Source of the DNA: Pseudomonadota bacterium
GTDB lineage: Bacteria > Pseudomonadota > Gammaproteobacteria > Acidiferrobacterales > Acidiferrobacteraceae
Length of the DNA: 64,000 nucleotides
Assembly (NCBI GenBank): GCA_021819245.1
Contig: JAKARI010000011.1
Location: 1 to 64,000, forward strand
Reading direction: 5' to 3'
The position numbers and the translations under genes are program-made. Positions within the stretch are counted from its first letter, which is position 1, and each line of letters opens with the position of its first letter. This document shows positions 1 to 64,000 of this stretch, in pieces. Under the pieces are notes generated by a model that did not search any database, was not told where the DNA came from, and worked only from the letters and a program-made list of their open reading frames with translations.

Positions 1-537
1 AAAGGGGGGGTAATGGAAACTGGCCAAGCCCGGCGTTGCGGGGTTGTTGGGATTGAGAAGCGCCCGATTCCCCGGCGTGTGTAGCGGCACGAACACGATG
101 CGCCCCTGGGGGGTGATGCGGGAGAAGGTGTTGTCCCAGAGGGTGTAGATGGTCCCCTCGGGGGTGATGGCGAGGCCATCGAATTCGTTGTATGCAGGAA
201 CCCGGCGCGGTGCGCGGGATGTGCCGACCCATACATAGCCTCGCTGCCCGGGATTGGCGAAGACGGAGATCGTGCCGTGAGAGAGCTTCAGGATGGAGGC
301 ACCGCCAGCATTACCATCAATGAAGTACAACCGCCCATGCGGCCCGAAGGTCATGGAGTTCGGGGAGCTTAGCTTCGGATAATACACACAATGGCCCCCC
401 AAACCCTTCCTGCTGCTTGCCACCACCGTCAGGGGCACAGGCCTTGCGGCGATGATGCCCGCAGCCCCTGCGGGCACCCATAAGAGCCCCCCCAGGGACA
501 AGGCGAGCAGGCCTGTGATCAGACGGGTCTGTTTCAT
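1..537 (-). CDS. Exported NHL/beta-propeller-like protein (3' end outside window)
   Basis: An open frame runs from an ATG at 537 to the window edge, about 179 codons, so the C-terminus is missing. A GGGGGC Shine-Dalgarno-like stretch lies just upstream. The first ~25 residues (MKQTRLITGLLALSLGG...) form a signal peptide ending near an Ala-Ala-Gly. The rest carries short repeats such as SPNSMTFGPHGRLYFID and FDGLAITPEGTIYTLWD, the look of NHL or SMP-30/streptogramin-lyase-type propeller blades. I infer a periplasmic or secreted six-bladed propeller; the ligand or reaction cannot be told. The protein is not closely linked to its neighbour, which starts over 200 bp further on. Confidence 0.7.
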   Translation of the reverse strand, partial: MKQTRLITGLLALSLGGLLWVPAGAAGIIAARPVPLTVVASSRKGLGGHCVYYPKLSSPNSMTFGPHGRLYFIDGNAGGASILKLSHGTISVFANPGQRGYVWVGTSRAPRRVPAYNEFDGLAITPEGTIYTLWDNTFSRITPQGRIVFVPLHTPGNRALLNPNNPATPGLASFHYPPF

Positions 538-755
538 CAGGGTGCCCCCTTTGAAGGTGTTGATGAGGATGACGCAGAAGATGACGTCCGACAAGAGGGA
601 TTGGGATGGGCCTTGGCATCCGTTACAAGTGAGGCCAACCAATATCGCGGACTGGTGCGCCCGATCTTCTCCACGACGCCCCAGGGCTCTGGCCGGGCCC
701 ATCTGCAAAATCCCTCCCTTGCCCGCGCATCGTCCAAGACATGCACGGCCTACGC

Positions 756-1455
756 TTAACCCGGCGGGCCACTGGGCGCGACCGGCGACCGCGAATATGT
801 CCCGGCAAGCTCCATCCGTTCTTGCCAGGCCAGAAACCGCATGATCCCCGCCAACTTCTTCCTTGCAGGCACACCGACCATGGCGCTCAACTCCTGCTTA
901 TCGCGAAACAATATGGTCGGCACCACGCCGTCTAGACGCTTCATGCACCAGGTATCGTGCCATATGGCATCCCGAACCGCCGGTGGAACATGGTCCAGAG
1001 GTGCAATGCCCCCTTCTCGGCGCGCTACGTTGAAACGCTCCTCGTTGAAGGCCTGTGCCTTCAAGGGGTCATGCGCCATCACAATAGCTGCCCCCTTCCC
1101 CAGGGTCGAGCGGCGCCTAGCCGAGATCGGTAACCAGCGGATACCGATGGGGCTGTGCCGGTAGGGCTGCATCCTCACCCACAAGGCATGACAAAAGGGG
1201 CAGTCCGGATTGAAGGCGATCTCCGCGACGACCGGGACATTCAGCGGCCCCTGACGGACGGCCGGACCGTGCAGCAAGATTCTCCATGCGCGCCGCATGT
1301 CTGCCTCTCCCTGGGGTGTGGCGAGGGGCATGGCGCCCCAATTCTGGCAACCCTTGCCCATAGGCTATGGCGCCGCTCAGAATCCATGCGCCCAGCATCC
1401 ATGCGGTGGGCGCGATTGCCCATCCCTTACGCGTGGCACCGAAACATGTCCGCAT
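756..1455 (-). pseudogene. DsbC/DsbG-like periplasmic thiol-disulfide protein, apparent frameshift
   Basis: Two frames together make one sensible protein. The upstream frame starts at an ATG at 1455 with a GGGGGGAA Shine-Dalgarno and encodes a signal peptide (a charged start, then WMLGAWILSGAIAYGQG). The downstream frame (to the stop at 756) encodes a thioredoxin-fold protein with the redox motif CPFC in FNPDCPFCHALW and a late GVVPTILF segment holding the cis-Pro loop (VP). The switch falls at a GGGG run near 1336-1340; removing one G would join them as LPELGAMPLATPQGEAD, giving about 232 residues, the size of DsbC/DsbG proteins. Either the gene is broken or the base call is wrong. The role would be disulfide isomerisation or reduction in the periplasm. 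Confidence 0.6.
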
Positions 1456-1525
1456 GCGGATTCCCCCCATGCGCCACCATCGCCACAGTGGTTGCCGCCG
1501 GCCCATACCCCACGGCCGCGCGTAT

Positions 1526-2122
1526 TCAGGGCCCCTTTTCCTCCGCCTCGAGTTTCGCCAGCATGGCGTTTGCTCGGGCCGTCGCGGCGTTAACGCGCCG
1601 TGCCAGGGTATTTCCCGGACCCGCGCCCAGCATCACCGGCGCGGTGTGTGCCGGACAGACGGGGCTTATCCAGTGGCCATGCAGGGCGATGATCTCGACT
1701 ACGCGGCGCCCGTTCGGCAAAATCGTGGTCTTGGTCTCGGTACCCCGCACCTTGTCGCCCTTTCGGCTGCCCGAGAAGACATCGCGCGTGTCATCAATGG
1801 TGGTCTCGATACCCGTCATGAGGCGCTGACGGAATGTTGAGCTTATGGTCACCGTCGTCGCATCGCCGTGGCTTACGATATGCGCCTTAGCCGGGCCCAT
1901 CTGCATCCCTGCGCCCTGTATCGTCATGGCCCCTTGGTAGCCGAGATCCCGATCGAGGCCGCGTAGGCAGCCCGGCGCTGTGCTTGTCGATGGCCCGAAT
2001 GGTCCGCCGCTTATGTGATAGGTAAGCATCCACAGCCCCGGGGTAAACCCATGACCGGCCAGGGCGGCGGTCGGCGCGAGCGTCATAAGGAGCACCCGTG
2101 TCAGAAAATGACGTGTCGTCAT
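1526..2122 (-). CDS. Exported DUF3617-like protein (paralogue 1)
   Basis: 198 residues starting at an ATG at 2122 with a TGAGGATG Shine-Dalgarno eight bases upstream. The N-terminus (MTTRHFLTRVLLMTLAPTAALA) is a signal peptide. The mature part begins GFTPGLWMLTYHISG, matching the opening GxW pattern of DUF3617 proteins, and has a conserved-looking Cys soon after, then beta-rich sequence with a VRGTETKTTILPNGRRV strand and a PVCPAH segment near the end. A basic, Ala-rich helix closes the protein. Function is unknown for the family. Two further proteins of the same kind occur at 2865-3287 and 25471-25914. Confidence 0.65.
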   Translation of the reverse strand: MTTRHFLTRVLLMTLAPTAALAGHGFTPGLWMLTYHISGGPFGPSTSTAPGCLRGLDRDLGYQGAMTIQGAGMQMGPAKAHIVSHGDATTVTISSTFRQRLMTGIETTIDDTRDVFSGSRKGDKVRGTETKTTILPNGRRVVEIIALHGHWISPVCPAHTAPVMLGAGPGNTLARRVNAATARANAMLAKLEAEEKGP

Positions 2123-2864
2123 GAAATCATCCTCATACCGGTCATCCTGCAGGCCTCCCTTTTCCCAGAATCGCGGCCGCCCCCAACTTTAAGCCCCATG
2201 CTGCGGCCCCAAGGTCTCGGGCGAGAGGCGCCAGCGCCGGGAGCGCCCCCACGCATCATTATAGGATGTTTCCGGGCATTCAAGCCTGCCGCCTCGCGCC
2301 TTGGGGTGCCGCGAAGTGCCTTTCTAGGAGATGCCTCGACCATCAGGCCGCGTCCTCGCCCCCCCGCCGGGCCCGTGGTGGCGCTGCCCTGTCGGACGGG
2401 TACGGGCCTGGCGGCGACCGTCTTGTGTGCAGCATGGGCCCTCAGGGCAGGGACCAATGCCGGCTATGGGCTGCAGGCACCCACCAGCAGGCCCTGCGTT
2501 GGGGGCCCCAGGTCGCTGTAGCCATTCGCCCCTGGTGCTGGGTGGTCTTCGGCCTCGCGGGCGGCCCCGCCTGCCAGAGGTCTCGGAAGGTGTCTTCGCG
2601 TATCGGACGGGCGCAGGGGTTCTACCAAACCCGGTGCCGCGCGGCCCGCATGTGCAGCGCGCCCGCAGCCTGCTGCAAAAATCTGCATCCGCGCCACGGC
2701 CCTACGCCAAAAAACACGCGCCCTAAGCATTATCCTTCTGGGCTCGTTGTCTCATAAAACCTTTTCACGTATCGTGGCGAGTCGTCGTGCCATGGCCGGC
2801 GCCGAGATCCACGCCAACCCATGCGAAGCGCGCCAAAACCACGATTATCTCAGGGAGCCATTTC
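2123..2864. other. Long divergent intergenic region
   Basis: This 742-base stretch separates two divergent DUF3617-like genes. The open frames in it, on both strands, are Arg/Pro/Ala-rich, overlap one another, and show no recognisable domain, so I treat them as chance frames in GC-rich DNA. The right end (about 2720-2860) is more AT-rich and probably holds the promoter of the rightward gene. Confidence 0.5.
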
Positions 2865-3287
2865 ATGCGAAACATTCATAAAGGTTTTTTGGCGGCACTC
2901 CTGCCGGTCGCCGTATCCGCACATGTGGTCCCATCTACCGGACTCTGGCGCGTACATGTGCATAGCAGTTTATTCAGCGATACCTATACGACCTGCGCCA
3001 CATCCAAGACACACTCATCCTGGATGATTCATAAGCCGGGAGACCATTGCCGGGTCGTCTCCTGGCATCGAACGGGGCACGTGATCGGCGGGCGGGAGGT
3101 GTGCAGCGCCCCAGGGCCAAACGGCCAGTCTGTCACCACCACGGCCGATATCCACTTGACGCTAAAGCCTAATCTCAAGGGATATTCGGGGTCTATCGTG
3201 TCCCATGTCAGGACGCCAATGGGCGTATTCACGAGCTCAGAGACGATCAGGGCCCATTGGCTCGCCGCTGTCTGTCGCGCCCACTGA
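2865..3287 (+). CDS. Exported DUF3617-like protein (paralogue 2)
   Basis: 140 residues. The start chosen is the ATG at 2865 because AGGGAGCC precedes it at the right distance and because it begins a signal peptide (MRNIHKGFLAALLPVAVSA). The in-frame upstream extension is unlikely. The mature part has STGLWRVHVHSS, then Cys residues in TTCATS and DHCRV, and GREVCSAPGP. This is the same GxW...C...C...VC layout as the protein at 25471-25914. The family is DUF3617-like, with no known activity. It is divergent from its paralogue at 1526-2122 across a long spacer. Confidence 0.6.
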   Translation: MRNIHKGFLAALLPVAVSAHVVPSTGLWRVHVHSSLFSDTYTTCATSKTHSSWMIHKPGDHCRVVSWHRTGHVIGGREVCSAPGPNGQSVTTTADIHLTLKPNLKGYSGSIVSHVRTPMGVFTSSETIRAHWLAAVCRAH

Positions 3288-3738
3288 CGGCCGATAGGAC
3301 AAACCCAGTCGCGCCCAGATTTACGAATAGGCGCGATCGTATCCGCAAGCACTAGCGATCCGGAATCGCCATCGTAACCCGATGACGGTGATGATACGGC
3401 GCGACAGGTGTGCCCATGATCGTGGCACGCAGCGAGGCTGGGAGGCGGCCCCAAGAAAGGGTTGGGTCTGGAGTCCGGGTGCGGCGCGCAATCCCCCGGG
3501 GTCACCGCTCTTTGGTATGTTCGGAATATTTCCCATAGCCTCAGGCGGCCCCGGCGACACCGCCGGCTACCTGGCCGCCACAACACCATGAATACGGTGC
3601 CTCGTGGGGACGCCCCCAAGCGGGGCTTGTGGGACGCCTAACGCGACAGAGGTCCCGCGTCCTGATTCCCAGTCCACCCATGCGGGTTGGCCTGCCACGC
3701 GCGGACCGACGCAAGCGACCTGCCTCCGGCCACTGTTT
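3288..3738. other. Gene-free stretch
   Basis: About 450 bases between the DUF3617-like gene and the end of the TraD-like gene. Frames here read as low-complexity Pro/Gly/Arg sequence and give no recognisable protein. As it borders the mobilisation pair it could contain the end of a mobile element, but I see no inverted or direct repeat that marks one. Confidence 0.4.
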
Positions 3739-5370
3739 CTAGGCCGCACCCACGAACACCGCCGGCAGATCGATGACCTCTTCGACCGCCTCGCCGGCCA
3801 CCGATACCATCGCCAGGGCCTGGCGATGATGGAGCCGGCGTACAACCGTCGCCGGAACGAGCGGCCGCACGCGGCGCCTGCGGTCGGCCATGTGCCCGAG
3901 GACGCGCTCGAAGAACTCGATCGTGTGCCGGTCCTCGGTGCGCAGGCACAGCTTCTGGCGGAAGTTCTGAAGCACGGTGTCGGCGAGATCGCGATCGCCC
4001 ACGGCCGCATAGAAGCTTGCGATCGACTGCGCGGATATGATGCCGATCGTGCCGAAGGCGCGAGCCTTGTCCCAGAAGTTGAGATCGGAGAGCCCGTCTT
4101 TGTTGGCGCTCACGATCTCCTGGTATTCGTCGCACAAAAACAGCACGGGGCACGAGCGCTCCGCGACCGGACGCCTCTGCATGTACTGAAAGAATCGCAG
4201 CTTGATGAAGGTGTAAACGACCTTGGCACCGACCCCCCAGACCGCAAGCGGCAGGTCCACGAGCACCACGGCGCCGGAGCCTAGGGCCTCGATCGTGAGC
4301 GCATCGGTGGGCGGACAGAAGGCGTCGACGAGGGCGGGGTGCGTAAACGGCGTCAATACCTGGGCGGCGCTCGCGAGTACGCCCGCGACCACCTTGGCGT
4401 CAAATCGTGTGAATACGCCCTCGTGATAGGACTGATAGCTGCGCAATAGCCGCAGGGCCTCGGGGCCGAGGCCCGCGGCCTCGTCACGCAGCCTGCGGTC
4501 GCATTCGGTGCGGACCGCGTCTTGAAAGAGGTAGTCGTAAAGGCCGGCGAGACTGTAGCGGTCCGGCAGAAACGAGAGCACCCCTAGGGCGTTGCGGCAG
4601 AGCTCGACGGCCGTCTCTGTCCAGAACGGGTCCCCGCTCGTGCCGTTTAGGAGCAGGGCCGACTTCAGAAATCCGGCGGCGGCCTCGGGCGTAAGCCCGC
4701 GCAGGAGATTGAAGGCGCGCCGGCCGGGGCCGATAACCGTAAGCGCGCGCCCGGTCCTTTGCGCAAGGCCCGCGGCCGCGGCCCCGAAGTCACCCTTGAT
4801 ATCGAACACAAGCCCGCCCATGCCTTGCGCGAGGCACTGAAGCAGGGCCGGCTGAATGACCGAGGTGGTCTTGCCGGAACCGATGCCGCCCAGAACGAGG
4901 AGGTTTTGTCCGAGGTCGTCGCCTGTGAGCACAAGGGGCCTGCGTCCGATGCCGCGCCAGAGGCCGCGGCGGTGCAAAAGGCCGCCCGCCGTGCCCAGCC
5001 ACAGACGCGTTTGGGCGCATGGCGCCGCGGTCTTAGGGAGCGCGAGCCAAAGGCCCCTTACCAGCCGCAGCAGCCCCAAGAGCGGCGCGGCCCCCGCCAA
5101 CGCCGCGGGCAGGATGCCGCCAAGGGGCCGCCAGCGCCTGCGCGGGCGGGTAAGCCGCCGGTCATGGCCGGACCCGTCCCAGGGCGCCGGCAGGGTCGCG
5201 CGCGCCGCGTCTGAAGGGGGCGCCCGTTCGATGGCGGCCGTCAGACGCGCGGCGTCATCCAGCAGGCCGCGGGCCTCGAGTTCCTCGCCGATGCCCAGCA
5301 AGGCGCGCCAGCGCCTGCGCTCGGCGCGTGTGGGTGCGGACCCGGTGCGGTGGGGGCGACGAGGAGCCAT
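3739..5370 (-). CDS. VirD4/TraD-like coupling ATPase (TraM-recognition domain)
   Basis: 543 residues from an ATG at 5370 with AGGAG upstream; the frame stays open beyond but lacks a better start. After an Arg-rich N-terminus and one hydrophobic stretch (about residues 84-102) comes a Walker A GGIGSGKTT (161-169) and FDIKGD, then a Walker B-like block VLFLCDEYQE. A TraD C-terminal (TraM-recognition) segment follows with NFWDKARAFGTIGIISAQS and LQNFRQKLCLRT. Such proteins pump DNA-relaxase complexes to a type IV secretion channel at the inner membrane. The divergent neighbour is a MobA/MobL-like relaxase, so the two form a minimal mobilisation unit. No other conjugation genes are in the window. 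Confidence 0.85.
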   Translation of the reverse strand: MAPRRPHRTGSAPTRAERRRWRALLGIGEELEARGLLDDAARLTAAIERAPPSDAARATLPAPWDGSGHDRRLTRPRRRWRPLGGILPAALAGAAPLLGLLRLVRGLWLALPKTAAPCAQTRLWLGTAGGLLHRRGLWRGIGRRPLVLTGDDLGQNLLVLGGIGSGKTTSVIQPALLQCLAQGMGGLVFDIKGDFGAAAAGLAQRTGRALTVIGPGRRAFNLLRGLTPEAAAGFLKSALLLNGTSGDPFWTETAVELCRNALGVLSFLPDRYSLAGLYDYLFQDAVRTECDRRLRDEAAGLGPEALRLLRSYQSYHEGVFTRFDAKVVAGVLASAAQVLTPFTHPALVDAFCPPTDALTIEALGSGAVVLVDLPLAVWGVGAKVVYTFIKLRFFQYMQRRPVAERSCPVLFLCDEYQEIVSANKDGLSDLNFWDKARAFGTIGIISAQSIASFYAAVGDRDLADTVLQNFRQKLCLRTEDRHTIEFFERVLGHMADRRRRVRPLVPATVVRRLHHRQALAMVSVAGEAVEEVIDLPAVFVGAA

Positions 5371-5451
5371 GCGGGAATCTCCTGATGACAAGCCGAGCCT
5401 AACAGGCGCTATGCTCGCTCGCCTATCGGAGATATGCCGGGGGTATTGGCC

Positions 5452-6201
5452 ATGATGCCGGTGTTTTTGGTGCGCACGCTGCGGGCCGGCCAGGACGGGG
5501 GCCTGGTGGCGCGCGCCGCCTACTGCGGGCGATGCCGCCTCTATGATGAGCACCGCGCTCGGGTCCATGATTTTTCCCGGCGGCCGGGACTGGCGTGGTC
5601 GGAACTCTCTTCGCCCGATGTGCTGCCCGCCCATCTCGCGGACCCGGAGCGGTTCTGGAATGCCGTCGAGATCGCAGGCGCGCGCGGTCCGAGCCGCCGC
5701 TTTCGTGAGGTCATCATGGGGCTACCGCGAGGCTGGCCGCTGTCTCTGCATGCCGCGTTCATGCGCGACTTCATCACAGGGGCGTTCGTCTCGCGCGGAC
5801 AGGCCGTCGACTGGCACATCCACTATGACCGCGCGCGCAATCTCCACGCCCACGCCCTGGTAAGCCCCGCTGAGGCTTGGGTCGCGCATCGCACCGCGAC
5901 CGCCGCGCCTACCGCAAGGCCCGGGGGTCCCTTGGGCCCCCGCGCCCAATGGTATCGGCACTGCGCGCGTTGGGGCCTGGCCGGGGATCCGGTCGCGTCG
6001 CCCTACGCCTGCGCCCAGCTGGCCCCGGTCCATGCCCTGGTGCGCCGCGGGGTCGTGACCCGTGACGGACACTGGCGGGCGGCCCTGCGGTCACGCCTCA
6101 TCCTCCCCCCAAACCGTCACGCACGGGGCTTGCCCCGGCGGCGCCAGCGGGTGCGCGAGGCCCCGCCACGAAAGCGGCCGGACCTCGCGCGCGACCGCTA
6201 G
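5452..6201 (+). CDS. Truncated MobA/MobL-family relaxase
   Basis: 249 residues from the ATG at 5452, chosen over an ATG at 5434 because a GGGGG stretch sits about eight bases upstream. The N-terminus reads VARAAYCGRCRLYDEH then VHDFSRRPGLAWSE and RFWNAVE, closely following the MobA/MobL pattern (AAYRxGxRLYDE, HDYxRK, SEI, LWNAVE). The metal-binding region is DWHIHYDRARNLHAHALVS, a variant of the usual IHDxxNPHAH. Full-length TraA/MobL proteins carry a helicase or longer C-terminus; here the protein ends in a basic Arg/Pro tail. It would nick DNA at an origin of transfer. It is divergent, 81 bases away, from the coupling ATPase. No nic site was identified. Confidence 0.75.
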   Translation: MMPVFLVRTLRAGQDGGLVARAAYCGRCRLYDEHRARVHDFSRRPGLAWSELSSPDVLPAHLADPERFWNAVEIAGARGPSRRFREVIMGLPRGWPLSLHAAFMRDFITGAFVSRGQAVDWHIHYDRARNLHAHALVSPAEAWVAHRTATAAPTARPGGPLGPRAQWYRHCARWGLAGDPVASPYACAQLAPVHALVRRGVVTRDGHWRAALRSRLILPPNRHARGLPRRRQRVREAPPRKRPDLARDR

Positions 6202-6307
6202 GCGGTGATCATGATCGCCGCGGGCCTGCTCGCCCGATTCGTGCGCTCGGGGGCCGTGCCGCCAGCGCCGCGGCGCGCCCGCGCACGGGCCATGGGCCGC
6301 GGGATCG

Positions 6308-7939
6308 TCATGTCGGGCAGATCATGTGGCCCAACTGTTCGGTCAGGCGGATGTTCTCGGTATAGTCGACCGGGCAGTCGATGAGCGTCACAGTCGGCGC
6401 CTTGAGCGCCTTGCGCAGCGTAGGCAGCAGGTCCTCGGCGCGCTCGATGCGGTAGCCGTCGGCCCCGAAGGCCCGGGCGTATTGCACGAAGTCGGGGTTC
6501 GTGAAGCGCACGTTGCCGGTCCTTTGGTAATGCATCTGCTGCTTCCATTCGATGAGGCCATAGCCGCTGTCGTTCCAGATGAGCACCACGAATGCGACCT
6601 TAAGGCGCATGGCGGTCTCGATCTCCTGGGAGTTCATGAGAAATCCGGCGTCCCCGGTCACCGCCACGACGCGCCGCCCCGGGACCGCAAGCGCCGCGGC
6701 CAAGGCCCCCGGCAGGGCAATGCCCATGCTCGCAAAGCCGTTCGATATGATGCAGGTGTTGGGGCGCAGAGCGTCGTAGAGCCGCGCCATCCAGAGCTTG
6801 TGGGCGCCGACATCGCACACCACGATATCCTCAGGATCCAGGGCCTCGCGCAGATCGCCGACCACGCGCTGGGGCTTGATCGGGAAGGCCGTATCATGGC
6901 GCGCACCATTCAATTCACGCCGGATCAGTTCGCGCAGATTGGCGGACCGGTCCGGGGGGCGGCTCGTCACGTGTTCGGCGATGGCCGGCAGGGTCACCGC
7001 ATAATCGCCGATGACGCCTGCGGTGACGATGTAGTGGGCATCGACCTCGGCGGCGCGCAGGTCGATATGCACGATCTGGCGGTCTGCGGTCTTATGCCAG
7101 AGGACGGGTGGGTACTCGACGATATCGTAGCCTACGCAGATGATGACATCGGCCCGGTCGAACCCGCAGGAGATGTAGTCATGCGCCTGCAGCCCGACGG
7201 TGCCCAGACACAGGGGGTGGGATGCCGGGATCGCGCCCTTGGCCATGAAGGTCGTGGCCACCGGGATATGGAGCCCTTCGGCGAATCGCACGAGCGCCTC
7301 GCAGCCGCCGCCGCGCACCACGCCGTTGCCGGCCATGATGATGGGGAAGTGAGCGGCCGCGATCACGCGCGCGGCCTCTGCAACCTGCGCGGGCGCCGGA
7401 TGCGGCGCCGGGGCCGCCTGTACCTTGAGCGGCGAGCCCGAGGCCGCACGCGCAGCCACGTTCTCCGGGAAGTCGATGAAACAGGCCCCGGGTTTCTCGA
7501 GCTGCGCGAGCTTGAAGGCCTTGCGCACGATCTCGGTCACGGTCTCCGGCTCCAGCACCTGGACTGCGTATTTGGTGATCGGCGCGAACAGATTGACGAG
7601 GTTTAGGACCTGATGCGACTCCTTATGGAGCCGCAAAGTCGAGGCCTGCCCGGCAATGGCCACGAGCGGCGCGCGGTCCATGTTGGCGTCGGCGACGCCG
7701 GTGACGAGATTGGTCGCGCCCGGGCCCAGGGTGGCCAGGCACACGCCGGCGCGATGGGTGAGCCGGCCATAGACGTCGGCCATGAATGCCGCGCCCTGCT
7801 CGTGGCGCGTGGTGACGAACTGTATGCACGACTCGAGCAAGGCGTCCATGAGCCCCAGGTTCTCCTCGCCCGGGATCCCGAAGATGTACTCGACCCCTTC
7901 GTTTTCGAGGGCGCGGACGAACAACTGGGCGGCATTCAC
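6308..7939 (-). CDS. Acetolactate synthase large subunit (AlsS-like TPP enzyme)
   Basis: 543 residues starting with GTG at 7939, two bases after the dsbA stop, so the two genes form an operon. The three domains of ThDP enzymes are visible: an N-terminal PYR domain with FGIPGEENLG and the catalytic Glu in TRHEQGAAFMA; a central FAD/DHS-like domain; and a C-terminal PP domain with the metal motif from GDAGFLMNSQE to WNDSGYG. The end (IDCPVDYTEN) resembles catabolic AlsS. It condenses two pyruvates to acetolactate. No small regulatory subunit lies nearby, which favours the catabolic single-subunit type, but other ThDP decarboxylases cannot be excluded. No ilv or bud genes are in the window. Confidence 0.85.
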   Translation of the reverse strand: MNAAQLFVRALENEGVEYIFGIPGEENLGLMDALLESCIQFVTTRHEQGAAFMADVYGRLTHRAGVCLATLGPGATNLVTGVADANMDRAPLVAIAGQASTLRLHKESHQVLNLVNLFAPITKYAVQVLEPETVTEIVRKAFKLAQLEKPGACFIDFPENVAARAASGSPLKVQAAPAPHPAPAQVAEAARVIAAAHFPIIMAGNGVVRGGGCEALVRFAEGLHIPVATTFMAKGAIPASHPLCLGTVGLQAHDYISCGFDRADVIICVGYDIVEYPPVLWHKTADRQIVHIDLRAAEVDAHYIVTAGVIGDYAVTLPAIAEHVTSRPPDRSANLRELIRRELNGARHDTAFPIKPQRVVGDLREALDPEDIVVCDVGAHKLWMARLYDALRPNTCIISNGFASMGIALPGALAAALAVPGRRVVAVTGDAGFLMNSQEIETAMRLKVAFVVLIWNDSGYGLIEWKQQMHYQRTGNVRFTNPDFVQYARAFGADGYRIERAEDLLPTLRKALKAPTVTLIDCPVDYTENIRLTEQLGHMICPT

Positions 7940-7941
7940 GG

Positions 7942-8577
7942 TCAGCGTCCCTTACGGCGCTCGGCCTTGCGCACGAGATAGTCGACTACGCGCATCATCT
8001 GGCGCCGCCCGCCCGCGAGGGAGGGGTTCGTGCGATAGCGCCCGTCGACCACGAACGTGGGCACCGAGTTTATATCCTCCTCGGTCTGCTGCTGGCGGGC
8101 CTTGCGCACCGCAAGACTCACGGCAAACGAGTGGTACACGGCGGCAAAGCGCGCGGCGCTCACGTGACTATGGCGGGCCACCCATGCCGAGATCGTAGCG
8201 GCATCGTTCAGGACCTCGTGTTTGATGTGGATGGCATCAAAGAACTTGTCATGTAGGGTGGGTATGAGGCCAAGCTCCTTAAAGGCGAAGAAGGCGCGGG
8301 CCTCGGGGAGCCAGTAGGGGCTGATCGCCGCCGCCTGGCGCTCGAAGAGGACGTCGCGAGGCTTGTGGGCGAGCCAGCGGTTCAAGACCGGTTGCAGATG
8401 AAAGCAGTGCGGACACCCGTACCAGAATACCTCCTGCACCAGGATCTTCGAGCCCGGGGGTACGGGCTGTGTCGGACTGACACGCACATACTCCATGCTC
8501 TCGACTACGTTCGCCTGGGCTGCGAATATCGTGAACGACAACACCAGGCAAAGGCCCAGGGCCAACTGTCTTCTCAT
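7942..8577 (-). CDS. dsbA: Thiol:disulfide interchange protein DsbA
   Basis: 211 residues. The ATG at 8577 is preferred over in-frame starts up to 8661 because GAGGAGAT lies six bases upstream and a signal peptide (MRRQLALGLCLVLSFTIFAAQA) follows. The active site is CPHC at residues 55-58 in VFWYGCPHCFHL, the typical DsbA motif, followed by the helical insertion and the cis-Pro segment INSVPTFVVDGRY. It oxidises cysteine pairs in exported proteins and is normally re-oxidised by DsbB, which is not in this window. It shares an operon with the acetolactate synthase gene, a grouping with no obvious functional reason. Confidence 0.95.
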   Translation of the reverse strand: MRRQLALGLCLVLSFTIFAAQANVVESMEYVRVSPTQPVPPGSKILVQEVFWYGCPHCFHLQPVLNRWLAHKPRDVLFERQAAAISPYWLPEARAFFAFKELGLIPTLHDKFFDAIHIKHEVLNDAATISAWVARHSHVSAARFAAVYHSFAVSLAVRKARQQQTEEDINSVPTFVVDGRYRTNPSLAGGRRQMMRVVDYLVRKAERRKGR

Positions 8578-8690
8578 CGTGCCATCTCCTCGATCGTGAA
8601 CGGTACCGCCTTCATTGTAGCCGCTTTTGTGTTCCCCCAGGACAGCGGCTATTCTATGCATAAGGGGCGCAAGGCGCCGGGGAATAGGGC

Positions 8691-9185
8691 ATGACGAGCA
8701 AGTCGAAGGTCGAACTGGCGGAGTTTCTGACGCATCAATATCTGTGCGAGTCGCTGACCATCAAAGAAGTCGAGACCCTGCTCGAATATACCGAGCTCGT
8801 GCAGTTTCGCAAGAATGACATCATCGCCGATATCGGCGAGGTCGGCGAGGCCTTGTACTTCGTGGTCAAGGGCGAGGTGGCCCTCTATTATGACGACGGG
8901 GGACAGGAAAACGAGGTCGGGCGCATGACCGAGGGCGAGCTCATGGGCGAGATGTCATTCTTCGACCGCAAGCCGCGCTCGGCGCGCATGCGCGCCAAGT
9001 CCGCCGATACGCGCGTGCTGCTCCTTTCGCGCGCCAAATACAAGCGCATACGCGTGGAGCACCCCTATATCGCGGTCAACCTCCTCGAGCATGCGGTGAT
9101 CAGCCTAGACCACCTGTTCCGGCGCGTGAGTAACGACGTCGCGCGCTTCTCCCAGTATATCCATGGGGGCGGGATCAAGATGTAG
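8691..9185 (+). CDS. Cyclic-nucleotide-binding-domain protein
   Basis: 164 residues holding one cNMP-binding beta-barrel: FRKNDIIADIGEVGEALYFV, then GELMGEMSFFDRKPRSARMR, the phosphate-binding cassette region, and a C-terminal helix. No helix-turn-helix or effector domain follows, unlike Crp/Fnr regulators of 200-250 residues, so it is probably a stand-alone sensor or a subunit of a larger assembly. It is divergent from dsbA. Its stop overlaps the end of the convergent mpl gene by 11 bases. Confidence 0.85.
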   Translation: MTSKSKVELAEFLTHQYLCESLTIKEVETLLEYTELVQFRKNDIIADIGEVGEALYFVVKGEVALYYDDGGQENEVGRMTEGELMGEMSFFDRKPRSARMRAKSADTRVLLLSRAKYKRIRVEHPYIAVNLLEHAVISLDHLFRRVSNDVARFSQYIHGGGIKM

Positions 9186-10533
9186 CGGCCTTGAGGGCGG
9201 CAAGCAGGCGGCCATGCAGACCCGCGAAGCCGCCGTTGCTCATGACGAGGATATGATCCCCGGGCCGGGCCTCGGCCACGAGGCCCGCGATCAGGGCCTC
9301 GTGGCTTGCGTAGACTTTCGCGTGGTGGTCCGGGCGGGCGACCGCCGCCGCGACGTCCCAGCCGATGTCCGGGGGGGCGTAGATATAGGCCGCATCGGCC
9401 AGGGCCAGCGACGGACCCAAGGTCTTGCGGTGCACCCCCTGGCGCATCGTATTGGAGCGCGGCTCCAGCACCGCCAGCACCCGATGCGGCGCGACCCGCG
9501 CCTTGAGCGCCTCCAGGGTGGCCGCGATGGCGGTCGGGTGGTGGGCGAAGTCATCATAGACCGTGATGCCGCGCGCGCTCCCAGACACCTCGAGACGTCT
9601 TTTCACCCCGCCGAATGTGGCCAGGGCCTGCAAGGCGGTCTCGGCCGGGACCCCGGCAAAGCGCGCCGCGGCCAGTGCGGCGAGCGCGTTTGCGACATTG
9701 TGACGGCCGGCGAGCGACCACTGCACGGCGCCGATCTCATGCCCATTGAGGCTCACCGCAAACGCGCCGCCGTCGGCTGACACAAGCCGCGCCTCCCAGC
9801 CGCCGGGGCGCCCGAAGTACTCCACCGGTGTCCAGGCGCCGGCGGCGATGACGTCGGCCAATGCCGCATCGGCGCCGTTGGCGACGATCAGGCCGTTACC
9901 GGGCACGGTGCGCAGAAGATGCTGAAATTGCCGCGAGATCGCCGCGAGATCCGGGTAGATGTCGGCATGATCATACTCGAGATTGTTGAGCACCACGGCC
10001 CGCGGCCGATAGTGGACGAACTTGGCGCGCTTGTCGAAGAACGCGGTGTCATACTCGTCGGCCTCGACGACGAAGAAGCGCGATGCCGTGAGCCGTGCCG
10101 ATACCCCGAAGTCCTGCGGCACGCCGCCGATCAGAAACCCGGGCTCGAGCCCGGCCTGCTCGAGGATCCACGCCACGAGGCTTGTGACCGTGGTCTTGCC
10201 GTGGGTACCGGCTATGGCGATGACGAAGCGCTCGCGCAGCACGTGTTCGGCGAGCCACTGCGGACCCGAGACATAGGGGATGCCGGCATTCAGGACCTCT
10301 TCGACCGCCGGATTGCCGCGCGACAGGGCGTTGCCGATGACCACGAGGTCCGGGGCGGGTGCCGGCAGGGCCTCGTAGCCCTCGGTGACGGCGATGCCGC
10401 TTTCCCGCAGCTGGTCGCTCATCGGCGGGTAGACCCCGCGATCGGAGCCGGTCACGGCATAGCCCGCGGCCCGGGCGAGGAGCGCAAGCCCCCCCATGAA
10501 CGTCCCGCCGATACCAAGAATATGGATACGCAT
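9175..10533 (-). CDS. mpl: UDP-N-acetylmuramate:L-alanyl-gamma-D-glutamyl-meso-diaminopimelate ligase
   Basis: 452 residues from the ATG at 10533, the usual Mpl length. The N-terminus MRIHILGIGGTFMGGLALLA is diagnostic for Mpl rather than MurC, and the ATP loop GTHGKTT is at residues 109-115, followed by VEADEYDTAFFDKR and the Mur ligase motifs HNVANALAA and DDFAHHPTAI. The enzyme joins recovered murein tripeptide to UDP-MurNAc in the cytoplasm and so recycles cell-wall peptide. It is transcribed away from rnd, with about 200 bases between the two starts. Confidence 0.95.
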   Translation of the reverse strand: MRIHILGIGGTFMGGLALLARAAGYAVTGSDRGVYPPMSDQLRESGIAVTEGYEALPAPAPDLVVIGNALSRGNPAVEEVLNAGIPYVSGPQWLAEHVLRERFVIAIAGTHGKTTVTSLVAWILEQAGLEPGFLIGGVPQDFGVSARLTASRFFVVEADEYDTAFFDKRAKFVHYRPRAVVLNNLEYDHADIYPDLAAISRQFQHLLRTVPGNGLIVANGADAALADVIAAGAWTPVEYFGRPGGWEARLVSADGGAFAVSLNGHEIGAVQWSLAGRHNVANALAALAAARFAGVPAETALQALATFGGVKRRLEVSGSARGITVYDDFAHHPTAIAATLEALKARVAPHRVLAVLEPRSNTMRQGVHRKTLGPSLALADAAYIYAPPDIGWDVAAAVARPDHHAKVYASHEALIAGLVAEARPGDHILVMSNGGFAGLHGRLLAALKAATS

Positions 10534-10737
10534 CACGGTGTCGCCGAGGAATGACGGGCCATGGCGTCCCGCCGCGGGGGACGCGGCGTGTCGCCGCCCG
10601 GGCGCTTGTGGGCCGCGCGCCGCTTCGAGGGGCGCGCACAGACATATTTGCAGGCGGGGGGCTGGGACATGGGAGACCGATGATAAACCGCTTTGCGGCT
10701 GGAACAAAACGCCCCGTCCCTTTAGACTGGCACGCCC

Positions 10738-11844
10738 ATGACCGAACTTTTGCATGACGCCTCGGCGCTGGCCTCATGGGGCGCCGCGATCGTCGCCTCT
10801 CCCTGGACGGGCCTCGACACCGAATTCTTTCGCGAACGCACCTATTACGCCAAATTGTGTCTGGTTCAGGTCGCGACCCCGGACGCGATCACGCTCGTCG
10901 ATCCCTTGCATCTCGATATCAGGCCGCTTGGCGCGGCCCTCGCGGGCCCCGGCGTCAAGATCCTGCATGCCGGCCGGCAGGATCTCGAACTGCTTTTGCA
11001 GGAGACGGGGGTTCTGCCCGCGCCCCTGTTCGATACCCAGATCGCGGCGGCGCTCGCCGGTTACGATGAGCAGATCGGTTATGCGAATCTGGTCGCCGAG
11101 GTGCTCAAGGTAAATCTCGCCAAGGATGCCACGCGCACCGATTGGGCGGCGCGCCCGTTGAGCGATCGCCAACTTGCCTATGCCCAGGATGATGTGCGCT
11201 ATCTCGAGGCCCTGCGCCAGGCCCTCCTTGCGGAACTCGATCGTCTGGGGCGCGTGGCGTGGCTTACCGAGGACTGCGCGTCCTTAAACGACCCCGCGCA
11301 CTATGACTTTTCGCTTACGCAATTGGTGCGCCGTCATCGTCAGGGCGCGAACCTGCCGATCGCCGCGCAAGGCAGGTTCCAGGCCCTGCTCCTGTGGCGC
11401 GAAGAGGCCGCCCGTCAGGCCAACCTGCCGCGCGCCTGGGTGATTGCAGATGCCGTGCTGGTCGATCTCGCCTTGCGCCCCCCTAAAAACCGCGCGGACT
11501 TCGGTCAGAGGCCAGGCCTCGACGACCGGCAGATCCGCCGCCTGGGCGATCAACTCATCAGCGTCATTGAGGCGGCCCCGGAGCGCCCTGCCCACCCGTG
11601 GCCGGCCGCGCGCCTTGCCCCCGAGGATGAGCGTCCGTACCAGGCCCTGGCGGCGCTCGTCGATGCCCGTGCGCAGGCCCTGGGAATCGGGGCCGGCGTC
11701 ATAGGGTCGCGCCGGATGCTCAAGGAGATCGCGCAAGGCGCGCCACCCCAAGAACTCACCCGGGGCTGGCGTGCCGAGGTCCTCGGGACGGAGGGCGACC
11801 GGCTGCTTGCCGAGATCGCGAAGCGCCATGCCGACGCTGCGTGA
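10738..11844 (+). CDS. rnd: Ribonuclease D
   Basis: 368 residues. The DEDDy exonuclease motifs are present: LDTEF (Asp27, Glu29), HAGRQDLE, and YAQDDVRYL with the catalytic Tyr and Asp. A C-terminal helical HRDC region covers roughly residues 210-290. RNase D trims the 3' ends of tRNA precursors and other small RNAs from the 3' side. It is the first gene of a pair with yihA, whose start lies inside its last codons. Confidence 0.95.
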   Translation: MTELLHDASALASWGAAIVASPWTGLDTEFFRERTYYAKLCLVQVATPDAITLVDPLHLDIRPLGAALAGPGVKILHAGRQDLELLLQETGVLPAPLFDTQIAAALAGYDEQIGYANLVAEVLKVNLAKDATRTDWAARPLSDRQLAYAQDDVRYLEALRQALLAELDRLGRVAWLTEDCASLNDPAHYDFSLTQLVRRHRQGANLPIAAQGRFQALLLWREEAARQANLPRAWVIADAVLVDLALRPPKNRADFGQRPGLDDRQIRRLGDQLISVIEAAPERPAHPWPAARLAPEDERPYQALAALVDARAQALGIGAGVIGSRRMLKEIAQGAPPQELTRGWRAEVLGTEGDRLLAEIAKRHADAA

Positions 11845-12421
11845 CGCGGTCTTTGTGCTCGGCGCGCCGCGTGTGCGCGATCTGCCCCCCGATACCGGTG
11901 TCGAGATCGCCTTCGCGGGCCGTTCGAACGCCGGCAAGTCCAGCGCCCTCAATGCCCTTACCGGACAAAACGGCCTGGCGCGCGTGAGCAAGACCCCGGG
12001 ACGCACCCAGCAGCTCAATGTCTTTGCGCTGTCGCCCGGGCATCGCCTCGTGGACCTGCCGGGCTACGGTTATGCCAAGGTGCCGCAGGCCCTGCGCCAC
12101 GCCTTTCTCGCACTGACGACCGATTATTTTCAGATACGCCGCAGTCTCAAGGGCCTCGTGCTGGTGGCCGACATCCGCCAGGGCCTAAAAGGCGAAGACC
12201 ATGCCCTCCTCGAGGGCCGTGCCGATATCCCCGTGCTCGTGCTTTTGTCGAAGGCCGACAAGATCACTCGGGGCGAGCGCCAGCACCGCGCGCGCGAGCT
12301 CGCACAAGGCGCCCCCGAGACCGCCACTCTTCTGCCGTTCTCGGCGCTCGACGGCACGGGGGTGGAAGAGGCGCGTCACTGGGTCCTGCAATCTCTGGGG
12401 CTTCCCCGGGACGCCTGCTGA
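11828..12421 (+). CDS. yihA: Ribosome-biogenesis GTP-binding protein YihA/EngB
   Basis: 197 residues. The start is the ATG at 11828, overlapping the rnd stop by 17 bases. GTPase motifs: G1 GRSNAGKSS (31-39), the EngB hallmark SKTPGRTQ, G3 DLPGYGYA, G4 LSKADK and G5-like FSALDGTG. EngB is an essential GTPase that assists assembly of the 50S ribosomal subunit. Length and motif order match the family. Confidence 0.95.
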   Translation: MPTLRDAVFVLGAPRVRDLPPDTGVEIAFAGRSNAGKSSALNALTGQNGLARVSKTPGRTQQLNVFALSPGHRLVDLPGYGYAKVPQALRHAFLALTTDYFQIRRSLKGLVLVADIRQGLKGEDHALLEGRADIPVLVLLSKADKITRGERQHRARELAQGAPETATLLPFSALDGTGVEEARHWVLQSLGLPRDAC

Positions 12422-12549
12422 TCGCGCGAGCGCCGGGGCCCCGGCCCGGGCGCGCGCAGAGTGTCTCCAGGGGCAGGCGAGGCGGGCTGCCCTGCGCGTC
12501 TGGCCACTCATGATCTAGACTCGAGACAGGCCTTGGGAGGGTGAAGGGC

Positions 12550-13344
12550 ATGTCGATTCGCAGTCGCGCGGCGCAAGCCGCTATCACCTGGCTCAATGCC
12601 GAGCGACCCCGCCCGGCGCCCGTGGAGGAGCCGGGGACCCATGAGGCCTTGATGGGCACGGTCCAACCTGGGGATGTGCTGCTCATGGAGGGCATGACCC
12701 GCGTGGGCGGCATGATCAAGACCATCGCGCAGAGCACCTGGTCGCATGCCGCCTTGTGCGTAAGCGGGGAGGGCGGGCCGCCGCCCGGCGTGGACCCGGA
12801 CATCCTGCGCCCGTTCGTTTCCGATCCGGCCGGCGCCCCGGTGGTGCTCGAGGCCCTGTTGGGCCAGGGGGTGATCCTCACATCCCTGGCGCAGTATCGT
12901 TCCACGCGCCTGCGCCTCTGCCGTCCCCGCCATCTGCTCCCTGCCGATAGGGCCGCCGTTGTCGCCTATGCCCTCGCGCGCTTAGGTGACGACTATGGCC
13001 TGCGCGGGCTCGTTGATCTTGCGCGCCTGGCACTCCCCTGGCCCTTCATACCGTGGCGCCTGCGCCCGGCGCTCTTGGCCCATCGGGCCGGTCCACACAC
13101 CCGCACGGTGTGTTCCGTGCTCATCGCCGAGGCGTTCGCATCGGTCGGCTATCCGATTCGCCCCAAGCACGCTCATGGTCCATCGCCCCAGACGGCAGAC
13201 ATCCTCCCCGCGCTCCCGAAAGATTTCGATCTTTCGCCATTTTTCGATGTCATAAAGCCCGCCGCTATGCCTAGTGGCTACCGCACCCGCCAGCAAGAAA
13301 AGGCTGGTATCGGCCACCCGCCATTCGCGCCCGACTCCGCCTAA
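12550..13344 (+). CDS. YiiX/YebB-like permuted NlpC/P60 hydrolase
   Basis: 264 residues from the ATG at 12550, nine bases after GGGAGG; the GTG at 12541 is less likely. Features of the YiiX/YaeF permuted papain-like family: an N-terminal GDVLLMEGMTRVGGMI, the catalytic-type His in WSHAALCV (His66), and the Cys in TRTVCSVLIAEAF preceded by LGDDYGLRGL. Such proteins are thought to be amidases or acyl hydrolases acting on lipids or peptides. No signal peptide is seen. It lies 41 bases upstream of the giant beta-oxidation fusion gene in the same direction and may be co-transcribed with it. Confidence 0.75.
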   Translation: MSIRSRAAQAAITWLNAERPRPAPVEEPGTHEALMGTVQPGDVLLMEGMTRVGGMIKTIAQSTWSHAALCVSGEGGPPPGVDPDILRPFVSDPAGAPVVLEALLGQGVILTSLAQYRSTRLRLCRPRHLLPADRAAVVAYALARLGDDYGLRGLVDLARLALPWPFIPWRLRPALLAHRAGPHTRTVCSVLIAEAFASVGYPIRPKHAHGPSPQTADILPALPKDFDLSPFFDVIKPAAMPSGYRTRQQEKAGIGHPPFAPDSA

Positions 13345-13385
13345 CAGCGCCATAAAGCCGGTCTATACTGGAGGCAGGAGGGGGC

Positions 13386-16300
13386 ATGGGCCAGGGACCG
13401 GAGGTCATCATCGTGGGGGCGGGACCGGCCGGCATCAGCGCCGCATTGAAGCTTGCGCGCGCCGGTGTGCGGGTCCTGGTGCTCGAAGGCGGGGAATACG
13501 CCGGGGCCGAGAACTGGTCGGGCGGGGTCTTCTGCGCCGAGGCCCTGGTGCGCGAAGATGTCCTGGGGGCCCATGCGTGGGCGCGTGCCCCGCGCGAGCG
13601 GCGCGTCGTCGCGCGCTCGCTCCTTCTCCACGGCGGTGACGGGTGCGCGGGCTTTGAGGCGCGCGCCGTCACCGGCAACGATTATGGCGAGGCCTGGACG
13701 GTGCTGCGTCCCCGGCTCGACCGGTATCTTGCCTCCTGCGCCATCGCGCACGGGGCCACACTCTTGCCGCGCACGAGCGCAAGCGGCCTGCGGTTTGCCG
13801 GCGGGCGGGTGGTGGGGGTCGATACCGCGCGCGGACCGATCGAGGCGCCGGTGGTGTTTCTGGCCGAGGGCGATGCGGCCGGCCTGCTGTCGCGCGCCGG
13901 GCTCGAGCGCCCGGTGGTGCGTTATGCCCAGGGCATCAAGGCCGTGTTCGCGCTGCCCGCCTCGACCATCGAGGCGCGATTTGGGGTGCGCCCAGACGAG
14001 GGGGTGGCGCAGGAGTGGCTCTTGCGCAACGGTCCGTTCAAGGGCCGGACCGCGGCGCTCGACATGAGCGGCTTCCTGTATACGAACCGGGATACCCTGT
14101 CGGTGGGGCTCGTGCTTCCGCTGGCATCGCTCGCCGATCAAGGCCCGGCCGACCATCCGCGGCTCCTGCGCCGGTTTCTTGCCCTGCCAGAGATCGCGGC
14201 CTGGCTCGCAGGGTCCACGCAGATCGCCTATGGCGCCAAGGTGATTCGCGCCGGCGGCCTGCGCGAGGGGGCGGCCTGCGCCTATGAGGGGCTGGCCATC
14301 GGCGGGGCCTCCCTGGGGCTCGGGCTCGAGTTCCCCTATCCGAACTTCATGGGGCCTGCGGCGATGTCGGGGGTGGCATTCGCGGACGCCGTGCTCGATC
14401 TGCGCGCCCGCCGGGATTATTCGGCAGCCGCCCTGGCCGAGGCCTATGGCGGGCGGTTGCGCCAGAGTCCCGACTATGACAATGCACGGTTTGCCGCGGC
14501 CTGGCCCGAGGCCTTGCATGCCAGCCCGCTCGTCTTCGAGCACCTCCCGGCGCTGGTCGGGGCGCTCGTCTCTGATGGCGCCGCGCAGTCGCGCGCCTGC
14601 ACGCGCGCCGCGCTCGCACTCCTGCGCGACCGCGCCAGCATGAAGGTCGTAGCGTCCCTGCCGCGGCCGGCGCCCGCGCCGGGCTGCCCGCCCCTTGCCG
14701 TGACCTTTTTGCTGGGACGCAAAGGCGCGCTCGTGCCGGTGGCGGCTGCGCCGGGTCTTGCGCCCCTGGCCCGCGCCATCGGGTATGCCTACGGGCGGGG
14801 CCTGCCGCGTCTTGAGACCCGCCTGGCCGCGGCCTTCTCGGAGCGTCTCTGGGCCTTTGCCGCGCGCATGTCGGCCCGCGCCGCGGGGCTTGCGATCGCC
14901 GGGGCATGCGGTTTTGCCAAAGACGGCGTGCAGCTCCTTGCGGCCGGCCGCTCGGCTGTTATGCGCTCACCCTTTTACCGCCACGAAGGGCTTGCCCGCG
15001 CGCGCAGTGCTTGGGACCACGAACCGGCCGATTCCCCCATGGATTGGCTCTCGCCCCTGGCACGCCCGGTCCCTGATCTGCGCCACATCCGCGTCCCGCG
15101 CGATCTTCCCGCGCTTGATGCCCGCCGCCTGCGCCGCGTGTGTCCGGCGGCGGTCTACGGTCCCGGCAGTCCCGCAGGCGGCGCGTCCGTGACCTACGAG
15201 AATTGCATCAAATGTGAATCGTGCCGATTGGCGGCCCCCGCAGTCGACTGGCAGCGGACCAGCACCCATCGCCTGATCTACGAACTCCCGGGCGCGTGCC
15301 GCACGGGACCCGACGGCAGCGTGCGCGGCGACATCGATCTTAAGCCCGACGCGCCGCCCGAGAACGCGGCCCTGGAGCGGCTTATCGCGCTCCTCGCCTC
15401 GCGGCCGACGGCCCCGGGCCTCGAGTTTCGCGCACGCATCCGCCAGGAACTGGCGGGCGTCCGACTCGATGGCCATGAGCGCCTGGCGGCGCTTTGCGAA
15501 CGAGGGGCCTATGGCGCGCTCTCCGAGGCGCTTGCCGGGAGGCTCCCCTGGCGCGTGCGATCGCCGGGCGCGCCGGGCGAGGCGTTCCTGCGCCGGGTCC
15601 TGCAGGATCGCGCTGCCGTCTTGTTTCCGCCAACGCGCCTTACCGCGCTCGCCTCGGGATGGACCGCCCGGGACCGCGCCGCCCTCATGCCGCTCGTGCA
15701 TGCCCGCGACCAGACCCCTGAGGACATCATCGCCGCGCTCGCTGCGCACGATCCCGGGCTTGGGTTCGTGGCCATGCACCACCTGCTCGCCGAGGCGCGG
15801 CTCGGCCGCCGCCTGGCGCGCCTGAGCGCCCCTCTGTTTCGTGAGGCCGACGGCCTGTCTGCGTGGTACCCCGATGTCGGTGCCGATGTCGCCGGTCACC
15901 AGGGCGCCATCGATGGCACCAAGGCCCTGCGCGCCGCCGGCCTCGATGCGGCACGCTGCGTGCGCGTGCCGGCCGCAGACAAGCCCTTGTTTGCGATCGA
16001 CCCGATTTTCGCCCGTTACTATACGGCCCTTATGGAAGGATATGGCGAGACGCTGTGCGCGCGCGCGGATGCCCACGCCCGCTCGCGCATTCAGTTCGCG
16101 GGCGCCTATCGCGATCGCGAGGGGTCCGATGCCGTGTTCAAGTTCGGCGCCGTCAAGCGCCTGCTCGCGATCATCGCCTATGCGCTCGCGCTCGCCCGCC
16201 GCCTGCGGGCGGTCTGCGACCAGGAGCCGCGCCGGGCCGTGGCGCTCCTTCAGGCGCGTTTCGGGGTCTCATTGGACGGCGTGGCCTGGTGCGCGGGCCA

Positions 16301-19300
16301 GGTCTTTGGGGGCATCGCCTACTCCGAGGATGACATCCTCAGCCGCCGCTATCGCGATGCCATGGTCCTTACGCAATGGCCGGCCACCAGACCCGCGGAT
16401 ATCGCACGCCGCTTCGAAGACGCGCTCTGGGCCGAGCCTGAGGACGCCGCGGAGGCCGTGTTTCTGCGCCACGCCCTAAGCGAAGACACGGCGCCTTCGG
16501 CGCTCGTCCCTGTGCGCTGCCGTCTCCCCATAACCCCCAGGCCCACCGGCCTTTTTGTCCACCAAAGCGGAAGTTTCCTCTTCGGGCGCCTGCTTAGCCC
16601 GGCGCAGGCCTTCGTGCCCGAGGACTTTCTCGCAGACCCCGCGCTGCGGGGCACGCGCGCGCAGGTCCTGCATCTCGTGCGCGCGGGATTTCGTGCCCCC
16701 GGCGGCATCGCCTATGGCCGCTACCTCGATCGCCATCATGCCGTGCCGGCATCCGATGTCGAACGCCTCAAGGCCTGTGCGGCATTCGCCACCGTGATCC
16801 CGAAAAACCTTGGAGGGCGGGGGGCGAGCAAGGCCGAGTATGCCGTGCTCGCGGGTCTGCTCATGGCGCGCGTCGATCCTTCCGTGGGCCTCCTGGTCAT
16901 GGCCAGCACCAGCATCGGCACCATGCCCGTGCTGCTCGCGCTGGAAAAGGACCTCCCGCGGCTTGCCGCAGAGCTCGACGCGCTGTCCCGGGGGTCGATC
17001 GCGGACCTGCGCCGGGGCGCCGGCAGGCTCACCGCGCTCTGCGAGCGCCCGCGCCCGGGGGCCATCCGCAAGACCCTCGAGGCCATGGGCGCGCTCATCA
17101 AGGACTGCTTTCTGAAACCCGGGTCGGCCCTGAAATATCTGGCGCGCGATGCGCTCGAGGCGTTCCAGGCCCTGGTGGCCACCGCCCGGACGCGCGACCT
17201 CGACGCCTTGGCCGTCTCCGCAAAGGCCTTTGCCGCTACCCTCGCCACGCTTACCGAGCGGCTTGCAAAAGAACGCGTGCAGTTGCCGGTGCGTGTCGCG
17301 GCCCATGAGCGCTTCCTGCGCTTCCTCGCGCACGGACAGATCAGCGCGTTTGCGCTGACCGAGCCCTCCGCCGGTTCCGATACCGGGGCGCTTGCGGCCC
17401 GGGCGCAGCCCGTGCGCGCGGCCTTGAGCCCCGCCGAGGCCGGCCTGTGGCGATTTGCCACGGCCCAGGGCCCACGCCTCCTTCTCGATGAACGGCGCCT
17501 CGATTTCACGGCGCCGGAGGTCCGCTACCGGCTACCCGACGGCAGGCAGGCGACCCTCGATGACAGCGTCTGGGGCGCGGGGCCCCCGCCGGCGCGCCGG
17601 CGCGTGGTGCTCGACGCGCAGGAGATCTATGAGTACGACGACATGGGGGTCCCCTTGGATACCCCGGATGGCCCGGTCTATGAGTATTTCGCGCTATCGG
17701 GCACCAAGATGTGGATCAGCAACGGCTCGATCGCCGACCGCTATTGCCTCTATGCCCAAGGCCCGCTGGGCGAGACCGGGTTCATGGTCGAGCGCCGCTC
17801 CGAGGGACTTTCCGTGGGCCAGGATGAGCGTAAGCTCGGCCAGCGCGCCTCGCCGACCAATGAGCTCGCCCTGTCGTCCGTGCGGGTATGCGCAAGCCGT
17901 GTCCTGGGGTTCGAGGGGCATGGGCAGGTGAGCGCCCTGGAGACCTTGAGTGTCGGGCGCGGCGGGCTCGTGGTCGGCGCCGCCAGCCTCATCGAGCGGC
18001 TCCTGGCCGATTATGGCAGGCGGCTCGATCCGCAGTCGCCCGCGCGCGCCTTGGCCACCTACGAATGCGAGCGGATTCGGGCCTTGGGCGCGCGCCTCGT
18101 GGGCCTCATGGACCGCGCCGATCTCGCGCACGGCGATTTTCGTATCGAGGCGGCGCTGTCCAAATTCCTGGCCTCCGAGGGGCTTCACCGCGTGCTGCGC
18201 GCCTTTGAGCAAGATTGCGGCCCATCGGCCGCGGCCGTGACCGAGTCCATCGAGAAGTGGCGGCGCGACGCGCGCATCCTCAATATTTACGAGGGCACGA
18301 ACGAGGTTCAGAGGTTCCTGGTCCTCAAGGACCTGCCGGCCCTGTTTACGCGCTTTGCCACGATCGAGGCGACCGGTAGCCAAGGTCTCGATCAGGCGTT
18401 GCGGGCATTTGGCGATTTCTTGCGCCCGCGGCTTGCCGGCCTTGAGGCGCGCATAGCCGGCGACGGCGACAGCCAGATCCTGTGGTTTCCGGTGGTCGAT
18501 TGGGCAGCCGAGCTCTATGCCTGGGCGGTGCAGGTCGAGCGCCGGCAGGCGCTTGTCGCGCGCGGCGCAGGGCCTAAGGCGCAGGCGGCCGTGGAGGCGA
18601 TCGAAGCGGCCTGCGAGCAGGCGGTGGCATCGCGCGCGCGTGCGGCCTCTGCCGTATTCGCACAGGCGCAGGCCTATGAGGAGGCGGTGGCCGCGCTCGC
18701 CAATCGCCGTGCCCTGGACGCGGCCGCCCCGGCATCGGCCTGGGGCCCGGGGCTGCGCGGCCATGTGCTCGTCCTGGTGCGCGACCTTTATAACGCGGAC
18801 GGGCGCGATGTGCGCCTCGATGACGAAGACCTCGCGGTCCTGGATCAGGTCCTCGCGGCCTGCGACCGCGATGCCGGGTTAAGCGCCACGGCGCTCGTGG
18901 TGACGGCCGCGCCCTGCCCAGACCACATACAGCGGCTGCGCGCCGCCGGGGTAGGGGTCAGGGCGGTGGTCACAGGCGGGGTCCCCGACCCCACGGCCCT
19001 GGCGGCCGTGGCCGCGGCCCTGCGCCCCGATCTGATTCTGGCCGGCACGCATGATCCGCTTGGCCTCGCGGCCCTGGCCGGCGCCTTGCATACCGTAATG
19101 GTCGACGGCGTCACCGGCCTTACCGGGGCCGGGGCGCGCGGCTATTTGCTGATGCGCGGGCCAATCCGGCGACGTTTCGTGAGTTATCGAAGGCTCGTGA
19201 TCGCAAGCGCCCACCTGCCGGCGACCGGGCGCAGTGACGATTTTTCTGCGGCCGCCTGGCTTGCGACGCTTAAAACCGCGCCCCCCGAAGAACGCATCGC

Positions 19301-20390
19301 CGGCACGGTCGTGACCCTAGGCGACCCGGCACCGGTAGCCGCGGCGCCCCCCGGGGACATGGAGTCCCCGCAGGCCCTGGCGGCCTGGCTGTCCGCGCGC
19401 GCGGGCACCGCCCCGGGGCCGGCCGTGCCGGTGGTGCCGGGCCACGCGCTTAAGGCGCCGGTCATGGCGCTTGGCCGCGGCGGGGCGCGGGCACGCGCCT
19501 GCGCCGGTCTTGCGCACGGCCTGGGCCTGGCCGTGGGTGGGGTATGGCTTATGCGCGGCGCGGGCGAATCGCCCCCGGAGGGCCTGGCCGGGTCGCTATT
19601 CCGGGTGCGGGCCACAGGCAGCGACGGGGTCTTGGCGCCGTTTCTCGCGCCTCGTCTGGCGGATGCGTCGTATGTCGTCATGGGCCCCGAGGATGCCGTG
19701 CTCGCGGGCGCGCTGGCCGCGCATCTCGCCTGCCCGATCCTTGTCAACGTGCTCGCTCGCGAGGGTGATGATCTCGTGGGCCTAAGCGGCGCCCGGCGCT
19801 GGCGGACGCAATGCCCGCCGCGCGCCGTGCTGGTGGCGGCCGCGGGGGCTGCGATGGGCGCGCCCGCCGCTGGCTGGGCCGTGTGCACCGTGGAGGATTG
19901 GATGGCCCCGCACGCCCGCCTGGGGGGATTTGCGCGCGCCCTGCGGGGCATGCGTGCCCCGGGTCTTGCGGGTGCCGAGGTGGTGATCGATCTCGGGCTG
20001 GGGGTCGCCGACGAGGCCTTTCTTCAGAGGGGCCTTATGAGACTTAAGGCGCGACTATCGGCTATGATGGGGTGCGAGGTCGCATTCGGCGCGACGCGCA
20101 AGGTCGTGCAAGAAAGCGGGCTTGTGCCGTTTGAGTGCCAGATCGGGCAGACCGGACGATCTGTGGCGCCCCGGCTGCTGCTCGCGCTTGGCGTCTCGGG
20201 GGCGCCGCAGCATCTCGCGGGCATCGCGCTCGATACCGAGATCGTGGCCATCAACCGCGATCCGGAGGCGCCGATCTTCACTATGCGTCCCGGCGGCCGG
20301 CCGGTTGTGCGTTGCGTGGGTGACGCCCGCGCCTGGGTCGAGGCCTTGTTGGCGGCGCTGCCGGAGACGGGGGGCAAGGAGGCGATATGA
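13386..20390 (+). CDS. Giant fusion: ETF-quinone oxidoreductase + FixX + acyl-CoA dehydrogenase + ETF beta/alpha
   Basis: One uninterrupted 2334-residue frame with a strong GGAGGCAGGAGGGG start signal. Segments in order: FixC/ETF-QO-like FAD domain (1 to ~570; dinucleotide fold GAGPAG at 11-16); FixX-like 4Fe-4S module with Cys586 (VCPAAVY) and Cys607, Cys610, Cys613 (CIKCESC); an acyl-CoA-dehydrogenase-like segment ending ~996 (VFGGIAYSEDDILSRRYRDA) without clear catalytic motifs; a full acyl-CoA dehydrogenase (~1080-1700) with FALTEPSAGSD (Glu1326) and the expected catalytic base Glu1636 in IYEGTNEVQR; an ETF-beta-like segment (~1790-1960); and ETF-alpha (~2018-2334) with the FAD site QIGQTGRSVAP (from 2252) and GVSGAPQHLAG. 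These are normally four or five proteins passing electrons from acyl-CoA to quinone. The next gene overlaps by 4 bp. Confidence 0.9.
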   Translation: MGQGPEVIIVGAGPAGISAALKLARAGVRVLVLEGGEYAGAENWSGGVFCAEALVREDVLGAHAWARAPRERRVVARSLLLHGGDGCAGFEARAVTGNDYGEAWTVLRPRLDRYLASCAIAHGATLLPRTSASGLRFAGGRVVGVDTARGPIEAPVVFLAEGDAAGLLSRAGLERPVVRYAQGIKAVFALPASTIEARFGVRPDEGVAQEWLLRNGPFKGRTAALDMSGFLYTNRDTLSVGLVLPLASLADQGPADHPRLLRRFLALPEIAAWLAGSTQIAYGAKVIRAGGLREGAACAYEGLAIGGASLGLGLEFPYPNFMGPAAMSGVAFADAVLDLRARRDYSAAALAEAYGGRLRQSPDYDNARFAAAWPEALHASPLVFEHLPALVGALVSDGAAQSRACTRAALALLRDRASMKVVASLPRPAPAPGCPPLAVTFLLGRKGALVPVAAAPGLAPLARAIGYAYGRGLPRLETRLAAAFSERLWAFAARMSARAAGLAIAGACGFAKDGVQLLAAGRSAVMRSPFYRHEGLARARSAWDHEPADSPMDWLSPLARPVPDLRHIRVPRDLPALDARRLRRVCPAAVYGPGSPAGGASVTYENCIKCESCRLAAPAVDWQRTSTHRLIYELPGACRTGPDGSVRGDIDLKPDAPPENAALERLIALLASRPTAPGLEFRARIRQELAGVRLDGHERLAALCERGAYGALSEALAGRLPWRVRSPGAPGEAFLRRVLQDRAAVLFPPTRLTALASGWTARDRAALMPLVHARDQTPEDIIAALAAHDPGLGFVAMHHLLAEARLGRRLARLSAPLFREADGLSAWYPDVGADVAGHQGAIDGTKALRAAGLDAARCVRVPAADKPLFAIDPIFARYYTALMEGYGETLCARADAHARSRIQFAGAYRDREGSDAVFKFGAVKRLLAIIAYALALARRLRAVCDQEPRRAVALLQARFGVSLDGVAWCAGQVFGGIAYSEDDILSRRYRDAMVLTQWPATRPADIARRFEDALWAEPEDAAEAVFLRHALSEDTAPSALVPVRCRLPITPRPTGLFVHQSGSFLFGRLLSPAQAFVPEDFLADPALRGTRAQVLHLVRAGFRAPGGIAYGRYLDRHHAVPASDVERLKACAAFATVIPKNLGGRGASKAEYAVLAGLLMARVDPSVGLLVMASTSIGTMPVLLALEKDLPRLAAELDALSRGSIADLRRGAGRLTALCERPRPGAIRKTLEAMGALIKDCFLKPGSALKYLARDALEAFQALVATARTRDLDALAVSAKAFAATLATLTERLAKERVQLPVRVAAHERFLRFLAHGQISAFALTEPSAGSDTGALAARAQPVRAALSPAEAGLWRFATAQGPRLLLDERRLDFTAPEVRYRLPDGRQATLDDSVWGAGPPPARRRVVLDAQEIYEYDDMGVPLDTPDGPVYEYFALSGTKMWISNGSIADRYCLYAQGPLGETGFMVERRSEGLSVGQDERKLGQRASPTNELALSSVRVCASRVLGFEGHGQVSALETLSVGRGGLVVGAASLIERLLADYGRRLDPQSPARALATYECERIRALGARLVGLMDRADLAHGDFRIEAALSKFLASEGLHRVLRAFEQDCGPSAAAVTESIEKWRRDARILNIYEGTNEVQRFLVLKDLPALFTRFATIEATGSQGLDQALRAFGDFLRPRLAGLEARIAGDGDSQILWFPVVDWAAELYAWAVQVERRQALVARGAGPKAQAAVEAIEAACEQAVASRARAASAVFAQAQAYEEAVAALANRRALDAAAPASAWGPGLRGHVLVLVRDLYNADGRDVRLDDEDLAVLDQVLAACDRDAGLSATALVVTAAPCPDHIQRLRAAGVGVRAVVTGGVPDPTALAAVAAALRPDLILAGTHDPLGLAALAGALHTVMVDGVTGLTGAGARGYLLMRGPIRRRFVSYRRLVIASAHLPATGRSDDFSAAAWLATLKTAPPEERIAGTVVTLGDPAPVAAAPPGDMESPQALAAWLSARAGTAPGPAVPVVPGHALKAPVMALGRGGARARACAGLAHGLGLAVGGVWLMRGAGESPPEGLAGSLFRVRATGSDGVLAPFLAPRLADASYVVMGPEDAVLAGALAAHLACPILVNVLAREGDDLVGLSGARRWRTQCPPRAVLVAAAGAAMGAPAAGWAVCTVEDWMAPHARLGGFARALRGMRAPGLAGAEVVIDLGLGVADEAFLQRGLMRLKARLSAMMGCEVAFGATRKVVQESGLVPFECQIGQTGRSVAPRLLLALGVSGAPQHLAGIALDTEIVAINRDPEAPIFTMRPGGRPVVRCVGDARAWVEALLAALPETGGKEAI

Positions 20391-21679
20391 GTGCCAGGGT
20401 ATTTATCGTCGACGGTGCGCGCACGCCGTTTCTGAAGGCCCGCGATGAGCCGGGGCCGTTTAGCGCCGCTGATCTCGCGGTCATGGCGGGCCGCGCGCTG
20501 CTCGCGCGCCAGCCGTTTGCCGCCCCGGACCTCGACGAGGTCATTCTCGGCTGTGTCATTGCGAGCCCCGACGAGGCCAATATCGCCCGCATCGTAGGCC
20601 TGCGCCTCGGGACCGGTTTTGCGGTCCCGGCCCACACCGTTCAGCGTAATTGCGCCTCCGGCCTGCAGGCCGTGGCCAGCGCCTATGACCGCATCAGCGC
20701 CGGCTCCGCGCACCTCGTGCTGGCGGGCGGCACGGAGGCCATGAGCCGCGCGCCCATTCAGTGGAACATGGCCATGAGCCGTTGGTTGGCGGGCCTGTAC
20801 CGCGCCAAGACCCTCGGACAGCGGCTTAAGTCGTTCGCCCGCTTTCGGCCAAGCCACTTAAAACCGGTCTTTTCCTTGGTGCGCGGGCTGCGCGACCCCG
20901 TGGTCGGCCTCTCCATGGGGCAGACCGCCGAGATCGTCGCCCACCGCTTCGACATCGGGCGGCTCGCTCAGGACAGCTATGCCCTGCAGAGCCACCAGCG
21001 CGCCGCGCGCGCTCAGGCCGACGGGGTCTTCGAAGGGGAGATCGAGCCCATCTATGGGTCGGAGGCGAACTACTACGGCCAGGATAATGGCGTTCGCACG
21101 GATACCGACCTCGAAAAGCTCGCGCGGTTGCGGCCGGTGTTCGACCGGCCATTCGGAAATGTCACCTCGGGCAACAGCTCGCAGATTACCGATGGCGCGG
21201 CGCTCGTGGTATTGGCCAGCGCCGCGGCCGTCAAGCGCTGGGGGCTCCCGGTATTGGGCGAGATCGTGGACCATGCCTGGGCGGGCGTGGATCCGGCGCA
21301 GATGGGGCTTGGGCCGGTTCATGCCACCGCCCGACTCCTGGCCGCGCATGGGCTTGGCATCGCGGATCTGCACCATGTCGAGCTCAACGAGGCGTTCAGC
21401 GCGCAGGTCCTCGCCTGTCAGGCGGCGTGGGCGAGCCCCGACTATGCCCGCGACGAGCTGGGACTGGAGGCCGCCCCGGGGGCCATCGATGGCGCGCGCC
21501 TGAACCCGCATGGGGGGGCGGTGGCGATCGGACACCCGGTGGGCGCCACGGGCGCACGCCTCGTCTTGCATCTGGCGCGCTCCCTGCGCGACGCCCCCGG
21601 GGCCTTGGGTCTTGCCACGCTCTGCATCGGCGGGGGGCAGGGCGGGGCCATGCTGATCCGTGCAGGGGGTGCGCCATGA
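20387..21679 (+). CDS. Acetyl-CoA acyltransferase (thiolase, FadA/FadI-like)
   Basis: 430 residues, overlapping the fusion gene by ATGA. Thiolase features: nucleophile Cys89 in QRNCASGLQA, GGTEAMSRAP, the His in LNPHGGAVAIGHPVGATGA, and the second Cys in LCIGGGQGGAM. The length and an inserted Arg/Lys-rich loop (about residues 125-160) resemble FadI-type thiolases of the trifunctional complex more than short FadA. It cleaves 3-ketoacyl-CoA with CoA to release acetyl-CoA, the last step of beta-oxidation, and probably pairs with the downstream hydratase/dehydrogenase. Confidence 0.93.
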   Translation: MSARVFIVDGARTPFLKARDEPGPFSAADLAVMAGRALLARQPFAAPDLDEVILGCVIASPDEANIARIVGLRLGTGFAVPAHTVQRNCASGLQAVASAYDRISAGSAHLVLAGGTEAMSRAPIQWNMAMSRWLAGLYRAKTLGQRLKSFARFRPSHLKPVFSLVRGLRDPVVGLSMGQTAEIVAHRFDIGRLAQDSYALQSHQRAARAQADGVFEGEIEPIYGSEANYYGQDNGVRTDTDLEKLARLRPVFDRPFGNVTSGNSSQITDGAALVVLASAAAVKRWGLPVLGEIVDHAWAGVDPAQMGLGPVHATARLLAAHGLGIADLHHVELNEAFSAQVLACQAAWASPDYARDELGLEAAPGAIDGARLNPHGGAVAIGHPVGATGARLVLHLARSLRDAPGALGLATLCIGGGQGGAMLIRAGGAP

Positions 21680-23694
21680 CCAGCAGCTGGACCCTGTCCG
21701 AGTCCGATGATATCGCCGAGCTCGTCTTGAATGTCCCGGACAAGCGCCACAACGTCCTGTCATGGGAGGTGGTGGGCGAGCTCGATCAGGTGCTCGCCAT
21801 CCTCGAGACCCGCTCCTTGCGCGGCCTTGTGATCCGCTCGGGCAAACCCCAGGGCTTTGCGGTGGGCGCCGATGTGCATGAGTTCCGGCGCGTTCTCGAT
21901 GCCGCCCGTGCCGCCGAGCTCACGCGTGCCGGGCAGATGGTCCTGGCGCGCCTGGCGCGGCTGCCCTACCCGTCGGTCGCCATCATCCACGGCCCATGCC
22001 TGGGCGGCGGGCTTGAGCTCGCGCTCGCCTGCAGCTACAGGGTCGCCTGCGACGACGATCACACGAGCCTCGCCCTGCCCGAGGTCAAGCTCGGCATTCA
22101 TCCCGGGTTCGGCGGGACGATCCGGCTCCCGGCCCTCATCGGGCCGCTTCCGGCCTTGTCCATGATGTTGACGGGGCGGGGCCTGACGGCACGCAAGGCG
22201 CACAAGGCCGGCCTGGTGGACGAGTGCGTGCCGCAGCGCTATCTGGACGCCGCCGCGCGCACGCTGCTGCGCGACGTGCCCCCTAAGGGGCGAGCGCCGT
22301 GGTACAAAAAGATCCCCTCGGCCCCATTTCTGCGGCCCTACGTCGGCGCGTATATGCAGCAGCGCCTGAAGGCCAAGGTCGACTGCCGCCACTATCCGGC
22401 CCCCTGCCGCATCGTGTCGTTATGGGCGCGCCAGGGGTCGTTCGAGGCCGAGGCCCTGTCGTGCGCCGAGTTGCTCGTGACCCCGGCAAGCCGGCATCTC
22501 GTCGCCCTGTTCGAGCTCTCCGAGGACCTCAAGCGACGCGCCCGCGCGCACGCCCATGGTATCCGGCACATTCACGTGATCGGGGCCGGGGTCATGGGGG
22601 CCGAGATCGCCGCGTGGGCGACGCTCAAGGGCTTTCAGGTCAGCCTTCAGGATCGTGCGCCGGAGGTGTTGGCGCGCGGGATCAAGCGCGCCCACGGCCT
22701 CTTGGCCGAGCGGCTCAAGGGCCGCGCGGCGGAGGCCGCACGCGACCGTCTGATGCCGGATATGCGCGGCGCGGCGTTGCCGAAGGCCGATCTTGTGATC
22801 GAGGCCATTATCGAGAACCGCGAGGCCAAGCATGCGCTGTTCGCGCAGATCGAGGCACGGGTGCCGGATCGGACGATCATAGCCACCAACACCTCGAGCA
22901 TCCCGCTCGATGATCTCGCCGCGGGCCTATCGGCCCCCGGGCGGCTCGTGGGGCTGCATTTCTTTAATCCTGTTTCCAAGATGCCGCTCATCGAGGTCAT
23001 AGGGGGCATGGCCACCACGCCGACGGCGCTCGCCGCCATGCGCAGCCTCGCGGTGGCCCTCGACCGCCTGCCGGTGGACGTCAAGAGCTCGCCCGGTTTC
23101 CTCGTCAATCGCGTGCTCATGCCTTACCTGCTGGAGGCCGTGGTCCTCGCCGAAGAGGGCGTGGCGCTTGCCGACATCGACGCGGCGGCCGTCGATTTTG
23201 GCATGCCCATGGGCCCGATCGCGCTTGCCGACACGGTCGGGCTCGACATTTGCCTTGCGGTGGCGCAGACCCTGAGCGCCCCCCTGGGCCTGCAGGTGCC
23301 GGATCTGCTTGCGCGCAAGGTCGAGGCCGGATTGCTTGGCAAGAAGTCCGGTCGGGGCTTCTATCACTACCCGCGGCCACGCACCTTTGTGCGGGCCCGC
23401 CCGCCAACCGACCCGGCGATTGGCGAACGGCTCATCATGCGGCTCGTCAATGAGGCCGGGCGCTGTCTGCGCCACGGTATCGTCGCCGGTCCCGACATGG
23501 TGGACATCGGCCTCGTTTATGGCACCGGCTTCGCGCCGTTTCGCGGCGGACCGCTCGGCTACGCCGAGGCCCTGGGGGCCGGCGAGATCGCAAGCCGCCT
23601 GACCGAGCTCGCCGAGCGCTATGGGCCGCGCTTTGCGCCGGATCCCGTATGGTCTCAGGAGGGCGTGCTCGCGCGCCCCCCGCGCGATTTATGA
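21676..23694 (+). CDS. Enoyl-CoA hydratase / 3-hydroxyacyl-CoA dehydrogenase (FadB/FadJ-like)
   Basis: 672 residues, starting at the ATG at 21676 that overlaps the thiolase stop. The N-terminal crotonase half has HGPCLGGGLELALAC and the catalytic-type Glu in ALPEVKLGIHPGFGGT. The NAD-binding half begins near residue 300 with VIGAGVMGAEIA and has NTSSIPL, GLHFFNPVSKMPLIEV and DVKSSPGFLVNR, and the C-terminal dehydrogenase domain is duplicated as usual. It hydrates enoyl-CoA and oxidises the hydroxyacyl-CoA with NAD. It is about 40 residues shorter than E. coli FadB/FadJ. Confidence 0.93.
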   Translation: MTSSWTLSESDDIAELVLNVPDKRHNVLSWEVVGELDQVLAILETRSLRGLVIRSGKPQGFAVGADVHEFRRVLDAARAAELTRAGQMVLARLARLPYPSVAIIHGPCLGGGLELALACSYRVACDDDHTSLALPEVKLGIHPGFGGTIRLPALIGPLPALSMMLTGRGLTARKAHKAGLVDECVPQRYLDAAARTLLRDVPPKGRAPWYKKIPSAPFLRPYVGAYMQQRLKAKVDCRHYPAPCRIVSLWARQGSFEAEALSCAELLVTPASRHLVALFELSEDLKRRARAHAHGIRHIHVIGAGVMGAEIAAWATLKGFQVSLQDRAPEVLARGIKRAHGLLAERLKGRAAEAARDRLMPDMRGAALPKADLVIEAIIENREAKHALFAQIEARVPDRTIIATNTSSIPLDDLAAGLSAPGRLVGLHFFNPVSKMPLIEVIGGMATTPTALAAMRSLAVALDRLPVDVKSSPGFLVNRVLMPYLLEAVVLAEEGVALADIDAAAVDFGMPMGPIALADTVGLDICLAVAQTLSAPLGLQVPDLLARKVEAGLLGKKSGRGFYHYPRPRTFVRARPPTDPAIGERLIMRLVNEAGRCLRHGIVAGPDMVDIGLVYGTGFAPFRGGPLGYAEALGAGEIASRLTELAERYGPRFAPDPVWSQEGVLARPPRDL

Positions 23695-25391
23695 GCGATC
23701 AGGCCAGACCCGGCCCGGCGACGCTCTGGGGCCTTTTGGCGAGCCGTATCGCCGCCACTGGCGACGAGCCCGCCTATCGGGATTATGACGGCGTGCGCTT
23801 TCGCTCATGGACCTGGCGCGATGCCGGCCGTGAGGTGGGGCGGGCCCGGGCGGCGTTCGCGGCGAGCGGATTGCGTCCCGGGGATCGCGTGGGCATTTGC
23901 GCCTATAACACCCCGGAGTGGGTCTTTTGCGATCTCGCGGCGCTCTCGCTCGGGCTTACGGTGGTGCCCTTGTTTTTCAATGATCGCCCGGAAAACATCG
24001 CCTATTGCCTGAAGGACGCAGGCGTGCGCTGGTTGTTCGTGGATCGCCCACCCGCGGCGGAGGTTCTGGATTGCGGCCTTCAGGGCATCGTGAGCTTCAA
24101 GGAGGCGCGCGGGATCGTGTCGTTTGGCGATTGGCTGGCGGCCGCGGATGGCCGGCGGGTCGCCCCCGTCGATCATGATCCGGATGCGCTCGCCACGATC
24201 GTCTATACCTCGGGAACCACCGGCCGGCCCAAGGGCGTCATGTTGAGTCACAAAAACATCCTCGCCAATGTCGGCGCGTTGCTTGTGGCCCTCCCCGAGA
24301 TTGCCGCGCAGAGGCACCGCTTCCTGTCGTTTCTGCCCCTGTCGCACATGTTCGAGCGTACGGTCGGGGAGTATATCGCCATTGCCTTGGGCGCCGAGAC
24401 GTTCTTCTCGCGCGGCATCGCTGAGTTGGGCGAGGACTTAAAGATCGCGCGCCCCACGATCCTCGTGAGCGTGCCCAAGATCTTCGAGCGTATCTACGGC
24501 AAGATGCAGGAGGGGCTCAAGGCCTCGCCACGCCGCCAGCAGCTGGTTGCGCGGGCCGCCGCCGCGGGCCTTGCCGTCACCGAGGGCCGTGCTCAGGGCC
24601 TCGAGCGCCTAAGCGCGCGATTCTACGACCTGTTGGTAGGCCGTGCCGTCCGTCGGCGCCTGGGCGGCAAGCTCCGCTACGTGTTCCTCGGGGGTGCGCC
24701 GGCCTCGCCGCGCCTGCTCGGTTTTTTTACCGGGCTTGGTGTGCGCTTCCTGCAGGGCTATGGGCTGACCGAGACCGCTCCCGTGATCAGCTGTCATCAC
24801 CTCGCTGATCGCGACCTTGCCTCCGTGGGCCGGCCGCTTTCCAATGTCTCATTGCGGTTCATAAATGACGAGATCTGCGTCAAGGGCCCAAGCGTGATGC
24901 AGGGGTACTGGAACCTTCCGGAGGCCACTGCCCAGGCCATGGATGCGGATGGGTATTTTCACACGGGCGACCTCGGGCGGCTTCGCGACGGCCTTTTGTA
25001 CCTGACGGGCCGCGCCAAGGACATTATCGTGCTCTCGAATGGGGAAAAGGTGCCGCCTGCCGACGTCGAACAGGCGATCCTTCAGGATCCGGCCTTCGAG
25101 CATGCCCTGGTCGTAGGCGAGGGCCGCGGGGCCCTGGCCCTGCTTGCGGTCAGCGACATTGACGATGAGCGCGAGCTTCGGGATCGGGCCAATGCCGAGC
25201 TCCACGCCTTTCCCGGATATACCCACATCCGCCATGTATTGCGCGTAAGCGGCCCGTGGACGATCGAAAACGGGTTTCTCACGCCGACCCTAAAGGTTCG
25301 CCGGCAATGGATCGAGGAGCGTTATGCCGCGGCGATCGACGCCCTCTATGCCGCTTCGGACGATGATCGCTCAGGCCATCCGCCCTGCTAG
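23691..25391 (+). CDS. Long-chain acyl-CoA synthetase (FadD-like)
   Basis: 566 residues from the ATG at 23691, overlapping the previous stop. ANL-superfamily motifs: A3 YTSGTTGRPKGVMLSHKN, FLPLSHMFERTVGEY, A5 LQGYGLTETAPV, A7 FHTGDLGRL and A8 LTGRAKDIIVLSNGEKV, with the C-terminal Lys in ENGFLTPTLKVRR. It activates fatty acids with ATP and CoA and so feeds the operon. At 566 residues it is near E. coli FadD and shorter than eukaryotic-like AMP-ligases. It completes a four-gene coupled operon needing only free fatty acid, CoA and quinone. Confidence 0.92.
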   Translation: MSDQARPGPATLWGLLASRIAATGDEPAYRDYDGVRFRSWTWRDAGREVGRARAAFAASGLRPGDRVGICAYNTPEWVFCDLAALSLGLTVVPLFFNDRPENIAYCLKDAGVRWLFVDRPPAAEVLDCGLQGIVSFKEARGIVSFGDWLAAADGRRVAPVDHDPDALATIVYTSGTTGRPKGVMLSHKNILANVGALLVALPEIAAQRHRFLSFLPLSHMFERTVGEYIAIALGAETFFSRGIAELGEDLKIARPTILVSVPKIFERIYGKMQEGLKASPRRQQLVARAAAAGLAVTEGRAQGLERLSARFYDLLVGRAVRRRLGGKLRYVFLGGAPASPRLLGFFTGLGVRFLQGYGLTETAPVISCHHLADRDLASVGRPLSNVSLRFINDEICVKGPSVMQGYWNLPEATAQAMDADGYFHTGDLGRLRDGLLYLTGRAKDIIVLSNGEKVPPADVEQAILQDPAFEHALVVGEGRGALALLAVSDIDDERELRDRANAELHAFPGYTHIRHVLRVSGPWTIENGFLTPTLKVRRQWIEERYAAAIDALYAASDDDRSGHPPC

Positions 25392-25413
25392 GGTGGGCGC
25401 GGGGCGTGCGGGC

Positions 25414-25443
25414 TTGACAGCCACTGGGGTAGGCCCCTTAATC
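25414..25443 (+). promoter_or_regulatory. Candidate sigma70-type promoter
   Basis: TTGACA at 25414-25419 and TTAATC at 25438-25443, 18 bases apart, ahead of the exported DUF3617-like gene. It follows the end of the beta-oxidation operon, suggesting that the gene has its own promoter. Confidence 0.4.
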
Positions 25444-25470
25444 TTGCCTGTCTCCCAACGGGTGCGAGGC

Positions 25471-25914
25471 ATGGTGGCAGCGAAACGCATAATTCTGGGC
25501 GCCGGGGCGTTGGCGTGGGCAGCAGTGTCAGCCGCGCAGCCGCCGCAGATCGCCGCCGGCGAATGGCAGATGACGGCGCACACCAACACGGGCCCCATGC
25601 ATTACTCGACCTGCCTGCGGGGCGGGGCAATAACCGCGCAAAAGATCCTTCATAATGAAGGCAGCCACTGCCGCATGGCCGGGCCGGTGATCATTCAGGG
25701 TCCCTTCGTGACCGTGAGCGAGGTGTGCCACATCGGTCCGGCAGGCGACCGCGCGGCGATCCGCATTCATGTTTCGGCGAGACTGCGCCTAAGCCCCAGC
25801 GGCGAAAGCTTTTCGGGCCGTACCGACGCGATCGTTACGAGCCGGTTCGGCCGCGTGACGGAACACCAGCGCATCGAGGGCGTGCGCACGGGTCCCTGCG
25901 CCGGCGGCGGGTAG
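25471..25914 (+). CDS. Exported DUF3617-like protein (paralogue 3)
   Basis: 147 residues from the ATG at 25471, which begins a signal peptide (MVAAKRIILGAGALAWAAVSAAQ). The mature part starts PQIAAGEWQMTAHTNTG, then STCLRGG, SHCRMAG and VSEVCHIG, followed by LSPSGESFSGRTDAIV and a final GPCAGGG. The GxW opening, spacing of cysteines and beta-strand pattern match the proteins at 1526-2122 and 2865-3287 and the DUF3617 family. Function is unknown; the location should be the periplasm. Confidence 0.65.
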   Translation: MVAAKRIILGAGALAWAAVSAAQPPQIAAGEWQMTAHTNTGPMHYSTCLRGGAITAQKILHNEGSHCRMAGPVIIQGPFVTVSEVCHIGPAGDRAAIRIHVSARLRLSPSGESFSGRTDAIVTSRFGRVTEHQRIEGVRTGPCAGGG

Positions 25915-25939
25915 GACGTGGCCCCCGAGGCCTCGTGCG

Positions 25940-26833
25940 TCAGTCGCCTGCCCAGTCCTCGAGGTCCTGCCGGTGCCAGTATCCCACGCATTCGTCGGCA
26001 AGTGACGCAAGCCACAGGAACGCCTGGTCGGGAAAGCGCGCCTCGAGCGCGGCGCGGCTCGCCCCGACCTCCAGGACCAGACGGCCATCAGCGGTGAGAT
26101 GCTCTCGGGCCCTGCGCAGCAAGGGCACGACCAGATCGAGCCCGTCGGTGCCGCCCGCGAGCGCCAGCGTCGGTTCGTGGCGGTATTCGCGGGGCAGCTC
26201 CGCCATTTCTGCCTCGGAAACGTAGGGCGGGTTGCTCACGATGAGGTCATAGCGCCGGCCTTCGAGACGGGAGAACAGATCGGAGGCGATGGGGTGCACG
26301 CGACCGCTCATGCCGTGCAGGCGTACATTGCGCACCGCCACCTTGAGGGCATCCTCGGAGATGTCGACCGCATCCACCTGCGCCTTGGGAAAGGCCCGCG
26401 CCGCGGCAATCGCTATGGCCCCGCTGCCCGTGCACAGGTCGAGGATGGATGTGATGTCGGGATCGGCGAGCGGCGAGCCGCCGCCTTCGGGCAGGAACTC
26501 TCCTATCAGAGAGCGCGGCACGATCACGCGCGGATCTACGATGTAGCGGCGTCCCGCGAACCACGCCTCGCCGAGCAGATAGGCGAGCGGCTGGCGGGTG
26601 CGGATGCGCGATGCAAGCAGCGCGCGGATGCGCGCCGTGATCGCGCGCCCCGGCACGGAGGCGAGGTGTCTCGTGAGCGCACCCGGGGCGATCCCCATGG
26701 CCCCTGATACCAGCCACGCGGCCTCGTCGCGCACGTCCCCGGTCCCATGGCCCAGGGCCACATGCGCGGCCTTCAGCCTTCGCTCCACGAACAGCACATG
26801 ATCGCGGACCGTGCGCGGCGCACCGTAGGGCAT
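25940..26833 (-). CDS. prmB: Ribosomal protein L3 N5-glutamine methyltransferase
   Basis: 297 residues from the ATG at 26833. It has the HemK/PrmB layout: an N-terminal helical domain, PLAYLLGEAWFAGRRYIVDPR, VIVPRSLIGEF, the AdoMet motif ILDLCTGSGAIAIAAA and the substrate motif VSNPPYVSEAEM. The wording RSLIGEF rather than the PETE of PrmC points to PrmB. It methylates a glutamine of ribosomal protein L3. Its start overlaps the mdh stop (TGATG), so translation is coupled to mdh. Confidence 0.92.
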   Translation of the reverse strand: MPYGAPRTVRDHVLFVERRLKAAHVALGHGTGDVRDEAAWLVSGAMGIAPGALTRHLASVPGRAITARIRALLASRIRTRQPLAYLLGEAWFAGRRYIVDPRVIVPRSLIGEFLPEGGGSPLADPDITSILDLCTGSGAIAIAAARAFPKAQVDAVDISEDALKVAVRNVRLHGMSGRVHPIASDLFSRLEGRRYDLIVSNPPYVSEAEMAELPREYRHEPTLALAGGTDGLDLVVPLLRRAREHLTADGRLVLEVGASRAALEARFPDQAFLWLASLADECVGYWHRQDLEDWAGD

Positions 26834-27774
26834 CAGGGGGGCCCGGGCGTGATATCCACGCGCGCGAGGTCGGTGCGTATGGCGTCCGCCGATCGATGGA
26901 ATTGCTGTTGCTCGGCGGGGGTGAGCGTAAGCTCTATGATCCGTTCGACGCCTCCGGCACCGATGACGGCCGGCACGCCGATTGCGACACCCGACTCGCG
27001 GTATTCCCCGTCGAGCACGCACACGCAGGGCAGAATGCGCCGTCGATTGCGCGCGACGGCGTCGACCATGGTCGCAATCGCGGCCCCGGGGGCATCATAG
27101 GCGCTGCCGGTCTTTTTCAGGGCCAGGATCTCGGCGCCGCCCCCGCGGGTGCGCTCGACGACCCGCGCCATGGCCGCCTCATTCAAGAACTCGCCCACCG
27201 GAATGCCGCTTATGGTGCTATAGCGCGGCAGCGGGATCATGGTATCCCCATGGCCGCCGATGACGAGCGCGCGGACGTCGCGAACCGATAATCCGGATTC
27301 GGCGGCGATGAAGCCCGCCATGCGCGCCGCATCCAGGGTCCCGGAGAGCCCGATCACCCGCGCCCGCGGAAGGCCGCTTTGCGACCACGCAAGATGCGTC
27401 AGTACGTCTACGGGGTTTGTCACGACCACGATCAGGGCGTGCGGGGCCAGTGCCCCGACCGATTGCGCGGCGCGCGCAACGATCGGCGCGTTGGCGTCGA
27501 GGACGTCCGATCGCGACATCCCGGGCCTTCTCGCCATGCCCGCGGATATCACCACGATATCGGCGCCGGCCACCGCGTCGAGGCTGATACCGCCGCGCAC
27601 CTGGGTGTCGAACGCAAAAAGCGGGGCCGACTCCATGAGGTCCAGGGCGGCCCCTTGCGCGGCCCCCTCGTGGACGCCCACAAGCACGAGTTCCTGGCAG
27701 ATCTCCTCCTTGGCCAGGACCTGGGCCGCTGCCTCGCCGACGCGGCCGGCCCCCACAAGGCAGATTTTGTTCAT
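26833..27774 (-). CDS. mdh: Malate dehydrogenase (LDH-like type)
   Basis: 313 residues from the ATG at 27774 with a GGGGGG stretch upstream. The NAD fold is LVGAGRVGEAAA (8-13 core), the active-site loop is ARRPGMSRSDVL with the malate-type Arg, then VVTNPVDVLTHLAW and the catalytic His in GGHGDTMIPLPRYST. The R-x-x-G-M-S-R loop and GGHGDTM favour malate over lactate. This LDH-like class differs from the dimeric E. coli type. It interconverts malate and oxaloacetate in the TCA cycle. prmB overlaps its stop. Confidence 0.92.
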   Translation of the reverse strand: MNKICLVGAGRVGEAAAQVLAKEEICQELVLVGVHEGAAQGAALDLMESAPLFAFDTQVRGGISLDAVAGADIVVISAGMARRPGMSRSDVLDANAPIVARAAQSVGALAPHALIVVVTNPVDVLTHLAWSQSGLPRARVIGLSGTLDAARMAGFIAAESGLSVRDVRALVIGGHGDTMIPLPRYSTISGIPVGEFLNEAAMARVVERTRGGGAEILALKKTGSAYDAPGAAIATMVDAVARNRRRILPCVCVLDGEYRESGVAIGVPAVIGAGGVERIIELTLTPAEQQQFHRSADAIRTDLARVDITPGPP

Positions 27775-28172
27775 GGTGCCCGCCCCCCGATTACCGATGA
27801 CTCCAGTCCCCAAGTATAGCGGCACGTGCCCTGTCGTCCTACGGATCCGGCCGGGCCCGGGAGCGGCACATGCCAGGACTTAATTGGAACGGGCCGCTCC
27901 CCTGCGAGGCCCGTGACCCCTGGGCACACGCAGCACAAATGGGCCATGACGCCCCCGGCCCTCCATGCCCCCCGGCAGCGCGGCCAACAAGCCCCCGGCG
28001 AAGACTGCCCCGACCCAGACCAGGGCTCGCAACATGTCCGGCGTCGGCCCCGTGCCTGCCATCGTTTCGGCCTACGCCCTTGGCGGGCGGTTCTGGCCAT
28101 TTCATCAAGATCTGCTACCGTTAATTTCGAGGGGCCATTGGTCCGCATCACATCCCAACTCAGGAGAAAACC
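27775..28172. other. Divergent intergenic region
   Basis: About 400 bases between mdh and the PhnD-like gene. Frames here are short and unlike any family. Promoters for both neighbours are expected. An AGGAG Shine-Dalgarno for the rightward gene ends the region. Confidence 0.4.
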
Positions 28173-29096
28173 ATGAAGCACAGACGTGCGCTGGGGGCCT
28201 TGTGCGTCCTATTTTTCGGGGTGGCGGCCATGCTGCGATGGTCATCGGCGATGGCCGCGCCGCCCGCTGCCACGCCGTATATCCTGACCGCCGCCCCGCG
28301 CGAGACCGTGGCCCGCGGAGAGCGGGATTACGGCCCGATCGCCGCCTTTCTCACGCGGGTCCTGCACCACCCGGTCGTCTATCAACATCCCGACGGCTGG
28401 CTGACCTATGAGCTCTGGCTCTGGAAGGATCACGCCGACATCTACTTCGACGGCCCCCAATTCATGGCGTGGGATGCGCACAATCTCCACCAGACCATCG
28501 GGCCACGCGTGCCGCAGCCGCAGGACTGGCGCCTCTATACCTGGAAGGGTTCGTCTGTGACGAGCCTGCGCGATGCCGCCCTCGGGGCAACACTCTGCGC
28601 GCCACCCGTGCCCAACTTCGGGACGCTCTGGGTCTCGACCCTGTTTCCGAACCCGGCGCGCCAGCCTTTTATGCGCGATATGCGCGGGTGGAAGGCGATC
28701 TACAAGGCCGTGGTCGACCATCAGTGCGATTTGGGCATAGGGCCGCGGATAAGCCTTCATTACATCGACCCAAGCCACAACAAGATCACCATTATCGCAA
28801 GAAGCCCCCATTACCCCAATCAAGGCTTTACCATCAGCGCCAAGCTTCCAGGCGCGGTGCGCGAGGCCATCGTCAGGGCGCTCTTGAGTCCGGCCGGAGA
28901 AAGGGCCATGATGCGGCTGCGCAAACGATTCTCGCATGGCCGCCGCCTGGTCGCCGGGCATGCCCGCCAGTATAGAGACGCCGATCAGGGCCTTGACGCG
29001 CAGTGGGACACGATCTATGCCGCCGGTATCGATCGTTATCTCAAGCAAGACGCCCAACGCGAAGGGTTCGCGGCCCCTCAGAACGCCGCACCCTGA
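28173..29096 (+). CDS. PhnD-like periplasmic substrate-binding protein
   Basis: 307 residues; ATG preceded by AGGAGAAAACC. A signal peptide (MKHRRALGALCVLFFGVAAML...) is followed by ILTAAPRETVARGERDYGPIAAFL, the typical start of phosphate/phosphite/phosphonate-type binding proteins (PhnD/PtxB), and by a WKDHADIYFDGPQFMAW segment, where these proteins carry a ligand-binding acidic/aromatic motif. Later parts (GFTISAKLPGAVREAIVRAL) fit the family's C-terminal lobe. No ABC permease or ATPase is adjacent, so it is an orphan and might serve sensing instead of uptake. The next gene, 31 bases away, is another binding protein. Confidence 0.7.
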   Translation: MKHRRALGALCVLFFGVAAMLRWSSAMAAPPAATPYILTAAPRETVARGERDYGPIAAFLTRVLHHPVVYQHPDGWLTYELWLWKDHADIYFDGPQFMAWDAHNLHQTIGPRVPQPQDWRLYTWKGSSVTSLRDAALGATLCAPPVPNFGTLWVSTLFPNPARQPFMRDMRGWKAIYKAVVDHQCDLGIGPRISLHYIDPSHNKITIIARSPHYPNQGFTISAKLPGAVREAIVRALLSPAGERAMMRLRKRFSHGRRLVAGHARQYRDADQGLDAQWDTIYAAGIDRYLKQDAQREGFAAPQNAAP

Positions 29097-29127
29097 CTAG
29101 AACAATCGTGACAAATAAGGATAGAAG

Positions 29128-30207
29128 ATGACAAATAAATGGAAAGCCTTTTTAGGAGGAGTGCTCCTTACCACAGCCACCGCCTGCGTATACGCGCGCG
29201 GCATACCGCAAATCCCCGGGGCCCCCAGAATCTACGGACACCCTGTGGTCAATGCCCCGAAGATGCTCATGTGGCCACCCAACGTCAAGCCGGCGGCCGC
29301 CGACCTGACAGACCCGGACGCCGATCTTCTGTTCGACCTTCATGGGAGTATTCAGGGACGCGCGTGCCGGAAGGTCGACCTCGTCGTATCCACCGAGGGC
29401 AACTACCACATGGCCTTGAACACCCTGTGGCACAAGGTCCTTCTGCCGCGTTACGGCAGGACCATACGCAGCTGGTACTACACCACGAGTCCGCCGGTGG
29501 CTTATCCGCAGCTTGCCCACCACGATAACTTAAGCTTCGGCAATTTCCACCTGCACTGCCGGCCCGAGGTCGCGATTGCCGCACCCCGCCTTATCCGCAA
29601 GCTCGAGGCCCACGGCTTTACGGAAGGCAAGCCGATCGCCCTCATGAAGAGTCGCGGCAACGTCCTCTTGGTCAAGTACGGCAACCCCCTGCATATTCAT
29701 AGCGTCTGGGATCTTGGGCGTCCGAACGTGCATCTCATTACCCCAAACCCTTATAACGAGCCGGGCGCTTTCCTGAACTACGCCAAGACGATATACGAGA
29801 TCGCCAAGCACGATCCGCACCCGCCGAGGGGCTGGACGGCCAATCGTCTGTTCAACGCCATCTTCAACAGCCGCATCAAGGACAAGTGGCTGATAGGCGC
29901 GCGCATACACCATCGCGATGAGCCGTGGTCGGTGGCCTACGGAAAGGCCGACGTGGCGGTGATCATGTATCAGCTCGGCAAATACACGAAGGCGGTATTT
30001 CCGCACCTCTTTACCATCGTCCCGCTCGGCGGCACGGCCGCGGATCCGCGTCCGCTGCCGGGCAATCAGATCGATACGACATATCTGATAAGGGTCAAGG
30101 GCCATTTCACGGCGCGTCAGAGAAGGGCGCGCCATGACTTCATAAAGACCCTGGAGTCGCCGGCCTTTACGCGCATCCTTGACCGCGACGGTCTGCGCCG
30201 TCCGTAA
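29128..30207 (+). CDS. Periplasmic substrate-binding-like protein
   Basis: 359 residues with a signal peptide (MTNKWKAFLGGVLLTTATACVYA). The body reads like a type 2 periplasmic binding fold, with an LVVSTEGNYHMALNT lobe start, a MKSRGNVLLVKYGNPL strand and the ligand-site phrase ITPNPYNEPGAFLNYAK, resembling ModA/sulfate-type proteins. The C-terminal FIKTLESPAFTRILDRDGL is also typical of such proteins. It is probably in one operon with the upstream PhnD-like protein and is followed by a terminator. Ligand unknown. Confidence 0.6.
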   Translation: MTNKWKAFLGGVLLTTATACVYARGIPQIPGAPRIYGHPVVNAPKMLMWPPNVKPAAADLTDPDADLLFDLHGSIQGRACRKVDLVVSTEGNYHMALNTLWHKVLLPRYGRTIRSWYYTTSPPVAYPQLAHHDNLSFGNFHLHCRPEVAIAAPRLIRKLEAHGFTEGKPIALMKSRGNVLLVKYGNPLHIHSVWDLGRPNVHLITPNPYNEPGAFLNYAKTIYEIAKHDPHPPRGWTANRLFNAIFNSRIKDKWLIGARIHHRDEPWSVAYGKADVAVIMYQLGKYTKAVFPHLFTIVPLGGTAADPRPLPGNQIDTTYLIRVKGHFTARQRRARHDFIKTLESPAFTRILDRDGLRRP

Positions 30208-30252
30208 GAGGGGGTTGACCAGAGGACAAACGCTACTGCGCCGTCCTCCCGG

Positions 30253-30289
30253 GCGCGCAAGTCGCTCAAAGCGGCTTGCGCGCCTTTTT
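30253..30289 (+). terminator. Rho-independent terminator
   Basis: A perfect nine-base stem GCGCGCAAG / CTTGCGCGC (30253-30261 with 30275-30283), an inner CGCT/AGCG stem, and a five-T run at 30285-30289. It closes the two-gene binding-protein operon. Confidence 0.85.
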
Positions 30290-30361
30290 GCTGCCACCTG
30301 CCTTGCCTCGTGCCCCAGCTATCCTTAAAGTAATAGATTCCCTCAAGCCTTGAGATCGCCC

Positions 30362-32584
30362 ATGACCCTAAAGAGCGCTTCGACACCTGCCGCCGGCGCC
30401 CCGGATTTTTGTGCCGGCATGCACTCCTTCGGCGCACCCTGGCCGGATTTTGCAGTCCATGCGGCGCGTCCGGCGATCACCCGCGAGGCCGGCGCGGCAG
30501 CCGACCCGCGTTCCCCGGACGCCGCCTATCAGGTCCTCCTTATGGCCGACGCGCTGCGTTACGTCACCCTTCAGATGTGCGCGGCCAAGGCCTCCGGACA
30601 CCCTGGGGGGTTTGCCTCGAGCGCCGAGGCCTATGCGGCCCTTGTCATGCTCGGCCATACGAATATCGTCACGGAGGTTGGCCATCACGCCCCTGGCTTC
30701 TATAGCGCCATGTTCCTGGATGGGTCCCTGGAGGGGCTTGGCATCCGCACCATGACGGATCTCATGGCACGCTTTCGTGAACAGCACGGCCTGCTTGGCC
30801 ATCTGTCGGGGGCGATTCCGGGGATATTGGCCCCCGCCGGTCCCCTAGGCCAGGGCCAGCACTTCGCCATGGCCGGCGCCCTGCTGCATCCCGGGGTCCT
30901 GTTCCCGGTGACCCTAGGCGATGGGGGGCTCGGCGAGCCCTATGTGCTCAGCGCCATCAAGCATTTCCATACAAGCTACCCCGGCACCACGAATTTCCTG
31001 CCGACGCTGATCTGGAACGGCTTTAGCCAGGAACACCACTCCATGGTGTCGTGCCTCTCCAATGAGGGGATGCGCCGGTATTTCGAGGCCCACGGCTTTG
31101 CGCGCGTGATCCTGGTGGACGCCAAGGATTTCGATGACGCAGGCCAAGCCGGTGACTATGTGGACTCGACCCGATTCTCGTTTGCGCGCCGCATGGCCTT
31201 CTCGGGGGCCGTGCTCGAGGCCGCCCATCAGGCGGCGCAAAGCGCGCTTGCCGGGACCCTTACGGCATTCATCCTCAAGCAGCTCAAGGGGGCCGGGGTT
31301 CATACCCATGGGGCGAAGTCCCATAACCTGTATCCCGGGGACACGCTCGGTAAGCCCGAGATCGAAGCGGCGCTCGGCGCCCGCGCCTTGAGTCCCGAGG
31401 CCTGGGCGCTGGTGCGCGAGAACTTCGTGCGCGCCGGCGGCGGTCCTGCGGCCAAGACCGTGGTGACGGAAAAGACCCTGGACCTTGCCGACCTTGGGCC
31501 CTTTCCCGTGCGCGACTACGCGCTCACCGAGAACGCGGTCCCGTCCACCGCGGTCGGTGCCCTGGTGGCATGGCTTGGCGGGCGCGACCGCCGATTTGTC
31601 GTGACCAACGCCGATGGCAACGAGGCCTCGGGGCTTAAGAACATCAATGAGGCCCTGAAGATCCGCCACCCGACCGCAGACCCCCTGTATAACCAGGGCC
31701 CCGGCGGGCAGGTCTATGAGCCCTTGAGCGAGGATGCGTGCGCGGGACTGGCCGCGGGGCTCGCCCTCTTCGGGGGCCGCAGCTTGTGGCTGTCGTATGA
31801 GTCCTTCGCCATCAACGGCTGGCCCATCATGCAGACGGTGACTCAGGCCATGGCCGAACTGCGCCGGCGGACGCCGTCGGCCGTGTGCCTTTTTACCGCC
31901 GGGGCCCTTGAGCAGGGCCGCAACGGGTGGACTCACCAGCGGCCGGAGATCGAAAACTATATCGCGGCCCAGATGCGCAACGGCAATGTCTATCTGCTGT
32001 TCCCGCCGGATGCCAATGCCGCGCAGGCCGCGTATGAGTATGCCCAGACGAGCTGGAACAAGGGCATGGTGATCATGGCCTCGAAGAGCCCCCTGCCGGT
32101 GCGCATGACGATCGAGGCCGCGCGGCGCGCGGTGCGCGAGGGGGCAGCCGTTCTCTACGAGGGTGCAAACGGTCCGCGCGGCCGGGTGGTGCTGGCGGCG
32201 GCGGGCGACATGGTTCTATTGCCGGTGTTCGCGGCGCGCGAGCGGCTGGAGGCCGAGGGTTTTGGCGTGCGCATCGTGGCGCTCGTGAACCCGCGCCAGC
32301 TCTATCGTGCCGATGACATCGCCGCCGACACGGTAGCCGAACAAGACCTCACGTTAATGGCCGACAAGGCGTTTGCGCAGCTGTTCGATGGTGACCGGCT
32401 GGTGGCCATAAGCGGGGGCCCTTCGGGGCCGCTCGAGCCCGTGTTGATCCGTGCCAAGACCGCGCTGCGCGCGACGCTCGCCTGGAGGCGCGGCGACACC
32501 ACGGCCACCCCCGGAGAGCTCTTGGACCTCAATGGGCTCGATGCCGATGCCATCGTCTCGCGGGTCCTGGCCATGGGCCAATAG
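30362..32584 (+). CDS. Phosphoketolase-like thiamine-diphosphate enzyme
   Basis: 740 residues from the ATG at 30362. The ThDP/Mg motif runs from GDGGLGEP to LIWNG. The later half contains GQVYEPLSEDACAGLAAGL, SLWLSYESFAI, GRNGWTHQRPEIENYI, YLLFPPDANAA and SKSPLPVRM, which parallel phosphoketolase phrases (VMEVLSEHxCxGWLxGY, NCYEAF, NGFSHQDP, VYLPPDAN, GKQPLPQ). It is shorter than classic XFP (about 790-800), and the SGHPGGFASSAEA start also recalls transketolases. I infer cleavage of a ketose phosphate to acetyl phosphate or a related reaction. It sits one base before a DUF1537 kinase, so the substrate may be a product of that kinase's pathway. Confidence 0.7.
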   Translation: MTLKSASTPAAGAPDFCAGMHSFGAPWPDFAVHAARPAITREAGAAADPRSPDAAYQVLLMADALRYVTLQMCAAKASGHPGGFASSAEAYAALVMLGHTNIVTEVGHHAPGFYSAMFLDGSLEGLGIRTMTDLMARFREQHGLLGHLSGAIPGILAPAGPLGQGQHFAMAGALLHPGVLFPVTLGDGGLGEPYVLSAIKHFHTSYPGTTNFLPTLIWNGFSQEHHSMVSCLSNEGMRRYFEAHGFARVILVDAKDFDDAGQAGDYVDSTRFSFARRMAFSGAVLEAAHQAAQSALAGTLTAFILKQLKGAGVHTHGAKSHNLYPGDTLGKPEIEAALGARALSPEAWALVRENFVRAGGGPAAKTVVTEKTLDLADLGPFPVRDYALTENAVPSTAVGALVAWLGGRDRRFVVTNADGNEASGLKNINEALKIRHPTADPLYNQGPGGQVYEPLSEDACAGLAAGLALFGGRSLWLSYESFAINGWPIMQTVTQAMAELRRRTPSAVCLFTAGALEQGRNGWTHQRPEIENYIAAQMRNGNVYLLFPPDANAAQAAYEYAQTSWNKGMVIMASKSPLPVRMTIEAARRAVREGAAVLYEGANGPRGRVVLAAAGDMVLLPVFAARERLEAEGFGVRIVALVNPRQLYRADDIAADTVAEQDLTLMADKAFAQLFDGDRLVAISGGPSGPLEPVLIRAKTALRATLAWRRGDTTATPGELLDLNGLDADAIVSRVLAMGQ

Positions 32585-32585
32585 C

Positions 32586-33959
32586 GTGGCGCCGAATGCG
32601 GGACACAAGGTCATCGTTTTAGATGATGATCCCACGGGATCGCAAACCGTACACTCCTGCCCTTTGCTCACGCGCTGGGATACCGCGGTCCTGAAGGCCG
32701 CGATCTGCGCCCCGGGACCGCTCGTTTTCGTTTTGACGAACACCCGCGCCATGAGCGCCGCGCAGGCGGCCGAGACGGTTCGCGCCGTCTGCCGGAATCT
32801 GCGCGCGGCCTTGGCCGAGCTTGCCCGGGACGGGGTCGTGATACGGCCGGTCTTCGTCAGCCGCTCGGATTCGACCCTGCGCGGCCATTACCCGGTCGAG
32901 ACCGACGTCATGGCCGAAGAGCTGGGCCCCTTCGACGCCCATTTCCTGGTCCCGGCGTTTTTCGAAGGCGGGCGGGTGACCCGCGCCGGCCGGCACTACC
33001 TCCTCGTCGATGGCATCCCGGTGCCGGTGCATGAGACCGAATTTGCGCGCGACACCGTGTTCGGCTACCACACAAGCGACCTGCGCGAATATGTGGCCGA
33101 GAAGACGGCAGGGCGCGTAAAGGCCGCAGACGTGCTCTTGTTTTCACTCGCGGATATCCGTGCGGGGTGCGGCGCGCGCCTGCGGGCGCTCTCCGGCAAC
33201 GCCTGTTGCGTGGTCGACGCCGAGGCGCAAGGGGATCTCGACCGGTTTGCCCATGATCTCCATGAGGCCGTCGATGCCGGCCAGCGCTTCTTGTTTCGCA
33301 GCGCCGCGAGCCTGCTCACATCCCTTGCCCATCTCCCCCCTCAGCCGGTGTCGCCCGAGGCGATGTCCGGCTATGCCCGGGGCCCGGTCGGGGTCGTCCT
33401 GGTGGGGTCCCATGTCCGCAAGACTACCGAGCAACTGGCGGCCCTCATGGGGGAACCGACAGTCGCTGGGGTCGAGATCGATATCGACCGCGTTCGGGAT
33501 GCCCAAGATCCGGCCTGGCATGATCCGGCTTGGCACGGCTCGGTCCTGGCGGCGATCCGCGCTGCGCATGGCGCCCACAAGACCGCCGTTTTATTCACGA
33601 GCCGCCGCGAGCGCCAGTTCGCCGATGGCAGCGAGCGGCTGCGCTTCGGGGCCGCGGTCTCGGCCTTTTTGATGCGCATCGTTCAGGCCTTGCCAGACAC
33701 CACCGGTTTTCTCATCAGCAAGGGCGGCATCACTTCTAATGACGTCTTAAGCACCGGGCTTTCGCTTGTGACCTGCGAGGTCGTGGGCCAGATCCTGCCG
33801 GGTTGCTCAGTGGTGCGTTGTCCGAAGACGCATTCGCGCCACCCGGACATGCCGGTGGTGATCTTCCCCGGTAATGTCGGGGACGCCGAGGCCCTGAAGA
33901 CGGTCTACCGGCGCATGGCAGGGCTTGTCGCCTCTCCCGCCGCGCCCCCCGTCCATTAA
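32586..33959 (+). CDS. Four-carbon acid sugar kinase family protein (DUF1537)
   Basis: 457 residues from a GTG at 32586, one base after the upstream stop. The N-terminus VIVLDDDPTGSQTVHSCPLL is the hallmark of DUF1537 (OtnK/DtnK/YgbK) kinases, followed by VFVSRSDSTLRGHYPVETDV and DAHFLVPAFFEGGRVT. The C-terminal nucleotide-binding half has FLISKGGITSNDVL and VIFPGNVGD. Characterised members phosphorylate D-threonate or D-erythronate. The usual partners (PdxA2, YgbJ, YgbM) are absent; a phosphoketolase-like enzyme takes their place. Confidence 0.88.
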   Translation: MAPNAGHKVIVLDDDPTGSQTVHSCPLLTRWDTAVLKAAICAPGPLVFVLTNTRAMSAAQAAETVRAVCRNLRAALAELARDGVVIRPVFVSRSDSTLRGHYPVETDVMAEELGPFDAHFLVPAFFEGGRVTRAGRHYLLVDGIPVPVHETEFARDTVFGYHTSDLREYVAEKTAGRVKAADVLLFSLADIRAGCGARLRALSGNACCVVDAEAQGDLDRFAHDLHEAVDAGQRFLFRSAASLLTSLAHLPPQPVSPEAMSGYARGPVGVVLVGSHVRKTTEQLAALMGEPTVAGVEIDIDRVRDAQDPAWHDPAWHGSVLAAIRAAHGAHKTAVLFTSRRERQFADGSERLRFGAAVSAFLMRIVQALPDTTGFLISKGGITSNDVLSTGLSLVTCEVVGQILPGCSVVRCPKTHSRHPDMPVVIFPGNVGDAEALKTVYRRMAGLVASPAAPPVH

Positions 33960-34162
33960 GAAGCGCGCGTTCAGGCCGGAGGGGGTAACGCCACGCGTTC
34001 TTGAGGGCCACCGTGGCAAGCGTCCGCTCCCCCCGCCGCCATCCGCCCTTGCAGGCCAGATCCTCGACCTGACCCCGGCGGGTCCGCTGGGGTTTCGCTC
34101 GGGCCGACCCGGGCTGTCCGAGCACCGGGCCGTGCCGGTGCGCCCCTCATGGGCCCCAGGGC

Positions 34163-34191
34163 TTGCGCGTACCGCGGGTTTTCCTTATAGT
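34163..34191 (+). promoter_or_regulatory. Candidate sigma70-type promoter of rpmE
   Basis: TTGCGC (34163-34168) and TATAGT (34186-34191) are 17 bases apart, about 45 bases ahead of the rpmE start. The 275-base gap between the kinase gene and rpmE contains nothing else recognisable. Confidence 0.5.
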
Positions 34192-34234
34192 TCGCGGTCT
34201 TTGCATACGCACAACGCCCTAGCTGAGGCGCACC

Positions 34235-34444
34235 ATGAAAGCCGACATCCATCCGGAATACCATGTCATCAACGTGACGTGTGCCTGCGGGAACACGTTT
34301 AAGACCGGTTCTACACTGGGTCACGACCTCGCCGTCGAGGTGTGCTCGGTCTGCCACCCGTTTTATACGGGCAAGCAAAAGATCGTCGACAGCACCGGTC
34401 GCGTCGAGAAGTTCCGCCAAAAGTACGGCCTGCGCGGCAAGTAG
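34235..34444 (+). CDS. rpmE: 50S ribosomal protein L31
   Basis: 69 residues, the normal size. It begins [20 protein letters not shown] and has the four zinc ligands of the C+ type: Cys16, Cys18, Cys37 and Cys40 in [17 protein letters not shown] lies six bases before the ATG. L31 binds the central protuberance of the large ribosomal subunit. Malic enzyme follows 14 bases later, probably in the same transcript. Confidence 0.97.
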
Positions 34445-34457
34445 GCGCGCGATCGCA

Positions 34458-35720
34458 ATGACGGAGAAGGCGCGGGAAGCGGCGCTTGCCTATCATGCCG
34501 CCGGCCCGGCGGGCAAGATCGCGATTCGACCCACCAAGCCGTGCGATACGCAAGGCGACCTCGCCCTTGCCTATACGCCGGGCGTTGCCGAGCCCGTGCG
34601 CGCCATCGAGGTGAACCCGGAAGACGCGTACCGGTATACCGCCAAGGGCAACCTCGTTGCCGTGGTCAGTGACGGAACTGCAGTGCTCGGTCTTGGAAAT
34701 GTCGGACCTTTGGCCGCCAAGCCGGTCCTTGAGGGCAAGGCCGTGCTGTTCAAGCGGTTCGCGGACATTGATGTCTTCGATCTCGAGATCAAGGCGCAAA
34801 CCGCCGAGCAATTCATAGAGATCGTGGCATCGCTCGAGCCCACGTTCGGCGGTATCAATCTCGAAGACATCGCGGCGCCCGCGTGCTTTGCCATCGAGAA
34901 GGCCCTGACTGAGCGCCTGTCGATCCCCGTCTTCCACGACGACCAGCACGGCACGGCGGTCATTGTCTGCGCCGGCCTGCTCAATGCCCTCGAGCTCCAG
35001 GGCAAGTCGCTCAAGACCGCCCGTATTGTGTGTCTCGGTGCCGGGGCCGCGGGACTGACCTCCATGCGCCTGCTCATGAGTCTAGGCGCGGCCATCGAGA
35101 ACATGATCCTGGTCGACAGCCGCGGCGTGGTGCATAGCGAGCGTACCGACCTAAACAGCTATAAGCGGTTGTTTGCCCATGCCATTCCGCAGAGGACGCT
35201 CGCTGAGGCCATGGAGGGGGCGGATGTCTTTATCGGGGTCGCGGCCGCAGACCTCGTGGATGCGGACATGCTGAAGGCCATGGCGCCGCGTCCCGTGGTA
35301 TTCGCGCTCGCCAACCCGGTCCCGGAGATTCTGCCGGAGGTCGCCCACGCAGCGCGCGCCGACCTGGTCATGGCCACGGGCCGTTCCGATTATCCTAATC
35401 AGGTCAATAACGTCCTCGGGTTCCCGTTCATATTTCGCGGGGCCCTTGATGTCCGTGCCCGCCATATCAATCAGGCCATGCAGCTTGGCGCGGTGCATGC
35501 GCTGAGCGCGCTGGCAAAGCAGCCAGTCCCGCGCGAGGTCTTGCGTGCCTATAATCTCGACCACCTGGTATTCGGGCCGGACTACTTCATCCCCAAGCCG
35601 CTCGACCCGCGGCTGCGCGCATGGGTGTCGGCGGCGGTGGCGGCCGCGGCCGTCGACACGGGCGTGGCCCAATCTCCCTACCCCACGCACTATCCGCCGC
35701 GGCCTGCCCCTTACGCCTAA
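34458..35720 (+). CDS. Malic enzyme
   Basis: 420 residues from the ATG at 34458. Malic enzyme motifs: [56 protein letters not shown], the NAD(P) fold CLGAGAAGL, and [10 protein letters not shown]. This is the short form without the phosphotransacetylase-like C-terminal domain of E. coli MaeB. It oxidatively decarboxylates malate to pyruvate; cofactor choice cannot be read safely. With mdh in the same window it would link the TCA cycle to pyruvate. Confidence 0.93.
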
Positions 35721-35771
35721 ATGACGTCTCCCGGCGCCCGTTCGGCAATGGCGGGCGGCGCGACCCGACCC

Positions 35772-38588
35772 TTAGACCTCTTGTCGCGCGGGCGCGGGCC
35801 CGCGTGCCGCATCGTGTTCGCCGTTGTGCCGCAGGATCTCGGCGCGGGCGGCATCGCGTAAGGCCATAGCCGCCGGCCAACCTGTCCCTGGCGGGCGGAT
35901 CGGCGGGCTTATCGTGATGGTGATCGCGCCGTAATGCGGCAGCCATGTCCGGTCGCGCAGTACCGAGCGGCTGCCACGCAGAGAAACCGCGATGAGCGGC
36001 ACGCCGGTCTGCGCGGCGATCATGAAGGCGCCCATGCGAAACGGCAGAAGCCCGGGGGAGGGGCGAAAGGTCCCTTCGGGAAAGAGAATCAACGACTGGC
36101 CGCCCCGCACGGCCTGCAGCAGTTGCTTTAGCCCATCGAGGCTGTCTTCGAAGCGGAAGCGCTCGACAAAGTGGGTGCCGATGCGGCGAAGATACACATC
36201 CGTGATGGGATGGTCGGCCAATTCCCGCTTGGCGACGAAGCGGCAGGGTTGCGGCAGGGCCGCGATCAGCAAGATGCCGTCTAGATAACTTGCGTGATTG
36301 GCCACCAGTATGCAGGGGGTGTCGCGCGGCACATGCGCCAGGCCGTGAACCGCAAACCGCAGACGAGACAGCCGCAGGAAGAGCCGAGCCATGAAATGGC
36401 TGATGCGCCAGGCCCGCGCCGGGCTCTCGACGACTGCGACCATAAGCCAGGTAAGCGGCGCCAGCACGATGAACAGGAGGCCCGCGTACAACCCGTAAAG
36501 GGCGTCGGTGATCTGCCGCCATGACGGTCGTCCGACCCGCATGCGCGCCCATGCCAGGCGCACAACCATTCGCCACGGGCGACCCAGCCGATGGTGTCCG
36601 CTGCCGCCCTGCTCGTAAAGGGCACGGGTCTCCAGGCGCCGGATCTTCCCGCTGGACGTCTTCAGTACGGTATGAGGGGGCACAAGCGCGATCTGATCGG
36701 CGGGCTCCCCCAGCAAGGCGACTACGCGCGCCTGGATCTCGCGGCGCAGGTCCTCACGCGCGGCGGTCCCGGTCTCGCGGGTCTCCGCCAACACCACCAG
36801 CCGGTCTGTGCCAGCCGCCGCGTCGGCGGCGCCAAAGACCGCCACGCAGCCCTTGCGTACCCCGGGAACGGCGCCCACTGTCTCCTCGATCTCGTGCGGG
36901 TAGAGGTTGCGCCCGGCGCGTACAATGATGTCTTTCACGCGACCGGTGATGTAGATATCGCCGCTGAAGCGGTATGCGAGGTCCCCGGAGCGCAGCCACG
37001 GGCCGTCGAACAGCTCCTGCGTCGCAGCGGGGTTGCGAAAGTAGCCCTGAGTGGCCGAAGGACCGCGGAACTGCAAAAGGCCCTCTTGCCCATCACCCAC
37101 CTCATGCCCATCGGCATCCACGATGCGGATCTGATGCCCGGGCAAGGGCTGGCCGCAGGCCACGAACGCGATCGCGGCGGTATCGCCGGCGCTGGCTGTG
37201 ACTACGTGGCCGGCGCGCACAAACGGCTCCCGCTGGATTCTCTGAATGACTGGACCTCGTGCTACCGGCGGCAGGGCAAGCCCCACGCTGCATTCCGCGA
37301 GCCCATAGACGGGCGCCATGACATGGGGCCCCAAGCCATACTCGGTAAAGCGCTTCTGAAAGCGCGTGATGGTCTCGGCGCTGACGGCCTCTGCTCCGTT
37401 AAAGGCCCGCCGCCAGGACCTAAGATCGAGCCCCCGCAGCGCCTCGTCCGGGATCTTGCGCAGGCATAACTCATAGGCGAAGTTGGGGGCCGCCGATAGT
37501 GTGCCATGGTAATGGTGTATGGCCTTAAGCCAGCGTTCGGGACGGGCCAGAAACGCGAGCGGCGACATGATTACCAAGGGCAGCCCGTGGTAGAGGCTGC
37601 CAAGCCATGCGCCGATGAGTCCCATGTCGTGATAAAGCGGCAGCCAGCTTACGAACACATCGGTAGGCCCGACGCCCGCTGCCTCACCCATAGCGCGGAT
37701 GTTCGCGAGCAGATTCGCGTGCGTCAGAATCACGCCTTTCGGGTTCCCGGTGCTGCCGGATGTATACTGCAAAAAGGCGATATCCGCCCCATGCACGGGT
37801 GGCGCCGCGGCCGACGTGCCAGATGACATAAGCGTACTTGCGGTAACGACGTGTCGCAAGCCGCCTGCGGCGGACTGCAAGAGCCGCGCGACGGGCAGCG
37901 CCTCCGGTGTCGTTATCAATGCAAAAGCAACGGCGTTTCCCAGAATGCCGGCATGCCGGCGCAGGTGGTCCTCGACCTGCGCGAGGCGCGCTGGCGGATA
38001 GATGGGAACAGGGATGCCACCAGCAAGAAGAATACCGTAAAAGCTATAGAAATATTCTGCGCATGTGGGCAGCATGATCGCTACTGTCTGCCCTACAGAC
38101 AGCCCCAAGACATGCAAGCCCGCGGCAATCTCGGAAGCGCGCTCACCCAACAGCGCGTAGCTAATAACCTCTCCGGATTCTGCAAAAATAACATGGTCTT
38201 TCTGGGGGTGCTCTGCTATATGTCGGTTCAGTACGTCGATAAGCGTCTCTGCGTCGCCTACCTTCGCCTGCCCGGTATCCTTGAGCGCCGATATGGCCAT
38301 GTTGCCGGCTGTGGAACCGACCTCTGGAGCCCCGCCCTTTCGCAGCGCATTCCAAAGATCCCGCGGCGTTTCCGCCATGGCCACGACCTGCTCGGGCATG
38401 GTTGTTCCAAAAGATGCCTCCACGCGGTGCAACAATTCCATGCGCGCGAGGCTATCAAGACCCAAATCCGCATCAAGCGAACTATCCAGCGTGATCGCCC
38501 CGATATTCATCGCCGGATGAAGTTCTGCGCCTAGCGTCGTTATGACGTCGAGCAGAGCCTGGCTTGAAACGTGAGATGACGCTTCCAT
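35772..38588 (-). CDS. ACP - fatty acyl-AMP ligase - PlsC acyltransferase fusion
   Basis: 938 residues if started at the ATG at 38588 (an ATG at 38633 adds 15 residues but has no Shine-Dalgarno). Domain 1 (~1-85) is an acyl carrier domain with the phosphopantetheine Ser46 in DLGLDSLARM. Domain 2 (~110-660) is an ANL acyl-AMP ligase with QYTSGSTGNPKGVILTHAN, VSWLPLYHDMGLIG, YGLAECSVGLA and TGRVKDIIVRAGRNLYP. Then come two hydrophobic segments and domain 3, a PlsC-type acyltransferase with VANHASYLDG (HxxxxD-type) and LFPEGTFRP. It probably loads an acyl chain onto its own carrier domain and transfers it to a glycerolipid or similar acceptor at the membrane. A flavin halogenase-like gene and a methyltransferase gene lie nearby. 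Confidence 0.88.
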   Translation of the reverse strand: MEASSHVSSQALLDVITTLGAELHPAMNIGAITLDSSLDADLGLDSLARMELLHRVEASFGTTMPEQVVAMAETPRDLWNALRKGGAPEVGSTAGNMAISALKDTGQAKVGDAETLIDVLNRHIAEHPQKDHVIFAESGEVISYALLGERASEIAAGLHVLGLSVGQTVAIMLPTCAEYFYSFYGILLAGGIPVPIYPPARLAQVEDHLRRHAGILGNAVAFALITTPEALPVARLLQSAAGGLRHVVTASTLMSSGTSAAAPPVHGADIAFLQYTSGSTGNPKGVILTHANLLANIRAMGEAAGVGPTDVFVSWLPLYHDMGLIGAWLGSLYHGLPLVIMSPLAFLARPERWLKAIHHYHGTLSAAPNFAYELCLRKIPDEALRGLDLRSWRRAFNGAEAVSAETITRFQKRFTEYGLGPHVMAPVYGLAECSVGLALPPVARGPVIQRIQREPFVRAGHVVTASAGDTAAIAFVACGQPLPGHQIRIVDADGHEVGDGQEGLLQFRGPSATQGYFRNPAATQELFDGPWLRSGDLAYRFSGDIYITGRVKDIIVRAGRNLYPHEIEETVGAVPGVRKGCVAVFGAADAAAGTDRLVVLAETRETGTAAREDLRREIQARVVALLGEPADQIALVPPHTVLKTSSGKIRRLETRALYEQGGSGHHRLGRPWRMVVRLAWARMRVGRPSWRQITDALYGLYAGLLFIVLAPLTWLMVAVVESPARAWRISHFMARLFLRLSRLRFAVHGLAHVPRDTPCILVANHASYLDGILLIAALPQPCRFVAKRELADHPITDVYLRRIGTHFVERFRFEDSLDGLKQLLQAVRGGQSLILFPEGTFRPSPGLLPFRMGAFMIAAQTGVPLIAVSLRGSRSVLRDRTWLPHYGAITITISPPIRPPGTGWPAAMALRDAARAEILRHNGEHDAARGPAPARQEV

Positions 38589-39424
38589 GGCGAGCCTTGC
38601 ATCGTGTTCATATGGCGGCCATACAGCCACCATGATTCATAGGTAGCCCGCACGATCCGTGGGCCTCGTAGCGGGACCCTATGCGTGGCACAAAAACCAT
38701 GCCAATCCCGCGCAGATTAACACACCGCGCGCCACCGTGTCCTGGTGTAGCCGAATGCCCCGTGTTTACGCCTGGTTGCGAGCCGTCGAAATCCCATCCG
38801 GCGCGCCGCCGCGTCGATGACAGGGCCTGCAACGTGAAAAAGGGGGCGCCTGATGCGAGCCCCGGGCCGATTCAGGAACGTGACGGACCCAAGAGCGACC
38901 CGGCGGGTCTCGTGCCACAGACCGCGGGCCACGCCATCCCTCAAAGGTCCTGGCCAGGGACGCTGAGCAGGCGGCCGGGAGATCGCGGTGAGGGTAGCAA
39001 GGGGCCGCCGCATGCCCCCTTTTTGAGAGGACCCCGGTACCTCCCGCCCCGAGTCGCCCAAGGCCCCCGGGCCATTCATGTGGGCCCCGACGCGCGCCGG
39101 CCGGCGCGGCCCGCGCTCCGCGAAGACCCCGATTGCCCCCGTGGCGGCGGCGTCCGCTCGCCAGGCCCGCCACCCGGCGATTCCCCGAGACCGAACGCGC
39201 CCCTTGAAAGACCGCACGACCCCAAGGGCATAGCCGCAAACCTGGCGCATCGCGAACACGCTCGCCTGCCATATGGCCCATGTGCTTCTCGAAAACCCCA
39301 GGCGTGTTGGCGCAAGGACTCGCATGACGCGGGGATGTGTTTGCCGGGTTCTCGAAGCGCTGGCGCCCGCCCCATCCCCTGCTATAGTCATCAATACCGA
39401 AAAACCAGCCCTACGGGAGGAGCA
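38589..39424. other. Gene-free stretch
   Basis: About 830 bases. The frame of the downstream lipoprotein is open across most of it, but the translation is Arg/Pro/Gly-rich and unlike any family, and an opposite-strand frame is equally open, so both are treated as chance. Promoters for the divergent neighbours are expected. A GGGAGGAG Shine-Dalgarno ends the region. Confidence 0.45.
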
Positions 39425-39823
39425 ATGTGGAAGTGGACACTACTCATGGTTGTCGCCCTGGGGTCCCTGAGCGCGTGCGCCGCGCCATCTGCCGGATCGG
39501 GACCAAGCGCGGCAGGACCTAAGCCCCATGCCCAGCAAACCGCCTACCTGTCCGGCATGCCCGCCCCCGGCAGCAAGTTCGCCAAGGTTCGCCCGGGCAT
39601 GAGCCGCCAGGAAGTGCAAAGCCTCATCGGGCCTCCGACCAGCATAGAGACCCATATCACAGGCAAGCAGTTTATCCCTTTCTATTTCGGAGGAGATAAC
39701 TACCGGACCGATTGGTACTATAAGGGCGAAGGGGAGCTGACGTTTTCCCAGAGAAACTTCGGCACTTCCGCGGAGATCCTCATGTATATCCGCGTCAATC
39801 CGAAGGCAACCGGGTACCAGTAA
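39425..39823 (+). CDS. BamE/SmpA-OmlA-like lipoprotein
   Basis: 132 residues; the ATG at 39425 follows GGGAGGAG and begins a lipoprotein signal peptide with lipobox LSAC (Cys18). The mature part contains KFAKVRPGMSRQEVQSLIG, the SmpA/OmlA signature (VxxGMTxxQVxxLLG), then a beta strand pattern (FIPFYFGGDNYRTDWYYKG). The protein should be anchored in the outer membrane's periplasmic face. True BamE supports beta-barrel insertion, but other SmpA-fold lipoproteins exist and this one lacks a BAM-gene context. Confidence 0.75.
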   Translation: MWKWTLLMVVALGSLSACAAPSAGSGPSAAGPKPHAQQTAYLSGMPAPGSKFAKVRPGMSRQEVQSLIGPPTSIETHITGKQFIPFYFGGDNYRTDWYYKGEGELTFSQRNFGTSAEILMYIRVNPKATGYQ

Positions 39824-39854
39824 GCGTCGTGGGGCCTGCAGGCATCGCCCGCAA

Positions 39855-39871
39855 GCCGCTTAATAAGCGGC
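39855..39871. terminator. Short hairpin between convergent genes
   Basis: GCCGCTT-AAT-AAGCGGC is a perfect seven-base stem with a three-base loop in the 80-base space between the lipoprotein and halogenase-like genes, which converge here. No U-tract follows on either strand, so it is only a possible bidirectional terminator. Confidence 0.35.
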
Positions 39872-39903
39872 CTCATGCCCGCGGCCCCGCTACTCGCGAC
39901 GTC

Positions 39904-41217
39904 CTAGACGCCGATACTGGCGCGCCGCCTGCGCCATGCCATGATCGACCGCCGCGGGTGACGCACCTGATCCAGGTAGTAAATCGTTTTGAATATCGCT
40001 ACTGAACGCCATATCGGCGTATCCCCGAATATGTCCCCCGCGAGCACCGACAGCAAGGCCTCCTTCACTCGGAAGACATTACGGGGTCCCATGAACAGGT
40101 CGCGCATCGAGGGATGGTTGATGCGGTAGATAAACCACGAAAGCTTCTTAAGTCCCGTACGCATCGCGCGCTCATAGGACTGCATGGCGGCCGGACCCTT
40201 GGCCGGTTCTCTAAGGCAGGTGTCCACCGCGTCGGCCGCATAGAATGCGCTTTGCATCGCAAGCAGAACGCCCGAGGAGAATACCGGGTCTATGAACGAC
40301 AGGGCGTCGCCCAAAAGCACATAGTTGCGCCCGTAGGCGCGATCGCAGGAATAAGAGAAGTTACCGGTCGCCTCGACCGGCGTCACCATCTCGGCCCCTG
40401 CCAGGCGCGCGGCAAGCCCGGGGGCCTGCGCAATGATGTCCCGAAAAAATGTCTCGACATCCGTTTGACGGGTCTTCATATAATAGGGCCAAGTCACGGC
40501 ACCCACGCTCGTCGCGCCATCGGGCAGGGGTATGAACCATAGCCACCCGTGCTGAAACCAGAATATGGAGATATCTCCCTCGGCCTCGCCCTCCTGTCGG
40601 ATGGCCCCGCGAAAGTGCGCATACAAAGACGCGCTGTTATGGCGGGGGTTGCGATGCTTCATGCGCTCGCGATTGCCCATGAAGGTATCCCGGCCCGACG
40701 CGTCCATGACGTATCGCGCCTGCCAGATTCGGGGCCCCGATTCCCCTTCGGCCCGCACGAGCATGCCGGCGCCAGCGGCCCCATCTTCAACCGTGTTCAC
40801 CTGACAGCCTTCATGCACCGTGACGCCCTTGCGCTCGGCATTTCGCAGCAGGACCTGATCGAACTCCGAGCGCCGTACCTGGTAGGCATGATCAAGCGAT
40901 TTATCCCATGCATCCTTGAACGAGAAGGTCTGGCTTGTCTTTTCGTGCCAAGGCGAGACGAATTGAACGCCCCGCTTGACCATGCCGAGCGCGCGTATCT
41001 CATCTCCTACGCCCAGGCGCTCAAATAAGGGGAGGTTGGCCGGCAGCAGCGATTCGCCGATATGAAACCGTGGATAATGCATCTTTTCCGCGATGACGAC
41101 ACGATGCCCGCGTTCGGCGAGCAGGGTCGCGGCCGTTGATCCCGCCGGCCCGCCGCCTATGACAAGAACGTCGCATTCCTCCGCTGGACTTATGTCTGCC
41201 GCGTCATTGGCCGCCAT
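39904..41217 (-). CDS. FAD-dependent halogenase-like oxidoreductase
   Basis: 437 residues from the ATG at 41217, preceded by AGAGGGAT. The FAD fold is VLVIGGGPAGSTAATLLAERG (GGGPAG at 21-26), then FHIGESLLPANLPLFERLG, the flavin-binding GDALSFIDPVFSSGV and, in between, HGWLWFIPLP, which contains the WxWxIP motif of flavin-dependent halogenases. Close relatives also include geranylgeranyl-reductase-like enzymes, and halogenase-like proteins occur in aryl-polyene/xanthomonadin loci. Whether it halogenates or hydroxylates cannot be told. The upstream ACP-ligase-PlsC fusion and the methyltransferase at 41740 suggest a lipid-linked pigment pathway. Confidence 0.8.
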   Translation of the reverse strand: MAANDAADISPAEECDVLVIGGGPAGSTAATLLAERGHRVVIAEKMHYPRFHIGESLLPANLPLFERLGVGDEIRALGMVKRGVQFVSPWHEKTSQTFSFKDAWDKSLDHAYQVRRSEFDQVLLRNAERKGVTVHEGCQVNTVEDGAAGAGMLVRAEGESGPRIWQARYVMDASGRDTFMGNRERMKHRNPRHNSASLYAHFRGAIRQEGEAEGDISIFWFQHGWLWFIPLPDGATSVGAVTWPYYMKTRQTDVETFFRDIIAQAPGLAARLAGAEMVTPVEATGNFSYSCDRAYGRNYVLLGDALSFIDPVFSSGVLLAMQSAFYAADAVDTCLREPAKGPAAMQSYERAMRTGLKKLSWFIYRINHPSMRDLFMGPRNVFRVKEALLSVLAGDIFGDTPIWRSVAIFKTIYYLDQVRHPRRSIMAWRRRRASIGV

Positions 41218-41739
41218 ACCATCCCTCTCGTTTCTATGGGCGCAGGGCGCCGACACGCAGGAAGACCCGCTGCGTGCCTATTGTTACGCCCCGCATGAGA
41301 TTATTTAACAACGTCATGCCCTCCGGAAGCGCCATTCCCCGGGACAATCCGGTGTGTCGCCCGGCCCCTCCTGCCCAAGCCACGCCCAGTGTAGCATGGC
41401 ACAAGCGGGGGACTTCCATTGCGACATCCCTCAAAATAGCAGTCGCGGCACATCACACGGGCCATGCGCCTGGTGGCGCCGCCCCGGCCGGGTTTTGGGT
41501 TTGCTCGGGCCCTGCCGCGTCGTGATCGGGCCACCCGCTACGCTGGCCCGGCAGGATCGGTGGAGATTGCCTGCCCTTGCTGCGCTTTGGCATACTGCTC
41601 GCAGTGTTTTGCGGCGCCGTCGGATGCGTGGTGGCCCATGCCTAATAAGACGTCGAAATGCAGGGCGGGGCGCTCAGTCCTGGGGGAGGTGCCGTGCTCG
41701 CCGGGGTCGCAAGCGCCCAGCATGTATAGGGCCGCGCGG
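41218..41739. other. Gene-free stretch
   Basis: About 520 bases between the divergent halogenase-like and methyltransferase genes. The methyltransferase frame is open back to 41464, but that part is Arg/Pro/Cys-rich and unlike the family. The start of 41218-41330 is somewhat AT-richer and probably holds promoters. Confidence 0.4.
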
Positions 41740-42501
41740 ATGGCCGCGAGCGGCGATGCAGGCGAGGGGGAGTTCTCGGTGTTCAAGACCACACTAGGTG
41801 CGCTCGTCGAGGCGGCCTCGGCCCCTTATCGGGGGGCGGGCCGGTTCCCGTGGCACTTCGCCCGTGGCAAGCTGTCACGCGACCCGATCTTCACAGAAAT
41901 CGTCGCGCGCGGCCTGATCCCGGATGGGGCCCGGATCGTCGACCTCGGGTGCGGTCTGGGCCTGCTTGCGTCGTGGCTCGCCGCCGCCCAGACATTGTGG
42001 GCTCGCGCGTTGTGGCCTGCCACCTGGCCGCCTCCGCCACGCCTCGAGTCCTATCACGGGATCGAGCGCGTAAGCCGTGACGCCGAGCGCGCCCGGGGGA
42101 TTTTTGGGGCCAGCGCGATAACGTGTGGCGATATCCGAACGAGCCCGTTTGGACCGGCAAGCGTCGTCGTGATCTTCGATGTTCTCCACTATATAGATAG
42201 TGCAGCTCAGGACGATGTCCTTGTGCGCGTGCGCAATGCCTTAAGCCCGCACGGCGGCCTGTTGCTCTTGCGTGTCGGGGATGCGGCGGCCGGATGGCGG
42301 TTTCGCGTCACCCTCTGGGTCGACCGGGTAATCACCTCTATCCATGGCCGGCACCGCCAGTCTCTGCATTGCCGCCCGCTCGAGGCATGGCTCGCGCGCC
42401 TGCGCGCCCTGGGCTTCTATGTGACCCCCATGCCCATGAGCGCCGGCACACCCTTCGCCAACGTCTTGATTGTCGCACGCCTCCCTGCGGCCCGGGCCTG
42501 A
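41740..42501 (+). CDS. SAM-dependent methyltransferase (aryl-polyene-cluster type)
   Basis: 253 residues from the ATG at 41740 (an ATG at 41722 is also possible). Family features: FARGKLSRDPIFTEIVARGLIP, the AdoMet motif ARIVDLGCGLGLLASWLAAA, GIERVSRDAERAR, VVIFDVLHYIDSAAQDDVLVRV, LLLLRVGDAA, and the C-terminal PMSAGTPFANVLIVAR. That set is familiar from methyltransferases of aryl-polyene/xanthomonadin gene clusters. It probably O-methylates the aromatic head group of a lipid-bound product. An ABC exporter follows about 250 bases later in the same direction. Confidence 0.78.
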   Translation: MAASGDAGEGEFSVFKTTLGALVEAASAPYRGAGRFPWHFARGKLSRDPIFTEIVARGLIPDGARIVDLGCGLGLLASWLAAAQTLWARALWPATWPPPPRLESYHGIERVSRDAERARGIFGASAITCGDIRTSPFGPASVVVIFDVLHYIDSAAQDDVLVRVRNALSPHGGLLLLRVGDAAAGWRFRVTLWVDRVITSIHGRHRQSLHCRPLEAWLARLRALGFYVTPMPMSAGTPFANVLIVARLPAARA

Positions 42502-42749
42502 TGCCAGGCGGCCAGACACATCATGATCGCCGAAACGAGAGGGCGCCAGGGCGTCGCAGGGCTGTGTCCGGGGGCAGGCCATTGTGGCCGATGGCCGGCG
42601 CACCGCCGCTTATGTCATGCGACCCCACAGCGTTTCTGCCGTGCCCCCGGGCCTTGGGCCTCTATAACGGCCGCGATGCCTCATTTTATAGGTATGGCCT
42701 TTCCTACCGACCTGGGAACCGTCCGTTGCCCGGTGATATACTGGCGCCG

Positions 42750-43553
42750 ATGGACGCGATCATCGCAGTCGAGCACCTGACGAAGCGTTTCGGCAATAAT
42801 CCGCCGGCTGTGGACGACCTGACATTCGCCGTCGCCACTGGTAGCATTTTTGCCTTCCTTGGACCAAACGGGGCGGGCAAGTCGACGACGATAAAGATGC
42901 TCACCACGCTTCTGCGCCCCACCGCGGGTCGCGTACGAGTGGCCGGACACGATCCCGCGGCCGATCCGGATGCCGTGCGGCGCGCCTTTGGTATCGTGTT
43001 TCAGGATCCATCTCTTGATGATGATCTGACCGCCCTGGAAAACCTGGAATTTCACGGAATTCTCTACCGCGTCCCCAAAATAGTCCGCCGCCGACGCATA
43101 CAAGAACTCCTCGCGCTTGTAGAGCTTGCGGACCGAAAGGATAGCTTCGTGCGAGATTTTTCCGGCGGAATGAAGCGCAGACTCGAGATCGCCCGCGGCC
43201 TGCTCCACCACCCGCAGATCATATTTCTCGATGAGCCTACACTGGGTCTCGACCCCCAGACCCGCAACCACCTCTGGGGTTATGTAAAAAACCTCAACCG
43301 CGACGAGGGCGTTACGGTATTCTTCACAACCCATTACATGGAGGAGGCCGACAACATCGCCCAACGTATCGCCGTCATCGATCATGGCCGCATCGTTGCA
43401 GAAGGCTCCGGGCAGGAACTCAAGGACAAGACCGGGACACGTTCACTCGAGGCCGCCTTCCTTGCGTTGACTGGCAATACCATTCGGGAGGAGGCGGGCG
43501 GCGCCAAAGACCGCATGCGCCAAGCCCGCCGGATGTGGAGCGGGCGGCACTGA
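42750..43553 (+). CDS. ABC transporter ATP-binding protein (DrrA-like)
   Basis: 267 residues from the ATG at 42750. Walker A GPNGAGKST at 38-46, Q-loop FQDPSLDDDLT, signature FSGGMKRRLEIARGL, Walker B IIFLDEPTLGLDP and the switch His in FFTTHYMEEADN. The type is that of DrrA/NodI-like exporters paired with ABC-2 permeases. The permease start overlaps its stop (TGATG). Substrate unknown; the methyltransferase just upstream hints at a lipid or secondary product. Confidence 0.93.
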   Translation: MDAIIAVEHLTKRFGNNPPAVDDLTFAVATGSIFAFLGPNGAGKSTTIKMLTTLLRPTAGRVRVAGHDPAADPDAVRRAFGIVFQDPSLDDDLTALENLEFHGILYRVPKIVRRRRIQELLALVELADRKDSFVRDFSGGMKRRLEIARGLLHHPQIIFLDEPTLGLDPQTRNHLWGYVKNLNRDEGVTVFFTTHYMEEADNIAQRIAVIDHGRIVAEGSGQELKDKTGTRSLEAAFLALTGNTIREEAGGAKDRMRQARRMWSGRH

Positions 43554-44311
43554 TGTCCATGGACCTCAATGGCGTCTACGTTATGTGGCTGCGGGAGGTC
43601 AAGCGGTTTATCCGATCGAAGTCCCGCATCATTGGCTCTCTGGGTCAGCCGCTGCTTTTTCTGATCGCGCTCGGCTATGGGCTCGGGCCCGTCTTCCGCA
43701 AGGCGGGGCAGGGTAACTACTTGGCATTCATTGCCCCGGGCATCATCGGCATGTCGATCATCTTCACGTCGATCTTCAACGGCATGCAGGTCATATGGGA
43801 TAGGCAGTTCGGTTTTCTGAAAGAAACGATGGTGGCGCCGGTCTCGCGCCTGTCCATTCTATTTGGACGTACGCTCGGTGGCGCTACGGTGGCGACCACT
43901 CAAGGCACACTCGTACTTGTCCTTACCATTGTGGCGGGGTTTCGGCCCGTGTCACTGGTCGGTGTGGCGCTGGGCCTTCTGATAATGCTCCTCATGGCGC
44001 TCCTTTTTAGCGCGCTGGGGATGGTCATCGCTTCATTACTGCGCGACATGCAGGGCTTCCAGCTCATCATGAATTTCCTTGTCATGCCCCTTTTCTTTCT
44101 TTCCGGCGCGCTGTTCCCGCTAGACCATGTACCCGAAGGGCTCCTTCTGGTGGCACGATTCGATCCGCTATCATATGGCGTGGACGCATTGCGCGTCTTG
44201 CTCTTGGGGCATGGCGTCTTTGGCCTTGCGCCCGACGTGGCGGCCCTGTCGGGAACCATTATCGTATTTCTCGCGCTCGGCTCTTATTTCTTCACCCGGA
44301 TGGAAGTGTGA
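43553..44311 (+). CDS. ABC-2 type permease (DrrB-like)
   Basis: 252 residues from the ATG at 43553 that overlaps the upstream stop. It has about six hydrophobic segments, starting after REVKRFIRSKSRIIGSLGQP, and the ABC-2 phrases QVIWDRQFGFLKETMVAPVSR and FFLSGALFPLDHVPEGL. It is the membrane part of a two-gene exporter with the preceding ATPase. Confidence 0.92.
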   Translation: MSMDLNGVYVMWLREVKRFIRSKSRIIGSLGQPLLFLIALGYGLGPVFRKAGQGNYLAFIAPGIIGMSIIFTSIFNGMQVIWDRQFGFLKETMVAPVSRLSILFGRTLGGATVATTQGTLVLVLTIVAGFRPVSLVGVALGLLIMLLMALLFSALGMVIASLLRDMQGFQLIMNFLVMPLFFLSGALFPLDHVPEGLLLVARFDPLSYGVDALRVLLLGHGVFGLAPDVAALSGTIIVFLALGSYFFTRMEV

Positions 44312-44502
44312 GGGGGCGCGCAACCGTGCGCTCCAAAAGTTATGGGTGGAAGGCCCGCTCCCGCCACTCATCGCGGGCCTGGGGAGGGATCGACGGGTCC
44401 CCAATATCGCACGCGTGTTCATGGCAAGGGCTACAGGGCGGGCCTCTTGCCATCGTTCATGACCCGTTTCACCGGCCCGTGCGCGGGTGGTGTTCGTCAG
44501 AG

Positions 44503-45192
44503 TCACTTGGGTTTGTCGGTTTTGGGGATCCCTTCGTCAACAGGCAGCCCAGCCTGTTTCCATTCCGGAAAACCGTCCTCGAGCCGCCGCGCGGAAAAGC
44601 CGAGCGTCCGTAGGCGCGCGACCGCCTCATAGGCGAGCACGCAGTAGGGGCCGCGGCAGTAGGCAACCACCTCGGTATCGTGGGGCAGATCGACCAAGTG
44701 TTTTTCCAGCTCTGCAAGGGGGACGCTGAGCGCCCCCGGCACATGACCTGCGGCGTATTCCTCGCGCGGCCGGACGTCGATGACCGTGACAAAGCCTTCG
44801 CGCGCACGCCCCAGAAGCTCTTTGGCGGGGACAGGCTCGAGGCTATCTTTTGCCGTGAGGTAGGTGTGCGCAAGCCTCGAGACCTCGGCGAGATGGGCCT
44901 CGGCCACTCGCCGCAGACACTCGAGCAGCGTCACCACATCCTCGCCTGCAAGGCGATAGTAAACGGTTTGGCCTTCTTTGCGAGCCGTTACCAGGCCCGT
45001 GCGGCGCAGCTGCTGAAGATGGGCGGAGGTGTTGGCTGTGGTCAATCCGGCTACACGCGCGAGCGCCTCCACGCCGCGCTCGCCCTGCGCGAGAAACTCC
45101 AAAAGCTCCAGACGGTTCCCGCTGCTCAAGGCCTTCCCGATGCGGGCAAATTCCGCAAAGAGATCGTGTTTGAAGCTTCCGGCGCTCGACAT
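44503..45192 (-). CDS. ArsR-family regulator fused to rhodanese domain
   Basis: 229 residues from the ATG at 45192 (a TTG at 45204 is an alternative). Residues ~8-100 are a winged helix of the ArsR type (SGNRLELLEFLAQGERGVEAL, TTANTSAHLQQLRRTGLV, GQTVYYRLAGEDV). Residues ~120-220 are a rhodanese domain with VIDVRPREEYAAGHVPGA and the active loop YCRGPYC, whose first Cys would carry a persulfide. The fusion suggests a regulator that senses reactive sulfur, like BigR with its partner Blh in one chain. A TauE/SafE transporter is divergent from it across 694 bases. Confidence 0.9.
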   Translation of the reverse strand: MSSAGSFKHDLFAEFARIGKALSSGNRLELLEFLAQGERGVEALARVAGLTTANTSAHLQQLRRTGLVTARKEGQTVYYRLAGEDVVTLLECLRRVAEAHLAEVSRLAHTYLTAKDSLEPVPAKELLGRAREGFVTVIDVRPREEYAAGHVPGALSVPLAELEKHLVDLPHDTEVVAYCRGPYCVLAYEAVARLRTLGFSARRLEDGFPEWKQAGLPVDEGIPKTDKPK

Positions 45193-45886
45193 GACTGGGG
45201 GCAAGGGCGCAGCTTAAAGGTTGCCTGGATACTAGCACACGCGCAGGGGGTGCAGACGAAGGCCCCGGGCCTTACCGGATGCGCGCGCGGACCGTTTAGC
45301 GCGCCCCCGGGATGGCAGGGCCAGGTGCGCCGCAGGTCCCGCCGCCTCAGGCGGAGAAGGGGGGCGTAAGCGCCGGAGAAATCCCCAGCATTTCCTGCCA
45401 GAGAGGCCGACACGAAATGAGCGAGAGGCCCGCGGCGCATGGCCATGCCGGGCATGGGTTCGCATGGCTTTAATCGCCTGTCTGACCCGCAGCCTGGTAA
45501 GGGCGCCGACGACCTTGAATCGCCGCCAAGGGGCGGCGCCTGTGTGACCGGTTGCCGCGCACGCCCTAACACCCTGTCGCGTGGGCCTTGGCCTCAAGCC
45601 CGTGTCCCGAGGAGCCCCGATGGGCTGAGTGCGGGTTCATGCGGGCCTGCGCGCAGGCCCCTGTTGGCGCCTTGTGTATAAGCGGGGGGTTCATACACGC
45701 TTTATCTCTGCATTTTCCAGAAGATAACCATATTTTACAGAATTATTCCTGTTTTTCACCACAAAAGTCATTCATGGCCAGACCCAAACCTTATCCTGCG
45801 GCGCAGGCCTGTCAGCGAATCCTTGACCTTGCTGCCTTTAAGATCTAGTATTCAACTATTCAAGCGAATACGATATTAGGAGACAC
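45193..45886. other. Divergent intergenic region with AT-rich right end
   Basis: Nearly 700 bases between the ArsR-rhodanese and TauE/SafE genes. The left two thirds are GC-rich with chance frames only. About 45690-45880 is clearly AT-richer than its surroundings and should contain the promoter of the transporter gene. Confidence 0.45.
45849..45870. promoter_or_regulatory. Candidate ArsR-type operator
   Basis: TATTC at 45849-45853 faces GAATA at 45866-45870, with a repeated ATTCAA between them, 17 bases ahead of the transporter start. ArsR repressors bind imperfect inverted repeats in AT-rich promoters, so this is a plausible site for the divergent ArsR-rhodanese protein; that link is inference. 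Confidence 0.3.
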
Positions 45887-46657
45887 ATGGATCTAATGAC
45901 TGGTGTTGCCGGGATCATCATGGGCCTTGTGCTGGGCGTCTTTGGCAGCGGCGGTAGCATCATCACGACCCCGGCGCTCATTTATCTCGCCCACCTTCCG
46001 CCCAAATCGGCGATTGCCACAAGTCTTGGGGTCATCGCGATCACCGCAGCCATCGCCACCTTCCAGCAATGGCGCCGCCACAATGTGAATTTCAAGATCA
46101 CGGCCATCTTCAGTCTCTTTAGCGTATCGGGGGCCTATCTGGGCACCCGCCTGGGGGTTCAACTCACGGTGGTGACACAGCTCGTCATCTTTGCCTGCGC
46201 CATGTATGCGGCGGCCTGGAAGATGCTGCAATCGGTGCGGGTGCACAAGTCCGTGGGGGCTGCGGCGGTCGAACCAGTACCCGAGGCGGCAGCGCCAGAC
46301 CTGATGCGGGTCTGTCTTATTGCCGTGGCCGTGGGGGTGCTCGCGGGGCTTGTGGGTGTCGGTGGGGGATTTCTGATCGTCCCCTCGCTCGTACTCTTTT
46401 GTACGCTGCCCATCCGCCAGGCCATTGGCACGTCCCTCGCGATCGTCACACTGAACTCATCCTCGGGCTTCCTGGGGTATGTGGGCCATGTGCCCATAGA
46501 CTACATGCTGGTAGGGGTGTTTTCCTTGCTGGCCGTCGCCGGCAGCATCTTCGGCACGCGCCTTGCGCACAGGCTTGCGCCTGAGCACCTAAAGCGCGTG
46601 TTCGGCGCGTTTCTCATCGTGGCCGCAAGCGCCATTCTCGCCAAAAATCTGCTGTGA
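45887..46657 (+). CDS. TauE/SafE (TSUP) family anion exporter
   Basis: 256 residues with about eight hydrophobic segments in two halves, each opening with the TSUP repeat pattern: GIIMGLVLGVFGSGGSIITTPAL and GVLAGLVGVGGGFLIVPSLV. TAGGAG precedes the ATG at 45887. Members export sulfite, sulfoacetate or other sulfur or organic anions across the inner membrane. The ArsR-rhodanese gene opposite suggests induction by sulfur species. Confidence 0.9.
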   Translation: MDLMTGVAGIIMGLVLGVFGSGGSIITTPALIYLAHLPPKSAIATSLGVIAITAAIATFQQWRRHNVNFKITAIFSLFSVSGAYLGTRLGVQLTVVTQLVIFACAMYAAAWKMLQSVRVHKSVGAAAVEPVPEAAAPDLMRVCLIAVAVGVLAGLVGVGGGFLIVPSLVLFCTLPIRQAIGTSLAIVTLNSSSGFLGYVGHVPIDYMLVGVFSLLAVAGSIFGTRLAHRLAPEHLKRVFGAFLIVAASAILAKNLL

Positions 46658-46967
46658 CGCGCGACCCCATGACGCCTCTTTTCGATAGGCCACGCGGCAT
46701 CCGTTGCGGTCTTAGCCGCGCTGGTGCAAGCGCCCCTCTTAAAGCTCGCGGGCGCGTGCTCTGCACAAGGCCCCATCCCATGCCGGGCCAGCCGGACTTA
46801 CGGGCGCCGGCAGTGCTCATCCATTGCCACGCGGTCGCACAAGCCCTTGGCGTCGCCGTGACGCGCCAAGATAATGCCGCTACACTTGAATCGGACCGTC
46901 CGGACGCACGCCGCACCGGGGTGCCTGCGGACGGTGGCCCTCGATACCAGACACAGGAGCGGGCTTG
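46658..46967. other. Gene-free stretch
   Basis: 310 bases between the exporter gene and the PLP-enzyme gene. No domain-bearing frame was seen; a GGAG lies upstream of the next start. Confidence 0.4.
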
Positions 46968-48140
46968 ATGGGCACCGACAACCGGGGTCTGTCCACACGG
47001 TGCGTCCACGCGGGCGAGGGGTCTGACGCGCACGGCAGTCCGCACACCCCGACATATACCACGACCACCTTTGCCTTCCCGTCGACCGCCGCCTTGCTCG
47101 ATGTGGTGGAGGGGCGCGCCGCCGGGAGCCTCTATACCCGCTACGGATTCAACCCCACTGTGCAAAATCTCGAAGTAAAGCTCGCAAGCCTGGAGAACGC
47201 CGAGGCCGCGCTCGCTTTTTCCTCGGGGATGGGTGCTGAAATGGCGCTCTTTCTGGCCCACGGGCGGCGAGGCATCATCTGCCTTGGGGATGCCTACGGC
47301 GGGACACTGGAGCTCTTGTCGCAACAGTTGCCGCAGCTTGGCATCCGTACGGCACTGGTGCTGGGCCATGAGAGCGCAAGGCTTTCGGAACTTCTGGACG
47401 ATGGCTATGGGCTATTGTTTGCCGAAACGCCCACCAACCCGGTCCTCGAAGTCTTCGACATCAAGGTCCTCGCGGATGCGGCGCACGCGCGTCGCGCCCT
47501 GCTTGCCGTCGACAATACCTTCGCCTCGCCCGTCAACCAGCAGCCGCTGGCCCTCGGGGCGGATCTCGTCGTTCATAGCGCGACAAAATACCTGGGCGGC
47601 CACAGCGATATCACGGCGGGCGCGATCATGGGTGGCCAGGAGCTCATTGCCCCGATATTTGCGTGGCGCAAGAACCTGGGCACGACGCCGGCACCCGAGA
47701 CCTGCGCGCTGCTGGCGCGCAGCCTGCGGACGCTCGTTCTGCGGGTCCGGCAGCAAAACGAGACCGCGCAGCGCATCGCCGAGGCCTTTGCCCACCATCC
47801 GCGTATCCGCCGCGTCCTCTATCCAGGCCTGCCGGATTTTCCTTTCCATGGAAAGGCGGCCCAGCAGATGGCGGGCTTTGGCGGCATGCTGACTATTGAA
47901 GTGGAAGGCGACGCCGCGACCGCCGCGGCGGTGGTGGATAGGTTACGGCTTTTTGCGATCGCGCCCAGCTTAGGTGGCGTGGAAAGCCTGGCCACCCAGC
48001 CGGTAACCACCACCCATCACGGACTAAGTGACGACGAGCGTGCAAGACGCGGCATCACGGGGGCCATGATCCGTCTTTCCGTTGGCATTGAAGACGCTCG
48101 CGATCTCATTGCCGACTTGCGGCAAGCCCTGGATGGCTGA
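46968..48140 (+). CDS. Cys/Met metabolism PLP enzyme (cystathionine gamma-synthase/lyase family)
   Basis: 390 residues from the ATG at 46968. Motifs: TRCVHAGEG at the start, YTRYGFNPTV, SSGMGAEMAL, DNTFASPVNQQPLALGADLV and the PLP-binding Lys in VHSATKYLGGHSDI. The C-terminal SLGGVESLATQP is shared by cystathionine gamma-synthase, cystathionine gamma-lyase, O-acetylhomoserine sulfhydrylase and methionine gamma-lyase, so the reaction is not fixed by sequence alone. The next gene, overlapping by 8 bases, is a cysteine desulfurase, which suggests turnover of cysteine or homocysteine sulfur. Confidence 0.9.
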   Translation: MGTDNRGLSTRCVHAGEGSDAHGSPHTPTYTTTTFAFPSTAALLDVVEGRAAGSLYTRYGFNPTVQNLEVKLASLENAEAALAFSSGMGAEMALFLAHGRRGIICLGDAYGGTLELLSQQLPQLGIRTALVLGHESARLSELLDDGYGLLFAETPTNPVLEVFDIKVLADAAHARRALLAVDNTFASPVNQQPLALGADLVVHSATKYLGGHSDITAGAIMGGQELIAPIFAWRKNLGTTPAPETCALLARSLRTLVLRVRQQNETAQRIAEAFAHHPRIRRVLYPGLPDFPFHGKAAQQMAGFGGMLTIEVEGDAATAAAVVDRLRLFAIAPSLGGVESLATQPVTTTHHGLSDDERARRGITGAMIRLSVGIEDARDLIADLRQALDG

Positions 48141-49272
48141 CCCCATCTACCTCGACTACAACGCTACCACGCCTGTAGCGCCCGAGGTGGTGGAGGCGAT
48201 GTTACCATTTCTGCGCGAGCACTTCGGCAACCCGTCATCTGCTCACCCCTACGGAGCGCGCGCCGCGAAGGCCATCGCCCAGGCCCGCAGGGAGCTTGCT
48301 GGTCTGCTCGGTGCCCAGTCCGAGGAGATTGTGTTTACGGGCTGCGCGACAGAGGCCAATAATCTGGCGCTGCGTGGTGTGGCACAAGCCCTGCGGCACA
48401 AGGGTCGCCACATCGTCACATCCTCGATCGAGCACCCGTCGGTCGCAACCCCATTGCAATGGCTGCGCAGTGAGGGCTGGGATGTCACAGCGCTTCCCGT
48501 GGATAAGTTCGGATGTGTCTTGCCGGAGAATCTTAAGAGGGCCCTGCGCGATGACACGGTGTTGGTCTCGATCATGCACGCCAACAACGAGGTGGGCACG
48601 ATTGAGCCTATTGCCGAATTCGCAGCGATCGCCCATGCGCGCGGCGCGCTCTTTCATGCCGACGCGGCCCAGTCCGTCGGCAAAATCCCCGTCGATGCCG
48701 GTGCCCTTGGTGTGGATCTCCTCACCGTGGCCGGCCACAAGCTCTATGCCCCCAAGGGTATTGGTGCGCTCTATGTGCGGCGCGGGACGCCGCTCCACCC
48801 TGTGCTGATGGGCGCCGGACAGGAGGGCGGGCTGCGCCCGGGCACGGAAAACGTCCCCCATATCGTGGCCCTTGGTGCCGCGGCGGACCTGGCGCGGCGT
48901 CGCTTGCCGGAGTTCGCTCACCGCGTAAGGGCATTGCGCGATAGGCTGCATGCCCGGCTCACAGAGGGCTTTCCCGAGCTGCAGTTGCATGGCCATCCGC
49001 AACACCGATTGCCCAACACCCTTCATGTGTCCTTTCCCGGGTTGGATGGCCGCAGGCTATTGGACGAGGCCCCCGAGATCGCCGCCTCCGTCGGGTCGGC
49101 CTGCCACGAAGGCGGAGAGGCGGTGAGCGGCGTCCTTGCGGCTATGGCATTAAGCGATTCAGAGGCGCGGGGCGCGGTCCGGCTTTCACTCGGTATTCCC
49201 ACAAAGGAAGACGACATTGATCGCGCCGCTGCCCTTCTGATCCGCGCAGCCCGCGGCCTGCAACGACGGTAG
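48133..49272 (+). CDS. Cysteine desulfurase (NifS/IscS-like)
   Basis: 379 residues from the ATG at 48133, inside the end of the previous gene. Motifs: YLDYNATTPVAPEV, FGNPSSAHPYGARA, FTGCATEANNLAL, HANNEVGTIEPI, the PLP Lys in VAGHKLYAPKGIGALY, and the catalytic Cys in SVGSACHEGGEAVSG. The short loop around the Cys and the lack of a conserved IscS C-terminus point to a NifS-type enzyme. It releases cysteine sulfur as a persulfide for iron-sulfur clusters or other acceptors. No isc or suf genes are adjacent. Confidence 0.92.
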   Translation: MADPIYLDYNATTPVAPEVVEAMLPFLREHFGNPSSAHPYGARAAKAIAQARRELAGLLGAQSEEIVFTGCATEANNLALRGVAQALRHKGRHIVTSSIEHPSVATPLQWLRSEGWDVTALPVDKFGCVLPENLKRALRDDTVLVSIMHANNEVGTIEPIAEFAAIAHARGALFHADAAQSVGKIPVDAGALGVDLLTVAGHKLYAPKGIGALYVRRGTPLHPVLMGAGQEGGLRPGTENVPHIVALGAAADLARRRLPEFAHRVRALRDRLHARLTEGFPELQLHGHPQHRLPNTLHVSFPGLDGRRLLDEAPEIAASVGSACHEGGEAVSGVLAAMALSDSEARGAVRLSLGIPTKEDDIDRAAALLIRAARGLQRR

Positions 49273-49477
49273 GCCTCTGTCGCGCCCACGACGGGCCGAG
49301 GTACGAGAGGGTTCGTCCCCTTATCCTTAAAAGATCGATCCCTCGGCTTTGGGGTTGTGTATGTCAAGTTGTGCACATTCCTTCCTGGTATGAGGGGGGA
49401 TTTCATCAGGCGGCCTGCTTTTAAGGCGCTCGCGGCGCTGTTCTTTCAGAAGCCCCCTATTGAGGGTGCGGTTATCC

Positions 49478-50695
49478 TTAAAGCCACATCTCGTGGGTCT
49501 CGACACACAGGGCGCGCACAGGCCTTAACGCACGATTTCTGCGTGAGGGAAGATCCGGACCACGCGGGTGCGGCGCGTGATCTCCTCGTTCAACCGCTCG
49601 CGCCTGTTCGTGCTCTTTGAGATGCTCGTGGTGGGCCCGGGGGAGACGGGTGAAGGTCAAGGTCACTCCGACAGGGTCCTCGACCCCGTTCGTGAGTTGG
49701 GGGTATTTCGTAGACCCCTTAGGTTAAGCCAGGCGGCCGGATCCCGTTGGGCCTCCGTGAGATCCCGCAGGTCTTGAGCCTACGCATCCTGCGGGCAGTC
49801 GTCATCGGCCTTGCGGGGCAGGTAATCCGGCGCATGGCGAAGGACGTGGACGGAGCACCGTTGCCAGGCGGCCTCCGTCAGCACCTCGGCGATGGCTTTT
49901 TTACGACCCGCGTGGTCGTCTTAAAGACCGCGAACTCGACCCCGTGCAGGCCGCGGTCCCTTAAAGCGCGTGAGGACGTCTTTCCCGAACGACTGGCTCT
50001 CGCGGCAGGCGAGATCGACGGCCAGGACTTCCCGGCGCCCGCCCTCATGGATACCGATCGCGATCAGACCGCCTGGGAGCGAATGACCCCGGCCTCCCGG
50101 ACACCCCGTAGCGGGCATCGAGGATGAGAGAGGGGTAAATCTCTTCGAGGCGCCGCTCGGCAAAGGCCGTCAGGGCCTCGTCGAGACCCTTGTTGATCGT
50201 GCCGATACGAGACGCCGAGACGCTGTGGCCGCAGAGCTCCTCGGTGATGGCTTTCCCCTTGCGCGTGGACACGCCCTGCACATCCCTCTCGGCCAGCGCC
50301 GCCACAAACGCCTTCTCCGAGCGCTGGTAGCGTTCAAAGAGGGCGGTCTGACACTGGCCGTTCCGATCCCGCGGCACCCGCGGTGCGAGCGTGCCGATGC
50401 GGGTGACAAGGCCCGCGCCCCGAGTGGCCGGCCCGGTGGCCTAAGGCGGCCTTCCTCACGTTCATGGGGGCCGGCCCCAGAAACCCGGCCCTCTCGGCCT
50501 TAAAGGACCTCCTGTAAGGGCCTCTTTCCTCAAGGACTTCATGAGGTCCTGGTCCTCGGTCACAAGGGCCTTGAGGTCGATCGGGTGGGCGCTATGCCTT
50601 CTTGCCGTCCTGGTCGGGTCCCTCCTATGGGATGGGGTGGAGTTCGCCATCCCCCTCATACCATGACCGCTGGCGCCGTCCAAGAATTTGCCCAT
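49478..50695 (-). pseudogene. IS256-family (mutator-type) transposase remnant
   Basis: Pieces in different frames line up with one IS256 transposase. From the 5' side: IDLKALVTEDQDLMKSL; then PRDRNGQCQTALFERYQRS, KAITEELCGHSVSAS, INKGLDEALTAFAERRLEE and SLILDARY (first catalytic Asp); then GRREVLAVDLACRES; then KKAIAEVLTEAAWQRC and DYLPRKADDD followed by a stop; then FTRLPRAHHEHLKEH to VETHEMWL. The segment where the second catalytic Asp should lie reads FKTTTRV, so it is lost. Frameshifts and stops make it dead. A TGTCAAGTTGTGCACA sequence at 49362-49377 may be one old IS end; no matching opposite end was found. Confidence 0.88.
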
Positions 50696-50740
50696 ACGTC
50701 AGTGCACTATCGCTGAGGCGCTCCCAAAAAACGATACGCG

Positions 50741-50884
50741 ATGGCAAAGCGCATCACAGAAGGTATTCAGGTGGAAACGGGCTCGGGCACTGTCTTCGCA
50801 GACAGCGGGCTTCCGAGAGCCAAAAGGCCCAAGATCAAGTCAGGCCGCGTAATCGAGATCGCTCGCGCCGAGATCGTGCGCTAA
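50741..50884 (+). pseudogene. Truncated HigA/XRE-type antitoxin fragment
   Basis: A 47-codon frame starting MAKRITEGIQVETGSGTVFA. The phrase ETGSGTVFADSGLPRAK resembles the GSGNVFADLGLPxAE opening of HigA-like XRE antitoxins, but the frame stops after IEIARAEIVR, before any helix-turn-helix. It is probably the cut-off start of an antitoxin gene. It lies just upstream, on the + strand, of the oppositely oriented VapC gene and next to the IS256 remnant that may have broken it. Confidence 0.5.
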
Positions 50885-50977
50885 CAACGGCTCTATAGCC
50901 TATGTGCTTGTACCAAAAAACACGGCTTTACCTCATCACCAGCAGGCTAGCCGTCAGCGGCCCGATTATGGTGATTA

Positions 50978-51394
50978 TCAGGTTACGTCGACAATCTTAA
51001 GCCCGGCCTTGCGCGCGGCCGCAAGTTGCCTATGATCAGCCGACACAAAGCGGTCTGCCTCGACCCGGACAGCGCAGGCCACATGCAGCGCGTCCATGGC
51101 CCGAAGTGGGTTGGCCTCCAGCAGTGAAACTCCTGCGGCTAAGACATCCGGCGTCAGTTGGCAGATATCGATATCCGCCAGATCCGTCATCACGTTCCCC
51201 TTCAGCGTCCGATAATCTGCTTTGGTGATCTTCTTCTCTCGCACAAGGCGGGCTAACGTGGAAATGATTTCCGGTAGACAAATGACGCAAACGGCTAGGC
51301 TATCGGCCTGTTGGCACAACTCGCCCACTTTGGCAGACCCGGTTTCCGCTACATAGCGCTTTGCCAAAGCGGAGGTGTCCAGGAACACCCTCAC
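50978..51394 (-). CDS. vapC: VapC-family PIN-domain toxin
   Basis: 138 residues. PIN acidic residues are visible: Asp6 in VFLDTSALAKRY, the Glu in CLPEIISTL, and the Asp residues in RAMDALHVA and FVSADHRQ. Such toxins are Mg-dependent ribonucleases cutting tRNA or rRNA. Its ATG overlaps the antitoxin stop by 4 bases, the classic antitoxin-first order. Confidence 0.92.
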   Translation of the reverse strand: MRVFLDTSALAKRYVAETGSAKVGELCQQADSLAVCVICLPEIISTLARLVREKKITKADYRTLKGNVMTDLADIDICQLTPDVLAAGVSLLEANPLRAMDALHVACAVRVEADRFVSADHRQLAAARKAGLKIVDVT

Positions 51395-51615
51395 GCCAAT
51401 TCATCCCGATCGGCCAGTATCTCGAGACCCAGCGACAAGCCCTTAATCGTCAGTGGCGTCCTGTGTTGTTTCCACGAGAGAACCTCCGAGCGCACAGGGA
51501 CAATTTCGGCGATGGGCCTGCCATTGCGGAAAACGCGCACGGTGGACCCGCCTTCAACGGCATCAAAATAGTCCTTGACGTGATTGCGCAATTCGGTGAG
51601 CGTGGTCTCCTTCAT
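51391..51615 (-). CDS. vapB: Phd/YefM-type antitoxin of VapC
   Basis: 74 residues from the ATG at 51615, with AGGAGG six bases upstream; the longer in-frame start is unlikely. MKETTLTELRNHVKDYFDAVEGGSTVRVFRNGRPIAEIVP matches the Phd/YefM DNA-binding fold (opening strand, helix, then VxRxGxPIAxIVP). The C-terminus should wrap the VapC toxin. It probably represses its own promoter through the palindrome at 51625-51652. Confidence 0.9.
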   Translation of the reverse strand: MKETTLTELRNHVKDYFDAVEGGSTVRVFRNGRPIAEIVPVRSEVLSWKQHRTPLTIKGLSLGLEILADRDELA

Positions 51616-51624
51616 GGCCCCTCC

Positions 51625-51652
51625 TGTACATATATGGACATAATTATGTACA
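51625..51652. promoter_or_regulatory. Operator palindrome of vapBC
   Basis: TGTACATA (51625-51632) is the exact inverted repeat of TATGTACA (51645-51652), with a 12-base spacer, ending ten bases before the antitoxin ATG. It covers the -10 box, as expected for autorepression by a Phd-type antitoxin. Confidence 0.65.
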
Positions 51653-51672
51653 GTAGCGAAGGACGATGTCAA
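51643..51672 (-). promoter_or_regulatory. Promoter of vapBC
   Basis: Read on the minus strand: TTGACA at 51672-51667 and CATAAT at 51648-51643, 18 bases apart, about 28 bases ahead of the antitoxin start and overlapping the palindrome. Confidence 0.6.
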
Positions 51673-52236
51673 CGGGCATCCACTGGACGCCCCTCAAGAA
51701 TTCCCGCCATCCAGGCCCGCCGCCCGTGCCGAGCTCGATGCCTTGACCACCAAACGCCCTATGCACAGCCTGTTGCGAAATGGAATCGGAATGCAAAATA
51801 CCTGCGCGTATATCGCGCGGGCTATCGTGTAGGTAGTCGGCACCATGCGGTGTCGCACGCGCATTCTTCTTGTGGTTCAATACGTTAGATTCGTTCACTT
51901 TGCGACATTTTACCCCGGTACAGGCCGAGCTCACCCGGCGCCGTGCTCGACCTTATAATAACCTGGGCCGTTCCTATTGCCGGAAAAACTGAGCGCTGCA
52001 CGACGGTCGCCCGCGCGGGGCCCGCATCGGCGATAGCTTTCTGCAGAGCTTGGCCACGCTATTGCAGGTTAGAGCCAGGGCTGTCATCAAGAATACGGGG
52101 CCGCTCGGTCGCTATCATCCTGCCTCCTCGTTGGACTGTTCCCGCGATGTCACCAGTCCTAGCAAATGTTATATTTTAAGGGTTCCTGTGCACCGAAGTC
52201 CTAGTGTACGCGGGAAATCATCTTGGAGGCTGAGCC
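51673..52236. other. Gene-poor spacer with one repeat copy
   Basis: About 560 bases between vapBC and mntA. No complete gene was recognised. It carries the left copy (52037-52098) of the direct repeat described separately. The part near 52140-52235 is AT-richer and probably has the mntA-hepT promoter; TTGGAGG sits close to the mntA start. Confidence 0.45.
52037..52098. repeat. Direct repeat, left copy
   Basis: This ~60-base sequence recurs at 55457-55518 in the same orientation with 7 differences over 58 compared bases. On the minus strand both copies encode a similar peptide (MTALALTCNSVAKLCRK here), so they may be fragments of the 3' end of one lost gene, perhaps a transposase. Confidence 0.75.
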
Positions 52237-52527
52237 ATGAACAAAGAGCGTGTGCTTGAGCTGCTGAGCCGCAGCAAGCCCGAGTTGCAGGCCCGTTTCG
52301 GCGTGACTCGGCTGGCTTTGTTCGGCTCGACCGCCCGCGATACCGCGACCGCGAGCAGCGACGTCGATGTGTTGGTGGCCTTTGACGGCCCAGCCACCTC
52401 CAAGCGCTATTTTGGGGTGCAGTTTTATCTTGAGGACCTGCTCGGCTGTCCGGTTGATCTGGTGACGGAAAAGGCGCTTCGTCCGGAACTGCGTCCTTAC
52501 ATCGATCGCGAGCGGGTCAATGTCTGA
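52237..52527 (+). CDS. mntA: MntA-like minimal nucleotidyltransferase antitoxin
   Basis: 96 residues from the ATG at 52237. It has the nucleotidyltransferase motif LFGSTARDTATASSDVDVLV (GS, then DxD) and a CPVDLVTEKAL strand with a third Asp. In MntA-HepT (type VII) systems this protein AMPylates and so silences the HEPN toxin. The hepT start lies 8 bases inside its end. Confidence 0.92.
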   Translation: MNKERVLELLSRSKPELQARFGVTRLALFGSTARDTATASSDVDVLVAFDGPATSKRYFGVQFYLEDLLGCPVDLVTEKALRPELRPYIDRERVNV

Positions 52528-52876
52528 CCCCGGTCAGCGTGAGTGGCGCCTCTATCTTGATGACATGGTCGATTTTGCAGGAAAGGTGCTCGCCTACACG
52601 GACGGAATCGACCAAGCTGGCTTCGTGGCGAACGGGATCATTTACGATGCCACGCTGCGCAACCTGGAGCTGATCGGCGAGGCGGCCACCCATATCCCGG
52701 ACACAATCCGGACCGCCCATCCCGATATCCCCTGGCGCATGATCGTCGCCACCCGCAACCGTCTCATTCACGGTTATGTCGGTATCGACGACGATACCCT
52801 ATGGAGCATAATTCGGGACGACATACCTGAACTGCTGCTGCGGCTCAAGGCGATGAGGAACGAGTCGCAATCATGA
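52520..52876 (+). CDS. hepT: HepT-like HEPN ribonuclease toxin
   Basis: 118 residues of all-helical HEPN fold with the catalytic RX4HXY motif in ATRNRLIHGYVG. The Tyr of that motif is the AMPylation target in studied pairs. Preceding helices contain YDATLRNLELIGEAATHIP, the usual HepT phrase. HEPN toxins cut RNA. It overlaps mntA by 8 bases, as expected for a co-translated pair. Confidence 0.93.
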   Translation: MSDPGQREWRLYLDDMVDFAGKVLAYTDGIDQAGFVANGIIYDATLRNLELIGEAATHIPDTIRTAHPDIPWRMIVATRNRLIHGYVGIDDDTLWSIIRDDIPELLLRLKAMRNESQS

Positions 52877-52897
52877 CACTTTGTTGGGATAGGTGGG

Positions 52898-53261
52898 ATG
52901 GTCAGACGCTTACGGGCCATCGAGCTTGCCGCCTGGGCGGATGTTTTCATCCTGATGGGGTTTCTCGCGGTCATGATTTCCCGGCACCCAGCGGAGCTCC
53001 GCGAAGCGGCCCGGAAGGTGTCCGGCACGACAGGGAATCGTCCGGCCCAGTCGGGCGAATTCCTCGAACATTGGCTCACCCGCGTGATTACTGGGGGGTC
53101 CTCATTACGATCGCAATCGCCGTTCGCTTTGCTGCGCCCCGGGCCCTCGGAGCCGTGGCGACGGTGTGCACGGGGCCCTGCTGGCCTTCCTCGGGTGGAT
53201 GTACCGGAGGCACCCTCGCGATTTCAGGGCGGCCATCCGCAAGACGTTCCGGCGCCGCTAA
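52898..53261 (+). pseudogene. Frameshifted small membrane protein
   Basis: Three frames join into one sensible protein: RRLRAIELAAWADVFILMGF to VTGGs at a six-G run near 53092-53097, then GVLITIAIAVRFAAPRALGA, then after a second shift near 53160-53172 ALLAFLGWMYRRHPRDF and KTFRRR with a stop. The two phrases MISRHPAELREAARK and MYRRHPRDFRAAIRK look like repeats following hydrophobic segments. The protein is not recognised. It probably decayed in place after hepT. Confidence 0.45.
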
Positions 53262-53630
53262 ACCCACTCGGTCTGCGCAGTATGCGGGCACTCCCGGGGA
53301 AACGGCCTTTCGGGCCGCGCCCTATATCAATCCGTATTGCACTAGCCAATGACCGATGCAGCGTTGCCGCAATGGACTGATTGAGTTCATTCATTGACCC
53401 CATCCGGCAAGCGGTGTCCGGCGTCGATGCAACAAGGGATCGCCGCACAGCCACGCTTGCGCGCACGGCAAGACCGATTACGCCAGCAGGGGCTCCTGAA
53501 ACGCTCCGGAATACCAGCCAGCGCGCCAGACTCTTCACATTCTCTTTACGATCGACCTCCTTCTGGTGACCGCCTAGGTGTCGTCCCGTCAGCCCCTTCG
53601 GCGCGCACCGATCTGTTTAAATCGTGCCGC
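53262..53630. other. Gene-free stretch
   Basis: About 370 bases between the decayed membrane-protein gene and the end of the DUF4143 ATPase gene. Short overlapping frames only; nothing recognised. Confidence 0.4.
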
Positions 53631-54863
53631 TCACAGGACTGCCCACCACGGGCACGCGAGAATCCCCGGCCTGATTACTTTGATCTGCGGATCGCAGCTC
53701 AGCAACACCCCCCGGGATGTGTTGCCGTGACGCTCGCGAAATGTGACCAGGTGTCTTGCTTCGTCCGCCCCAACCGCGTCACTCGCCTTGACCTCCAGAG
53801 GTAGTAGCTGTCCGTTTTCCTCGAGGATAAAGTCGACCCCTTGGCCGGAGCTAAGTCGCCAGTGGTAGAGATCGCGCGCAGGCGCACCATCCCTCCAGAC
53901 CAACAGGTCGCTCGCGACCGCGGTCTCCAGATGAAAGCCGGTTGGAGCGGGATCGCGGGAGGCGGCAATCGCGAGTGCAGCGTCAACGCTGTACAGCTTC
54001 GGTGCCTTGATCACCCGCTGGCTTGAATTTCGCGAGTACGGAGGGATAAGTTCGATAAGGTAGCTTCGTTGCATCGCCTCAAGCCAACGACGAATCGTGG
54101 TTACGGGCGTGCCCAAGTCATTGGACAGTCTTGTCACGTTAAGCTCTTGCCCTGTCCTGGCAGCTGTCAATCGCACGAAGGCTTCGAGTCGCGGTGCTGA
54201 CTCAACCGCCAAGATGTCCAGAATGTCCCGACGGGAAAAGATCTCTACGTAGTCGTCAAGTATCCGTAGACGCTGCTCAGGTGGGGCGGCGACGGCCCGC
54301 GGGAACCCCCCCGTCGTAACGACGGAGCGCCAATCCAGCGGGCCACTAGAGGCTGCGCGCCGTTCCAACTCGCCGATCACAGCCGCTTCGCCGGGCCCGA
54401 ACAGGAAACTCCATCCCCGGAGTTCTTCGTCAAATCGTAGTTCGCTCAACGTCAGCGGCCGGAGCGTGCGATAGGTTGCGCGTCCAAGCAAAGAGTCGCT
54501 TACCGACTTACCGACTTTTGGCTGGTTTGATCCGCTGAGAAGATATTGCCCATTTCTCCGGTCCCGATCTACGACGGCCTTTATTGCTAATAAAAGATCA
54601 GGCGCTCTCTGCACCTCATCGATGAACGCCCCACGGTCACCGAGGTCGACAAGGAAGCCTTCCGGGTCGGCCATGGCCTGTTCGCGAACGTCCCTATCGT
54701 CGAGTGTGCGCCTCGCAAATCCATGTTCGTCAGCAATTTCCTGGCAGATCGTGCTCTTGCCGACCTGGCGTGCCCCCATGACCGCAACCACCGGGTATAG
54801 GCGCATGTCGGCGCTCAGCTGAGGGTGAATAACCCGCGGGTAACGGTTGTTTGCATCTACCAT
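53631..54863 (-). CDS. AAA ATPase with DUF4143 domain
   Basis: 410 residues. The N-terminal half has Walker A VMGARQVGKSTICQ, RRTLDDRDVREQA, Walker B-like GAFIDEVQRAPDLL and the sensor phrase YLLSGSNQP. The C-terminal half (~195-400) is the DUF4143/winged-helix and nuclease-like part, with NVTRLSNDLGTPVTTIRRWLEAMQRSYLIEL and GVDFILEENGQLLPLEVKAS (an ExK-like end). These ATPases are common in mobile and defence regions but have no settled role. It is divergent, 52 bases apart, from the gene at 54916. Confidence 0.9.
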   Translation of the reverse strand: MVDANNRYPRVIHPQLSADMRLYPVVAVMGARQVGKSTICQEIADEHGFARRTLDDRDVREQAMADPEGFLVDLGDRGAFIDEVQRAPDLLLAIKAVVDRDRRNGQYLLSGSNQPKVGKSVSDSLLGRATYRTLRPLTLSELRFDEELRGWSFLFGPGEAAVIGELERRAASSGPLDWRSVVTTGGFPRAVAAPPEQRLRILDDYVEIFSRRDILDILAVESAPRLEAFVRLTAARTGQELNVTRLSNDLGTPVTTIRRWLEAMQRSYLIELIPPYSRNSSQRVIKAPKLYSVDAALAIAASRDPAPTGFHLETAVASDLLVWRDGAPARDLYHWRLSSGQGVDFILEENGQLLPLEVKASDAVGADEARHLVTFRERHGNTSRGVLLSCDPQIKVIRPGILACPWWAVL

Positions 54864-54915
54864 GACAGTACGTTATATTTCATATGAGAGGTCAATATAC
54901 CGTAGGAGTTGTGTC

Positions 54916-55452
54916 ATGGCAAACGCGTATTCGATGGACGATCTGCTGGAGTTTCTCGACCACGCGGGCGACAGAGGGCTCATGCCGGCCGCCACTGCCC
55001 AAGCCCTGGTCGTTGCCACCAGAAATATCCTGGGAATCTTGACTGAAGATGAGAAGACCGACTTAAGTCAGCTTGACCTCAATGCTGCAATCCAGCGATT
55101 CGCCAACAAGCGCGCCAAGGATTTCAATCCCGCATCGATAAAAGAGTACGGCCGGCGCGTGCGTCGAGCGGTCGAGTTGTTTCTTAGCTGGCGCGAGGAT
55201 CCCGCAAACTTCACGATCAAGACTCGTACTACCAGCGCTCCACGTAGGAAGGATAGGGAGGTCGAATACAGCGTGCCCGCGACAAGGGAGGCACCGGGAG
55301 AGCAAATTCCGGGTGAAACTGCGGGAACCTACCGCTCCGCGTTTCCGGTTCGTCCGGGTTTGGTGGTGACGCTGGTCAACGTCCCGAATGACCTCAGCAG
55401 CACCGAGGCGGAGCGGCTTGCCAATTTCATCAAGATGCTTGCGGTTAAATGA
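54916..55452 (+). CDS. Putative recombinase-like (core-binding-fold) DNA-binding protein
   Basis: 178 residues from the ATG at 54916 with TAGGAG upstream. Residues ~8-95 (SMDDLLEFLDHAGDRGLMPA ... FNPASIKEYGRRVRRAVELFLSW) look like the SAM-like N-terminal core-binding domain of tyrosine recombinases, with a duplicated helical pattern. No catalytic recombinase domain follows. The C-terminus (FPVRPGLVVTLVNVPNDLSSTEAERLANFIKML) reads like the end found on related DNA-binding proteins in mobile regions. It may regulate itself and the divergent ATPase. Confidence 0.6.
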   Translation: MANAYSMDDLLEFLDHAGDRGLMPAATAQALVVATRNILGILTEDEKTDLSQLDLNAAIQRFANKRAKDFNPASIKEYGRRVRRAVELFLSWREDPANFTIKTRTTSAPRRKDREVEYSVPATREAPGEQIPGETAGTYRSAFPVRPGLVVTLVNVPNDLSSTEAERLANFIKMLAVK

Positions 55453-55456
55453 AAAG

Positions 55457-55518
55457 TTTCCTCCAGAGCTTGGCCATGCCATTGCAGGTTAGAACCAGGG
55501 CCGTCATCACGATTACGG
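55457..55518. repeat. Direct repeat, right copy
   Basis: Matches 52037-52098 in the same orientation, about 88% over 58 bases. On the minus strand it encodes MTALVLTCNGMAKLWRKLFI then a stop at the end of the core-binding gene. The two copies bracket mntA-hepT, the decayed membrane protein, the ATPase and the DNA-binding protein. Confidence 0.75.
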
Positions 55519-55682
55519 CCAAGCCTCTGGCATGGGACAACCGGAGAAACAGCGGGAAGCCCCCATGAACCGCACCACCCTTAGGCTGCGGGCGCGTGCC
55601 AAGCAGAGTCGAAGGCGCGGCACGACAGCAGGCGGCCTTTAAGCCGCTTTAGCCTATGGTCGCTAATGCCTGGCGGCCCCCA

Positions 55683-55723
55683 TTGGAACCCGCAGGCGTA
55701 ACGCGTTATACTGTAACGCGTTA
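55683..55723 (+). promoter_or_regulatory. mazEF promoter with tandem palindromes
   Basis: TAACGCGTTA, a perfect ten-base palindrome, occurs twice (55699-55708 and 55714-55723), 15 bases centre to centre. TTGGAA (55683-55688) and TATACT (55707-55712) form a plausible promoter overlapped by both sites. This is a textbook layout for cooperative autorepression by an antitoxin. Confidence 0.7.
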
Positions 55724-55739
55724 CAACGAGGGCATGCCC

Positions 55740-55943
55740 ATGACACAGGCGGCAGAGCGAATGCGGGCAATGCGCGCGCGGCGTCGTGCGCGGGGATTAC
55801 GGGAGTTGCGCTTGATTGTGCCCGATCCCCAGGCTGCGACCGTTCGGCGACGAGTCGCCCAGCAGGTTGCTCGCCTCAACCAAGCAGCCGAGCAAGACGC
55901 GATGCGCTGGATTGAGGCGGTCTCGGAATTTGATGCCCCGTGA
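55740..55943 (+). CDS. mazE: MazE-type antitoxin
   Basis: 67 residues from the ATG at 55740; an ATG at 55734 is too near the GAGGG. MTQAAERMRAMRARRRARGLRELRLIVPD is the N-terminus of short antitoxins (DUF3018-like) paired with MazF, basic and likely DNA-binding. The C-terminal part (NQAAEQDAMRWIEAVSEFDAP) should contact the toxin. Its stop overlaps the mazF start (TGATG). Confidence 0.85.
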   Translation: MTQAAERMRAMRARRRARGLRELRLIVPDPQAATVRRRVAQQVARLNQAAEQDAMRWIEAVSEFDAP

Positions 55944-56269
55944 TGCGTGGCGATGTCGTGACGGTCGCGGCATCGGGCGACTATGGGAAGCCGCGTCTAG
56001 CCATCATCGTTCAGACAAACGCGCTGCCGGCGGCGCATTCCTCCGTAATTGTTTGCCAAATCACCTCAGAAATGGCGGAGGCGCCGGATTTTCGCGTTAC
56101 CCTCGAACCGACTCAACGCAATGGCTTGCGGGTCCGCTCGCAAATCATGGCAGACAAGCCCGTAACCATCCGTCGTGAGCGCGTGGGGCAGAAGATCGGT
56201 TCGCTTGATGACAAAGACATGGCTCGGCTGAATGTCGCGCTGGCCTTTGTCATGGGGCTGGCTGACTGA
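55943..56269 (+). CDS. mazF: MazF/PemK-family toxin
   Basis: 108 residues from the ATG at 55943. MRGDVVTVAASGDYGKPRLAIIVQ is the classic PemK/MazF opening with the conserved GDVV and KPR, followed by SVIVCQITS and KPVTIRRERVGQKIGSLDDKDM. MazF toxins cut single-stranded mRNA or rRNA at short motifs. It is expressed with the antitoxin upstream. Confidence 0.92.
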   Translation: MRGDVVTVAASGDYGKPRLAIIVQTNALPAAHSSVIVCQITSEMAEAPDFRVTLEPTQRNGLRVRSQIMADKPVTIRRERVGQKIGSLDDKDMARLNVALAFVMGLAD

Positions 56270-57214
56270 TGGCCACCCACCCTTCATGACTTCGGCTCAA
56301 CAATGCAGTGCCTGCCTACATGGTAATAAGCTGTTGCGTTTTAGGCGATTCCACTGCGGCCGCGGACCGTCCTAAGATCTGGCACGCACCAAACAAATGG
56401 GGCCGCCGCACATCCAGCAGCACCTACGCCGCCGCGCTCTTGTCTCCCAAAATCCCAGGGAGGGCACTACAGCAGGCGTCATGAACATCAGCCTCCGAGT
56501 AATTAAGGGCCGTAGTCACGCCAGCTATTTTCCCGCGTCTGAAGCCTCATCCATAAGGACAGCTACCCGGGAGGGCGCTATCTCGCGATGATCCTAGCGG
56601 AAGTGCTACGGGACGCGGTGCGCGTCGAGGCAGTTGCCACCTGCGTCATGCGCTGATGCGTTTTTCTGTTAAGGAATCGAGGGCCGGGCTGATCGCCGAC
56701 TCTCGCTCCGGGTTTAAGGTGACCGCCGCTATCGGCGCCTAGTTGCGGGTCGGTCCCGACCAGCGACGTGGATGTCTTGCCTCGGCCTCCTGGTAGAGAA
56801 GATGACGGGAGGCCAGAATGGCGACATTCTCTCCGGCGTGGCGCTGTGCCGGGCTCACATAACGGATGCCACTGTGGGCATAACCTATGGCCGGTCCCGC
56901 GGGTCCCTAGCCTCGGTGCTGCGCACCTTCCTGGGCTCGGTCGATTGTGTTCCTGTTGCGCGACTCACCGTATCACTCGCAAACCCCGGAAGCCGGAGCG
57001 CCCTTTAGCGCTAGGCCAAGAGGAATGTCAACGATCAGGGAAATCCGCGTAAATCTGACCATACGCGCTTTTCAGACATGATTATTGCCTTTGCGCGACG
57101 GGAGGACCCCCGTATCCGGGTCAAGGGCGGGCTTTAAGCCCGGCGCAGCGCACCCTTGACGCGTTGACGGCACGATCCACTCGCGTCTGGTCATGAGCGC
57201 GGTAGCCCGCGCGC
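56270..57214. other. Long gene-poor stretch
   Basis: About 940 bases between mazF and the reverse-transcriptase fragment. A short plausible coding piece, SYPGGRYLAMILAEVLRD at about 56560-56620, continues no recognisable gene. Several small palindromes occur near its right end. The stretch looks like decayed DNA typical of an island. Confidence 0.4.
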
Positions 57215-57224
57215 ATGACCAGAC
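57185..57224. repeat. Inverted repeat with 11-bp perfect arms
   Basis: GTCTGGTCATG (57185-57195) faces CATGACCAGAC (57214-57224); the 18-base loop contains a further GCGCGG/CCGCGC-like stem. GGCGCTTTTC follows, so on the + strand it could act as a terminator. Confidence 0.6.
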
Positions 57225-57790
57225 AGGCGCTTTTCATGGTCCAAAAACAGGCGCATTTGCATGATCGTCAACACATCGAGCGCCAGCCGGTGAACGGGGT
57301 ATTGGACAGGGACATCCGGAAGTTCTTCGACACCGTCGATCACGGATGGCTACTCCGATTCCTACAACACCGTATCCAGGATCGGCGTCTCTTGCGCCTT
57401 CTGCGCCAATGGTTGAAGGCCGGCGTGCGGGATGAACACGGACATCGAGTGCTGGGCACGATCGGCACCCCGCAAGGGGCGGTCGTCTCGCCTCTCATGG
57501 CCAATGTGTACCTGCATTACGTCTTTGACCTCTGGGTGCAGCCATGGCGCAAGCGCCAGGCCCGGGGAATAATCGTGGTGGTACGGTATGCCGATGACGT
57601 CGTCGTGGGGTTCCAAAACCCAGACGATGCCGCACGCTTCCGCCGCGAGGTCGCCGAACGCTTTCAGGCGTTTGGTCTCTCGCTCCACTCCGACAAGACC
57701 CGGCTGATACGCTTTGGCCGGTTCGCCCATGCGCAGAACAGGGTATGCCCTCGGCGCCCCTTTCTGGTCTCGTTGGTTGAAGTGGTGTAA
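57215..57790 (+). pseudogene. Group II intron reverse transcriptase/maturase fragment
   Basis: The frame encodes the central reverse-transcriptase blocks of group II intron maturases: VLDRDIRKFFDTVDHGWLLR, TPQGAVVSPLMANVYLHYVFD, VVVRYADDVVVGFQ with the catalytic YADD at residues 125-128, and LSLHSDKTRLIRFGRFA. The N-terminal RT0-RT1 part and everything after the FGRFA block (thumb, maturase and HNH domains) are missing, and the last ~25 residues are unrelated. No domain V-like RNA end was seen. The catalytic core is intact but the element is dead. Confidence 0.85.
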
Positions 57791-58081
57791 GGTGCCAGGA
57801 AATAAAACATAAGCCTCCGGCCGCCCCCATACGCCCGCTTCGCGGCTGCGACACACTAGTACGATAGAGCATGATGGCGTCTGGCGCGGCGGGGACGGCT
57901 GGCGTTTGCGCTACACTGTATGGGGGAGGCCCGAGCGCGGGAGTCCTTATGGGTTGTCCGTCCCGGCGTCCATGTGCTTTGTCAGCGCCCGTGGCGCGGG
58001 CGCTGCGTGGTGGCTGTGGCTGGTGAGGACCCAAAACGGACCTCTATGGCTTTTCTCTAAGGGAGCCCTTGTTTCGGAATC

Positions 58082-61000
58082 ATGAGCCGGCTTGAAGACC
58101 TCCAACCTCACACCGCCATTCGGGGCATCCTGCCGGATACGCAGGTGACGGTCGTGAGCGTCCAGTGGCTCGGGTCGGAGGCCCTGGAGCTCACCTACAA
58201 AACCCCTACGGGCAAGGTGGCAAACGAGATACTCTACCGCACCGATGAATCCCGCATCGAGGTCGTGCAAGAGGGGCGCCCATGGGACTTCGACGGCGAC
58301 GGGGCGCTCTTTCGTCTGGTCTCGGAGGCGCAGCGTATCCGGCTAGCCCACCTCTTTGACCCGGTGCTCGCGGTCCATACCTCCGTCGTCGAGCCCTTGC
58401 CCCACCAGATCACAGCGGTCTATGAGTCCATGCTGCCGCGCCAGCCGCTGCGTTTCCTGCTCGCCGATGACCCCGGCGCCGGCAAGACCATCATGGCGGG
58501 TCTTCTCATCAAGGAACTCATAGCCCGCGGCGACCTGCAGCGTTGTCTCATCGTCTGTCCGGGCAGCCTTGCCGAGCAGTGGCAGGATGAACTCTACCGG
58601 CGATTCCATCTGCCCTTCGAGATTTTGACCAACGACAAGCTCGAAGCCGCCCGCACCGGCAACTGGTTTCTGGAAACGAACCTCATCATCGCCCGTCTCG
58701 ATAAGCTCGCGCGCAACGAAGACGTGCAGCAAAAGCTTAAGGCCCCCGACGGCGGCTTCGACCTCGTTGTCTGTGACGAGGCGCACAAGATGTCGGCTAC
58801 GTTCTTCGGCGGGGAAATCAAGTATACGAAGCGCTACCGCCTGGGGCAGCTTTTGTCTACGCTCACCCGCCACTTCCTGCTGATGACGGCCACTCCGCAT
58901 AACGGCAAAGAGGAGGACTTTCAGCTGTTCATGGCGCTGCTCGATGGCGACCGGTTCGAGGGGCGCTTTCGTGACGGTGTCCACACGGCGGACGTCTCGG
59001 ACATGATGCGCCGCATGGTCAAAGAAAATCTCCTTAAATTCGACGGCACGCCGCTTTTCCCGGAGCGTATCGCCTACACCATGCCGTATAAGCTCTCGCC
59101 GGCCGAGGCCCACCTTTATCAGGCCGTTACGGATTACGTGCGCGAGGAGTTCAACCGCGCCGAGGCCCTGCAAAACGATGGGCGTGCCGGTACCGTGGGG
59201 TTTGCATTGACCATCCTCCAGCGCCGGCTCGCCTCATCCCCCGAGGCCATCTACCAGTCCTTGCGCCGCCGCCGCGAGCGCCTGGAGGGCCGCCTGCGCG
59301 AACTCGAAGTCCTCCAACAGGGAGGCCGCGCAGCACCGGTCTTTTCGCAGGGTGCGGCCCGATGGAGCGCCGACGATGTCGAAGACCTCGAAGAGGCCCC
59401 GGACGAAGAGGTCTTGGCCGCCGAGGAGGAGGTGCTGGACCAGGCCACGGCGGCGAGCACCATGGCCGAGCTTGCCGCCGAGATAGAAATGCTCAAGGGC
59501 CTCGAATCCCTGGCAGCGGGCGTGCGCCGCGGCGGCGCAGACACCAAGTGGCGGGAGCTCGCGGGCCTTTTGGGAGAGATCTTCTTCCCCCGAGGTCATA
59601 CCGACCATGTGGCCGAGCCCGGCATCCCCTACGGTGCGGGCGCGATTGCGCCACCCGCATCCTCGCCGCACCAAAAGCTCGTCATCTTCACGGAGCACCG
59701 CGACACGCTCAACTATCTCGAAGGCCGTATCACCACGCTCCTTGGCCGCAAGCAGGCCGTGGTCACAATTCACGGCAGCATGGGCCGCGAGGAGCGATTG
59801 AAGGCGCAGGAGGCGTTTAAATTCGACCCCGAGGTCCAGGTGCTTCTTGCGACCGACGCCGCCGGCGAGGGTATCAACCTTCAGCGTGCCCATCTCATGG
59901 TGAATTATGATCTGCCGTGGAACCCCAATCGGCTGGAGCAGCGCTTTGGCCGCATCCACCGTATCGGCCAGACCGAGGTCTGCCACCTGTGGAATCTGGT
60001 CGCCGAGGAGACCCGGGAGGGTGATGTCTACCGCACCCTGCTCGAAAAGCTCGAGCAGGCGCGCCAGACCCTGGGAGGGCAGGTCTTCGACGTGCTGGGC
60101 AAGGTCCAGTTCGAGGGCCGCCCGCTGCGTGAGCTTTTGATCGAGGCCATTCGCTATGGGGAGCGCGAGGATGTGCGGCTGCGCCTAAACCTGGCGGTGG
60201 AAAACGCCTTGAACCGGGGGCAGTTGCAGGACCTGCTCGAGGAGCGCGCCCTGGCCCACGACGCCATGGACGCAAGCCGCGTTCAGCGCATCCGCGAAGA
60301 CATGGAGCGGGCGGACGCACGGCGCCTGCAGCCCCACTACATCGAATCCTTCTTTCTCGAGGCCTTCCAGCGCCTGGGGGGCACCACGAGACAGCGCGAA
60401 CCGCGCCGCTACGAAATCACCCATGTCCCGGCGCCGGTGCGAAACCGCGATCGCCTGATCGGCATAGGCGAGCCGGTGCTGCCGCGCTACGAGCGGATTA
60501 CATTCGACAAGTCCCTGGTGGCGCCGCAGGGGCAACCGCTGGCTGCCTTCCTGTGCCCGGGCCACCCGCTCCTCGACGCGGTCATTGATCTGACCCTCGA
60601 GCGCCATCGCGATTTGCTCAAACGCGGGTGCGTGCTCATCGATGAGTGCGACGCCGGCCGAATGCCGCGCGTGCTCTTCTATCTGGAGCACGCCCTTCAG
60701 GACGCCGGTCTTACGCGCACAGGAGAGCGGCGCGTCATCTCCCGGCGCATGCTGTATGTGGAGCTTACCGCTGATGGCACCATCCGCCCTGTGCGCTACG
60801 CCCCCTATCTCGACTACCGGCCGCTTGGCGACGGTGAACCGAGGGTCGAGGGGGTCCTTGGCCGGCCGGAGTGCGCCTGGATCAATCGCGAGCTCGAACA
60901 CAAGGTCCAAGTCTATGCAGTGACTAAGCTCGTTCCCGAGCACCTGGCGGAGGTGCGCGACCGCAAGTCCACCCTCATCGCCAAGACCGAGGCGGCCGTG

Positions 61001-61663
61001 CGGGACCGCTTGACCAAGGAGATCACCTACTGGGACCATCGCGCCGAGGAACTCAAACTTCAGGAGCAGGCGGGCCGGCCCAATGCGCGGCTTAATTCCG
61101 GCGAGGCCCGCAAGCGCGCAGACACCCTCCAAGGCCGGTTCCAGAAGCGCCTGGAGGACCTTGCCCTCGAGGCCCAGATCTCGCCGCTGCCCCCGGTGAT
61201 ACTCGGCGGCATGCTCATTATCCCCGCGGGATTGATGAAGGTGATGACCGGCCAGGACACGAGCGCACCCAGTGCGCCCGTAGACACCCAGGCGAGTGCC
61301 GCGCGCGCCCGGCAGATCATTATGGCGATCGAGCGCAGTCTGGGCTTTGAGCCCACCGACCGCGAATTCGAGAGGCTTGGCTACGACATCGAAAGCCGAG
61401 TGCCGGGGACCGGCAAGCTGCGTTTCATTGAAGTGAAGGGCCGGGTAAGCGGTGCGCAGACCATCACGGTCACGAAAAACGAGATCCTCTATTCGCTTAA
61501 TAAGCCGGACGACTTCATACTGGCAATCGTCGAGTTTCAAGATGGCGGGGGACACGAAGTCCACTATGTGCGCCAACCGTTTCAGCGCGAGCCGGACTTC
61601 GGGGCAACGAGCGTCAATTATGATTTTTCCGAGCTGCTCACGCGGGCCGCAGGGCCAGGTTAG
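58082..61663 (+). CDS. SNF2-family helicase with C-terminal DUF3883-like domain (DrmD-like)
   Basis: 1193 residues. An N-terminal ~110-residue domain precedes two RecA-like halves. Walker A is LADDPGAGKTIMAGLLIKEL (131-136 core); the DEAH box is VVCDEAHKM near residue 233; then LLMTATPHNG. The second half has VIFTEHRDTLNYLEGR, LLATDAAGEGINLQ and EQRFGRIHRIGQT. A long helical region follows, and the end (~1080-1175), IESRVPGTGKLRFIEVKGR, resembles DUF3883, a nuclease-like fold. Proteins of this build include DrmD of DISARM and helicases of other anti-phage loci. It leads an operon with an AlbA_2 protein and a ParA-like ATPase. Confidence 0.88.
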   Translation: MSRLEDLQPHTAIRGILPDTQVTVVSVQWLGSEALELTYKTPTGKVANEILYRTDESRIEVVQEGRPWDFDGDGALFRLVSEAQRIRLAHLFDPVLAVHTSVVEPLPHQITAVYESMLPRQPLRFLLADDPGAGKTIMAGLLIKELIARGDLQRCLIVCPGSLAEQWQDELYRRFHLPFEILTNDKLEAARTGNWFLETNLIIARLDKLARNEDVQQKLKAPDGGFDLVVCDEAHKMSATFFGGEIKYTKRYRLGQLLSTLTRHFLLMTATPHNGKEEDFQLFMALLDGDRFEGRFRDGVHTADVSDMMRRMVKENLLKFDGTPLFPERIAYTMPYKLSPAEAHLYQAVTDYVREEFNRAEALQNDGRAGTVGFALTILQRRLASSPEAIYQSLRRRRERLEGRLRELEVLQQGGRAAPVFSQGAARWSADDVEDLEEAPDEEVLAAEEEVLDQATAASTMAELAAEIEMLKGLESLAAGVRRGGADTKWRELAGLLGEIFFPRGHTDHVAEPGIPYGAGAIAPPASSPHQKLVIFTEHRDTLNYLEGRITTLLGRKQAVVTIHGSMGREERLKAQEAFKFDPEVQVLLATDAAGEGINLQRAHLMVNYDLPWNPNRLEQRFGRIHRIGQTEVCHLWNLVAEETREGDVYRTLLEKLEQARQTLGGQVFDVLGKVQFEGRPLRELLIEAIRYGEREDVRLRLNLAVENALNRGQLQDLLEERALAHDAMDASRVQRIREDMERADARRLQPHYIESFFLEAFQRLGGTTRQREPRRYEITHVPAPVRNRDRLIGIGEPVLPRYERITFDKSLVAPQGQPLAAFLCPGHPLLDAVIDLTLERHRDLLKRGCVLIDECDAGRMPRVLFYLEHALQDAGLTRTGERRVISRRMLYVELTADGTIRPVRYAPYLDYRPLGDGEPRVEGVLGRPECAWINRELEHKVQVYAVTKLVPEHLAEVRDRKSTLIAKTEAAVRDRLTKEITYWDHRAEELKLQEQAGRPNARLNSGEARKRADTLQGRFQKRLEDLALEAQISPLPPVILGGMLIIPAGLMKVMTGQDTSAPSAPVDTQASAARARQIIMAIERSLGFEPTDREFERLGYDIESRVPGTGKLRFIEVKGRVSGAQTITVTKNEILYSLNKPDDFILAIVEFQDGGGHEVHYVRQPFQREPDFGATSVNYDFSELLTRAAGPG

Positions 61664-61674
61664 AGGAGCGCGCA

Positions 61675-62880
61675 ATGACGTACACTGATAACGACCTTGA
61701 ACTTATGTTGGGCGACATCGAGTCTGACATCATAGAACGCAAGGAAAGCTTCAAAGGGACCGCACCCAAGACGGTGCGCGAAGCCGTGTGCGCGCTCGCG
61801 AATGATCTACCGGACCATCAGCGGCTCGGTGTCGTGTTCATCGGCGCGAAAGACGACGGTACCCCATCTGGCCTGGCTATCAGCGATGCGTTATTGCGGC
61901 AGCTTGCAGATATCAAAACTGATGGCAACATCACCCCGCCGCCGACGATAACAGTCGAAAAGCGCATCCTGCGAGATGCGGATATGGCCGTTATCACGGT
62001 GTGGCCGGCGGATTCCCCACCCGTAAAGTTCCGGGGACGCATCTACATTCGAATCGGCCCGCGTCGAGGCATTGCTTCCGCGCAAGATGAACGCATTCTA
62101 AACGAGAAGCGTCGCCATCGGGACAGACCCTTTGACGTGCAACCGCTGATGACCGCCGCTATCGACGATCTCGACCGCCCCAGGTTCGAGTTGGAATACC
62201 TCCCGTCTGCGGTCGCACCGGATATTCTTGAGGCCAATGATCGCAGTATTGAACAACGGCTGGCCGCCACGAAGATGATCGTCTCGACCGATCAACTGGT
62301 GCCAACGGTGCTCGGGCTCTTGATCATCGGCAAGACCACGCGCAGCTTTTTGGCCGGCGCCTATGTTCAGTTTCTCCGAATTGAGGGGACGGAACTCGAC
62401 CAGCCGGTGGTGGATGAGGCGCTCATCGATGGCACGGTGGCGGATATGATCCGAAAACTCGACGAGAAGATGGTCGCCCACAATAGGACCCGCGTGGACT
62501 TCACGAGCGGGTCGCAGGAGCAACGCACGCCACTGTACCCCCTCGTTGCGCTGCAGCAGCTCACCAGAAATGCCATCCTACACAGGACTTATGAAGGCAC
62601 AAACGCGCCTGTCCGGGTATCCTGGTACGACGATCGCATCGAAATACACAGCCCTGGCGGCCCCTACGGCGCCGTGACTGAGGAGAATTTCGGCACACCC
62701 GGGCTTACCGATTACCGAAATCCCAATCTCGCCGAAGCCATGCGCGCGCTTGGTTATGTACAGAAGTTCGGTGCAGGCATCGTGGCGGCCCGAGGTGCCT
62801 TGAAAAAGAACGGTAATCCGCCACCGGAATTCCATGTGGCGCAAAGCCACGTGTTGGTGATCGTGAGGCCCGCCCCATGA
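61675..62880 (+). CDS. AlbA_2/Schlafen-type ATP-binding protein
   Basis: 401 residues; AGGAG precedes the ATG, 12 bases after the helicase stop. The N-terminal ~130 residues match the AlbA_2 (Schlafen-like) domain: IIERKESFKGTAPKTVREAVCALAND, VVFIGAKDDGTPSGL and VKFRGRIYIRIGPRRGIA. The C-terminal part is the HATPase_c_4 type, with LTRNAILHRTYEG, VSWYDDRIEIHSPGG and VQKFGAGIVAARGAL. Such proteins occur as regulators or effectors in mobile and defence operons. The ParA-like gene overlaps its end by 4 bases. Confidence 0.88.
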   Translation: MTYTDNDLELMLGDIESDIIERKESFKGTAPKTVREAVCALANDLPDHQRLGVVFIGAKDDGTPSGLAISDALLRQLADIKTDGNITPPPTITVEKRILRDADMAVITVWPADSPPVKFRGRIYIRIGPRRGIASAQDERILNEKRRHRDRPFDVQPLMTAAIDDLDRPRFELEYLPSAVAPDILEANDRSIEQRLAATKMIVSTDQLVPTVLGLLIIGKTTRSFLAGAYVQFLRIEGTELDQPVVDEALIDGTVADMIRKLDEKMVAHNRTRVDFTSGSQEQRTPLYPLVALQQLTRNAILHRTYEGTNAPVRVSWYDDRIEIHSPGGPYGAVTEENFGTPGLTDYRNPNLAEAMRALGYVQKFGAGIVAARGALKKNGNPPPEFHVAQSHVLVIVRPAP

Positions 62881-63869
62881 AAACCATTGCGTTCTTCAAT
62901 AACAAGGGCGGCGTCGGCAAGACCTCGCTCGTGTACCATCTCGCCTGGATGTACGCGGATATGGGGCTACCCGTTGTTGCCGCAGATCTGGACCCACAGG
63001 CAAACCTGACGAGCATGTTTGTCGATGATGACCGGCTCGAGGCATTATGGCCGGACGATTCTCATACCAAAACGATTTTTGGTGCGATTCAGCCGTTGCT
63101 GGAAGGGACCGGCGATATTGCCGTTCCGCACGTCGAGGATATCGCCGACAACATCGGGCTTTTGGTAGGAGACCTTGCGCTCTCCGCATCGGAAGACGAG
63201 TTGACGAGTCAGTGGCCCGATTGTCTTGACCGTAAGCCGCGTGCCTTTCGCGTCCTCTCGGCCATCTGGCGGGTGATTAACGAGGCCGCGCAGCAACGCG
63301 ATGCCGCGCTGGCCCTCATCGACGTGGGACCGAATCTCGGTGCCATCAACCGCGCGGCACTGATTTCCGCCGAGCACATCGTTATCCCGCTCGCTCCCGA
63401 CCTCTATTCTCTGCAGGGGTTGAGGAACCTCGGGCCGACCCTGCGTCGGTGGCGCAATGAATGGTCCGAGCGCCGCGAACGAAATCCGGTCAATGACCTC
63501 TCGATTCCGTTTGGCACCATGACGCCCGCAGGCTACGTCCTCATGCAGCACGCCGTACGCCTTGACCGGCCGGTGAAGGCGTACGACCGATGGATGGTCC
63601 GCATCCCCGCTGTGTATCGGCAGGCCGTGCTTGACGAGAGGGCCGCCAACGGTGCCCAAGCCATCAGCAATGACCCGCACTGCCTGGCGGCACTGAAGCA
63701 TTACCGAAGCCTTATGCCGCTTGCGCAGGATGCCCGCAAGCCGATGTTTTTCCTAAAGCCTGCAGACGGCGCGATTGGCGGTCATGGTAAAGCTGTGCAG
63801 GATTGCTACAGGGATTTCCGCGCCCTGGCACGAACCATCGCAGAGCGGTGTGGCGTGCAGATTCCGTGA
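62877..63869 (+). CDS. ParA-like AAA ATPase
   Basis: 330 residues overlapping the previous gene by ATGA. The deviant Walker A is FFNNKGGVGKTSLVYHLA (KGGVGKTS, 10-17), with VVAADLDPQANLTSMF and LALIDVGPNLGAINRAAL as the A' and B motifs. The C-terminal half is longer than in partition ParA and has no partner ParB gene beside it in the window. It is the third gene of an operon with a helicase and an AlbA_2 protein, so a role in that system is more likely than plasmid partition. Confidence 0.9.
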   Translation: MKTIAFFNNKGGVGKTSLVYHLAWMYADMGLPVVAADLDPQANLTSMFVDDDRLEALWPDDSHTKTIFGAIQPLLEGTGDIAVPHVEDIADNIGLLVGDLALSASEDELTSQWPDCLDRKPRAFRVLSAIWRVINEAAQQRDAALALIDVGPNLGAINRAALISAEHIVIPLAPDLYSLQGLRNLGPTLRRWRNEWSERRERNPVNDLSIPFGTMTPAGYVLMQHAVRLDRPVKAYDRWMVRIPAVYRQAVLDERAANGAQAISNDPHCLAALKHYRSLMPLAQDARKPMFFLKPADGAIGGHGKAVQDCYRDFRALARTIAERCGVQIP

Positions 63870-64000
63870 TACAAACTCATCGACGTCGTCCCACTGCTTG
63901 AGGCCACCAATTAAGGTGGGCGCGCAAGAAGCCTGCCCTGACCTTTGGAATCGGGGAAAACGAGATTCTCTAGTATTTCCCGAAAAACCCGGTGGCCCCA

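Follow-up and report, generated by a model that had tools for sequence, protein, structure and literature searches.

The electron transfer flavoprotein (ETF) is the textbook mobile carrier that conveys electrons from many dehydrogenases to the quinone pool. In the canonical system, electrons pass from acyl-CoA to quinone through the FAD of ETF and then through the 4Fe-4S cluster and FAD of ETF:quinone oxidoreductase (ETF-QO), while the FixABCX/EtfABCX route leads from an ETF FAD to a 4Fe-4S cluster, the FixC FAD and quinone. In mitochondria and proteobacteria ETF is a free shuttle and ETF-QO (2gmh) a separate protein with an iron-sulfur domain of its own, PF05187; FixABCX/EtfABCX is made of four separate proteins that bifurcate electrons from NADH, as in the solved complex 7koe, which we take to be that of Thermotoga maritima. 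For FixCX-FixBA two clusters are described (PMC5861303). An acyl-CoA dehydrogenase (ACAD) joined with ETF occurs in CarCDE (6fah) and Bcd-EtfAB, which consist of separate subunits, bifurcate and lack a quinone reductase. ACADs themselves can be divided: according to PMC11153573, the alpha subunit of mycobacterial heteromeric ACADs provides the isoalloxazine site, the Glu and the substrate site and the beta subunit binds the ADP part, and the alpha2beta2 enzymes ChsE4-ChsE5 and ChsE1-ChsE2 act on the cholesterol side chain as separate subunits. In VLCAD and methylsuccinyl-CoA dehydrogenase (MCD), a duplicated segment imitates the dimer-dimer interface (PMC5798300).

Here we analysed a window of 64,000 nucleotides (the whole stretch of DNA under study, contig JAKARI010000011.1 of a member of the Acidiferrobacterales), in which one chain combines an ACAD with its putative electron acceptors. 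The parts are already known; what is new is their assembly, the alpha/beta dehydrogenase inside it and its spread. The initial annotation knew of no full fusion of this kind that had been characterised, and our literature search, which covered open-access PMC text, likewise found no description of an identical architecture.

The reading frame and its redox modules

The frame at 13386-20390 on the forward strand, as are all its modules, translates into 2334 residues with no internal stop and is preceded by a leader with GGAGG. It encodes, in this order, FixC, FixX-like 4Fe-4S, ACAD1 (truncated), ACAD2 (complete), ETF-beta-like and ETF-alpha modules. We found the coordinates, length, start, Cys586/607/610/613, the SAGSD and YEGTNE motifs and the domain order of the initial annotation all as it had given them, and the modules that it listed are present, but it had overlooked ACAD1 (residues about 741-1010) and the operon. 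By itself an open frame is weak proof, because the locus has 71% GC, which favours long open frames on the antisense strand too; at one related locus (L023) an open frame of 2350 aa even runs antisense to the fusion (about 9980-17029, minus strand), a high-GC effect. A sequencing or assembly artefact fusing neighbouring genes would draw on this property, and yet we regard it as practically impossible and reject it, since 26 genomes carry the fusion as one open frame (one of them, L037/G062, with 17 unread residues) and the modules evolve under purifying selection; the concern that stops had been missed between genes is likewise dispelled by these homologues.

Identity to the window chain is 43-73% within its order and 31-32% in Nitrospirota, and pairwise dN/dS, computed module by module for 5 pairs (one short linker in one pair was uncomputable), was 0.06-0.17 for FixC, 0.03-0.16 for the FeS module, 0.11-0.30 for ACAD1, 0.09-0.19 for ACAD2, 0.23-0.35 for ETF-beta, 0.18-0.32 for ETF-alpha and at most 0.59 for the linkers. 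The frame is genuine and coding, because identity of 31-73% extends along the chain and dN/dS lies below 0.6 in all measured modules, and from these ratios purifying selection acts on each module measured. Conservation is weak in ETF-beta and in the linkers, which vary at about residues 400-580, 640-740 and 1666-1795, and the named cofactor residues do not vary among the 25 intact chains that were aligned, which come from two phyla.

The N-terminal module (residues 1-400; 13386-14585) is a FixC-like ETF:quinone oxidoreductase with the FAD motif GxGPAG. It matches a FixC profile at residues 7-397 and 7koe_C over residues 1-390 (E 1.3e-49), and its FAD residues G11/G13/P14/G16/E34 are kept in 25/25 chains. 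Behind a poorly conserved region (residues 401-580; 14586-15125; dN/dS 0.17-0.46) follows a FixX/ETF-QO-like 4Fe-4S module (residues 581-640; 15126-15305; 7koe_D, E 4.6e-5). The family profile of residues 1-640 finds 7koe_C at 1-390 and, separately, 7koe_D at 562-625 of one solved complex: an FAD-binding FixC fold together with its FixX-like partner. Among the cysteines in the window protein, Cys586, 607, 610 and 613 alone are common to all 25 intact chains (Cys1454 is kept in 23/25) and, judged by their conservation, suffice for one 4Fe-4S cluster.

At the other end of the chain, the ETF-alpha module (residues 2035-2334; 19488-20387) matches PF00766 (E 1.3e-16) and 5ow0_A (E 3.7e-32); its FAD domain (2194-2280) carries QIGQTG, SGAPQH and N.D, with the named residues in 25/25 chains, and the peak 19-residue hydropathy of the window chain, 2.05, also falls within ETF-alpha. 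The preceding ETF-beta-like module (residues about 1796-1990; 18771-19355) has no Pfam match in the window protein and was assigned by similarity to EtfB: its family profile finds 9/9 free EtfB rows tried (8 distinct; E 3e-17 to 3e-13), and Pfam ETF exceeds its cut-off within the fused frame in 13/20 Nitrospirota carriers. A profile of residues 1715-2334 matches ETF-alpha chains, in the best case almost from end to end (1efp_A, 17-303 of 307), and also one ETF-beta chain, 6fah_B (E 1.9e-5); among solved structures, CarD matches the ETF-beta part best. The FixC-like, ACAD and ETF-alpha parts of the initial annotation thus all find curated profiles or solved structures.

What the ETF-beta-like module lacks is the nucleotide-site loop DGD..Q.G, which presumably binds AMP or the bifurcating FAD: it occurs in 0/25 fused chains, so that the fusion combines an ETF-alpha FAD domain with an ETF-beta-like module devoid of this loop. 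Every one of the 9 loci searched yielded a free EtfB row with the loop (8 distinct proteins, as L001 and L043 hold the same one), a count that is not independent, because the pattern by which these rows were picked contained the loop. These observations bear on whether the protein is an electron-bifurcating or confurcating enzyme of the FixABCX/EtfABCX type. The fusion shares FixC and FixX modules and ETF-alpha with that system, and the closest solved relatives of its FixC and FeS modules indeed come from EtfABCX (7koe); it differs in being one chain with a built-in dehydrogenase, in lacking the EtfB loop that the pattern-picked free EtfB proteins possess, and in keeping four invariant cysteines for a single cluster, against the two clusters of FixCX-FixBA (PMC5861303). 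With only four cysteines kept in all 25 chains and the loop missing from 25/25, we set bifurcation aside as very improbable.

Two complementary dehydrogenase halves in one chain

ACAD2 (residues 1061-1665; 16566-18380) has N-terminal, middle and C-terminal domains, the motif TEPxAGSD and the catalytic Glu1636 in IYEGTNE. Its middle and C-terminal domains exceed the Pfam cut-offs (window residues 1434-1648) and are found in 19/19 members at E 0.01, while the N-terminal domain (1113-1183) scores 20.4 and 21.0 bits, just below the cut-off of 22.9, and is found in 14/19 members at E 0.01. ACAD1 (residues about 741-1010; 15606-16415) is a truncated, degenerate ACAD that aligns with the C-terminal domain of free ACADs. 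Pfam does not detect it in the window protein, its single-sequence match to 1buc is weak (E 0.76), and hhalign of A1 against itself returned the trivial self-match alone; searched against no more than 51 frames, its profile reaches one free ACAD at E 1.5e-6 and a second at 1.5e-4, and in six of the 20 Nitrospirota carriers (G063, G065, G069, G075, G084 and G093) the region itself exceeds the PF00441 cut-off.

In human SCAD, the adjacent monomer binds FAD through R297, Q365 and G369, and E392 serves as the catalytic base (PMC13027082), the catalytic Glu of ACADs sitting between helices J and K (PMC5798300). We compared these positions in ACAD1 and ACAD2 of 25 fused chains with seven free ACADs. 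The latter were chosen by profile search of 13 loci, in which the ACAD2 profile found nine and the ACAD1 profile two; L091 and L092 (weak or partial) were omitted from the nine, as were L087-L090, FadE-length frames matched by neither profile. The neighbour-FAD Arg position holds R in 7/7 free ACADs and 25/25 ACAD1 modules and in none of the 25 ACAD2 modules; the Gly position is G in 4/7 free ACADs (A in 3), G in 25/25 ACAD1 and never G in ACAD2 (P in 24, A in 1); and the Gln position is Q in 6/7 free ACADs, 25/25 ACAD1 and 4/25 ACAD2, the window's ACAD2 being one of these four, which is a point against the mechanism proposed below. At the catalytic position the pattern is reversed, with E1636 in 25/25 ACAD2 modules, P (24) or A (1) in ACAD1, and E (4), D (1) or G (2) in the free ACADs. 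The spacing agrees, as Q365 and E392 of SCAD and Q972 and Pro999 of ACAD1 are each 27 residues apart; in the window protein ACAD1 retains R901, F904, Q972, G975 and G976 and has Pro999 at the position of the catalytic Glu.

From these residues, the dehydrogenase comprises two complementary halves, a predicted FAD-ADP-binding half, ACAD1, and a predicted catalytic half, ACAD2. Labour would be divided between them as in ChsE4-ChsE5 and ChsE1-ChsE2 (PMC11153573); unlike the separate subunits of those alpha2beta2 enzymes, the two distinct halves lie in one open frame with their electron acceptors and ACAD1 is truncated. The partial duplication of ACAD helices in one chain also recalls VLCAD and methylsuccinyl-CoA dehydrogenase, from whose extra segment (PMC5798300) ACAD1 differs in keeping the FAD-sharing interface residues. 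We infer that ACAD1 packs on ACAD2 within one chain rather than across two chains. The variable linkers could also be read as the joints of a polyprotein that is cleaved into ordinary ACAD, ETF and FixCX proteins; this seems a far-fetched reading, given that ACAD1 and ACAD2 complement each other in one chain, though cut halves could still associate.

Operon, genome content and distribution of the fusion

On the forward strand, the fusion gene is followed by a thiolase (acetyl-CoA acyltransferase; 20387-21679) whose start overlaps the fusion stop (ATGA), a FadJ-type enoyl-CoA hydratase/3-hydroxyacyl-CoA dehydrogenase (21427-23694; profile match from near 21679) and an AMP-binding acyl-CoA synthetase (23649-25391; profile match). 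This order recurs in 14/14 further loci of the window's order examined, that is in 13 of the 16 other open-frame genomes and in the split copy of G014, the flanks of G010, G026 and G034 being too short. Among four Nitrospirota loci, thiolase and FadJ lie downstream in one (L036), another (L035) ends at the fusion gene, and L037 and L038, with long downstream flanks, revealed no beta-oxidation neighbours by tblastn or in the frames scanned. Elsewhere the window encodes a phosphoketolase-like protein adjoining an SBD_N/NBD_C (sugar-binding, nucleotide-binding) protein and malic enzyme (30350-35720, plus strand), a protein of 953 aa that combines AMP-binding, carrier-protein and acyltransferase domains (35772-38633, minus strand) and an FAD-dependent protein matching a tryptophan halogenase profile (39904-41256, minus strand).

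In the window genome (91% complete), PF00441 is confined to the fusion gene and, in contrast to systems with a canonical ETF-QO, PF05187 has no match anywhere. Its one separate ETF pair with FixC lies on another contig (G000 contig C53:1400-8930; L043), where the free fixABC adjoins a homocitrate synthase-like gene and a GAF/sigma-54 activator; this setting is probably that of nitrogen fixation, with a nif-type free ETF. The possibility that the fusion is a redundant paralogue of a free beta-oxidation ETF was rejected on account of these neighbours.

The full fusion claimed by the initial annotation recurs with the same layout in 19/60 relatives (G001-G014, G021, G026, G030, G034 and G040) and in 19/395 Nitrospirota genomes, the query's own included. 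It is one open frame in 17 genomes of the window's order, counting the window (G008, G013 and G014 are cut at contig ends), and in nine Nitrospirota genomes (2647-2760 residues, G075 being counted from its reported 2690-aa frame). The 20 Nitrospirota carriers, made up of the 19 from the 395-genome sample and G061, were aligned as eight intact chains and three fragments (G061, G075 and G136); nine were left out because of N runs and splitting (G060, G088), an in-frame TAG (G084), a frame break (G387) or as fragments (G064, G079, G093, G097, G143). The TAG of G084 (contig C81, L063), a single one near residue 364, breaks that Nitrospirota copy. A class-wide sample contained the fusion in 2/369 genomes, the window's own and the same-genus G004, and a plasmid search gave no match; absence from a genome may be a gap, because most genomes are drafts.

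Eight fusion relatives (G001, G006, G008, G010, G011, G026, G030 and G040) lack any PF01012 match. Four of them, G006 (93% complete), G026 (99%), G030 (96%) and G040 (90%), have their sole ACAD match (PF00441) within the fusion and yielded no ETF-family match, which supports the earlier proposal of an electron pathway independent of free ETF. Among the 20 Nitrospirota carriers, PF01012 matches occur only inside the fusion in ten, in six of which the same holds for PF00441, and outside it in the other ten. Five relatives in the order (G023, G024, G028, G029 and G032) have a single PF00441 match, located in a FadE-length open frame (817-842 aa), and no PF01012 (ETF) match; G023 and G028 are one-contig genomes.

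Such gene content also bears on the idea of a general electron hub, in which other dehydrogenases would dock on the fused ETF and FixC/FeS modules and the attached ACAD would be one donor among them. Several carriers indeed have extra PF00441 matches (five in all in G009, three in G010), and G010 is without an ETF-family match. We nevertheless consider a hub unlikely, as the fusion gene sits within a beta-oxidation operon and holds the sole PF00441 match in G000, G006, G021, G026, G030, G034 and G040. Some members may also trade electrons with other proteins, because PF00441 matches more than once in 9/14 genomes of the genus (with some of the places listed), and in 9/14, among them that of the window, ETF-family matches occur elsewhere than in the fusion.

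In trees of the FixC part (25 fused and 7 free rows) and the ETF-alpha part (25 fused and 8 free rows), the fused rows of both phyla all fell on the same side of a branch supported at 100/100. A single origin followed by transfer between phyla is therefore favoured and not proven, because long branches were flagged and the free rows represent a few same-order genomes and one Nitrospirota genome.

A predicted acyl-CoA:quinone oxidoreductase with a captive ETF

With the identity and order of the modules, the residues retained and lost, the operon and the missing separate partners in several genomes in hand, we consider it likely that the fusion is a self-contained acyl-CoA:quinone oxidoreductase whose dehydrogenase is of a fused alpha/beta kind. 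The predicted enzyme would carry out the first step of beta-oxidation and hand the electrons on without free ETF. Acyl-CoA supplied by the synthetase of the same operon would be oxidised at one FAD between ACAD2 and ACAD1, forming one active site per chain, to which ACAD2 would contribute the isoalloxazine side, the substrate pocket and the catalytic Glu1636, while Arg901, Gln972 and Gly976 of ACAD1 would grip the ADP part of the FAD. The tethered ETF-alpha FAD domain would accept electrons singly and swing to the 4Fe-4S module, from which they would pass to the FixC FAD and to quinone at the membrane surface, and the enoyl-CoA would continue to FadJ and then to the thiolase. Electrons would in this way be channelled within one chain, as the initial annotation suggested. 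The chain must fold back on itself for this transfer, because FixC is N-terminal and ETF C-terminal. The order of cluster, FixC FAD and quinone would be that of ETF-QO and FixCX, and we infer the occupancy of the cofactor sites, the direction of flow, the domain movement, the membrane contact and the type of quinone. A plain, non-bifurcating route from acyl-CoA through ACAD FAD, ETF-alpha FAD, 4Fe-4S and FixC FAD to quinone appears most likely, because the conserved cysteines provide for one cluster and the EtfB loop is missing.

More likely than not, the fusion represents a respiratory enzyme of a new class, in which a single chain would act as acyl-CoA:quinone oxidoreductase by means of an internal alpha/beta dehydrogenase and an ETF domain that is held captive and needs no shuttle. 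Such an enzyme would have formed once, would be common to Acidiferrobacterales and Nitrospirota and would replace separate ACAD, EtfA, EtfB, FixC and FixX proteins. One dehydrogenase split into complementary halves of one chain would show clearly how labour can be divided once a duplication has taken place, and the fusion would provide a system of fixed stoichiometry for the study of ETF domain motion. Moreover, with donor, ETF and quinone reductase in one chain, the sole such equipment found in some genomes, the necessity of ETF diffusion becomes testable.
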